From positions 1 to 40,744 of the forward strand of contig JASUTE010000016.1 of NCBI GenBank assembly GCA_030445745.1: a stretch of DNA of 40,744 nucleotides, in the 5' to 3' direction. Positions 1-40,744 of the stretch are shown piece by piece. Source of the DNA: Candidatus Cloacimonadota bacterium (GTDB lineage: Bacteria > Cloacimonadota > Cloacimonadia > Cloacimonadales > TCS61). Position numbers and translations under genes: made by a program. Numbering within the stretch: the first letter of the stretch is position 1; each line of letters opens with the position of its first letter. The notes under the pieces were generated by a model that worked only from the letters and a program-made list of their open reading frames with translations, made no database searches and had not been told where the DNA came from.

Positions 1-93
1 GAGCGGAACGAAGTGGAGTCGAGAGATCTCAGGTTTACCATAAGTTTGTATGAGATTTCTCCATTCCAGCCTACGGCTTCCAGTCGAAATGAC
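1..93. repeat. Palindromic intergenic repeat, family A (cut by window edge)
   Basis: This is the same element as at 15049-15166 and 37014-37118, lacking its first bases because the window starts inside it. It carries the two arms GAGAGATCTCA and TGAGATTTCTC, which can pair as RNA with one G-U pair, and it ends in TCGAAATGAC, the inverse of the GTCATCTCGA that opens complete copies. The small inner hairpin here is AGCC-TAC-GGCT. Confidence 0.8.
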
Positions 94-103
94 AAAAAAT
101 ATC

Positions 104-188
104 GTCATTGCGAACCCTTTAGGGGTGAAGCAATCTGTAACTTAAGACTTAATGCCCTTAATAGCTTCTTCGTCGAACGAGTCCGGGG
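104..188. repeat. Palindromic intergenic repeat, family B
   Basis: The element starts GTCATTGCGAACCC and can fold as ATTGC..ACCC / GGGT..GCAAT. It then continues into the 'cttcttcgtcgaacgag' segment that also follows the copy at 37401. Family B copies recur at 37259, 37401, 40348 and 40627. Confidence 0.75.
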
Positions 189-206
189 TGTGTTTCCAGC
201 CTTCGT

Positions 207-323
207 TGCAAACTCATTTGTAGTTTTCTCTTACTTACGCAAGAGAAAACCTGAGAAGTTCAAGGAGTAATGAAACCCTTTGTAGTTTCCCTTAACAGGG
301 CAACCTGAGAGGTTCGAGGAAGA
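207..323. repeat. Two tandem copies of hairpin repeat, family D
   Basis: The first copy has a perfect 10-bp stem (GTTTTCTCTT at 223-232 and AAGAGAAAAC at 241-250) around an 8-base loop. The second copy keeps the flanks TTTGTAG and CCTGAGA but has a different stem, GTTTCCCT (285-292) and AGGGCAAC (297-304), with 7 of 8 positions able to pair. Other copies lie at 14949-15048 and 37520-37617. Confidence 0.75.
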
Positions 324-422
324 AAAAGAGCACCATCAGGATGGTCAGGCTTTTGGGGATTAGCAGGATTTATGAAACCCAAACTTCCGCTTGTCCGCTC
401 AGGACATCGGAATGTGAAAGTT

Positions 423-462
423 TAGATTCTTCGTCGCGAGCCTCTGAAAGTGTGGCTCCAAC
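423..462. repeat. Family B right-half fragment
   Basis: The segment beginning agattcttcgtcgcgagcc matches the right part of the element at 40348-40475. It is probably a decayed copy just past the 3' end of the kinase gene. The rest of 324-495 shows no gene or clear terminator. Confidence 0.5.
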
Positions 463-495
463 CATCAGCTAAACTCCAGTCCACAAGTTGGCATT

Positions 496-3400
496 TTAAA
501 CTGTAACCTTAAAACAGGCGCCAGCTTTCACGTTATAAGCTTCAATTTTTCCGCCCATATTGTTTTCCACAATCATTTTGCTCATATAAAGGCCAATACC
601 CGTGCCTTTTCCTTGTTCCTTGGTAGTAAAATAAGGATCGAATATTCTGGTGATGTTTTTTTGGGGAATACCTCCGCCGTCATCACAAATAACCAGCTGG
701 CTAGCACCGTTATTTTTGGTAAGTTCCAACTTCACGGTTCCACCATGCACATTATTTTCTTTAATAGCATCTTTAGCATTGTTCAAAATGTTCAATACAA
801 CCTGAGAATATTCATTTTCAAAACCATATATTGTAACATCTTCTAAGTTAGCTTCCAGTTTTATTTGGTTGTGTACGAAGCTTTTGGAAATGAAGCTAAT
901 CGTCTTTTCAATAATATCTTTAGCATTGAAATTTGCTTTTTCCTTGTTTGGTTGGAAGAAATTTCTGAAATCATCGATAGTGCGCGACATAAACTGCAAT
1001 TGTTCCATGGCTTTATTTACCGATTTATTTAAATAAGCAGCATCCAGTTCATTATATTCCCAGGCATCTTCAATATCTTGCACGATAGCCGAAACTGCTG
1101 TGAGTGGTTGACGCCATTGATGAGCTATATTACCTATCATTTCGCCCATCGCTGCTTGGCGTGATTGCATTATAAGCAGATGATCTTTTTCTCTTAGCTG
1201 TTGCACTGTGTTATCCACTTTTGTTTGCAGATCTTTGTTCAATTGTTTCAGTTGCTCATAGGTGCGGCGCAATTCATCTTGATTTTTCTTTCTGGTAATA
1301 GCAAGTGCTATTTGTTCAGAAACAAATTCCAAAACCTCTCTATCTTTCTGGGTGTATGCATTTTCATTTTCGTAGCTTTGTACAGAAACCACACCTATTA
1401 TTTTGTTTTCTATCTTCAAGGGAACTCCCATCCAAACTTTGGAAAGTGTACCGATAATTTCAATTATACCTTTATTACGCATTTCCTCTATTTCTTTTTG
1501 TTTTAGGAAAAGAGAAGTGTTGTGATTAATCACGTAAGCGGTAAGTGTTTTTCCAGCTGGAAATTCATCTATATTATCTTTAGTATCTTGATGATAAGGT
1601 AGCGAGATGGTATTTGTTTCTTCATTGTACATAGCTACATAAAAGTTTTTTGTATCGATAATTCTTCCTAAATATTCCCGAATCTTTAGTAAAAGCTGAG
1701 CTAGATCTTCTGTTTCGTTTACTGCATTCGAGATGTTATAAATTACAGTTCGCAACATCTGTTCACGTACTGACTTGGTAATATCACATGCCGAAAATAC
1801 AAGATTTTTGGTTTCTTTTCCCTTTCTAAGAGGGTATAGGGTGACTGCATAGTGTTTCTGCTTTATTTCAACTCTATAGTTTATTATCTGACCTGTTCGC
1901 ATTGCTTTTTTAAAAGCCTTTTGATATATTTTAAAATTATCTTTGGAAATTAACTCTTTAGAATTTTTCCCTATTAAATCATCTTTAGTTTTTATCTGAT
2001 TTTTTATTTGTTTAATATATTTAAGTAATTCCAAATTCAAATCTAAAATAGTGAAATCTTCATCTAACATCATAATGAAATCTTTATTAGCATCAATAAT
2101 GGCTCTGGCTTTACGTTCACTGGTTTCCAAGGCTTGCTGCATTCTGGTTCTTTCCCTTAGTTCCTGCTGGGTTCTTTGGTATAGTTCGGCATTTTCTAAG
2201 GCAGAAGCAATCTGTCCAGCTAGAGTTTGGAGTGTTTCCAAATCATTTTTTTGGAAAGCATTCTTTTTAGAACTTTGGCAATCTAGCACTCCCCACGTTC
2301 TATTGCTAGTTACAAGCGGTACAGTTAATTCCGATTTAGTAATGATATTGCTTTTATAAGGGTTAATGAAACGTTTATCTTTACTTGTATCTCCCACAAT
2401 TGCAGCGCGGCCATTACATGCTACCCAACCTGTTATACCTTCTGTAACGGGAATATTAAAGTGTTTTCGGAAGAAATCTTTCATTTTTCCAGAACCAGCC
2501 TTGATATTTAATGTTGTAGAATCTCCAGAGAGAAGTAAAATGGAAACATTTTCGTATTCGAAGAGTTTGGTGATGAGCGTTGTAGCTTTTTCCATAAGTT
2601 TTTGTGGTTCTAAAAATTCCGAAACTTCTTTACTCACCTCGTTTATCAATTGAAATTGTTTTGCGCGATATTTCAATTTTTTTTCATATTCAAGACGTTC
2701 GCTAATATCGCGAGTTAAACCCTGTATTTCAATTGGATTTCTTTGGCTATCCTCAATAACTCTGCCAGAGAATTCTACATTTACTTTATGTCCATCTTTA
2801 TGATATATTTCTATTTGATATGTGAAGGTTTCTGGCCTATTTTCAATAGCTGTCTTTATTAAATTTTGCACTACTGGCAACTCTTTTTTCCCAATGTGCT
2901 CGAAAATATTGGAACCGATCCACTCTTCCGGTGAGTATCCGGTTAAATTTTGAATGGAAGGATTAACATAAGTAAATTTTCCATCCATAGTCATTTTCCA
3001 AATAGGATCGATAGCATTGTTTGCCAATAGTCTATATAGTTGCTCACGATTACGTAATTCTACCTGTGCTTGTTGACGTAAGACCACATTCGCTAGTTGA
3101 TTAGAAATATTTTGTAGCATATTTATATCGGTTTCATCGAAAGCATGTTCATCTTCGAAACTTTGTATGGACATTACTCCTACCACTTTTTCTCGATACA
3201 AAAGAGGTATGCCCAGCCATAATTTGGTGGGATGACCAATAATTTTAACTTCGCCAGTGGCTTCTAATGCGTTAATTTTGTCTTTATTGGCTAGAAGTGG
3301 CTGCTTATTGGTTATCACATAGTTAGTTAGGGTTTTACCCAGTGGGAATTTTTTATATTCATCTTTCTGACTTTGTTTGTAGATAAAGTCTAATTCATGA

Positions 3401-4692
3401 TTTTTCTCATCATAAGTGGCTATCATAAAATTGTGTGCATCTATTATTTTATTCAAATTTGTTTGAATAGCACGCGACAGTGAAGATAGATCATTTGCTT
3501 TTAAAGCAGCCTGAGAAATAGCTGTTTGAACTTCTTGAATTTTTTGCTGCCGTTTTTCTTTGGTTATATCTATAATAATGGAATGCAGATAATCTTTATC
3601 CTGAATATTTATCTTACTGCTATACACAGCTACATCTACTACAATACCATCTGCTTTTTTATGTTTGAATTCAAATTTGACCTTATTTTTCTGTTTCGCT
3701 TTCTGCATTTCTTGCTTGATTTTTTCAGGAGGTAATGTATTTATCTGGTTAATGTTCATTTGCTTTAATTCGTTTGTACTCCAACCATAAAAACTTGCAG
3801 CAGCATCGTTAGCATCTACTATGCGACCAGTTTCGGGGTCTAAAAGCAGTTTTACAGCAGAGTGTTTTTGGAAAATATTCCTAAATTTTTCTTCGCTCTG
3901 TTGCAAAGCTTCGACGGTTTCAATTTGACTGGTAATATCTTCGATAAGACAAATTGTTCTAATAAAATTACCACTGGCATCAGTTAATCTAGAAGAGTTA
4001 ACCTTTACTTTAAATTCACTTCCATCTTTGCGCACCATTTTATAATATTCATTATAAAGCACACCTCGTTTAATTATATTTTTCAGATTTTTCTTGATTT
4101 TTCTATGGTCATCAGGATGATAGATTAGGGTCATGTTTTTACCTAGTAGCTCAGATTTCTGGTAACCCAAATACTCTTTTACACGCTGATTGCAATCTAC
4201 TATGTACCCGTTTTTATCGATAGAAATTATAAGATTGGCAGCAGTTTCAAATATTTTTTTATAGTTTTGTTCAGTAACAATGAGGCTTTTTTCGTAGCTA
4301 ATTCTTTCCTTGCATGTTTTCAAGGCAGTACGTACAGCCACCAGCAATGGTACTAAATTTTCCAAAGATTTTATTATATAGTCGTCTATGCCACTTTTCA
4401 TCACTTTCACAGCTATCTCTTCACTACCAGTAGCTGTGAACATTATAATCGAGCATTCCGGGTTTATGCAGTTGATATTATGTACCACTTCCAACCCATT
4501 CGACCATTTAAGTTGATAATCTACAATAGCAAGGTGAAAATATTTGTGTTCTAAAATAGATTGAAAATCTTTGTGAGTTCCAGCTTCTAAGACATTGATA
4601 TTTTTGAATTCATTTTTCAATTGTCTTTTCACCAAAGCCCTATCATTCTTGTTGTCATCCACAAGTAGTATATTCATATCATCAAATTTCAT
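496..4692 (-). CDS. Cytoplasmic multidomain sensor histidine kinase with N-terminal receiver domain (REC-PAS-GAF-HK)
   Basis: A 1398-residue two-component kinase with no signal peptide or membrane segment, so it should sense cytosolic cues. Domain order: receiver (about 7-120; acidic pair D12/D13, acceptor D58, K108), PAS (141-257), PAS (265-378), GAF (385-540), PAS (549-668), GAF (680-835), PAS (855-975), GAF (980-1135), coiled coil (1138-1172), dimerisation/phosphoacceptor helix with H1191 in AHQWRQPL, and an ATPase domain with N-box 1301-1308, DDGGGIP (1337-1343), FDPYF and GKGTGIGL (1361-1368). The first and third GAF domains are close duplicates (both have GKTLT.YVI and W.G.PL). The start overlaps the upstream regulator's stop by ATGA, so translation is coupled. 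The receiver is at the N terminus, where it probably gates the kinase as an input. The ligands cannot be read from sequence. Confidence 0.95.
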   Translation of the reverse strand: MKFDDMNILLVDDNKNDRALVKRQLKNEFKNINVLEAGTHKDFQSILEHKYFHLAIVDYQLKWSNGLEVVHNINCINPECSIIMFTATGSEEIAVKVMKSGIDDYIIKSLENLVPLLVAVRTALKTCKERISYEKSLIVTEQNYKKIFETAANLIISIDKNGYIVDCNQRVKEYLGYQKSELLGKNMTLIYHPDDHRKIKKNLKNIIKRGVLYNEYYKMVRKDGSEFKVKVNSSRLTDASGNFIRTICLIEDITSQIETVEALQQSEEKFRNIFQKHSAVKLLLDPETGRIVDANDAAASFYGWSTNELKQMNINQINTLPPEKIKQEMQKAKQKNKVKFEFKHKKADGIVVDVAVYSSKINIQDKDYLHSIIIDITKEKRQQKIQEVQTAISQAALKANDLSSLSRAIQTNLNKIIDAHNFMIATYDEKNHELDFIYKQSQKDEYKKFPLGKTLTNYVITNKQPLLANKDKINALEATGEVKIIGHPTKLWLGIPLLYREKVVGVMSIQSFEDEHAFDETDINMLQNISNQLANVVLRQQAQVELRNREQLYRLLANNAIDPIWKMTMDGKFTYVNPSIQNLTGYSPEEWIGSNIFEHIGKKELPVVQNLIKTAIENRPETFTYQIEIYHKDGHKVNVEFSGRVIEDSQRNPIEIQGLTRDISERLEYEKKLKYRAKQFQLINEVSKEVSEFLEPQKLMEKATTLITKLFEYENVSILLLSGDSTTLNIKAGSGKMKDFFRKHFNIPVTEGITGWVACNGRAAIVGDTSKDKRFINPYKSNIITKSELTVPLVTSNRTWGVLDCQSSKKNAFQKNDLETLQTLAGQIASALENAELYQRTQQELRERTRMQQALETSERKARAIIDANKDFIMMLDEDFTILDLNLELLKYIKQIKNQIKTKDDLIGKNSKELISKDNFKIYQKAFKKAMRTGQIINYRVEIKQKHYAVTLYPLRKGKETKNLVFSACDITKSVREQMLRTVIYNISNAVNETEDLAQLLLKIREYLGRIIDTKNFYVAMYNEETNTISLPYHQDTKDNIDEFPAGKTLTAYVINHNTSLFLKQKEIEEMRNKGIIEIIGTLSKVWMGVPLKIENKIIGVVSVQSYENENAYTQKDREVLEFVSEQIALAITRKKNQDELRRTYEQLKQLNKDLQTKVDNTVQQLREKDHLLIMQSRQAAMGEMIGNIAHQWRQPLTAVSAIVQDIEDAWEYNELDAAYLNKSVNKAMEQLQFMSRTIDDFRNFFQPNKEKANFNAKDIIEKTISFISKSFVHNQIKLEANLEDVTIYGFENEYSQVVLNILNNAKDAIKENNVHGGTVKLELTKNNGASQLVICDDGGGIPQKNITRIFDPYFTTKEQGKGTGIGLYMSKMIVENNMGGKIEAYNVKAGACFKVTV

Positions 4693-5141
4693 TTATCTGC
4701 CTCATAAAGGTAATGTGGATGCTGATTTATCCTAAGCCAGTATTTTTGGATAAGTTCAACGAAATCTTTGAGTTCATTATAGTTATGGGGTTTGGTTACA
4801 TATGAATTTGCTCCCATATTGTAAGCCTGTATAACATCTTTTGTTTCTTTAGAAGAGGAAAAGATTATTACCGGTGTTTGTTTGAGTTTTTCGTGCTGCC
4901 GTAGCCATTCCAGCACTTTTAAACCCGATTCTCCTGGTAGTTTAATATCCAGAAAGATAAGAATGGGAAGTTCATCTTCGTCTGCATTATCAATTTTTTC
5001 TAAATACTGTAGAGTAGCTTCAGCAGTTTTAAAAATTTTTAAAGGATTGTTTATTTGCGTTTTGCTGAACGCTCTTTTGAACAAAGTAATGTCGTTATCA
5101 TCATCTTCAACCCAGATGATGCTAGGATGAGTTGGAACCAT
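4689..5141 (-). CDS. Single-domain response regulator (Rcp1/CheY-like)
   Basis: A 150-residue stand-alone receiver with no output domain. The acidic cluster EDDD (12-15), the phospho-acceptor D65 in FLDIKLPG, the switch serines of FSSSK (95-99) and K117 in VTKP are all present, so it should be phosphorylated normally. The length and the ETKDVIQAYN-type helix are typical of Rcp1-like regulators that pair with phytochrome-type histidine kinases, which matches the SHDLRAPL kinase just upstream. The start codon follows AGGGAG. The gene lies 15 bases after that kinase and overlaps the next kinase by 4 bases. It probably carries phosphate between the two kinases, or to the receiver/ATP-grasp proteins encoded upstream. 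The partner is inferred from position only. Confidence 0.93.
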   Translation of the reverse strand: MVPTHPSIIWVEDDDNDITLFKRAFSKTQINNPLKIFKTAEATLQYLEKIDNADEDELPILIFLDIKLPGESGLKVLEWLRQHEKLKQTPVIIFSSSKETKDVIQAYNMGANSYVTKPHNYNELKDFVELIQKYWLRINQHPHYLYEADK

Positions 5142-5156
5142 ATTACTCCCTAAAAA

Positions 5157-8100
5157 CTAATAATTTAAAATATCAATCCACAAGGTACTGCCTGTTTTGC
5201 CGTCGGAAATAACCCCGCAATCACCTCCGAGTTTTCTGGCTGCTTTTTTTACTAAAGCCAAGCCAATACCATTTCCTGCATAATCCTCACTGCTATGCAG
5301 CCTCTCAAAAATATTAAAGATCTTATCCTGATACTCTTCCTTGATTCCAATCCCATTATCTTCTATCAATAACCGAATGTATTTTCCCCTAAATTTACTG
5401 TCAACCTTTATTTTTGGTTTTTTACCTGGTTTTGTAAACTTAACAGCATTCGTTAGTAGATTTATAAGAATTTGGCGCAGCAGAGTAGAGTTACTTTTCA
5501 CTGTTCCTAATGGTTTTTGTATATCTATATTAGCTTCTTTAGCTTCCAGTTCAGGCTGTAAATTTTGCAAAACAGTATCTACTATTTTATCTAAATCTAT
5601 CTTGCTCATAGAGATCTCTTTACGAGACAAGCGGCTATAGTCTAACAGATCGGAAATTAGCTCTTGCATATGTTTTACCGAATCAATAATGCGCTGGGCA
5701 TAATCTTGTCCGGTTTTATCAAACTTATCGGCATAATCTTCAACTAAAGCTTGGGTAAATCCCTCTATAGCACGCAAGGGAGCGCGTAAATCGTGGGAAA
5801 CAGAATAGGAAAATACTTCCAGCTCGTTCAGGGTTTCCTTTAAATTGGCGGTGCGCTGCTGTATTCGTTCTTCTAGTTCCCGGTTCAATTTATCCAGCTC
5901 CTGTTCATATTTTTTCCTATCGGTAATATCTAAAACCAAACCTTCTAAGGCGATTATTTTACCAGCTTTATCTCGAACAGCCTGACCTTGTTCCAAAACC
6001 CATTTTTCGGTATTCTGGGCAGTTCTAATTTTATAGATTAATTTAAACATCTTTTCTTGTTGAACTGCTTTATCTATAGTTTCTTTAACATATTTTCTAT
6101 CTTCCGGAATAATGAGCCTATTGTAGCTTATTTCGGTATTTTCTAAAATCTGTTCAGCAGTATAACCGGTTAATTTAAAAACACCTTGGCTTACAAAATG
6201 CATAGTCCAGTTTTCATCATAACTGCAGCGATAAGCCATACCAGGAAGATTATTCATCAAAGTAGTGAGCTGACGTTTGCTTTCTTCCAAAGCTTTTTCT
6301 TGGGCTATACGACCACTAAGATCACGGAATATTACCTGATCGGCATTTTTGCCATTAATTTCAATCAAACCAGCATTAATCTCGACCACTATTTTACGAT
6401 TATTTTTAGTGATAAGCAGTGAACGATAGATAGGAACACTTTCTTTACCAGCCATTCTGTTATTGTATCTTTTCTCTATTGTTTTTCGCTCTTGCGGATG
6501 AAATATATTAATAAAATCCATACCTACAAGTTGGGAAAAGTCGTATTCCAGCATCTTGCAAAGTGCTCTATTAGCATAGGTTATTTTATGATCTTGTAAA
6601 ATCGCTATTCCATCTTGAGCTCGTTCTACTAAATTTCTGTATTTAGCCTCGTTATTCACCAATTTTTGTTCCATTATCTTTTTTTCTGTGATATCTAAGC
6701 CAAATGTGATAACAAATGTACCCAAATCTGGGCTTTTTATAATATTATTACGCCAGTAGATAAGCTTTTCTTGCCCATCTTTTGTTAAAATATAATTTTC
6801 GCCAAATTCTTTTATATTACCTTGCTTCTTGAATTCCTGAAATGTATTCCAAGGCTGAGGATATCTATCTTTAGGTACAATTATTTCGAAGTAGTTTTTA
6901 TTTAAAATCTCATCTTTGCTATAACCTGTTATTTTTTCGGCAACCTGATTAAAAATTTTCACATTACCATCTATATCTAATCCCACTATCATCGCATTTG
7001 CAGATGCTATTACTTCTTCTGCGAATTTTTTATTGGCCCTCAGTTCTTTTTCATTTTCTAGGCGAGCAGAAATATCTTGAATAGTAGCGATAATACCGTC
7101 GTATTTATCATCTTGGAAAATTGGGGTAGCATTTATATTTACGTATATCCATTGATTTTGCTTTGTTTTCACCTTCATATAATAATTGCAAACAGTTGTT
7201 TTTTGTTCCTTAGCTAAATAAAAAGGAAGCTGCTGAGGATCTATGTTTTCATCGGTAAAGGTTCTCATTTCAAAGAATTCTGGTTTTAGAGGCTGAGCTG
7301 TAAGTTCTGCTTTAGTATAACCCAGGATAGTTAAAGTAGTAAAATTGCAGAATTCCAAATGGTTTTGGGAATCTACTATAACAATTCCCACCGGACTTAA
7401 CTCAGAAATTTTTTTAAATATCTGCCGCTCTTTTTGTAACTCGCTGGTAAGTTGTTTTATTTCCGAAAAATCTTGATGAGTACCAATGAAACGCAAAGGA
7501 TTACCTGCGGCATCATGCTTCACTACTTTCCCACGAGCTAATATCCATTTATATTTGCCATCTTTACCTTGGATGCGGTGTAGATTTTCGTAGTATGGTG
7601 TTTTACCTTGCAGGTGTTGTTTTATATCTTCTTCTACCTGTTTTATATCTTCTGGATGAACGCGCAATTTCCATTCATTGTAATGGTTTTCGATCTCATC
7701 TTCATTGTAGCCTAGCATTTTCTTCCATTTTGTAGAAAAGAAAATAATATCTTTATCTAAGCGCCAATCCCAAACTCCTTGTTGAGCTCCTTCTAAGGCA
7801 AATTTCCAGCGTAATTCACTCTCTTCTAATTCCATTGTACGCTTTTTTACCAGTTTTTCCAAGGTAAAATGCCAAATCAAAACTGCTGCTATTAAAATTA
7901 TAATAATTCCTACTAGGAAATACTTGTATTTTACCCAAACTTTTACAATCCAACTTTGGGGTTGTAAGCGCGAAAACCATTTATTGTAAATACGAGTATA
8001 TTCACCGTTTGTATGAAGCTGTTGCAAACCGCTATTTATTTTATGCAAAAGTTGGAAATCGCCTTCTTTCACTGCTAAGCAATATTTGGAAGGTCGGAAG

Positions 8101-8681
8101 GCTTCTCCGGTTGGTTTTAAATTATTCAGTTGCAACTGTTCTATTATATACATGCCTTGGCTTTCTATGGCTAAAGCACAATCGTATTTACCAGAAGATA
8201 AAAGTTTTAAAGAAGATTCAGGGGTATCGGTGGTAATGATATTTTTAATTCCTTTTTTTATTAAATAATCGTGTAAAATATCATCTTTTTGTACTATTAC
8301 TGTTTTGTCTTCTAATTCATTAATACTGTTTATGGAGGGACTGTCTTTCCTAATGAATATAGTATGAAAAAAATAACTATGTGGAATAGAAAAATCGACA
8401 ACTTTATCTCTTTCTTGGGAATAGGTCATGCCTATTAGCACATCTATTTCACCGTTTTCCAATTCGGAACGTACCTTAGACCACTGTTCCAGTTGCAGCT
8501 TATAATCCAAATGCATCTCTTGGGCAATAGCTTCAAATAGTTCCACATTGAACCCATCTGGTTCACCATCAGCGTTGATGAATTCATAGGGTGGGTAGCT
8601 GTAGTCACCTTTAACTTGTAACGGCTGCGAGATAAGTACCAGACTAAATAAAAATAACGCTATAATTATTATTTTTTTCAT
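5157..8681 (-). CDS. Membrane sensor histidine kinase with periplasmic solute-binding domain and five PAS domains
   Basis: A 1174-residue BvgS/EvgS-style sensor. I chose the ATG at 8681; a TTG four codons upstream is less likely because the signal sequence begins naturally at MKKIIII. Order: signal peptide (1-25), one family-3 solute-binding domain (about 23-242; SYPPYEF and DGFNVELFEAIA are typical of amino-acid binding proteins), transmembrane helix (254-272), PAS repeats (about 289-409, 418-540, 550-668, 678-795, 804-924), coiled coil, HisKA with H963 in SHDLRAPLRAIEGF, and an ATPase domain with EDNGIGI (1107-1113) and GNGIGLAL. The family's periplasmic domain binds small solutes; an amino acid is plausible but not shown. 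It lacks the receiver and HPt modules of BvgS, so it needs a separate regulator, most simply the one 15 bases downstream. Confidence 0.95.
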   Translation of the reverse strand: MKKIIIIALFLFSLVLISQPLQVKGDYSYPPYEFINADGEPDGFNVELFEAIAQEMHLDYKLQLEQWSKVRSELENGEIDVLIGMTYSQERDKVVDFSIPHSYFFHTIFIRKDSPSINSINELEDKTVIVQKDDILHDYLIKKGIKNIITTDTPESSLKLLSSGKYDCALAIESQGMYIIEQLQLNNLKPTGEAFRPSKYCLAVKEGDFQLLHKINSGLQQLHTNGEYTRIYNKWFSRLQPQSWIVKVWVKYKYFLVGIIIILIAAVLIWHFTLEKLVKKRTMELEESELRWKFALEGAQQGVWDWRLDKDIIFFSTKWKKMLGYNEDEIENHYNEWKLRVHPEDIKQVEEDIKQHLQGKTPYYENLHRIQGKDGKYKWILARGKVVKHDAAGNPLRFIGTHQDFSEIKQLTSELQKERQIFKKISELSPVGIVIVDSQNHLEFCNFTTLTILGYTKAELTAQPLKPEFFEMRTFTDENIDPQQLPFYLAKEQKTTVCNYYMKVKTKQNQWIYVNINATPIFQDDKYDGIIATIQDISARLENEKELRANKKFAEEVIASANAMIVGLDIDGNVKIFNQVAEKITGYSKDEILNKNYFEIIVPKDRYPQPWNTFQEFKKQGNIKEFGENYILTKDGQEKLIYWRNNIIKSPDLGTFVITFGLDITEKKIMEQKLVNNEAKYRNLVERAQDGIAILQDHKITYANRALCKMLEYDFSQLVGMDFINIFHPQERKTIEKRYNNRMAGKESVPIYRSLLITKNNRKIVVEINAGLIEINGKNADQVIFRDLSGRIAQEKALEESKRQLTTLMNNLPGMAYRCSYDENWTMHFVSQGVFKLTGYTAEQILENTEISYNRLIIPEDRKYVKETIDKAVQQEKMFKLIYKIRTAQNTEKWVLEQGQAVRDKAGKIIALEGLVLDITDRKKYEQELDKLNRELEERIQQRTANLKETLNELEVFSYSVSHDLRAPLRAIEGFTQALVEDYADKFDKTGQDYAQRIIDSVKHMQELISDLLDYSRLSRKEISMSKIDLDKIVDTVLQNLQPELEAKEANIDIQKPLGTVKSNSTLLRQILINLLTNAVKFTKPGKKPKIKVDSKFRGKYIRLLIEDNGIGIKEEYQDKIFNIFERLHSSEDYAGNGIGLALVKKAARKLGGDCGVISDGKTGSTLWIDILNY

Positions 8682-8706
8682 AATTTTTCTCAAGTTTAGC
8701 TAATTC

Positions 8707-8734
8707 ATTTTTCCATATCTTTTGTTCAAGTCAA
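8707..8734 (-). promoter_or_regulatory. Possible promoter before the solute-binding kinase
   Basis: On the minus strand TTGACT (8734-8729) is followed after 16 bases by AAAAAT (8712-8707), about 25 bases before the ATG at 8681. It lies in the 110-base gap after the upstream paralogue. The match is modest, so the kinase genes may equally be read through from upstream. Confidence 0.3.
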
Positions 8735-8791
8735 GCTAAAGAAAGATAAATAATTAACATACATTTTAGAAAATTGCCAGTACTTTCAGGG

Positions 8792-11737
8792 TTATTTTAA
8801 AATTACTGCCTTACCCGTTTTCCCATCAATTTTTACTACCACATTTTTCTTTGGTCTAACATGCCAAATATGTTCCTCTTTGTTTATAACCGGCTGTTTT
8901 TGCAACCATTCCCAGTCTAAATAATCTTCTTTATTGCGCACCGTAAGGTAACCCACACCCATTGCTACCAAATTATGGAAAAAATGACTACCCTGGGAGG
9001 CATCTACAGAAAAGTTTTCCAAGCTGGCTTCTACTATTACTTTGGCCATGTTGATGTTTGCCCAATGCACAGGAATGCCCAAAAATCTGTCGCTGCTACC
9101 CCAGCGGCCAGGGCCTATCAAAATATATTTTCGCTCTTCTGCTTTTAATTTTTTATTAATTTTTTCCAGCTCCTGACTCATAGCTAAAGTTTCTTTATTA
9201 TCAAATTTATCTGGTAGTACAAACACAATATCGCTAATGTCATCCATAGTTCCATTTCCCATACCGCGCTTAGTTATTAAAACAGCTTTTTCTTCAGAAA
9301 TGTTGTCTAAATCCAATTTAACAGCTTCTTTATTTATGGAAAGTGGACGGATTTGTAGAATATAGAACTTTGGTTCATTATTGGCAAAATCGGCAGCAAA
9401 CTCTATTTCAATAGGAACTCCCATAGCTATTTCACCTATTTCCAGAAAACGATTTATAATCTGCGAAAGTGGATATTTATTGAAATGTATGAGTTGGCGG
9501 AAGGTAAGCACTCGCGGTCCTTCTGCATAATCGCCATCTATAAAACTGGAATTTTGGTAATCCCACACTGAAGTAAATAGTTTAAATTCTTCCTCTTTTT
9601 GTTTTTTGCTAAGGCGCTGATGCTGCAAAAAACTTTCCTCATCTTTATTGAAGTCAAATTCAGTTAGATTTAAATCTAAAGCATAGAATTTACGCTGGTT
9701 GTTTTCTACAATATCTTCTGGTTTCAGTAGATCGATTTTAGGATGTTTAGGGCAATAACGAAATGCTCTTTCTCCCTCCACAATCCCTTTTCCTAACCCG
9801 ACCGCTATAGCAGCTATGCCGTCTTTATGAGTCATGCGGGAGGAGGGATAGAAATTGTATGATTGTGCCACTCCAGAAAGATGTGGATAAAATAGACCAT
9901 CTTTGCTCTTATGTCCTGCTATTTCCTGAATAACCACTGCCATTTTTTCTTCATCAAGTTTGTAGTTAATACTTTCGATATACTGGCGAGCATCTTTTTT
10001 AAAAGGAGAGGCCAGTACAAGCTTAATAGCTGTGCATAACTGCTCCAAATTTCTTTCTGGGTTTCTATTATTGGGAAGCATATAAGTATTGTATATACCG
10101 GCAAAAGGTTGTGATTGAGAATCTTCCAACAAGCCAGAAGAGCGAATTGCTAAAGGATAATCGATTTTTTCCAGCATAATTTTCAGTTTATTTTTAAGTT
10201 CATCACTTAACTTCGCTTCCGAAAATATTTGGTTTATCTCTTTATCGGAATGTTTTATCAATTCCTTGCTTTGTAGCTTATTTTGTTCCAAGAAAATATC
10301 GAATTCATGAGTTCCTATAATAGCGGTACGTGGTAGTTTTATCGAAATATTATCGAATTCGTCATCAATATCCATTGCCGTTAGCAATGAATTCAAGAAA
10401 GCAAGTCCACGTCCTTTGCCTCCCATAGAGCCTTCAGTAAGTTGTATTATTTTATCTTCTTCAGTTAAAATTGCTGGTGTGAAATGTATAACTTTACCTT
10501 GGTATTGCTTTTGACGCACCTTTTTGATGGTTTGCAGCAGAAATTCTCGCAAATGTTGTACTGAAAGAAAATCTGCGGTTACGATATGGCGAATACTATC
10601 TGCTATCTTCAGTTCACCATGAGCTGCTAACCAGGCAGAAAAATGATTTCTAGCTGCATGATATAATAGAGATTCGTCAGGAACTTCTTTCAGCATCTGC
10701 TCAAATTGATAGATATTTTTGGCTCGCCCAATCTCCTCTTCCTGCAGATTGCGAAATACAAAATCACCAAAGCCTAAGTTGTTTTTAATAAAGCGACGAA
10801 TTCTGTGTAGAAGTTGTGCAGAATTTTTATCTAAAAATTCTGCGTTCAATTTTTTGGCGTGAATTTTATTATATTTGTCTGCAGATTGTATCATAATGGG
10901 TAGATCGGGATTATTTTGCCTAATTTCTCGCAGCAATTTAACCCCACCCAGCTCGTCGTAGGTATTATTAACTTGTAAATTTACATTGGAAATAACACAA
11001 ATGATATATTCTTTATACTTTCTGTAAAGTTCAACAGCATCTTCGTAGTTATGAGCCATTAAAACTTTAGGTCTAGCTCGCATGCGCAGTCGTTTGTTGG
11101 TATCGCTTAACTCACTTTGAGTAAGCTCTTGGGTCAAACTCATAGCTTCGCTGTAAAAAACTGGTAAGAATAGGGAATAGTAGTTAATGGCACTTTCTAT
11201 TAGCAGGGTAACGCGAACATTGCCAAATTTTGTATCATGCTCCACATTCAGTTTGTCTTCTATAAGTTTTATCATAGCCATAAACAGCATAGAATCGCCA
11301 TTCCAAAGAAAAACTTCATCAAAGTTTTTCAGCTTATTTTGATTGCGATATACCAGCTCTACATAAGACTGTTTATTCAAAAGCAGAATCACGGGCATTT
11401 GGGGAAACTGATTTTTAATGTTTTCACATAATTCAAAAGGGCTAATCTCACCAATTCTCATCATAATTATCACTAAATCGTAGTGCCCTTCTTCCAATTT
11501 GGAATTTATGTTTTCCGTAAAGGGTACTGTGGTAATTTTGGGAGCAGTACTAAGGTGCAGTTGCTTGTAATCGCCATAAATTTGTTCGGAAAGACGCCCA
11601 TCTTGTTCCAATACATAAGCATCGAAAAAATTGGAAATAAGCAGTATATTCTCGATGCGATGCTGCATCAGATTATGAAAATTCTCTTCTCCATATTTAA
11701 ATTTAGTGTAGTAGTAATTAAGCTCTTGAATATTCAT
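8792..11737 (-). CDS. Degenerate-receiver / PEP-synthase-type ATP-grasp protein, paralogue with Asn251
   Basis: A 981-residue protein that aligns along almost its whole length with the 989-residue neighbour upstream. Residues 28-165 resemble a receiver fold without an acceptor Asp (DLVIIMMRIGE). About 174-318 resemble a second receiver split by an insertion; its acidic pair is reduced to E181-S182, its acceptor position is Asn251 (VISNV) and Lys304 is kept. Residues 430-800 form the N-terminal ATP-grasp domain of PEP synthase/PPDK: GSMGGKGRG (437-445), RSSGLLEDSQSQPFAG (532-547), AVGLGKGIVEGE, EIEFA and LQIRPL. The C-terminal 180 residues hold YILIGPGRWGS and SQGSHFFHN (914-922). The swivelling phosphohistidine domain and PEP-binding barrel of true PEP synthases are absent, so it should not be called ppsA. 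It starts 10 bases after its paralogue ends. The catalytic product is unknown. Confidence 0.85.
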   Translation of the reverse strand: MNIQELNYYYTKFKYGEENFHNLMQHRIENILLISNFFDAYVLEQDGRLSEQIYGDYKQLHLSTAPKITTVPFTENINSKLEEGHYDLVIIMMRIGEISPFELCENIKNQFPQMPVILLLNKQSYVELVYRNQNKLKNFDEVFLWNGDSMLFMAMIKLIEDKLNVEHDTKFGNVRVTLLIESAINYYSLFLPVFYSEAMSLTQELTQSELSDTNKRLRMRARPKVLMAHNYEDAVELYRKYKEYIICVISNVNLQVNNTYDELGGVKLLREIRQNNPDLPIMIQSADKYNKIHAKKLNAEFLDKNSAQLLHRIRRFIKNNLGFGDFVFRNLQEEEIGRAKNIYQFEQMLKEVPDESLLYHAARNHFSAWLAAHGELKIADSIRHIVTADFLSVQHLREFLLQTIKKVRQKQYQGKVIHFTPAILTEEDKIIQLTEGSMGGKGRGLAFLNSLLTAMDIDDEFDNISIKLPRTAIIGTHEFDIFLEQNKLQSKELIKHSDKEINQIFSEAKLSDELKNKLKIMLEKIDYPLAIRSSGLLEDSQSQPFAGIYNTYMLPNNRNPERNLEQLCTAIKLVLASPFKKDARQYIESINYKLDEEKMAVVIQEIAGHKSKDGLFYPHLSGVAQSYNFYPSSRMTHKDGIAAIAVGLGKGIVEGERAFRYCPKHPKIDLLKPEDIVENNQRKFYALDLNLTEFDFNKDEESFLQHQRLSKKQKEEEFKLFTSVWDYQNSSFIDGDYAEGPRVLTFRQLIHFNKYPLSQIINRFLEIGEIAMGVPIEIEFAADFANNEPKFYILQIRPLSINKEAVKLDLDNISEEKAVLITKRGMGNGTMDDISDIVFVLPDKFDNKETLAMSQELEKINKKLKAEERKYILIGPGRWGSSDRFLGIPVHWANINMAKVIVEASLENFSVDASQGSHFFHNLVAMGVGYLTVRNKEDYLDWEWLQKQPVINKEEHIWHVRPKKNVVVKIDGKTGKAVILK

Positions 11738-11747
11738 CAGTTATGTC

Positions 11748-14717
11748 CTATTTATAAATAAAAGAAATTCCTCTCCGACCGTCCATTTTCACGGTGAAGG
11801 GTTTTTCTGGACGAGAAATATGCACGAAATATTTAGTTTTTTCTATTGGATTTTGTTGTTTCAACCATTCCCAATCAATAAAATCGGTATCGGTTGCATA
11901 AGGAACAGTGAAATAGCCCACATTCATCGAAACCAGATTGTGGAAAAAGTGAGTTCCTTGCGAAGAATCGACAATGAAATCTTTTAGACCAGCTTCTACA
12001 ATTATTTTAGCTTGGTTGATCTCGTGCCATTTTACCGGTATTCCCAGGAATCTATCGCGAGAGCCCCAGCGGCCAGGGGCAATTAAGATATAACGTTTCT
12101 GTTCATGTTTCATCTTTTCATTTAATTTTGCTACTTCGCTGCGCATCTGCATGGTTTGGGTGCGGTCGAATTTATCTGGATCAGCAAAAATAACATCGCA
12201 AACATTGTGGATAACACCGTTTCCCATACCGCTTTCTGTGTACAAGAATAACTCTTTTTTATCTAAATTTTCGGAATCGATATAGATTTCTTCAGTATTG
12301 ATAGTAAGCGGACGAATTTGCAATACATAGAACGCAGGGAATTTGTTTTGCTTAAGGTTCTTTTTCAAATTTACAGCAAATTCAATTTCTACAGGCACGC
12401 CCATCGCTTTTTCGCCAATTTCCAATATCTCTTCGGTTATCTTGGCTAGGGGGAAGGAATTGTATTTCAAAATATTATTGAAAGTTACAATTTTAGGACC
12501 TCGAGCTTCCGGATTATCTACTAATCGGTTGTTTTCTACATCCCACACAGAAGTTATCTGATGCAAACTACCATGTTTTTCTGCTACTCGTAATTTTAAC
12601 TTTTTCAAGGTTGGATCTTCAAAATTGTGCAATTCATAGTCGTCAATGGTCAGATCGAGTGCATAAAAATCGCGCTGGCCTTCGCCCAAAAGTTCTTTTT
12701 CCGAAATTATCTGCATTTTGGGATATTTGGGACAAAAGCGGAAATTACGTTCACCTTCAACAACTGCTTTTCCTAAACCCACCGCAACTGCAACCACGCC
12801 ATCACTATTTTCCATGTAGGAGGTGGGGTAGAAGTCGTATGATTGACCAACACCAGAAAAATTTGGGTAGAAATAACCATCATAGTTTTCACCCACCAAT
12901 TCTTGGATAATAACTGCCATCTTTTCTTCTTCTACCTTGTAGTTGATGCTTTCAATATAATTGCGAGCATTTTCCATAAATACTGAGGCAAATACGAGCT
13001 TTATAGCATTTTTCAAATAAATTAAGCGTTTGTGATAATCTTTGTGATTATTGGGCAGCATAAAAGTTTCGTAGATACCGGCAAAAGGTTGCGATTGGGA
13101 ATCTTCCAGCAAGCCTGAAGAACGCACAGCTAAAGGATAGTTAATGTTTTTTATCAGTATTTCCAATTTTTTACATAGTTCTTTGGAAAGTCTGCCTTTT
13201 AAAAAATAGTTTTGGATCTCACTATCGCTTTTTTCTGTTATCCAGCCGCCAATTTTGTTGTGTTCTATAAAAGTATCAAATTCGCTGGTACCAATTATGG
13301 CGGTGGTAGGAAGCAAAATTCTCACTTCTGAGAATCGTTTTTCAAATTCCATGGTTACCAAAAGGGTATTCAGAAAAGCCAAGCCGCGCCCTTTCCCACC
13401 CAAAGAGCCATCTGCCAGTCTTATAATCTGATCTTTTTCGGGAATGGTGGAAGGCTCGAAATTTACTATCTTACCACGCACTCGATTGCGGCGTACTTGC
13501 CGATAGATGTCTAAAAGATATTCTCGGAGTGCTTGAACGTTTTCGAATTCTTCTATCTGTATGGGCCGCACCTGTTTTGCCAGTTGGATTTCTCCGTGGG
13601 CTATAAGCCAACCAGAAAAATGCTTGCGCTTGCTGTGATATAGCAAGGATTCCTCGGGCACGGTTTCCAGTTTTTTGCCAAATTCAAACATTGTATGGGC
13701 ACGGTCTATCTCTTTACCTTTAGCATTACGAAACACAAAATCGCCATATCCCAAATCGTTGATAATTATGTTTCTTAGATCATGTAATAACGTTTTAGAA
13801 CTTTTGTTCAAAAAATTAGCACCAAGGCTATGAGCATATGCTCTGTTTTCCTCATCGGAAGATTGCAAGGTTATGGGAATATCTGCTTTTTCCGATTTAT
13901 GGATATAATCGATAAGTTTAATACCAGCATTGGGATCTAATTTACCATTTTTTTTATATTTCACATCGGAAATAACTCCCACTATATAATCCTGGTATTT
14001 TTTGAAACAGTGTACAGCTTCTTCATAGTTGTGCACCAGCAATACTTTTGGTCTGGCTCGCATGCGCAAGCGCTTGTTTATATCGTTTAACTCTTCACTT
14101 ATTAATCTTTGGGTTTGCTTCAAAATTTCCGAATACAACAGCGGCAGAAACATCGAATAGTAAACTATATTATCTTCTACCAACAAAATAACGCGTACAA
14201 AACCATATTTAGTATCATACTCTACATTGCGCTTATCTTCTTCGCGTTTTATCATAGCCAAAAACAGCTTTGTATCGCCATTCCAAATAAAAACATCATC
14301 GATATACTTCATTTCATCTTCGTTGTTCTGTACCAGCACCAAATCCGATTGCACATTCAATAGCAGCAAAATAGGAAGGTTGGGATGATTCTGCTTGATC
14401 TCTTTAGCTAATTTAAAAGGACTTACCTCACCAATTCGCATCATGGTTATTACCAGGTCGAATTTTTGAGTTTTCAATAGCTCTAAAGCTTGGATACCGG
14501 TAGGAACGCTGGTAATGCGGGGGGCTGTGCTTAGATTCAGCTGTCTGTATTCACCAAAAATTTGCTCGGAAAGCCGGCCATCTTGTTCAAAAATGAAAGC
14601 ATCGTAGAATGTGGAAACCAGCAAAATCTCACGAATACCATTTTTCATCAGGTTATGAAAATTGTCTTCTCCAAATTTGAATTTGTTGTAATAAAAGTTC
14701 AATTCTTTTAAATCCAT
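11748..14717 (-). CDS. Receiver / PEP-synthase-type ATP-grasp protein, paralogue with Asp251
   Basis: A 989-residue protein, first gene of the minus-strand signalling block, with RBS AGGAG and a good candidate promoter upstream. Residues 28-165 form a receiver-like domain lacking an acceptor Asp (DLVITMMRIGE). A second receiver begins at ILLVEDN (177-183) with acidic pair E181-D182, is interrupted by about 40 residues, and resumes with acceptor Asp251 (VISDV), serines 286-287 and Lys305, so it may be phosphorylated. Residues 430-804 match the ATP-grasp half of PEP synthase/PPDK: GSLGGKGRG (437-445), RSSGLLEDS (532-540), AVGLGKAVVEGE, EIEFAV and LQIRPL. The C-terminal part has YILIAPGRWGSRDRFLG (876-892) and SQGTHFFHN (919-927), both conserved in the paralogue. 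No phosphohistidine swivel or PEP barrel is present. Related long proteins are often labelled 'PEP/pyruvate-binding domain protein'; their substrate is, as far as I know, undetermined. Confidence 0.85.
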   Translation of the reverse strand: MDLKELNFYYNKFKFGEDNFHNLMKNGIREILLVSTFYDAFIFEQDGRLSEQIFGEYRQLNLSTAPRITSVPTGIQALELLKTQKFDLVITMMRIGEVSPFKLAKEIKQNHPNLPILLLLNVQSDLVLVQNNEDEMKYIDDVFIWNGDTKLFLAMIKREEDKRNVEYDTKYGFVRVILLVEDNIVYYSMFLPLLYSEILKQTQRLISEELNDINKRLRMRARPKVLLVHNYEEAVHCFKKYQDYIVGVISDVKYKKNGKLDPNAGIKLIDYIHKSEKADIPITLQSSDEENRAYAHSLGANFLNKSSKTLLHDLRNIIINDLGYGDFVFRNAKGKEIDRAHTMFEFGKKLETVPEESLLYHSKRKHFSGWLIAHGEIQLAKQVRPIQIEEFENVQALREYLLDIYRQVRRNRVRGKIVNFEPSTIPEKDQIIRLADGSLGGKGRGLAFLNTLLVTMEFEKRFSEVRILLPTTAIIGTSEFDTFIEHNKIGGWITEKSDSEIQNYFLKGRLSKELCKKLEILIKNINYPLAVRSSGLLEDSQSQPFAGIYETFMLPNNHKDYHKRLIYLKNAIKLVFASVFMENARNYIESINYKVEEEKMAVIIQELVGENYDGYFYPNFSGVGQSYDFYPTSYMENSDGVVAVAVGLGKAVVEGERNFRFCPKYPKMQIISEKELLGEGQRDFYALDLTIDDYELHNFEDPTLKKLKLRVAEKHGSLHQITSVWDVENNRLVDNPEARGPKIVTFNNILKYNSFPLAKITEEILEIGEKAMGVPVEIEFAVNLKKNLKQNKFPAFYVLQIRPLTINTEEIYIDSENLDKKELFLYTESGMGNGVIHNVCDVIFADPDKFDRTQTMQMRSEVAKLNEKMKHEQKRYILIAPGRWGSRDRFLGIPVKWHEINQAKIIVEAGLKDFIVDSSQGTHFFHNLVSMNVGYFTVPYATDTDFIDWEWLKQQNPIEKTKYFVHISRPEKPFTVKMDGRRGISFIYK

Positions 14718-14747
14718 AAAATCTCCTAAGTGGAATATGTTTTTACT

Positions 14748-14776
14748 ATTTTGTGAAAATTCGGATAAATTGTCAA
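14748..14776 (-). promoter_or_regulatory. Candidate sigma-70-type promoter for the signalling operon
   Basis: On the minus strand a perfect TTGACA (14776-14771) is followed after 17 bases by CAAAAT (14753-14748). The inferred transcript starts near 14741, about 24 bases before the ATG at 14717, and would carry the AGGAG ribosome site (14726-14722). Confidence 0.5.
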
Positions 14777-14819
14777 AGTATATCTTAAGTTTTGGTTTTA
14801 TTAATTTCTGGTGCTATTC

Positions 14820-14945
14820 AATCCATTTCGTCTTGGCTGCAAACCCATGCCACCTCCGTTACACTTCAGCCTTCGTGCAAGGTTTACCTGCCTACGGCAG
14901 CGCCAAAGGCGACCGGAGATACGGCGAGACAGGTCGTCGAATGCC
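14820..14945. repeat. Intergenic repeat, family E
   Basis: The core gcctacggcagcgccaaagg (14890 onward) is shared with 36803-36830, and the flanks (cctccgttacac, cggcgagac) are also shared but rearranged. No reading frame in it looks like a protein. It lies in the divergent region between the signalling block and metG. Confidence 0.6.
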
Positions 14946-14948
14946 TCT

Positions 14949-15048
14949 GTAGTTTTCTCTTACTGCGAACTCATTTGTAGTTTTCTCTTACTTACGCAAG
15001 AGAAAACCTGAGAAGTTCAAAGAAGAAAAGAAGAAGGGAAAAAATGTG
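14949..15048. repeat. Hairpin repeat, family D, preceded by a lone left arm
   Basis: A truncated left arm (tgtagttttctcttactgcg) is followed by a complete copy with a perfect 10-bp stem, GTTTTCTCTT (14980-14989) and AAGAGAAAAC (14998-15007). The same 'half copy then full copy' order occurs at 37520-37578. Confidence 0.75.
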
Positions 15049-15166
15049 GTCATCTCGAGCGGAACGAAGTGAAGTCGAGAGATCTCAGGTTTACCATAAG
15101 TTTGTATGAGATTTCTCCATTCGGCGTACAAGTTTTTACTCCAGCCTAAAGCTTTCGGTCGGAATG
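15049..15166. repeat. Palindromic intergenic repeat, family A
   Basis: It opens GTCATCTCGAGCGGAACGAA and keeps the paired arms GAGAGATCTCA and TGAGATTTCTC, but its right end is degraded (gtcggaatg). The inner hairpin is weak in this copy. It directly abuts a family D copy, as the partial copy at 37618 does. Confidence 0.75.
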
Positions 15167-15260
15167 TTTCGAAAACTGGTTACAGGGAAAAAATGCCAAA
15201 ATAAAAATTAATTCCAACCTATCCTAAAATTTATTTACCGATTTGCGGGATTTATATTTA

Positions 15261-15289
15261 TTGACACTCACCAGTTGAAAATTAAGTTA
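15261..15289 (+). promoter_or_regulatory. Candidate promoter of the metG operon
   Basis: A perfect TTGACA (15261-15266) is followed by a weak -10 region at about 15283-15289 (TAAGTT or overlapping hexamers). Transcription would start near 15296. This is downstream of the ATG at 15289, so it fits translation from the TTG at 15331. Confidence 0.4.
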
Positions 15290-15330
15290 TGGCTAAGGAA
15301 AGAGGAATTAATGCAATAAAGGAGAAGGTT

Positions 15331-17355
15331 TTGAGTAAGAAATACTTAGTTACCAGCGGCTTGCCTTATGCCAATGGTAAATTGCACATAGGTCATGTTG
15401 CTGGCGCATATCTGCCAGCTGATATTTTTGTCCGGTTTCGTAAATTAAAAGAGGATGATGTTATTTATATTTGTGGTACAGATGAGCATGGTGCGCCCAT
15501 TTCCATAAAAGCGGAAGCGGAAGGAATAGAGCCGCAGAAATTGGTGCAACACTACCACAACAGCATTAAAAATAGTTTTGACGGTATCGGTATTCAGTTT
15601 GATAACTTTTCGGGAACAGCTCGCCCCGAACATGTAAAACTGTCGCAGAAATTTTTCCTAAACCTATTGGAGCGCGGTTTTATCAAACAAAAAACTACCG
15701 AGCAATTCTTCGACGAAAAGCACAAGCGGTTTTTACCAGATCGCTATGTGGAAGGCATTTGTCCGTACTGTAAAGCTGAAGATGCTCGCGGCGATCAATG
15801 TGATAGCTGTGGTAAGCTGTTAAATCCTACCGACCTGATAAAGCCCAAAAGCAAGATCTCGGGCGCTACCCCTGTTTTAAAGGAAACTACGCATTGGTAT
15901 TTGGAATTGCCCAAGTTCGAAAACAAATTACGCAAGTGGCTGCAAACCAAAACAGATTGGAAGGAAAATGTTTACAATTTTATAATGAGCTGGTTGAATG
16001 AAGGGCTTATCGAGCGTGCCATAAGCCGCGATATCGACTGGGGCGTACCCATTCCTTTGGAAAATGCCGCCGGTAAAGTGCTGTACGTATGGTTCGATGC
16101 TCCTATCGGCTATATCTCTGCTACAATGGAATGGGCTAAAAATATTGGCGAACCAGAAAAATGGAAAGATTACTGGTTGGATGAAAACACCAGGCTTATC
16201 CACTTCATTGGCAAAGACAACATTCCCTTTCATACCATAATTTGGCCAGCTATGCTAATGGAACAGGACGAAGATTATGTACTTCCCACTGATGTTCCTG
16301 CAAATGAATATCTGAATTTGGAAGGTAGAAAAATGTCCACCAGCAAAAACTGGACAGTTTGGGTAGATGATTTTCTTGAAGATTTCGATGGTGAATATTT
16401 ACGCTATTACCTAGCTGCAATTGCACCTGAAACAAAAGATAGCGATTTTTCCTGGAAAGATTTCCAAAATAAGATAAACAACGATTTGGCTAATATTTTG
16501 GGAAACCTGGCCAATCGTGTTTTCTCGTTCACCAAAAAGTACTACGATAGCAAAATTCCCAAACCGCAAAAGCTGTGCAATAATTCCAAAATTTTGTTGG
16601 AAGAAACTGATGAGCTGCTTCTAGAAATAGAAAAAGCCTACGAGAATTATCAGGTGAGAAAAGCTGTGCGGTTGATAGTGGATATGGGCAGATTGGGAAA
16701 TCGTTATTTCGACGAAAACCGACCTTGGAAAGCTGTGAAACAAGATAAAGATTCAGCTGCTGAAACCCTATATATCTGCAGCGAACTATTGCGCCGAATT
16801 TCCATCGTTTTCAGCCCGGTGCTTCCTAAAAAAATGAAAATGCTGCGCCAGATGCTGAACTTGAAAACTGATTTTACCATAAAAGATCTCTCCAACCAGT
16901 TAGGAGATATCCAAATTGGCGAAATCTCGCCTCTTTTCCCAAAAATAGATGATAAAAAGGTAAGAAAACAGCTGGATAAATTGGCCGTAGCTGCCCAGCA
17001 AGCGAACCCCAAACCCCAAATAGAGCACAAACCACAGGTGGAATTTGCCGATTTTGAAAAACTGGAAATACGCGTGGTAAAAGTGATAGAAGCGGAAAAG
17101 ATTAAGAAATCGAATAAGCTACTGAAACTGAAGATCGATATAGGTGGGGAAGAGCGTACCGTGGTTTCGGGTATTTCCAAATTTTATAAACCAGAAGATA
17201 TTATGGGCAAAAAAGTAGCGATGGTGCTAAATGTGAAACCGCGTAAAATTATGGGAATAAATTCGGAAGCCATGATACTGGCTGCTAAAACTGACGATAA
17301 GATGAAAATAGTTGTGCCAGAAGGCGATATTGACTCTGGGAGTGAGATTTCTTAA
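15331..17355 (+). CDS. metG: Methionyl-tRNA synthetase
   Basis: Charges tRNA-Met in the cytosol. The 674-residue protein has the class I signatures HIGH (19-22) and KMSTS (334-338). A zinc knuckle has C144, C147, C157 and C160. A C-terminal tRNA-binding OB domain (about 572-674, starting EFADFEKLEIRV) supports dimerisation and tRNA binding. I place the start at TTG 15331: it is preceded at 6 bases by AAAGGAG (15318-15324) and gives the usual family N terminus MSKKYLVTSGLPYANG. An in-frame ATG at 15289 would add 14 residues, has no clear ribosome site and falls in the likely -10 region. First gene of an operon with two EIIA-fused transporters and miaB; the next gene follows after 17 bases. Confidence 0.95.
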   Translation: MSKKYLVTSGLPYANGKLHIGHVAGAYLPADIFVRFRKLKEDDVIYICGTDEHGAPISIKAEAEGIEPQKLVQHYHNSIKNSFDGIGIQFDNFSGTARPEHVKLSQKFFLNLLERGFIKQKTTEQFFDEKHKRFLPDRYVEGICPYCKAEDARGDQCDSCGKLLNPTDLIKPKSKISGATPVLKETTHWYLELPKFENKLRKWLQTKTDWKENVYNFIMSWLNEGLIERAISRDIDWGVPIPLENAAGKVLYVWFDAPIGYISATMEWAKNIGEPEKWKDYWLDENTRLIHFIGKDNIPFHTIIWPAMLMEQDEDYVLPTDVPANEYLNLEGRKMSTSKNWTVWVDDFLEDFDGEYLRYYLAAIAPETKDSDFSWKDFQNKINNDLANILGNLANRVFSFTKKYYDSKIPKPQKLCNNSKILLEETDELLLEIEKAYENYQVRKAVRLIVDMGRLGNRYFDENRPWKAVKQDKDSAAETLYICSELLRRISIVFSPVLPKKMKMLRQMLNLKTDFTIKDLSNQLGDIQIGEISPLFPKIDDKKVRKQLDKLAVAAQQANPKPQIEHKPQVEFADFEKLEIRVVKVIEAEKIKKSNKLLKLKIDIGGEERTVVSGISKFYKPEDIMGKKVAMVLNVKPRKIMGINSEAMILAAKTDDKMKIVVPEGDIDSGSEIS

Positions 17356-17372
17356 AAATAATAGGAGGAAAT

Positions 17373-19238
17373 ATGTCTAACTTAAAACGAGATTTAAAAC
17401 TATTTGACGTTTTTAGTGTTGCTGCCGGCGCTATGATAAGTTCGGGACTTTTCATATTACCAGGTTTAGCATATTCCAAAGCTGGACCCGCAGTTATCCT
17501 GGCTTATTTTTTGGCAGGTATACTTATAGTTCCCGCTATGCTAAGCCAAGCCGAGCTTTCTACCGCTATGCCCAAAGCTGGTGGTGCATATTTTTTTATA
17601 AATGTAAGCTTAGGCGCTGGTTTTGGAACCATGGCTGGGACTTCTGCTTGGCTCTCTTTAGCATTAAAAAGTGCTTTTGCTTTAGTAGGAATCGGTGCTT
17701 TTGCCAGTATTGTTTTGCCGGGGTTCACCGTCTTGGAAATAAAGCTGGTTGCTGTGCTCTTCTGCATTATTTTTACTGTTATAAATCTATTTGGAACTAA
17801 GCATGCGGGGAAATTACAAACGTTTATGGTCTTTGGCTTAATCGCAATTTTAGTAATTTACCTGGTAAAAGGAATTCCGCAGGTTCAGAATAAATATTTC
17901 GAGAATTTTATGCAGACTGATATGCGCACATTATTTATGACTGCTGGTATGATATTTATTTCCTTTGGTGGCCTAACTAAGGTGGCGAGCATGGCCGAAG
18001 AAGTGGATAATCCGGTAAAAAACATTCCACTGGGTATGATATTTTCCTTTTTAATAGTAACTGCATTGTATGTTTTGGTAGTATTTACCACAGTGGGAGT
18101 TTTAGGGGATGGTCTGCTGGAATCGGAAGTATCGGGATATTCATTAACACCAATAACCGACGGTGCGAGTAAAATAATGGGAAATTTTGGTGCTATTATA
18201 CTTTCGATAGCAGCATTACTGGCTTTTTTCTCTACTGCCAATGCTGGTATAATGGCTGCCTCGCGCAATCCTTTGGCTATGAGCAAGGATAATTTAATTC
18301 CACCAATTTTTAGCCGTATAAGTGAAAAACACAATACTCCATACATATCAATCCTTATAACTTCAGCTTTTATGATAGCTTTTATCTTTTTGCCCTTGGA
18401 AACATTGGTAAAAACAGCTTCAACAATGCAAATACTGATGTTTATATTTGTTAACCTTTCGGTGATAATAATGCGGGAAAGCGGTATTCAAAACTACAGA
18501 CCTAAGTTTAAATCACCCCTATATCCATGGATACAAATTTTAGCGATAATTTTATATATTTTCTTAATAATCGATATGGGTTTCTATCCGCTTTTAATTA
18601 CTTTGCTGTTCATGACAATTAGCTTGATTTGGTATTTGGTCTATGGAAGAATAAAAAACAATAAAGAATCGGCGCTGGTACAGCTGGTAAAACGCATCAA
18701 AGCTTCCGATTTGGACACTACAGCCCTGGATAGGCAATTACGAGAAATTGTTCGTGAGCGAGATTCGATAGAAAAAGATAGATTCGACAATATTATTGAA
18801 ACTGCTAAAATATTGGACTTAGGAAAAAGTATGGATCGTGAGGAATTTTTCCAACTAGTAGCAGAAGAGATTTGTGATTCTGTTAATACTCCTTGCGAAA
18901 ATATAAAAGAAAAATTGGAGCAAAGAGAACAAGAAAGTTCGACGGCAATAACAGATAACTTAGCCATTCCACATATTATTTTAGAAGGTGAAAAGAAATT
19001 TGATATTCTAGTAGTTCGCTGCAAAGAGGGCATTTATTTTTCCGAGAAAGCGCCTGCAGTTAAAATTGTGTTTGTTATTGCTGGCTCGCGCGATGAGCGC
19101 AATTTTCATCTGCAAGTTTTGGCAGCTATTGCCCAAATGGTTTCCAACCAAAATTTCGAGAAAAAGTGGATGAAAGCAAAAAATAAAGAGGCGCTTAGGG
19201 ATATAATATTATTGGGAGATAGAAGACGTAATTTATAA
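17373..19238 (+). CDS. APC-family amino acid permease fused to a C-terminal PTS EIIA-like domain
   Basis: A 621-residue inner-membrane transporter. Residues 8-425 hold about twelve membrane helices with the APC-type helix 1 motif GAMISSGLFILPG (19-31), so an amino acid or amine is the likely substrate. After a charged linker, residues 487-615 match the PTS EIIA type 2 (mannitol/Ntr) fold, with the phosphorylatable His534 in NLAIPHIILEG intact. The family link suggests that transport is gated by phosphorylation state or by the domain acting as a sensor. No HPr or enzyme I gene is in the window. The start follows AGGAGG at good spacing. miaB begins 3 bases after the stop. A second EIIA-fused transporter lies in the same operon. 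Confidence 0.9.
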   Translation: MSNLKRDLKLFDVFSVAAGAMISSGLFILPGLAYSKAGPAVILAYFLAGILIVPAMLSQAELSTAMPKAGGAYFFINVSLGAGFGTMAGTSAWLSLALKSAFALVGIGAFASIVLPGFTVLEIKLVAVLFCIIFTVINLFGTKHAGKLQTFMVFGLIAILVIYLVKGIPQVQNKYFENFMQTDMRTLFMTAGMIFISFGGLTKVASMAEEVDNPVKNIPLGMIFSFLIVTALYVLVVFTTVGVLGDGLLESEVSGYSLTPITDGASKIMGNFGAIILSIAALLAFFSTANAGIMAASRNPLAMSKDNLIPPIFSRISEKHNTPYISILITSAFMIAFIFLPLETLVKTASTMQILMFIFVNLSVIIMRESGIQNYRPKFKSPLYPWIQILAIILYIFLIIDMGFYPLLITLLFMTISLIWYLVYGRIKNNKESALVQLVKRIKASDLDTTALDRQLREIVRERDSIEKDRFDNIIETAKILDLGKSMDREEFFQLVAEEICDSVNTPCENIKEKLEQREQESSTAITDNLAIPHIILEGEKKFDILVVRCKEGIYFSEKAPAVKIVFVIAGSRDERNFHLQVLAAIAQMVSNQNFEKKWMKAKNKEALRDIILLGDRRRNL

Positions 19239-19241
19239 GAT

Positions 19242-20540
19242 ATGAAACAAGTATTTATAGAAACCTACGGCTGCCAGATGAATGTTTCCGACAGTGAATT
19301 GGTTATTTCGATTCTGGAAAATTCTGGTTATAGTCATACCGATGAGATCGAACAAGCAGATATAATAATTTTTAATACCTGTTCGGTGCGCGAACATGCT
19401 GAAAATAGAGTTTTGGGCAGAATAGCTAACGAGCTGAGCCGCAAAAAACAGAATACAGACCTAAAAATTGGTGTTATAGGATGCATGGCGCAGAGAATGG
19501 GGCGAAATTTAAACAACAAAGATGTGGATTTTGTGGTGGGAGTAGATCAATATCATAAATTGCCACAAATCTTAGCTGAACTGGATGAAAAATCGCAATT
19601 CATAAACGAAACTACTATAGATAAAAAACAGATATATCCAGATATCTATCCTACTCATCAGGGTAATTTCAATGCTTTTGTTACTATTATGCGTGGTTGC
19701 AATAATTTCTGCACCTACTGCATTGTACCTTACACACGTGGCCGCGAACGAAGCAGGCCTACAGAAGATATTCTAGCTGAAATAGATAGGGTAGGGCAGG
19801 CCGGATTTAAAGATGTAACCCTTTTGGGACAAAATGTGAATTCCTACCACTATCAGGATGTGAATTTTGCCAAACTATTGCAAAAAGCAGATCAGATTGA
19901 TTCCATAAAAAGGCTGCGATTTGTTACTTCGCATCCCAAAGACCTTTCCGATGAAGTAATTGGAGTTATGGCAGAATCTGACAAAGTGTGCGAGCATTTA
20001 CATCTGGCCATGCAAAGCGGTAACGATGAAGTTTTAAGGCGAATGAACCGCGGTTATACCGCTGCTCATTTCTATGAAATTGTGCAAAAATTACGAGCTG
20101 CTATACCCAATATTGCCATTACTACCGATATTATCGCTGGTTTTCCAGGTGAAACTGACGAACAATTTATGGATACTTACAAAATGATGCAGAAAATCCG
20201 CTTCGATTATGCTTTTACTTTCAAATATTCGCCACGAGCTGGTACTAAAGCTGCTCAGTATCCAGAGCAAATTCCTGAAGAAACACGCTTAAAAAGGCTG
20301 CAGAAGTTAATTAAATTGCAGCAGCAGATAACTTTGGAAAAATATCAAGAGCAGATTGGGAAAATCAAAGAGATCTATGTGGAGCGCCTTAGTAAAAAAT
20401 CTGATAAAGAAGTTGCTGGCAAAAGCCGCGATTTCAAAATAACTGTATTCCCGGGAAGTAAAGCACTTATAGGAAAATTCGTACAAGTAAAAATAACCGA
20501 TGCGGTAGGGTGGACATTAAGGGGAGAGCTGACTGAATAG
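19242..20540 (+). CDS. miaB: tRNA-2-methylthio-N6-dimethylallyladenosine synthase
   Basis: A radical-SAM methylthiotransferase that converts i6A37 to ms2i6A37 in tRNAs reading UNN codons. The 432-residue protein has the N-terminal domain with three cluster-binding cysteines C11 (GCQMN), C47 (NTCSVRE) and C81 (GCMAQR). The radical SAM cluster motif is C153, C157 and C160 (GCNNFCTYCIVPYTRGRE), and a C-terminal TRAM domain (about 370-432) binds RNA. The length is normal for MiaB rather than MtaB or RimO, and YTRGRERSRP favours MiaB. It sits between two EIIA-fused transporter genes with 3-base and 1-base gaps, so it is co-transcribed with them. Confidence 0.95.
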   Translation: MKQVFIETYGCQMNVSDSELVISILENSGYSHTDEIEQADIIIFNTCSVREHAENRVLGRIANELSRKKQNTDLKIGVIGCMAQRMGRNLNNKDVDFVVGVDQYHKLPQILAELDEKSQFINETTIDKKQIYPDIYPTHQGNFNAFVTIMRGCNNFCTYCIVPYTRGRERSRPTEDILAEIDRVGQAGFKDVTLLGQNVNSYHYQDVNFAKLLQKADQIDSIKRLRFVTSHPKDLSDEVIGVMAESDKVCEHLHLAMQSGNDEVLRRMNRGYTAAHFYEIVQKLRAAIPNIAITTDIIAGFPGETDEQFMDTYKMMQKIRFDYAFTFKYSPRAGTKAAQYPEQIPEETRLKRLQKLIKLQQQITLEKYQEQIGKIKEIYVERLSKKSDKEVAGKSRDFKITVFPGSKALIGKFVQVKITDAVGWTLRGELTE

Positions 20541-20541
20541 C

Positions 20542-22269
20542 ATGTTTGCGCATATCAGTAAATGGTTTCAAGGTGATGTTGCGCTTATTCAAGCTGCCAA
20601 TCCTTTGCTAGTACTTTCTGTTATCTTAATTACTGGTTATATTTTCAATAGATTAGCTAGAAAACTGCATATTCCCACGGTAACCTGTCAAATTCTGGGC
20701 GGTGTGGTTTTGGGACCTTATGTGCTGAATTTATTTGTACAAAATGCCTACACCAGCTTTGTACCTATCACCAATTTCGCATTAGGTTTTATAGGACTTA
20801 CAATCGGCAGTCACCTCGATTTTCGTAAATTGCACAATGCTGGACGTCGTATAGCTTTCATTACGCTTGCCGATGCTATTATAACGCCTGTTGTGGTGTT
20901 CTTTTCATTGCAATTGTTCACAAATGTATCTCTGGAAGCTTCACTTTTAATCTCGGCAATTGCCATTACTACGGCGCCAAGTTCAACTCTGCATATTGTC
21001 CGCGAAAAGCGAGCTAAGGGAATTTTTACTAAAACTCTATTGGCTGTAGTTGCTTTGAATAATGTGATCACTATCGTAGTTTTCTACACCGTATATTATT
21101 TTATTTATTATATAACTTCTACTTCGCATGTTGGAATTGTAGCAATAATTATAAAACCTTTACTACTATTAGTGGAATCTATTATTATTGGTAGTGTGGT
21201 GGGATATGCGGTAATCTATTTCACCGAGAAACGCAAAACCCGCGTTTCCTTCCTGGTTATGGTTATGATGGCAGTTATCATAACTGTAGGAACTGCCGAA
21301 ACCTTGCATCTTTCTGGAATTCTGAGTAGCCTTATTTTGGGAATGGTGATAAGTAATTTTTCCAAAAATAAAAATACTCTGTTTGGAGCTTTTAAAGATA
21401 TAGAAACAGAAGTTTATACTCTCTTTTTTGTATTGGCCGGTACTCACTTGGATTTTGCCGCAATCAAAATAGCAGGATCTATTGGCTTTGTACTTATTTT
21501 AAGTCGCTTATTTGGAAAAACCGTTGGTTCTACTTTGGGAGCATGGTTAGCAGGTTCAACTGATACTATTAAAAAATGGATAGGTATTGCACTTTATCCT
21601 ATTGCTGGCGTAGCAATTGGACTGGTACTATTAATAGAAAATAATGAACTATTGAGTATCTATTCTTCCGAAATAACCTCAGTTGTACTTACTGCTGTTG
21701 TCGTGAACGAACTGCTAGGACCAATTTTGACTGGTAAAGCCTTGCAAAAAAGTGGGGAAGTAGATAAAAACAGATTACGATTGATGGATTTTATTCAAGA
21801 GGAATTTATTAAAGTTGATATGCAATCCGATAATAAATGGGACGCTCTTGCTGAACTAACTGAATTTATGTATAAAACCCACAAATGTCATGAAATTTCC
21901 TTAGAAAAGCTGAAAAACAGCTTTATAGAGCGGGAAAAACAGGTTTCTACAGGGATTGGCAATAATTTAGCTATTCCGCATGCAATTATAGAAGGCGGTC
22001 CCAAAATACGAGGTGTAATAGGTATTTCCAAAAAAGGAATAAAATTTGATGCTGTAGACGATAAACCAGTACATATCATCTTTTTAATTGCAACACCCAA
22101 AGAACATTATGATCGCCAACATTTGCAAGTACTTTCCAATATTGCCAAAATATTTGGTCAGCACCCGCATATTAAAAAACAAATGCTAAAAGCAAATACA
22201 CCAGAAGAAGTTTTTGAAATATTACAAACCGAAGAAGTCGAAGAACTAAATCCATTCTTTGAAGATTAA
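20542..22269 (+). CDS. CPA2-type cation/proton antiporter homologue fused to a C-terminal PTS EIIA-like domain
   Basis: A 575-residue inner-membrane protein. Residues 20-400 hold 11-13 helices of the Na+/H+ exchanger (Kef/NapA) fold: GGVVLGP near helix 2, and TTAPSSTLHIVRE (143-155) where the family has its unwound-helix TTSP-type segment. At the usual ion-binding pair of the next helix I see Asn173-Asn174 (ALNNVITIV) rather than Asp-Asp or Asn-Asp, so ordinary proton coupling is uncertain. Residues 412-565 form an EIIA type 2 domain with His480 in NLAIPHAIIEGG intact, related to the domain on the permease two genes upstream. It starts 1 base after the miaB stop and is the last gene of the operon. 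Substrate unknown. Confidence 0.87.
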   Translation: MFAHISKWFQGDVALIQAANPLLVLSVILITGYIFNRLARKLHIPTVTCQILGGVVLGPYVLNLFVQNAYTSFVPITNFALGFIGLTIGSHLDFRKLHNAGRRIAFITLADAIITPVVVFFSLQLFTNVSLEASLLISAIAITTAPSSTLHIVREKRAKGIFTKTLLAVVALNNVITIVVFYTVYYFIYYITSTSHVGIVAIIIKPLLLLVESIIIGSVVGYAVIYFTEKRKTRVSFLVMVMMAVIITVGTAETLHLSGILSSLILGMVISNFSKNKNTLFGAFKDIETEVYTLFFVLAGTHLDFAAIKIAGSIGFVLILSRLFGKTVGSTLGAWLAGSTDTIKKWIGIALYPIAGVAIGLVLLIENNELLSIYSSEITSVVLTAVVVNELLGPILTGKALQKSGEVDKNRLRLMDFIQEEFIKVDMQSDNKWDALAELTEFMYKTHKCHEISLEKLKNSFIEREKQVSTGIGNNLAIPHAIIEGGPKIRGVIGISKKGIKFDAVDDKPVHIIFLIATPKEHYDRQHLQVLSNIAKIFGQHPHIKKQMLKANTPEEVFEILQTEEVEELNPFFED

Positions 22270-22584
22270 AAAAACATATGCGGTTACAAAATATACCAAG
22301 CGTAGTTTTTATTTCTAACCTTTCATTAAAACTTTAGTAGGAAAGTTTGAGCTTCCTAATTAATTAAAATAAGCAGAATAAAATGGGGAAAACTTTTAGA
22401 AAATTATTGATAAATCTGAAAAAAAGAGTGCGAAAAAGCGACACAAATAACCCCTGATAATATATATTATGTAAACTTCATTATATCTTCTAATTCTTTG
22501 TAAACCAGGTAATTCCTTGTAATTGTAATTAATGTTTCACGCTCTAAAGTAAATTATTAAATCATAAAATTCGGAATGGTTATG

Positions 22585-22613
22585 TTGACATTTTTGTAGC
22601 GAGTTTCAAAAAT
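22585..22613 (+). promoter_or_regulatory. Candidate promoter of the yicC-rnr-waaA operon
   Basis: A perfect TTGACA (22585-22590), 17-base spacer, then AAAAAT (22608-22613). The predicted transcript starts near 22620 and leaves about 48 bases before the ATG at 22668. Confidence 0.5.
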
Positions 22614-22614
22614 G
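22589..22614. promoter_or_regulatory. Inverted repeat over the yicC promoter (possible operator)
   Basis: CATTTTTG (22589-22596) and CAAAAATG (22607-22614) are perfect inverted repeats 10 bases apart. They overlap the end of the -35 and all of the -10 hexamer, a position typical of repressor sites. No regulator can be named. Confidence 0.35.
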
Positions 22615-22667
22615 CATTCTAAAGAATGAAAAATTGCTTTGAGTAATAAAACACATTGGAGAAAAAT

Positions 22668-23537
22668 ATGCTTAGTATGACAGGATATGGAAAAAGTGAA
22701 TATTCCGATGAAAATTATGCCTTGGAAATAGAAGTTAAATCAGTTAATGGTAGATATCTGGATATTCGTATGCAGATACCATCTGAATTAAATTACTTAG
22801 AGTTAGAGATGAAAAACCTGATTTCTAATTATATTAAGCGTGGAAAAGTTGAGGTATACTTGAATTTAGATAATAAATCAGTTCCTGAATACATTCTTAA
22901 TAGCAAAAAGCTTTCAGCTTACAAACAGATACTTGAAGCAATCTATAAAAAAATAGGAAATTCTGGAGATATCCCTATAGAAGCGATTTTAGCAGAAGAT
23001 GGTATTATAGAACAACAAACAGAACTAGAAAGTGAACAATTACAGTATATTGTGTTATCAACCTTGGAAAAAGCTTTACAAGCACATTATAAAATAGCTA
23101 AAAATGAGGGAGAATCGATGCTAAAATATCTTCAAGAGAGTGTTCAAAAAATTAGCACTTCCCTATCGATTATTGAAAAATTATTCCCTCAATACAAAAA
23201 ACAGTTATACGAACGATTGGTGAACAATATTGACGAATTGCTGCAAAATAAATTAGCAGAAGAAGATTATCGCAGGATTTTATTAGAAACTGGTGTTTAT
23301 GTCGATAAAGCTGATGTTACAGAAGAAATAGTACGAATAAAGAATCATCTGCAGAAATTCCAATCCAGTTTATCAGAGCAGACAGTTGGGAAAAAACTCA
23401 ATTTCATTTTGCAAGAAATGCATCGTGAAACCAATACTATCGGTTCTAAATTCAACACAAATGATACTTTTGAACATATTTTAACAATGAAAGAAGAAAT
23501 AGAAAAATGCAGGGAGATAGTGCAAAATGTCCAATAA
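22668..23537 (+). CDS. yicC: YicC family protein (endoribonuclease-type, RNA degradation)
   Basis: A 289-residue cytosolic protein that begins MLSMTGYGKSEY, the characteristic N terminus of the YicC family, and ends with the conserved DUF1732 stretch (LNFILQEMHRETNTIGSK). Known relatives act on RNA, including promotion of small-RNA turnover in E. coli and endoribonuclease activity. I use ATG 22668, which follows GGAG (22658-22661) at 6 bases; an upstream TTG at 22656 overlaps that site and is unlikely. It is the first gene of a coupled operon that also contains RNase R, consistent with a role in RNA turnover. In many bacteria yicC precedes gmk; here a small membrane protein follows instead, overlapping by 11 bases. 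Confidence 0.92.
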   Translation: MLSMTGYGKSEYSDENYALEIEVKSVNGRYLDIRMQIPSELNYLELEMKNLISNYIKRGKVEVYLNLDNKSVPEYILNSKKLSAYKQILEAIYKKIGNSGDIPIEAILAEDGIIEQQTELESEQLQYIVLSTLEKALQAHYKIAKNEGESMLKYLQESVQKISTSLSIIEKLFPQYKKQLYERLVNNIDELLQNKLAEEDYRRILLETGVYVDKADVTEEIVRIKNHLQKFQSSLSEQTVGKKLNFILQEMHRETNTIGSKFNTNDTFEHILTMKEEIEKCREIVQNVQ

Positions 23538-23964
23538 ACCATTATTAGAATGGACATCGCATCCATTTCGCGAATTTCCCATAACCTCCTTGTTTTTGGT
23601 GCTGTTCATGCTTGCTTTAGCCTGGATATTATGGCAAATAGCAGTAGTAAATTGGGATATGCCGTTGTTTTATTTTATTGGCATATTCGCCTTTTTTTTT
23701 AGTCTTATAACATATTTTATCCCAACCACATACAAGCTTTATGAGAATAAAATCGAAGTTTTTTACTGGTTTATTCGTATAGAACGGCGTTATGAAGATT
23801 TTGGCTGTTTTTATATGGATAAAAAGGGCATTATGCTTAGCACTTTTACGCAACCGCGACGTTTAGATCCATTTCGGGGACTTTCCCTACGATTTACCCG
23901 TGAACAAAATGAAAAAGAAGAACTTTTACAAATTTTAGAACAAAAGATTGGAAACAAACTATAA
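23527..23964 (+). CDS. Small two-helix membrane protein, PH-like C-terminal part, function unknown
   Basis: A 145-residue protein of no family I recognise with certainty. Two hydrophobic helices (about 20-41 and 48-68) form a hairpin, followed by about 75 mostly polar residues (TTYKLYENKIEVFYWFIRIERRYED...) of beta-rich character. This layout resembles bacterial PH-like membrane proteins in which a short beta domain follows a helical hairpin. The N terminus is probably cytoplasmic. It starts inside the end of yicC (11-base overlap, with GGGAG upstream) and its stop TAA shares one base with the ATG of rnr, so the three are translationally coupled. A role with the RNA-decay genes or with envelope synthesis downstream is possible but not shown. 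Confidence 0.8.
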   Translation: MSNKPLLEWTSHPFREFPITSLFLVLFMLALAWILWQIAVVNWDMPLFYFIGIFAFFFSLITYFIPTTYKLYENKIEVFYWFIRIERRYEDFGCFYMDKKGIMLSTFTQPRRLDPFRGLSLRFTREQNEKEELLQILEQKIGNKL

Positions 23965-26057
23965 TGTACGATAAGGAATTGGCAAAAAAACTTAAAAAAA
24001 TACTTCAGGAATATATAGGAAATGAATTGAAAGCTAAAGAATTAGCTTCTTTGGCTAAAGTAGATAAAAATAAGCGGAAAGATGTAATTCATACTTTAAA
24101 TAAATTACGGAAAAATGGAGAAATTGGTTACAACAATCATCGTTATTTCATTCCAAAGAAAGCACCAGCTAATAAACAACTCATAGGAACTTTCGATGCC
24201 CGGCCTTTAGCAAAGAATAAATCTTTTGCCTTTGTTATTTGTCCCGATTACGATGTGTACATTTCCAGCGAAGATACTTTGAATGCTTTTCATAATGATA
24301 CAGTACAAATCGATATAAAATATACACGCAAACATAAAAAATACGGTATTGTAACTAAAATAGTGAAGCGTTTTAAAGAGCATTTTGTAGGAAATGTGAG
24401 TAAATACAAAGGTCGTTACTATTTGCTTCCCGATAATCATCGCATCCATAGCGATTTTGAAATTAAGAAATTAAACAATGCTAGCAGCGGACAAAAGGTT
24501 ATATTGAAGGTACTTTATTGGGGTGATAGGCATCTCAACAAGCTTCCTTATGGAGAGGTAAGTGAAATTTTGGGTAAAGCTGGAGAGCCTGAGGTGGAAA
24601 CATTAGCTGTTATAAAAGATTACAATCTACCTCTCACCTTTCCAGAAGCTGTTATTCAGGAATTGAAAGATATAGAGCCAGAGATTCGTCAGCAAGATTA
24701 TGAAAATCGTCAGGATTTTCGTGATTTGCCTACATTTACTATCGATCCGGCTTCAGCTAAAGATTACGATGATGCAATATCGTTGATTAAAAATAAAGAA
24801 AAATGGGAACTTTATGTTCATATTGCCGATGTTACCCACTATATTCATCCACAGAGTCAACTTTTTGCAGAAGCTGTTAACCGTGGTAACAGCTACTATT
24901 TTCCTCAGCGAGTAATTCCGATGCTACCAGAAAAAATTTCCAATAAAATATGTAGTTTGCGCCCTTATGAGGATAAACTAACCTTAACGGTGAAAACTGT
25001 TATGAACAATGATTTCAAAATTCTCAATCAAAATGTGTACGAGAGTGTTATTTGTTCCGATGCGCGCTTTTCTTATGCAGAGATCGATGATCTTTTTGAG
25101 GGCAAACAAACTGATATAGAACCTGAATTAGCAGACACACTTAAAAATATGCGAAAATTATCGCAATATCTCAGTAAGCAAAGGATAAAAGAGGGTTATT
25201 TGAATTTTAATCTACCGGAAACTGAGTATATTTTCGATGATGAAGGCCATATAATAGATCTGCAGCGCAGTCGTGAAACCGATTCTCATAAGCTTATCGA
25301 GAATTTTATGGTGCTGGCAAATGAATTTATAGCAAAGAAACTCTCGCATAAACCCACAATCTACCGTGTACACGAAGATCCCGATGAAGACAGGTTATAC
25401 GAATTACAGCAACTGCTGAAATTCTATAGGATAAAGATGAAATTAAACGATGATCTGAATAGGTGTTTGCAAAATACTTTGGAAAAAATGCCTAATGCCA
25501 AATATCATCGTGTATTCGATAGAATGATATTGCGTAGTATGAAAAAAGCGCATTACGATATAAAAAACAGAGGCCATTTTGCTTTGGCGATGAATAACTA
25601 TACACATTTTACTTCTCCTATTCGTCGCTTATGCGATCTTATCATCCACCATCAGATAAAATCTGTACTCAGCCAGCAGAACGATTTTTTTTCCAAAAAA
25701 GATTTGGCCGAGTATGCTGATACAGCTTCAGAAAAGGAATTGGTAGCAGATGAATCGGAACGAGAGATCGATTTGAAAAATAAAATTAAATTTATGAAGA
25801 GTAAAGTGGGCGAAACTTATAAAGGTATGATAATTTCTGTACTGCCGAAATCATTGATCGTAGAATTGGAACGCTACCCAGTAACCGGTATTGTTGATAT
25901 CACTAATCTAAAAGATGACTATTATGTTTTCTATGATAAAAACATGAGTTTTTCTGGTCGCAGTAGCGGAAAATCCTATAAACTTATGGACGAATTGGAA
26001 GTTACAGTTGCCCGCGTGGAAGATGATATCTACTTTCAACCTATTGTAAAAGAGTAA
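23964..26057 (+). CDS. rnr: Ribonuclease R (RNB-family 3'-5' exoribonuclease)
   Basis: Degrades structured RNA processively from the 3' end. The 697-residue protein has an N-terminal winged-helix segment (about 1-65), cold-shock-type OB domains (about 70-200), the RNB catalytic domain (about 254-580) and a C-terminal S1 domain (about 610-697). The catalytic aspartates are visible in TIDPASAKDYDDAISL (D261, D267, D269, D270), and the HFTSPIRRLCDL motif near residue 553 is intact. The S1 domain carries an odd insertion (YYVFYDKNMSFSGRSSGKSY) and there is no lysine-rich tail as in E. coli RNase R. Translation is coupled to the preceding small membrane protein; waaA follows after 5 bases. RNase R with YicC in one operon points to a shared RNA-turnover function. 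Confidence 0.95.
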   Translation: MYDKELAKKLKKILQEYIGNELKAKELASLAKVDKNKRKDVIHTLNKLRKNGEIGYNNHRYFIPKKAPANKQLIGTFDARPLAKNKSFAFVICPDYDVYISSEDTLNAFHNDTVQIDIKYTRKHKKYGIVTKIVKRFKEHFVGNVSKYKGRYYLLPDNHRIHSDFEIKKLNNASSGQKVILKVLYWGDRHLNKLPYGEVSEILGKAGEPEVETLAVIKDYNLPLTFPEAVIQELKDIEPEIRQQDYENRQDFRDLPTFTIDPASAKDYDDAISLIKNKEKWELYVHIADVTHYIHPQSQLFAEAVNRGNSYYFPQRVIPMLPEKISNKICSLRPYEDKLTLTVKTVMNNDFKILNQNVYESVICSDARFSYAEIDDLFEGKQTDIEPELADTLKNMRKLSQYLSKQRIKEGYLNFNLPETEYIFDDEGHIIDLQRSRETDSHKLIENFMVLANEFIAKKLSHKPTIYRVHEDPDEDRLYELQQLLKFYRIKMKLNDDLNRCLQNTLEKMPNAKYHRVFDRMILRSMKKAHYDIKNRGHFALAMNNYTHFTSPIRRLCDLIIHHQIKSVLSQQNDFFSKKDLAEYADTASEKELVADESEREIDLKNKIKFMKSKVGETYKGMIISVLPKSLIVELERYPVTGIVDITNLKDDYYVFYDKNMSFSGRSSGKSYKLMDELEVTVARVEDDIYFQPIVKE

Positions 26058-26062
26058 ATTAG

Positions 26063-27256
26063 ATGATAATTTATAGCATATTGGTTTTACTTATTGCCGC
26101 TATCTGTATGCCATATATAGTTTTAAGGTTTAAAGGCAAAGAGCGGCAAGAACGCTTGGGATTTCTGGAAAAGCAGGAAAATGCTAATAATATCTGGGTT
26201 CATGCAGCTTCGGTAGGTGAAGTTAATGCTGCTGCTGGACTTATTAGAAGATTATCTGAAAATTATTCTGTTATTATTACCACTATGACAACTACGGGAC
26301 AAAAACGTGCCTCTTCCCTACCTGTAAAAAGTTTTTTCATCCCTTTCGATTGTATATTTATGATGCTGCGTGCTTTCAAGCGACTACAACCTAAAGCAAT
26401 TGTACTTGTGGAAACTGAATTTTGGCCAAATATGCTATGGATAGCAAATCTAAAAAAAATACCAGTTTATGTTGTTAACGGCCGTCTTTCCAAAAATTCT
26501 TTTTTGAATTATCGTAGAACCAAGTTTTTTTGGAAAACACCGTGGCAAGCCATAAAAGCTATAAGTGCCCAATCGCAGATTGATGCTCAACGTTTTAAAC
26601 ATTTGGGATTTGCCAATGTGCAAAATCACGGTAATCTTAAATTCAGTTTACAACTCCCCGAGTATGATGCGCAGAAATTGCGAAGGCAATATGGCTATGC
26701 TCCGCAAGATTTTATCTTAGTATGGGGTAGTAGTCGTCCAGGCGAGGAAAAGTTGCTCAGCGAGATTATTTCGCAGCTTAGAAACAAGATTCCACAGCTA
26801 CAAGCTATTGTAGTACCACGTCACTTGCAGCGATTGCCCGAAGTAGAACAGAATTTACCAGATTTTAAGCTTTATTCCCAAAACCAGTTTGGCGGCGACC
26901 TTATTGTAGATGAAATGGGCAAACTAGTGCAATTTTATGCTATAGCCGATTTAGCAATAGTGGGTGGTAGTTTCTTCGATTTCGGTGGACATAATCCCTT
27001 GGAACCAGCTTTTTACGGAGTCCCAATAATAATGGGGCCATATCACTCTTCTTGCAAAGATTCTGTAGAAAAATTGCAAAAAAATAAAGCGATCGTGATT
27101 TCCAACCAGAAAAACTTGAAAAATGATATTATTAATTTAGTTTCTAATAAATACAAACTGAAAAAAATAGGAGAAAATGCCCAAAAAACTATTTGGGAAA
27201 ATAGTGGGAATATAGATAAGACCTATGAATTTTTATATAAAAGGATAGAAAGCTGA
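26063..27256 (+). CDS. waaA: 3-deoxy-D-manno-octulosonic acid (Kdo) transferase
   Basis: Adds Kdo from CMP-Kdo to lipid A precursor at the inner membrane, an early step of LPS core synthesis. The 397-residue protein has an N-terminal membrane anchor (about 1-21), the GT30 signature WVHAASVGEVNAA with the likely catalytic Glu53, ETEFWPN in the N-terminal Rossmann half, and GGHNPLEPA in the CMP-Kdo-binding half. Its presence supports an LPS-bearing Gram-negative cell. Whether it adds one or two Kdo residues cannot be told from sequence. The stop TGA shares a base with the next ATG, so it is coupled to the UPF0316 gene. Confidence 0.93.
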   Translation: MIIYSILVLLIAAICMPYIVLRFKGKERQERLGFLEKQENANNIWVHAASVGEVNAAAGLIRRLSENYSVIITTMTTTGQKRASSLPVKSFFIPFDCIFMMLRAFKRLQPKAIVLVETEFWPNMLWIANLKKIPVYVVNGRLSKNSFLNYRRTKFFWKTPWQAIKAISAQSQIDAQRFKHLGFANVQNHGNLKFSLQLPEYDAQKLRRQYGYAPQDFILVWGSSRPGEEKLLSEIISQLRNKIPQLQAIVVPRHLQRLPEVEQNLPDFKLYSQNQFGGDLIVDEMGKLVQFYAIADLAIVGGSFFDFGGHNPLEPAFYGVPIIMGPYHSSCKDSVEKLQKNKAIVISNQKNLKNDIINLVSNKYKLKKIGENAQKTIWENSGNIDKTYEFLYKRIES

Positions 27257-27840
27257 TGTTTCAAGATCCGTCTATTCATTACTATCTTCTTCCTCTTTTA
27301 ATATTTTTGTCTAGGATTGCAGATGTAACTTTGGGAACAATTCGCATCATATTTGTTTCCAGAGGAATGAAATATTTAGCTCCTATTATTGGGTTTGTAG
27401 AAGTTCTCATTTGGCTTATTGCTATGAGTCAGATCATGCAGAATTTAGCTGATCCAATAACTTACATTGCCTATGCAGCTGGTTTTGCTGCTGGAAATTA
27501 TTTCGGAATTTTTCTGGAAAATAAACTGGCTATGGGAATTGTGATGATGCGCATTATTACCAGTACAAATGCTGAAAACCTAATTGCTCATTTGCGCAGT
27601 TTAGATTACAAAGTAACCAATGTAACAGCTTTCGATAACGACGGAATCGTTGAAGTTATTTTCCTACCATTGCGAAGACGTGAAATTAACGAAGTCCTGG
27701 AAGTTATTCAAAAACACAATCCCAAAGCTTTTTATTCTATCACTGATACCAGAAACTTAAGTCAGGGTGCTTTACCAGTTCCTCAAAAAAGTATATTATT
27801 ACATAAAAGAATGTTCCGCTTTAGAAGAAAAGCAAAATAG
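27256..27840 (+). CDS. UPF0316 / DUF2179-type membrane protein
   Basis: A 194-residue protein with three hydrophobic helices in residues 8-105 (LPLLIFLSRIADVTLGTIRIIFVSRG is the conserved opening of the family, split here across helix 1) and a C-terminal cytoplasmic DUF2179-like alpha/beta domain (about 110-178) ending in YSITDTRN. DUF2179 domains occur on YitT-type membrane proteins and are thought to bind a small ligand; the cellular role of UPF0316 is not established. The TGATG junction with waaA implies translational coupling. After the RKAK-rich end there are 13 bases to the amrS start. Confidence 0.87.
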   Translation: MFQDPSIHYYLLPLLIFLSRIADVTLGTIRIIFVSRGMKYLAPIIGFVEVLIWLIAMSQIMQNLADPITYIAYAAGFAAGNYFGIFLENKLAMGIVMMRIITSTNAENLIAHLRSLDYKVTNVTAFDNDGIVEVIFLPLRRREINEVLEVIQKHNPKAFYSITDTRNLSQGALPVPQKSILLHKRMFRFRRKAK

Positions 27841-27853
27841 AATGGGAGGAAAT

Positions 27854-28825
27854 ATGAGAGAAGCAATGTTTTACAAGAAATTAAATGGTAACAAAGTCCA
27901 GTGCGAACTTTGTCCCCATTTTTGCGTTATTCTTCCCGATGAAGAAGGATTGTGCCGCAGTAGAAAAAATTATAATGGCAGATTGATAGCCGAAAATTAT
28001 GGGCGCACAGTAACCATCAGTCTTGACCCAATAGAAAAAAAACCACTATTTCATTATTATCCTGGAAAAAATATCCTCTCATTAGGACCAAATTCATGCA
28101 ACTTTGCTTGCGAATTTTGTCAGAATTACCAAATAAGTCAGCAAAAGGTACCCACTTATCGCATATCTTCCGAATACATAATAGAACTATGCCAGAAATA
28201 CGATACAGACATGGTTGCCTTCACTTACACCGAACCTTTTACCTGGTACGAATTTATTTGGGACAGTGCAAAAATTTTACAGGAAAATGGTATAAAAATA
28301 GTAATGGTGACTAATGGTTTTGTGAATCCTGAACCACTCAAGCAGCTTCTACCCTTCATCGATGCTATGAATATCGACTTAAAATCGATGGGTAAAAACT
28401 TCTATACCGATATTTGCCATGGCCGGCGTGATCCAGTTCTGCAAACTATAAAAATTGCCGCTACAAGCTGTCATGTGGAAATTACTAATCTAATCATAAC
28501 AAACGAAAACGATTCCGATGATGCAATTGAAGCTGTAGTGAATTTCTTATCCGAAGTTGATGAAAATATTCCCATTCATTTTTCCAAATATTTTCCACAC
28601 TATAAAATGAGCAATGGCCCCACTTCCGATGCTACCCTGTACAATGCCTATCATATTGCTAAAAATAAATTGAACTATGTTTATCTGGGAAATATCCTTT
28701 CAGAAAATGAAACTCGTTGTCCCAATTGTGGCAACCTACTTGTTAAAAGAGATTTTGGTATTAAAAGTTATCTGAAAGATAACCACTGTCCCCAGTGTGG
28801 ACAGTTCATTTATGGCAAATTTTAA
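27854..28825 (+). CDS. amrS: AmmeMemoRadiSam-type radical SAM enzyme
   Basis: A 323-residue radical SAM protein of the AmrS/PflA-like branch. It has an N-terminal cysteine set (C17, C20, C24, C34), the radical SAM cluster motif C82-x3-C86-x2-C89 (SCNFACEFCQN), the conserved YTEPF-W-E stretch, MNIDLKS, and a C-terminal zinc ribbon with CPNC and CPQC pairs. The family is usually found with AmmeMemoRadiSam A/B proteins; neither is in this window and the reaction is unknown. I start at ATG 27854, which follows GGGAGGA at 3 bases; an upstream in-frame start would run back into the UPF0316 gene. The 3' end overlaps the next gene by 14 bases. Confidence 0.9.
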   Translation: MREAMFYKKLNGNKVQCELCPHFCVILPDEEGLCRSRKNYNGRLIAENYGRTVTISLDPIEKKPLFHYYPGKNILSLGPNSCNFACEFCQNYQISQQKVPTYRISSEYIIELCQKYDTDMVAFTYTEPFTWYEFIWDSAKILQENGIKIVMVTNGFVNPEPLKQLLPFIDAMNIDLKSMGKNFYTDICHGRRDPVLQTIKIAATSCHVEITNLIITNENDSDDAIEAVVNFLSEVDENIPIHFSKYFPHYKMSNGPTSDATLYNAYHIAKNKLNYVYLGNILSENETRCPNCGNLLVKRDFGIKSYLKDNHCPQCGQFIYGKF

Positions 28826-29180
28826 CAGAACTAGAAAAATAGTAAAAATTTTTACCCTACCTGATTGGCTTTTGATAATATTTTTTTGTTTTCTGGCTGT
28901 ACTATTTTTTTTTAAAGTAGATTACAAAGAAAGTAAGGCTAACGTATTTTATAAAAATAAATTATGGCAAACTATTGATTTAACAGAAAACAGAGAAATA
29001 ACAGTCGATAACGGCATAGTTTTGCAGATAAAAAGTAATAAATTAAGAGTAAAAGAATCTACCTGCCCGCATAAATATTGTGTTAAACAAGGTTGGTCGA
29101 ATACAATACCGATAATATGTGTACCCAATAAACTGGCAATCTATTTTACCGAAGATGAAAATATGCTTATAACTCGTTAA
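28812..29180 (+). CDS. Membrane-tethered NusG domain II protein
   Basis: A 122-residue protein with one N-terminal membrane helix (about 19-36) and an outward-facing NusG_II domain (about 45-115). The domain is recognised by STCPHKYCVKQGWS with the cysteine pair C85/C90 and by ICVPNKLAI. NusG_II proteins of this kind are common in Firmicutes and other bacteria, often near redox or membrane genes; their function is not known and they are not transcription factors like NusG itself. I prefer the ATG at 28812 over a GTG at 28797. It overlaps amrS by 14 bases at its start and the convergent TPR gene by 14 bases at its end. Confidence 0.83.
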   Translation: MANFNRTRKIVKIFTLPDWLLIIFFCFLAVLFFFKVDYKESKANVFYKNKLWQTIDLTENREITVDNGIVLQIKSNKLRVKESTCPHKYCVKQGWSNTIPIICVPNKLAIYFTEDENMLITR

Positions 29181-30366
29181 TTCTTTTTAAATTCTCTTTA
29201 GCTAATTCAAATTCTGGGTCTATCTGCAAACATTTTTCCAATAACTCTTTAGCATCGGTATTCCTACCCTCTTCTATGTAAATCCATGCCAAGTTGTTAA
29301 GACTTTTTATCTCTTTAGCATTAACTTCTAAAATCTCTTTGTACAGTGCCTTAGCTTTTTTAAATTCTTTCTGGATTTGATTTAAATAAGCTAAATTATA
29401 TTTTGCTTCCAAGAAATTGGGATCTAGCTCTACAGCATTTAAAAAATGTTGTAAAGCCTGTTGATTACGTTTATCTAAAATGTAATACATTCCCCAATAA
29501 TATTCTAAATCGGCGGAATCGATATAAATTGAACTATACTTTTTCAGTAACTCGTAGGCATTTCCGCTTTGGTTTTTGGCAAGCAAGATAGCTACCTGCT
29601 GTAAAGCTTCTGCTTCGCTGTTGTAAAGCTCTGGTTTGCCTAAAATCTTCTTAGCTACCCACCATTTTCCCGCTTTTTTCTTTAGTACAATAGTAAAATC
29701 GTACCTTCCTGCTGCTTCAAAATGAACCAAAGCCTGTTTTTTATCTTGGGAATAAGCCGCAGAGATAAGCTGGTAATAAACAAATTTCTTCAAAAATTTA
29801 TTTTTCTCGTTGCGTTTTAAGTAATTCTCTCGATAAAGTTTTTGTTTATATTGCTCTTGTTCCAGTAAAAAATCAATAGTTGCTTCCCAATCTTGCTCGA
29901 CTATCTTATCCATGAATTTGAACGCTGCTTTCTCGGGATATTCCACTTGATGTTTTGGTTTAAGATTGTATAGCTTAAGTTTATCGAATAAATAAGATAC
30001 GGGAATATATTTTAAAGCAGAATATTTGGCAAAAAATTCTTCCATCTCTTTTCTACCTGCTTCAGATTCAGACATCTTGAGGGGTATTTTGCCAGCAAAT
30101 ATCTTTTGCGGATGTCTTATCCAATGGTCAATTTCTCTTTTCAGAAGATCATCATATTCATACTGAGAATCGGCATTGGTTTTGAACTCTAAGTCACTTA
30201 CTTTGTGTAGAGAGTATTTGCAGGCATCAGGACATTTTTGGTCAACCCTCATCTCATTGCAGCACTGCCAGCAGATTTCTTTTCCTATTCGCAGACAAAA
30301 TCGGTTGCCACGATTCACTTTGCATTTCTTGCATCTATCATTTTTTATATTAGATAATAAACTCAA
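29167..30366 (-). CDS. Cys-rich N-terminus plus C-terminal TPR protein, function unknown
   Basis: A 399-residue cytosolic protein. The first 50 residues hold eight cysteines (12, 15, 24, 32, 35, 36, 45 and 49), probably one or two zinc sites of the SEC-C or MYND-like style. A middle region (about 100-255) includes a compact beta part (YDFTIVLKKKAGKWWVAKKILG) that looks NTF2-like. About four TPR repeats follow (265-399: DSADLEYYWGMYYILDK, NFLEAKYNLAYLNQ, EIKSLNNLAWIYIEEGR). The start is TTG 30366, which follows AAAGGAG at 7 bases and has no better in-frame alternative. It lies 12 bases after nadE and is probably in its transcript. It looks like a protein-binding scaffold; no partner can be named. 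Confidence 0.85.
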   Translation of the reverse strand: MSLLSNIKNDRCKKCKVNRGNRFCLRIGKEICWQCCNEMRVDQKCPDACKYSLHKVSDLEFKTNADSQYEYDDLLKREIDHWIRHPQKIFAGKIPLKMSESEAGRKEMEEFFAKYSALKYIPVSYLFDKLKLYNLKPKHQVEYPEKAAFKFMDKIVEQDWEATIDFLLEQEQYKQKLYRENYLKRNEKNKFLKKFVYYQLISAAYSQDKKQALVHFEAAGRYDFTIVLKKKAGKWWVAKKILGKPELYNSEAEALQQVAILLAKNQSGNAYELLKKYSSIYIDSADLEYYWGMYYILDKRNQQALQHFLNAVELDPNFLEAKYNLAYLNQIQKEFKKAKALYKEILEVNAKEIKSLNNLAWIYIEEGRNTDAKELLEKCLQIDPEFELAKENLKRINEL

Positions 30367-30378
30367 AATAATTCTCCT

Positions 30379-31140
30379 TTATCTGTTTAAAATTGGTGGT
30401 AATTTGCGCTTGAATTCTGAATTTTCTATCATTTTTTTTACTTTTTTTACCTCGGAAATGCTATTCCCAGCAGCCACAATTTCTTGGTCACTCATATGTA
30501 AATCACACAAAAAATGTAAAATAGCATCCAGTTTTTTATAACTAATTCCTATCTCTGTTTCATCGGTTTGGTTTTCCCACAAATCGGCAGAAGGAGTTTT
30601 ATTGATAATTTCATCTGGAATATCCAAATAAGAAGCTAATCTAATTACCTCAGTTTTATATAGATGTCCCAAAGGTTCAAAAGCACAGGCATTATCGCCA
30701 TATTGGGTGCAGTAACCTATCAAAAGTTCGCTGCGATTGCCTGTTCCAGCTACCAGGGCGGGTAATTTGGAAGAATGATCATAAAGTACACACATTCTTT
30801 CACGCGCCGCAAGGTTGCCTATACGTAATTTATCTGCTTTGGGTTCGTACTTATTAAAATAGGCATCTATCATGGGCGAAATGTCTACAACTCGATACTC
30901 TATTCCTAATTGTTCAGCTAATACTATAGCATCTTTGAGGCTGTTAGGATGACTATTTTTGTAAGGCAGCATAAGAGCGAATACATTTTTTTTTCCTAAT
31001 GCTTGTGTGCAAATAGCTGCTGTTACCGCTGAATCTATTCCACCAGAAAGCCCTACTACCAATTGCTGAAAGCCTGCACCTTTTACCTGCTTTCTTACAA
31101 AATCATCTATTTTCTCCAGTTCCTGTTTGATATTGAACAT
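30379..31140 (-). CDS. nadE: NH3-dependent NAD+ synthetase
   Basis: Makes NAD+ from nicotinic acid adenine dinucleotide, ATP and ammonia, the last step of NAD synthesis. The 253-residue protein is the short form without a glutaminase domain. The PP-loop is SGGIDSA (32-38), and the TGNRSELLIGYCTQYGD stretch and PLGHLYKTEV follow as in the family. I start at ATG 31140, after AAGGAG at 5 bases; a GTG two codons upstream overlaps that site. It is followed by the TPR gene. A possible -35 (TTGACC, 31187-31182 on the minus strand) lies upstream, without a good -10. Confidence 0.94.
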   Translation of the reverse strand: MFNIKQELEKIDDFVRKQVKGAGFQQLVVGLSGGIDSAVTAAICTQALGKKNVFALMLPYKNSHPNSLKDAIVLAEQLGIEYRVVDISPMIDAYFNKYEPKADKLRIGNLAARERMCVLYDHSSKLPALVAGTGNRSELLIGYCTQYGDNACAFEPLGHLYKTEVIRLASYLDIPDEIINKTPSADLWENQTDETEIGISYKKLDAILHFLCDLHMSDQEIVAAGNSISEVKKVKKMIENSEFKRKLPPILNR

Positions 31141-31364
31141 TTTCACTCCTTTTCAAGTAAAATCCTCATTTAGGAGTTGTTGGTCAAGAAATTATTTTCC
31201 CAGATTATTCACGAAAATTTTTTAGAGCTATTATAGCAGAATTTTTTTTAATAACAAAAAAAATAGAAAGAATCAACAAAACTGTCATCCCCTTTTATAA
31301 AGCAGCATTAGAGAGATTTCCAAACATTTTAATTTTCTTGGTAGTAAGAAAATAATTATTGTTA

Positions 31365-31393
31365 TTGACAAATATCTATTATTGAAAACGAAT
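31365..31393 (+). promoter_or_regulatory. Candidate gdhA promoter
   Basis: A perfect TTGACA (31365-31370) lies 17 bases before a poor -10 (ACGAAT, 31388-31393). The position, about 30 bases before the start codon, is right. The weak -10 suggests an activator or a different start. The divergent gap to nadE (31141-31423) shows nothing else. Confidence 0.35.
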
Positions 31394-31405
31394 CTTTTCA
31401 AATAA

Positions 31406-32755
<1,350 letters not shown>

Positions 32756-32776
32756 AAAATACTAGGAATATAAATC

Positions 32777-32802
32777 AGCCCCGTTCTAAGCGGGGCTTTT
32801 TT
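32777..32802 (+). terminator. Rho-independent terminator of gdhA
   Basis: A perfect 7-bp stem (AGCCCCG at 32777-32783, CGGGGCT at 32791-32797) with a 7-base loop, followed by a run of Ts to 32802. It lies 21 bases past the gdhA stop and between convergent genes; on the opposite strand it lacks a good T-run. Confidence 0.93.
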
Positions 32803-32860
32803 ATACCTTCTGGGCATTATATAGAATGTTTTGCGAATTTTCGCTTTTGAGTTCTTTGAG

Positions 32861-34213
32861 TTATCTAAGTTTTGCTATGCGGTCTTCAACCAATTTACGT
32901 ATCTCCTCAAGTCGTGCTTCTGTTTCAGCTTCGAAGCGTAGCACCAGTACCGGAGTAGTGTTAGAAGCGCGACATAAAGCCCAGCCATCGGGAAAAGTTA
33001 TGCGCATACCATCAATATCATTCACATCGTAGCCTTCTTCTATGAAAGAATCTCGTACCTTAGCTACCAACTTGAATTTTTCTTCTTCTGTACTTTTTAT
33101 ATGCAACTCGGGTGTGTTGTACATCTTGGGTTGATCTTCCAAAAAGCGGCTAACTGGTTTATCCATGCGGCTCATTATCTCCACAAAGCGGCAAGCAACA
33201 TAAATTGCATCATCATATCCTAAATAGCGGTCTTTTAGGAAGATATGTCCACTCATTTCACCGCTCACCTTAATTCCTTCTTTGGCCATCTTATTTTTTA
33301 TATTAGCATGGCCGGTTTTGTACATTATGGGAACACCTTTGTATTTTTTTATATCATCAAATAGGTTTTTAGAGCATTTTACATCGGCAATGATGCGTTC
33401 ACCCGGATTATCTTTCAAAAAATCGCGCACAATAATGTTCAAGATCTGGTCACCATATAGCATTTTACCGTTTTCATCGATCACGCCAATTCTATCGGCA
33501 TCGCCATCTAAACCGAAACCAGCTTCAGCTTTGATTTCCTTAACTTTGGCGATAAGATCGGTCATATTTTTTTCTATAGAAGGATCTGGATGGTGATTAG
33601 GAAATCTGCCATCTGGTTCACAATACATTTCGGTTACATCGCAGCCCAAACGTCGTAATATTTTAGGAAGATATAGCCCACCAGTGCCATTTCCACCATC
33701 TACAATAACTTTTACTGGTCTTGCTAAGTTGATGTTATCTACGATGTAATCCATGTATTGTTCTTCTATTTTATCATTTTTTTGTAAGCTGCCTTCCCCA
33801 CTCTCGAAATCTTCTTTTTGAATGAGCTGAAAAATCTCCTGGATCTGCTGGCCATAAACACTGGCCAAGCCATCGTTCAATTTAATTCCATTATATTCTG
33901 GGGGATTATGGCTAGCGGTTATCATCACGCCGCCGTCTGTCTTTAATTTCCAAATAGAGAAATAAAGTAGTGGAGTTGCCAAAATGCCCACATCTGTTAC
34001 ATCGATGCCAGTCTCACGCAGTCCATTTATAAAAATAGTTTTAAAACGAGGAGTGCTAAGTCGGGCATCACCGCCTATCGCAACAGTTTTTTTGTTCAAG
34101 CGGCGCATATAAGTTCCATAGGCACGTGCAATAAGATATACAGTTTCATCTGTAAGGTCTTTATCTACCACGCCACGAATATCATATTGTCTAAAAATAT
34201 TGGGATTAACCAT
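32861..34213 (-). CDS. Phosphomannomutase/phosphoglucomutase
   Basis: Moves phosphate between C6 and C1 of mannose or glucose, supplying sugar 1-phosphates for polysaccharide and LPS synthesis. The 450-residue protein has the active-site phosphoserine Ser101 (TASHNPPEYNG), the metal loop D236, D238 and D240 (GLDGDADRIG), the sugar-binding GEMSGH motif and the phosphate-binding SNTTP near the end. The length and motifs fit the AlgC/ManB branch; I give no symbol because substrate choice is not fixed by sequence. AGGAGG precedes the start. It is the last gene of a four-gene operon, 15 bases after the glycosyltransferase. The pairing suggests glycan synthesis. Confidence 0.92.
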   Translation of the reverse strand: MVNPNIFRQYDIRGVVDKDLTDETVYLIARAYGTYMRRLNKKTVAIGGDARLSTPRFKTIFINGLRETGIDVTDVGILATPLLYFSIWKLKTDGGVMITASHNPPEYNGIKLNDGLASVYGQQIQEIFQLIQKEDFESGEGSLQKNDKIEEQYMDYIVDNINLARPVKVIVDGGNGTGGLYLPKILRRLGCDVTEMYCEPDGRFPNHHPDPSIEKNMTDLIAKVKEIKAEAGFGLDGDADRIGVIDENGKMLYGDQILNIIVRDFLKDNPGERIIADVKCSKNLFDDIKKYKGVPIMYKTGHANIKNKMAKEGIKVSGEMSGHIFLKDRYLGYDDAIYVACRFVEIMSRMDKPVSRFLEDQPKMYNTPELHIKSTEEEKFKLVAKVRDSFIEEGYDVNDIDGMRITFPDGWALCRASNTTPVLVLRFEAETEARLEEIRKLVEDRIAKLR

Positions 34214-34228
34214 AAAACCTCCTATTCA

Positions 34229-35473
34229 TCATAATTTCTTAGATCTATACTTTGCAATAATTTCTTGGTAATAGCCAATTAATTGTTTGGTTATTGCCTG
34301 CCAAGAATATTTAGTTCTCACTTCCTGCAAAGCATTTTTTACTAATTTATCTCTTAATTTATTGTTCTCAACCAATTCTTTGTATTTTTTATACAAATCT
34401 TCCAAGCTGCCATCGAAAAAAAGTCCATTTTGCCGGTGCTGTACTAACCTAGCCAAACCTCCTACTTGGGAAGCTATCACCGGAATTCCACTAGCCCATG
34501 CTTCCAAAACAACTATACCAAAAGGCTCGTGAATTGATGGCAGAATGAACATATCTGCTTGCTGATAAGCACTAATGAGATCAGGATCTTCAAAATGCAA
34601 CCCCTTAATGATAGTAATAGTATTTTCTAGTTTATTGACTTCTATAATTTTTTGCAATTTTTGGTAATAGCGGCTGGAGGTAACAGGGCCTATGAGTACC
34701 AGATGTGCATTAGCTTCTGTTTTATTAATTTTTGTCAGCAGTTTTAGCAGAATTTCCTGGTTTTTTTGGTAATCTATGCGGGAGAGGCAAAGTATCGTTT
34801 TCCGATTAGCAGGAATTTTATATTTTTCTTTAAAACTACTTTCTGCTTTTTTGCTGAATTTCTGATAATCTACCCCGTTCGGCAAGTAGTAAACCAGTTT
34901 TTGGGGATATTTTTGTTTGGAAAGCTCATATTCGTTGTAACCAACACAAATAATCGCATCAGCATCTTCCAAATAGCGTTTTTTCCTGCACAAAATATCA
35001 AAAAATTTACCATAATTGAAAGTATTTTTATATGGCAGTACCATTTGCTCTAATTCCTGTTTTGGAACATCGAAATAACCACCATGGAACGAAACTAAAT
35101 ATGGTATGTTTCGTTTTCTGGCAGCTCGCCTTACCATTGCCGCCATCCGGTTCATGCTGTGGCAGTGAATAATATCTACATCTTTTTTGTGCAGTAGGTA
35201 GCTGTAGAGTTGGTGGGAATAGGGATCACCACCTTTTCTATCTAGTGCCAGCTTTTTCTGGGCATTCATATTCAAATATGGATAAAAATAAGTAAAGCGT
35301 TTGATGGGAATGTCAGCTTCTACTTCGTTTGCTTTATTTTGCAAAGCCTCAGTGGCTAATATTTCGGCCTGATGCCCCATTTTGTTTAACTGCTTAGAAG
35401 TGTTCCAAACCACAGTTTCAGTACCACCCCACTGTGAAAACACAAAACGTCTCACCACCTGCAGTGTATTCAT
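34229..35473 (-). CDS. Family 4 glycosyltransferase (GT-B fold)
   Basis: A 414-residue cytosolic or membrane-associated enzyme. The N-terminal half starts with a Rossmann strand and the glycine-rich acceptor loop (SQWGGTETVVWN). The C-terminal half has the nucleotide-sugar-binding region with LCLSRIDYQKN and the E-x7-E type motif EPFGIVVLE followed by AWASGIPVIAS. These place it in GT4 (retaining). Donor and acceptor cannot be told; LPS, exopolysaccharide and compatible-solute synthesis are all possible. Its ATG overlaps the rdgB stop (ATGA), so it is coupled to it. The phosphohexomutase downstream may feed its donor synthesis. Confidence 0.9.
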   Translation of the reverse strand: MNTLQVVRRFVFSQWGGTETVVWNTSKQLNKMGHQAEILATEALQNKANEVEADIPIKRFTYFYPYLNMNAQKKLALDRKGGDPYSHQLYSYLLHKKDVDIIHCHSMNRMAAMVRRAARKRNIPYLVSFHGGYFDVPKQELEQMVLPYKNTFNYGKFFDILCRKKRYLEDADAIICVGYNEYELSKQKYPQKLVYYLPNGVDYQKFSKKAESSFKEKYKIPANRKTILCLSRIDYQKNQEILLKLLTKINKTEANAHLVLIGPVTSSRYYQKLQKIIEVNKLENTITIIKGLHFEDPDLISAYQQADMFILPSIHEPFGIVVLEAWASGIPVIASQVGGLARLVQHRQNGLFFDGSLEDLYKKYKELVENNKLRDKLVKNALQEVRTKYSWQAITKQLIGYYQEIIAKYRSKKL

Positions 35474-36069
35474 TTATTATTTTCAGTTTGTTGTTTATAT
35501 TTTAAGATAATTGGAATTATTTTCCGCAGTGCCCGGCCGCGATGGCTAATCTTATGTTTCTCGTTAGAACTCATTTCGCCAAAAGTTTTACCAGTTTCTG
35601 CTACCCTAAATATCGGGTCATAGCCAAAACCGCTGCTGCCAATCTCTTTTTGTGTAATCTCACCCTTTACTTCGCCAAACACAGTTGCCACTATGCCTTC
35701 CGGGGAAGCCAGGGCAGCAGCTGTTCTAAAAGCTGCTCGGCGATCTTGTTTATTTCGCATCTCGTTTAACATTTTCTGGCGGTTAGCTTGGTAAGAACAG
35801 TTTTCCCCGGCATAGCGAGCAGCTTTTACCCCCGGCCGGCCCTGCAGAGCTTCCACAAAAAAACCGGTATCATCTGCTAAAGCAATTAGGCCGGTGGTTT
35901 TGGCATATTCTAAAGCTTTCTTTTGGGCATTACCGGCAATTGTGCCTCTATCTTCAATTACTTGGGGTAATTTCATATCCAAAGCTGTCACGATCTCAAT
36001 ATCGGCTGGTAATAATTCTTTTATTTCGGCTATTTTATCGGGATTCCTGGTTCCTAAAAGCAATTTCAT
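35470..36069 (-). CDS. rdgB: XTP/dITP diphosphatase (nucleotide pool sanitiser)
   Basis: Hydrolyses non-canonical purine triphosphates (XTP, ITP, dITP) to monophosphates so they are not incorporated into DNA or RNA. The 199-residue protein carries the family motifs: LGTRNPDKIAEI at the N terminus, LADDTGFFVEAL with the catalytic D66/D67, GRPGVKAARYAGE, and SSGFGYDPIF near the end. The length is standard. It is joined by 4-base overlaps to both neighbours (DUF1232 gene upstream, glycosyltransferase downstream). Confidence 0.95.
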   Translation of the reverse strand: MKLLLGTRNPDKIAEIKELLPADIEIVTALDMKLPQVIEDRGTIAGNAQKKALEYAKTTGLIALADDTGFFVEALQGRPGVKAARYAGENCSYQANRQKMLNEMRNKQDRRAAFRTAAALASPEGIVATVFGEVKGEITQKEIGSSGFGYDPIFRVAETGKTFGEMSSNEKHKISHRGRALRKIIPIILKYKQQTENNK

Positions 36070-36566
36070 CCTTTAATTTTTCCTAACCAATTTCGTATTT
36101 TTCTCAGAATGTTCTTATCCAAAAAATTTTCTGCAGTAGAACTTACATTTTTTAACAGTTGCAAAATATCAGTTTGTCCACTCCAGTTATCTAGCAAAAT
36201 TTGTTCGTCTAGTTCGTTCAAAATAAGGTTCAGGCCGTAAACTACCAGTACTAGATCATCTACCAGCCCAAAATAAGGAATGAAATCGGGAATAATATCG
36301 ATAGGCAAAATAAGATAAGCCAAAATACCGCCCATAAAGAGCTTATGCTGTTTGGGAACTCGCTTATCTACTGCCAGGCGGGTTATTAGAATAAAAAGGT
36401 CTGGTAAAGCCAGCAGATACTCTACAAATTTGCCGCCCCGTTTGCCAGCTCTACTCTGTACATATTTGGTGATCTTGTTACGTAATTTTTCGTAAAATTT
36501 CAATTTCTTTTCATCATTGTGCAGAATTTCTTCTACTTCCGGTTTATTCTTGTGTTCTGTGCTCAT
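36066..36566 (-). CDS. DUF1232 (YkvA-like) membrane protein
   Basis: A 166-residue protein with a charged N-terminal stretch (about 1-45), then the DUF1232 core: a basic VPKQHKLF segment, the helical GGILAYLILPIDIIPDFIPYFGLVDDLVLVVYG motif (split here by function as two short helices with the conserved DxxPDxxP and DD), and a helical tail. The family is widespread and of unknown function; it is presumed to sit in or on the membrane. I start at ATG 36566, preceded by AAGGAG at 5 bases; the GTG two codons earlier overlaps that site. First gene of the rdgB operon. A weak -35 (TTGACT, 36666-36661 on the minus strand) lies upstream. Confidence 0.86.
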   Translation of the reverse strand: MSTEHKNKPEVEEILHNDEKKLKFYEKLRNKITKYVQSRAGKRGGKFVEYLLALPDLFILITRLAVDKRVPKQHKLFMGGILAYLILPIDIIPDFIPYFGLVDDLVLVVYGLNLILNELDEQILLDNWSGQTDILQLLKNVSSTAENFLDKNILRKIRNWLGKIKG

Positions 36567-36572
36567 TTTCAC

Positions 36573-36780
36573 TCCTTTTTCTTTGCTGGTAACATAACTT
36601 TAGCATGTTCCATGAATATTTTTAAAAATCCTTTTCTATAACTTAATTAGCAATTCACAAAGTCAAGAATTTTATAAAATAAAATTAGTTAGAGTAAAGT
36701 CTACAGGCTTTGCTCCTTTTTTCCGTTGGAATAACTGGACGAGCTGTTTTTTTAACCCATTCCACCTTTACGGAAAACTT
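36573..36780. other. AT-rich leader of the rdgB operon
   Basis: The first about 100 bases are AT-rich leader with the weak -35 noted under the DUF1232 gene. From about 36700 the sequence turns into degenerate repeat remnants. No gene or RNA is recognisable here. Confidence 0.5.
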
Positions 36781-36889
36781 ATTCCAGCCTTTGCTAAAGT
36801 TTGCCTACCTAGGGCAGCGCCAAAGGCGACTAGGGCTTCCGCCTCCGTTACACTCCGGCGAGACAAGACGGCCAGGCAGGCAGAATGAC
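36781..36889. repeat. Intergenic repeat, family E
   Basis: It shares the core gcagcgccaaaggcgac (36814-36830) and neighbouring blocks (cctccgttacac, ggcgagac) with 14820-14945, and ends in GAATGAC like the family A and B ends. Confidence 0.6.
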
Positions 36890-36900
36890 AGCATTTTTTG

Positions 36901-36988
36901 CTCCCCTTTTAAGGGGAGAAGCTCAGCCCTAGTGGAATCGGCAAAGCCGGCAGCATAGCTGCATTCCATAAGGCAAGCTTTGCAGAGC
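36901..36988. repeat. Multi-branched palindromic element
   Basis: Successive perfect pairings: CTCCCCTT/AAGGGGAG (36901-36918), GCTC/GAGC (36921-36924 with 36985-36988), TGGAAT/ATTCCA (36933-36938 with 36963-36968) enclosing two abutting hairpins CGGC-AAA-GCCG (36939-36949) and GCAGC-ATA-GCTGC (36950-36962), then GCAA-GCT-TTGC (36973-36983). It can fold as a cloverleaf-like three-way junction in DNA or RNA. It is not a tRNA: there is no anticodon arm or CCA-type acceptor. Confidence 0.7.
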
Positions 36989-37013
36989 AGAGGGGTTTCT
37001 TGAGAACTAAATT

Positions 37014-37118
37014 GTCATCTCGAGCGAAACGAAGTGGAGTCGAGAGATCTTAGGTTTGCTATAAGTTTGTATGAGATTTCTCCATTCCAGTAGCTTCGCT
37101 ACTTCCAGTCGAAATGAC
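37014..37118. repeat. Palindromic intergenic repeat, family A (complete)
   Basis: A 105-base element bounded by GTCATCTCGA and its near-inverse TCGAAATGAC. The arms GAGAGATCTTA and TGAGATTTCTC pair partly, and the inner hairpin is AGTAGC-TTC-GCTACT, different in sequence from the AGCC-TAC-GGCT of the copy at 1-93 but at the same place. Confidence 0.8.
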
Positions 37119-37124
37119 AATACA

Positions 37125-37249
37125 GTCACCTCGACCGCAGTGGAGATTTATGCGTCCTCTGGCGCAGATCTCATTGTAAGAATAAAAGTTTCAATTTAAC
37201 ATTGTTGCTTTTTGAGATTTCTCCATGCGCTACGCTTAGTCGAAATTAC
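37125..37249. repeat. Diverged family A copy
   Basis: It begins gtcacctcgaccgcagtgga and ends gagatttctcc...agtcgaaattac, with the family A outline but an altered middle (gcgtcctctggcgc). It lies 6 bases after a complete copy, in the same orientation. Confidence 0.6.
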
Positions 37250-37258
37250 AAAAAACCC

Positions 37259-37384
37259 GTCATTGCGAACCCTTTATGGGTGAAGCAATCTGTAATTAAA
37301 AACATAAAGTTAGTATAAAACTTTTATTAACAATTTATAGATTACTTCGCGAAGGTTAATGCAAGTAGATAAGCTCGTAATGAC
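37259..37384. repeat. Palindromic intergenic repeat, family B (complete)
   Basis: A 126-base element bounded by GTCATTGCGA and TCGTAATGAC (imperfect inverted ends). Its left hairpin is ATTGC..ACCC-tttat-GGGT..GCAAT. It contains the 51-base stretch 37293-37343 that recurs exactly in the next copy. Confidence 0.8.
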
Positions 37385-37400
37385 GAAAACTAAAAAAACG

Positions 37401-37515
37401 GTCATTGCGAACCCCGATTTATCGGGTGAAGCAATCTTTAATTAAAAACATAAAGTTAGTATAAAACTTTTATTAACAATTTATAGATTCTTCGTCGAAC
37501 GAGTTCGGGGTCTAC
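37401..37515. repeat. Family B copy with altered hairpin tip and repeated 51-base core
   Basis: It starts GTCATTGCGAACCCCGAT; the tip is now CCCGAT-TT-ATCGGG in place of ACCC-tttat-GGGT, so pairing is kept with new sequence. Bases 37439-37489 are identical to 37293-37343, 146 bases upstream. The right part follows the form of the copy at 104-188. Confidence 0.75.
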
Positions 37516-37519
37516 CTCT

Positions 37520-37657
37520 GTAGGTTTCCCTTACTGCAAACTCATTTGTAGTTTTCTCTTACTTACGCAAGAGAAAACTTGAGAAGTTCGAGGAAGAAAA
37601 GAAGAAGGAAAAATGTGGTCATCTCGAGCGGAACGAAGTGGAGTCGAGAGATCTCAT
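37520..37657. repeat. Family D hairpin followed by partial family A
   Basis: A lone left arm (tgtaggtttcccttactgc) is followed by a full 10-bp hairpin, GTTTTCTCTT (37551-37560) and AAGAGAAAAC (37569-37578), then a family A start (GTCATCTCGAGCGG at 37618) cut off at about 37657, just before the stop of the next gene. Confidence 0.75.
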
Positions 37658-37686
37658 AGAATCACATAAAGTTATATTATTGGGAT

Positions 37687-38559
37687 TTACTGACCATTTT
37701 TAAATTTCATATACTCATCATCATAGATCTCGAAATAGTCGATAAGCAATTTTACATTGTTATACCAATACACTTCAAAATTTAAGTTTATTATACTTTC
37801 TTCCGAGTCGCTGCCAATTAAAGCAGCTGGTATATCTTGCTTAGCAATGTAGTAGGTAAATAATTTAAAGTTAGGAAAAATGGGATTATAGGGTGCATTG
37901 GCAAAATCGGCTACCGTTAAAATATTGGAGGCAAAACTCTGTGGCAAATAACTTTTAGTTGGCAAATATACTCTCTTTCTAGCAGAACCCGTCTCTTGCA
38001 CTAGCGCGTAAACTCTAACTTTACAAACTTTTGTGGTATCAGCCAGATCATTTTTCGGGATATACATGGAATAATTGAAAAAGAGATTATTAATTTCTGC
38101 AGAAGAAACTTCTCCAACTAACGGAATATCTGGGGCATTAAAACCTTTGTAATTGGAAGTTTGCGTCCATTTCCATAAAAGATCCTGGGCTGCATAGCTG
38201 GGATAGGATACACCAGCAATCGGCTTGCATTCCCATCCACCTCTATGCGAGGACTGGAATGAATAATTATTATTCTCTTGAGTATAAACTTTCTGCTGAA
38301 ATTCTTTAACTGCATCATTTCTGTTTATGCGGTAATAAAACCGGGAAACGCCCTCATCTTCGTCACCCTCTGGGCTTATTCTCTCATCTACCTCTGAATA
38401 CTCCGCTTCATACCTGTAATAATTACAATTGATAAGGTCTGCCAGAGTTGTTACTTTGCTTTTACTATTTTCAGACAAATTTATATTAAGATCTGCATTT
38501 GCTAATAGACCATGCACACATAATATAGTGATGATCAAAATAATAATCGTTCTTTTCAT
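37687..38559 (-). CDS. Exported protein of unknown function
   Basis: A 290-residue protein with a clear signal peptide (MKRTIIILIITILCVHGLLANA, about residues 1-20) and no further membrane helix, so it is periplasmic, outer-membrane-associated or secreted. The start ATG 38559 follows GGAGG at 4 bases; a longer frame reaching 38592 has no support. The mature part is rich in Tyr, Asn and acidic residues and looks beta-rich (YYRYEAEYSEVDE, INLNFEVYWYNNVKLLIDYFEIYDDEY); I recognise no family. It lacks the NPFNPxT-type sorting tail of its neighbour. A TATAAA box on the minus strand (about 38612) gives a weak promoter candidate. A repeat array lies immediately downstream. Confidence 0.8.
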   Translation of the reverse strand: MKRTIIILIITILCVHGLLANADLNINLSENSKSKVTTLADLINCNYYRYEAEYSEVDERISPEGDEDEGVSRFYYRINRNDAVKEFQQKVYTQENNNYSFQSSHRGGWECKPIAGVSYPSYAAQDLLWKWTQTSNYKGFNAPDIPLVGEVSSAEINNLFFNYSMYIPKNDLADTTKVCKVRVYALVQETGSARKRVYLPTKSYLPQSFASNILTVADFANAPYNPIFPNFKLFTYYIAKQDIPAALIGSDSEESIINLNFEVYWYNNVKLLIDYFEIYDDEYMKFKNGQ

Positions 38560-38652
38560 TTTTCCTCCGTTTTTTTCGGGTAAGTTCCACACTATTTATA
38601 TTACCTGGAAATCATTTTAAATCATTAGTTCATAAATTTACTGCGAAACTAA

Positions 38653-40236
38653 CTACTTAAGCAGGGTAACCTTTTGGGCTGCCAGCTGCTGCCCGGTTGC
38701 TACATTAACTAAGATACAGTAATAAATCCCGGAAGCCTGCTTTTGGGCGTTCCAGGTAACCTGATGATTCGATGCTTCAGTAATTTCACTCGATTTTATC
38801 GTCTTCACCTTTTGGCCTTTGGCATTAAAGATCTTAATTTGTAGGTTTTCATAATCATTGGCTTTGATCTGAAAGGTAATGGTTGGATTAAATGGATTCG
38901 GGTGAGCGGTAAGGGTTGCTTTGGGTGGCTGTGGAATTGCTTCTTCTTCGTTAGCTGTGTCGTATAGCTGGCCATTACCACCATACACAAACACATAACC
39001 TCGGCCATGAAAAGGGTGATAGTCCCAATTAGTGGGAGCACCTACGGCCAGGTCGGCATACTCGTCACCATCGAAATAGCCCATCGTTAATGAAGAACCA
39101 AAAAGATCATCGCTTAAGTTAACACTTTCGGTGAATTCCATATCCACTACATTATTGGGGTCATTTCCACCTAAGTATAAAAATGCTTTGCCATTGCCTC
39201 CTGCATAATGATTGCCAATAGCAAAATCATCATAGCCATCATTGTTTACATCACCAAAGTCGAACCCATAATCAAGAGAACTTCCTCCACCTCCATAGGA
39301 TAAAAGAAAGTCGTATTGGTTGGTTATGTTTTCTTGACCATACCAAAAGTATGTACTTGTATTATCAAAATGTCCTACAAAATCATCATATTCATCTCCA
39401 TTGAAGCGGCCTGCCGGTTTGCCTAAAGTCATATATGTTTGTTCTTCATCCCAAAGAATCACGTCTGGTTCCGAATCAATCTCTTCACCGCCATAGTAAA
39501 GGGTGTTAGTGTAACGTTCTGACCAATATTCATCATAATAGGTATAACCTATAGTAAAATCATCATAGCCATCATTGTTTACATCTCCCACACCTACCAT
39601 GCCTTCAGAAGACCCTATACCTAAATCTTCAGCTAATACTTCTTTTACTATCTGGGTATCGCTGCCATAGCATATACAAAACTTGGAAGGCTGATCTTCA
39701 CCTAAAGTTGAAACCATAATTACTCCGGAATCGTCAAAACCATCAGCGTTTACATCTCCTAGTGGCCTTACAATAAAAGGTGTATAATTTCCTTCCGGAA
39801 GATATTGCAAATCAGGTTCTAGTTCTTGCTGTTCATTGCCAAAGTATATGTCTATATACCAGTATCCATTTAAGCCTCTACTAACTCCCAGGTCTTCATA
39901 ACCATCTCCATTCATATCACCTAAATTATCAAAAGTGTACAATATTTTTGATTCTTCTGTTCCTTCTAAGCCAAAGTCATATTCAGCATCAAAATCAGGC
40001 CCTCCCTCGTAGAAATAGAGTTTGCCGTAATGCTGTGGTGCTCCTTCTGGCCAGTTTGGCGAATAAACTACTAACTCATCAAAGCCATCACCGTTGAAAT
40101 CTAACGAGGTCATATTATCTCCCAACCTATCATGTTCGTTTTCACCTTCCATATAAGCTATTACCTCCATGGTATTATCACAGAATAGTAAAATGGGCAT
40201 TATTATTACAAACACGTAAATAGTTAGTTTTCTCAT
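38653..40236 (-). CDS. Secreted FG-GAP beta-propeller protein with type IX secretion sorting domain
   Basis: A 527-residue protein exported by a signal peptide (about 1-20) and probably passed through the outer membrane by type IX secretion. Seven FG-GAP-type blades with calcium-loop motifs are visible, near residues 48, 109, 162, 219, 279, 329 and 389 (DFNGDGFDE, DMNGDGYED, DVNADGFDD, DVNNDGYDD, RFNGDEYDD, DVNNDGYDD, YFDGDEYAD), enough for a complete integrin-like seven-bladed propeller. A linker (EEEAIPQPPK) leads to the C-terminal sorting domain (about 440-527) with HPNPFNPTITF, LQIKIFNAKGQKV and SGIYYCILV. I start at ATG 40236 after GGGAGG; a TTG one codon upstream is possible. Probable roles are surface adhesion or ligand binding; the ligand is unknown. 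Confidence 0.92.
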   Translation of the reverse strand: MRKLTIYVFVIIMPILLFCDNTMEVIAYMEGENEHDRLGDNMTSLDFNGDGFDELVVYSPNWPEGAPQHYGKLYFYEGGPDFDAEYDFGLEGTEESKILYTFDNLGDMNGDGYEDLGVSRGLNGYWYIDIYFGNEQQELEPDLQYLPEGNYTPFIVRPLGDVNADGFDDSGVIMVSTLGEDQPSKFCICYGSDTQIVKEVLAEDLGIGSSEGMVGVGDVNNDGYDDFTIGYTYYDEYWSERYTNTLYYGGEEIDSEPDVILWDEEQTYMTLGKPAGRFNGDEYDDFVGHFDNTSTYFWYGQENITNQYDFLLSYGGGGSSLDYGFDFGDVNNDGYDDFAIGNHYAGGNGKAFLYLGGNDPNNVVDMEFTESVNLSDDLFGSSLTMGYFDGDEYADLAVGAPTNWDYHPFHGRGYVFVYGGNGQLYDTANEEEAIPQPPKATLTAHPNPFNPTITFQIKANDYENLQIKIFNAKGQKVKTIKSSEITEASNHQVTWNAQKQASGIYYCILVNVATGQQLAAQKVTLLK

Positions 40237-40303
40237 CAAGCCTCCCTTGCTTTTTTGGTTAACTAATTTTTAGTAACTACTATTTGCAGGAATATTTGTT
40301 TGC

Positions 40304-40309
40304 TGTCAA
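40304..40309 (-). promoter_or_regulatory. Possible -35 element for the FG-GAP gene
   Basis: A perfect TTGACA on the minus strand, about 70 bases before the start codon. The -10 at the right spacing (CAAATA) is poor, so only the -35 is reported. Confidence 0.25.
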
Positions 40310-40347
40310 GTTTGTTTTGTATTTCAGGAAGATATTTTAAAAAAGTA

Positions 40348-40475
40348 CGTCTTTGCGCGACTTCGATTTAGCAGGGTGAAGCAATGCGCTTACAGCGCAT
40401 AAATCTGTAATTTACGACTTAATACCTTTAATAGATTCTTCGTCGCAGGCCTCTGTAAGCGTGCCTCAGAATGAC
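40348..40475. repeat. Family B copy with inserted 7-bp hairpin
   Basis: A diverged family B element (cgtctttgcgcgac... to ...cagaatgacg). In the usual gaagcaatctgtaa segment it carries an extra hairpin ATGCGCT-TAC-AGCGCAT (40384-40400), part of which recurs in the copy at 40627. Confidence 0.65.
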
Positions 40476-40481
40476 GCGATA

Positions 40482-40546
40482 TCATAAAGCCCGTCATGTT
40501 GAGGAATTCATACGAAGGCAGGCGACGAAACATCTGGGCTTTATGA
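40482..40546. repeat. Short element with perfect 11-bp inverted ends
   Basis: TCATAAAGCCC (40482-40492) and GGGCTTTATGA (40536-40546) are perfect inverted repeats around 43 bases (gtcatgttgagg...gacgaaacatct). The size and ends look like a small non-autonomous palindromic element; it is the only copy in this window. Confidence 0.65.
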
Positions 40547-40564
40547 GTATTTAGAATGATATTA

Positions 40565-40680
40565 TAGATCGCTTCGAATTAGTATTTACAAGAAGAATAA
40601 CTCGCGATGACAAAACTAAAAAAATCGTCATTGCGAACCCTTTATGGGTGAAGCAATCTGCTTACAGCGCATAAATCTTT
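40565..40680. repeat. Family B fragments (right half then left half)
   Basis: A right-half fragment (40565-40611, ending gcgatgac) is followed by a new left half from GTCATTGCGAACCC (40627), which carries part of the inserted hairpin module (gcttacagcgcataaatct). The last 60 bases of the window show nothing recognisable. Confidence 0.6.
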
Positions 40681-40744
40681 GGTGTGGGACATAATATTGA
40701 AGTGAAACCTCGAGCTATAAATTTTAGATTACTTCCATGTGAAA

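Follow-up and report, generated by a model that had tools for sequence, protein, structure and literature searches.

A tandem pair of receiver/ATP-grasp proteins and its family: possible ATP-dependent regulators encoded near glutamate dehydrogenase

The tandem genes, their ATP-grasp domain and their C-terminal domain

The window, by which we mean the whole stretch of 40,744 nucleotides of a Candidatus Cloacimonadota contig that was analysed, carries on its minus strand two adjacent genes separated by a gap of 10 bp, each preceded by a plausible AGGAG/AGGA-like ribosome site (Table 1). Their products are complete paralogues with 53% identity, and both consist of two receiver domains (REC1 and REC2), a linker, a PPDK_N ATP-grasp domain and a C-terminal domain (CTD). 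An earlier note, made from the DNA letters alone, had described two adjacent paralogues of 989 and 981 residues, each with two receiver-like domains, and this description stands: the ORF coordinates are exact, both genes lie on the same strand, Pfam Response_reg matches the N-termini of the two copies (E values of 1e-7 and 2e-10), and in Foldseek the N-terminus of the AlphaFold model of copy 1 (AF2, pLDDT 79.9) matches the tandem receivers PleD, 3luf and 3mf4. The full architecture is kept at 38-70% identity across several phyla and can therefore not be due to chance. The linker between REC2 and PPDK_N, residues 326-425 in both copies, gives a weak match to DUF5752 (PF19027), which narrowly passes the cut-off in copy 2 and falls short of it in copy 1.

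Table 1. Features of the tandem pair and of other genes in the window
Feature	Position	Strand	Remarks
Copy 1, 989 aa, REC1-REC2-linker-PPDK_N-CTD	11748..14717	-	ORF, ATG start
Copy 1 REC1, residues 28-170	14208..14636	-	receiver fold without phospho-acceptor Asp
Copy 1 REC2, residues 174-325	13743..14198	-	receiver with complete site: E181/D182, D251, S286, K305
Codon of D251, copy 1	13965..13967	-	predicted phospho-acceptor of REC2
Copy 1 linker, residues 326-425	13443..13742	-	weak DUF5752-like match (PF19027), below cut-off
Copy 1 PPDK_N ATP-grasp domain, residues 438-810	12288..13406	-	K442, R532, E779, Q800, R802 kept
Copy 1 CTD, residues 811-989	11751..12287	-	GRWG...SxGTHFF, no known family
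Codon of H923, copy 1	11949..11951	-	invariant; candidate phosphate acceptor or catalytic His
Copy 2, 981 aa, REC1-REC2-linker-PPDK_N-CTD	8792..11737	-	ORF, ATG start
Codon of N251, copy 2	10985..10987	-	acceptor Asp of REC2 lost
Copy 2 PPDK_N domain, residues 437-814	9296..10429	-	ATP-site residues intact
Copy 2 CTD	8795..9295	-	invariant His is residue 918, codon 8984-8986
Histidine kinase, periplasmic amino-acid-binding-type domain (SBP_bac_3) and PAS domains	5157..8693	-	
Single-domain response regulator	4689..5141	-	
REC-PAS-GAF protein ending in HATPase_c	496..4692	-	hybrid sensor kinase
Amino-acid permease	17373..19238	+	C-terminal PTS_EIIA_2 (PtsN-like) fusion
Na+/H+ exchanger	20542..22269	+	C-terminal PTS_EIIA_2 (PtsN-like) fusion
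NAD synthase	30379..31146	-	
NADP-type glutamate dehydrogenase GdhA	31409..32755	+	orthologue of family-linked GdhA

The PPDK_N domain (PF01326) is recognised with E values of 2e-38 in copy 1 and 2.5e-39 in copy 2, and the motifs GGKGRG (starting at residue 440 in copy 1 and 439 in copy 2), RSSGLLEDS (532 in both) and LQIRPL (799 and 794) are intact in both copies, as had been noted. We took the correspondence with PPDK residues from motif alignment and from what we regard as established knowledge of PPDK. On this assignment K442, R532, E779 and Q800 (PPDK K22, R92, E323 and Q335) are near-invariant in about 100 divergent proteins, and at the position of PPDK R337 there is an Arg, replaced by Lys in 7 of 59 receiver-type proteins. 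The family thus has the ATP-grasp domain in common with PPDK and PEP synthase but differs from them in having neither the PEP/pyruvate barrel nor a detectable swivel, with receivers in front and the CTD behind. The middle region of the copy 1 model matches rifampin phosphotransferase and PPDK in Foldseek; RPH is the closest solved fold to the ATP domain (5hv3, E 9e-12), and PigC is among its best NCBIfam models. RPH keeps the swivel His domain, and neither RPH nor PigC has the receivers or the GRWG/SxGxHFF domain found here. Copy 2 was considered as a dead enzyme and this was ruled out, every ATP-site and CTD residue checked being kept.

The loss of the PEP barrel and of a recognisable swivel, already reported in the earlier note together with a conserved C-terminal domain of about 180 residues, is borne out by Pfam, which matches neither, and by the proteins ending right after the CTD. 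This domain is real and strongly conserved. The motif GRWG...G...E...S-x-G-[STA]-H-F-F, including H923, is invariant in 101 proteins, and G882-R883-W884, G892, E908, S919, G921, H923, F924 and F925 show little or no variation across about 100 proteins, unrelated N-termini included. Modelled alone with AlphaFold, the CTD folds confidently (pLDDT 87.8, pTM 0.87). Its comparison with Pfam, NCBIfam and PDB sequences returned chance matches only, and a Foldseek search with the model found no solved relative at E<=0.001, the best match having an E value of 0.037. The domain therefore appears to be undescribed. PPDK_N is joined to the same CTD in every member examined, and in the Bacillota sample, where all matching frames have at least 572 codons, the CTD was never seen alone.

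The position of the invariant His resembles that in a swivel, which makes a role as phospho-carrier or catalytic residue plausible by analogy. It also raises the question of whether the CTD is a swivel in disguise. An ordinary swivel was rejected: SxG[ST]H resembles the motif GGxTSHA, but profile comparison and Foldseek gave nothing. The CTD could instead be an extremely diverged swivel, and the proteins degenerate relatives of PEP synthase/PPDK that still supply phosphohistidine to a partner carrying the PEP/pyruvate barrel. By our own reading, the predicted order of strands, helix, strand YILIxPGRWG, strand VIVE, SxGT-His loop, helix and strand parallels that of a swivel, whose His likewise starts a helix after a glycine loop. 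Set against this are the profile comparison of the CTD with the swivels of the same genomes (hhalign probability 0.2%), the Foldseek result, the lack of a Pfam match to PF00391 and the fact that no barrel protein is found among the conserved neighbours, and we consider this explanation improbable.

Receiver sites and the two-component genes of the window

We analysed the receiver sites in an alignment of 76 receiver-bearing relatives. The acceptor Asp of REC1 is missing in every relative in which REC1 is covered, with T-M-x usually found instead. The REC2 of copy-1 and single-copy proteins is very different from this, since it retains D251 and K305 in 61 of 61 proteins and D182 in 60 of 61, and D251 is kept across Cloacimonadota, Bacteroidota, Desulfobacterota, Sumerlaeota, Heimdallarchaeota and other groups. 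In the second copies of the Cloacimonadota tandem, both D251 and D182 are lost in 15 of 15 loci. The set of an acidic pair, an acceptor Asp, a Ser/Thr and a Lys is thus complete in REC2 of copy 1 and incomplete in REC1 of both copies and in REC2 of copy 2. Receiver control, as proposed in the earlier note, could apply to REC2 of copy 1 and not to the others; given that REC1 and copy 2 lack the Asp, it rests on one of the four receiver domains. This arrangement resembles that of PleD-type tandem-receiver regulators, which likewise place two receivers one after the other, the acceptor Asp being present in one and the other being degenerate. The difference lies in the output, a GGDEF or DNA-binding domain in the PleD type and the ATP-grasp/CTD core in this family.

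The 14 distinct second copies of Cloacimonadota form one clade in the tree (SH-aLRT 90). Together with the general loss of their Asp, this makes a single duplication, after which copy 2 would have lost phosphorylation and yet been retained, the simplest reading of the sequences. The tandem pairs of Sumerlaeota have a separate origin and keep the Asp in both copies.

Three two-component genes follow the pair on the same strand, as had been noted. The signalling context drawn from them is upheld in part: REC2 is intact, and histidine kinase and NtrC-type pairs recur near some loci of the family, but the two-component genes are not conserved neighbours. The histidine kinases of the window were accordingly rejected as a conserved partner, no recurrent equivalent being found beside the relatives. 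SBP_bac_3 domains often bind amino acids, and the kinase that carries one (5157..8693) could feed REC2 as a possible partner whose pairing is not conserved. Elsewhere in the window, an amino-acid permease and a Na+/H+ exchanger each carry a C-terminal PTS_EIIA_2 fusion, so that transport may be controlled in the PTS-Ntr manner in the vicinity of the pair.

Family architectures and the association with glutamate dehydrogenase

The family has a constant ATP-grasp/CTD core and a varying N-terminus, with two receivers, with none (forms of about 575 aa) or with unidentified modules, one of which we take by eye to be KaiC-like, Pfam giving no match. This constancy of the core under changing N-terminal parts is the pattern expected of a regulator. 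One subfamily of about 1060 aa carries a C-terminal nucleotidyltransferase, with the GS...DxD motif intact in 5 of 5 proteins. An apparent fusion, an ORF of 1542 residues in locus L084, was dismissed because the extra sequence is upstream read-through.

The conserved neighbour of the family is glutamate dehydrogenase (GDH). Homologues in a plainly metabolic context free of signalling would have refuted the earlier proposal, and the outcome is mixed, as this neighbour is metabolic and yet REC2 is intact. Among the Desulfobacterota, a GDH gene is found within 700 bp of 12 of 15 receiver-type members (12 of 12 on the same strand) and within 5 kb of 36 of the 55 members whose N-termini are of other kinds, these and the following linkage counts being lower bounds taken from contig-level coordinates of draft genomes. 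In Cloacimonadota, GDH is found within 5 kb in 28 of the 45 genomes with receiver-type members and in 14 of the 15 with the short form. By chance, about 1% of genes would have a GDH gene at a distance of up to 5 kb. As a control, 28 true swivel enzymes (PF00391), PPDK and PTS enzyme I among them, were taken from ten of the same genomes, and none of these is so placed. In one locus (L091), GDH is adjacent by coordinates but hidden under a longer overlapping ORF. The link is also seen in Heimdallarchaeota and Syntrophomonadaceae, as well as in Bacteroidota of the human gut: WP_041525632.1 of Parabacteroides distasonis, a full-length member (39.9% identical over 99%), adjoins gdhA, another gdhA lies some 3.5 kb further on, and Phocaeicola massiliensis has the same arrangement beside gdhA.

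The Bacillota were examined after the GDH hypothesis had been formed. There, GDH is the neighbour of one receiver-type member out of three and of five additional long forms, but not of seven forms of about 585 aa. Other neighbours occur in this phylum. Three members of 870 aa are followed by two genes of matching size, identified in one case as the small and large subunits of glutamate synthase; of the short forms, one is next to alanine dehydrogenase and one is found a gene away from histidine ammonia-lyase. The theme of the neighbourhoods is the ammonia node.

Receiver-type members are mostly found beside the NADP-type GdhA, and short and other forms often beside a second GDH class. In a tree of 71 GdhA proteins, no fewer than 7 changes between adjacent and non-adjacent must be assumed, so that the association with different GDH lineages has been gained or lost repeatedly. 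A link to two GDH classes and several GdhA lineages is as expected if it is selected. A residue contrast between linked and unlinked GDH found no separating residues. Taken as a whole, a functional link between the family and GDH or ammonia metabolism is very likely.

The genome of the window is among the 17 of 45 Cloacimonadota receiver-type genomes without GDH adjacency. The GdhA of the window lies 17 kb from the pair on the opposite strand and groups with the linked type with moderate support; hence, the family arrangement has probably been broken up here.

Several other gene arrangements were seen around these loci. In the window, NAD synthase is divergent to GdhA. In several Cloacimonadota (L054, L056, L062, L063, L064, L065), a second tandem GdhA follows the first and is itself followed, in a conserved block, by an LpxA-like hexapeptide acyltransferase-like gene and a glycosyltransferase. 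Three other Cloacimonadota members (L075, L077, L078) are not beside GDH; by eye, they are downstream of a chorismate-synthase-like gene and another shikimate-pathway-like gene, with an uncharacterised gene of about 525 aa in between. Four short Bacillota forms (L190, L192, L195, L198) are preceded by a gene that we read by eye as encoding a DedA-like membrane protein of 175-189 residues, and in L195 and L198 a sarcosine-oxidase-like amino-acid oxidoreductase lies directly upstream.

Possible function and mechanism

What could such proteins do beside GDH? The best explanation of the whole, mechanism included, is in our view that the family consists of widespread ATP-dependent regulators of ammonia-handling enzymes, above all GDH, to which we give a probability of roughly 0.4. 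Its members would be regulators gated by a phospho-signal and dependent on ATP, and would probably modify ammonia-node enzymes covalently, with GDH as the foremost target; the association with GDH is strong, and the chemistry is what we infer. The parts of this proposal are not equally firm. Control by a signal is rather probable, while covalent modification of GDH is a tentative proposal. More doubtful still is the widest version, in which the proteins form a new class of signal-controlled ATP-grasp protein-modifying enzymes, with a new catalytic CTD, that covalently switch GDH and related ammonia-node enzymes in bacteria, gut Bacteroidota included, and in some archaea.

The mechanism could run as follows. 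A histidine kinase would phosphorylate Asp251 in REC2 of copy 1, changing the activity of the ATP-grasp/CTD core. In PEP synthase, the PPDK_N half transfers phosphate from ATP to the swivel His, and by the chemistry of such enzymes a histidine would be phosphorylated from ATP here as well; His923 of the CTD is the most likely candidate and would take the part of the swivel His. This role of His923 is an analogy only, because the CTD has no detectable relation to swivels. The CTD could then pass the phosphoryl group to a target or otherwise modify it, the target being most likely GDH or a closely connected metabolite, and modification of GDH would switch ammonia assimilation or release. Copy 2, in which the ATP site and the CTD are intact and the receiver is not phosphorylatable, would probably form a heteromer with copy 1 or provide a signal-independent basal activity. 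A loose parallel, by analogy only, is nitrogen control of the GlnE/GlnD type, which resembles the proposed ATP-dependent control of an ammonia-assimilating enzyme and the nucleotidyltransferase of one subfamily. The architecture of the present family is unrelated to it, however, and the linked enzyme is GDH and not glutamine synthetase.

Since the family has more than one kind of enzyme as a neighbour, what it acts on could be a metabolite common to these enzymes and not the GDH protein itself. This leads to an alternative that we consider unlikely, though not negligible: a metabolic ATP-dependent phosphotransferase or ligase, RPH- or PigC-like, whose substrate would be a small ammonia-node molecule such as glutamate, 2-oxoglutarate or an amino acid and which the receivers would switch on and off. 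It fits the fact that the ATP domain has its closest relatives, among solved folds and sequences alike, in enzymes acting on small molecules or PEP, and that the several neighbouring enzymes share metabolites and not a fold. It accounts less well for the predominance of GDH, which holds for two GDH classes, or for signal-type N-terminal modules varying over a constant core, typical of a regulator, and a substrate-specific domain is not recognisable.

A second alternative, to which we give slightly less weight, is that of a non-catalytic regulator sensing ATP/ADP or a metabolite, whose core binds the nucleotide and which controls GDH allosterically in a complex, as GarA of mycobacteria reportedly does by binding. 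Frequent gene coupling to GDH in the absence of a recognisable phospho-carrier domain could be explained in this way, as could the Lys that replaces the PPDK Arg337 equivalent in some receiver-type proteins. Yet the other four ATP-site residues hardly vary over about 100 divergent proteins, and the invariant polar residues and His of the CTD resemble a catalytic site.

A regulatory role of the family, which we prefer, would have broader implications. GDH connects carbon with nitrogen metabolism, and in most of these organisms its control is, to our knowledge, hardly understood beyond allostery and transcription. The neighbourhoods in several phyla point to a dedicated GDH partner with an ATP site, an invariant-His domain and, in one subfamily, two receivers, and the co-location suggests an unrecognised way of controlling ammonia uptake or release in many bacteria and some archaea. 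In the open-access literature, we found no description of the family, the CTD or the GDH link. The label of such proteins in public records, "PEP/pyruvate-binding domain-containing protein" (e.g., WP_041525632.1), fits PPDK_N only and assigns no function; many proteins under it would now gain a direction for the search of their function, and the family is within reach in gut anaerobes that can be cultured, Parabacteroides distasonis among them.

Finally, the short form is found in three loci (L048, L049, L050) in an operon with the order GDH, 575 aa and about 1060 aa, which is closed by a further gene of metallophosphoesterase-like type. The product of this closing gene is possibly an eraser of a phosphate or nucleotide mark.
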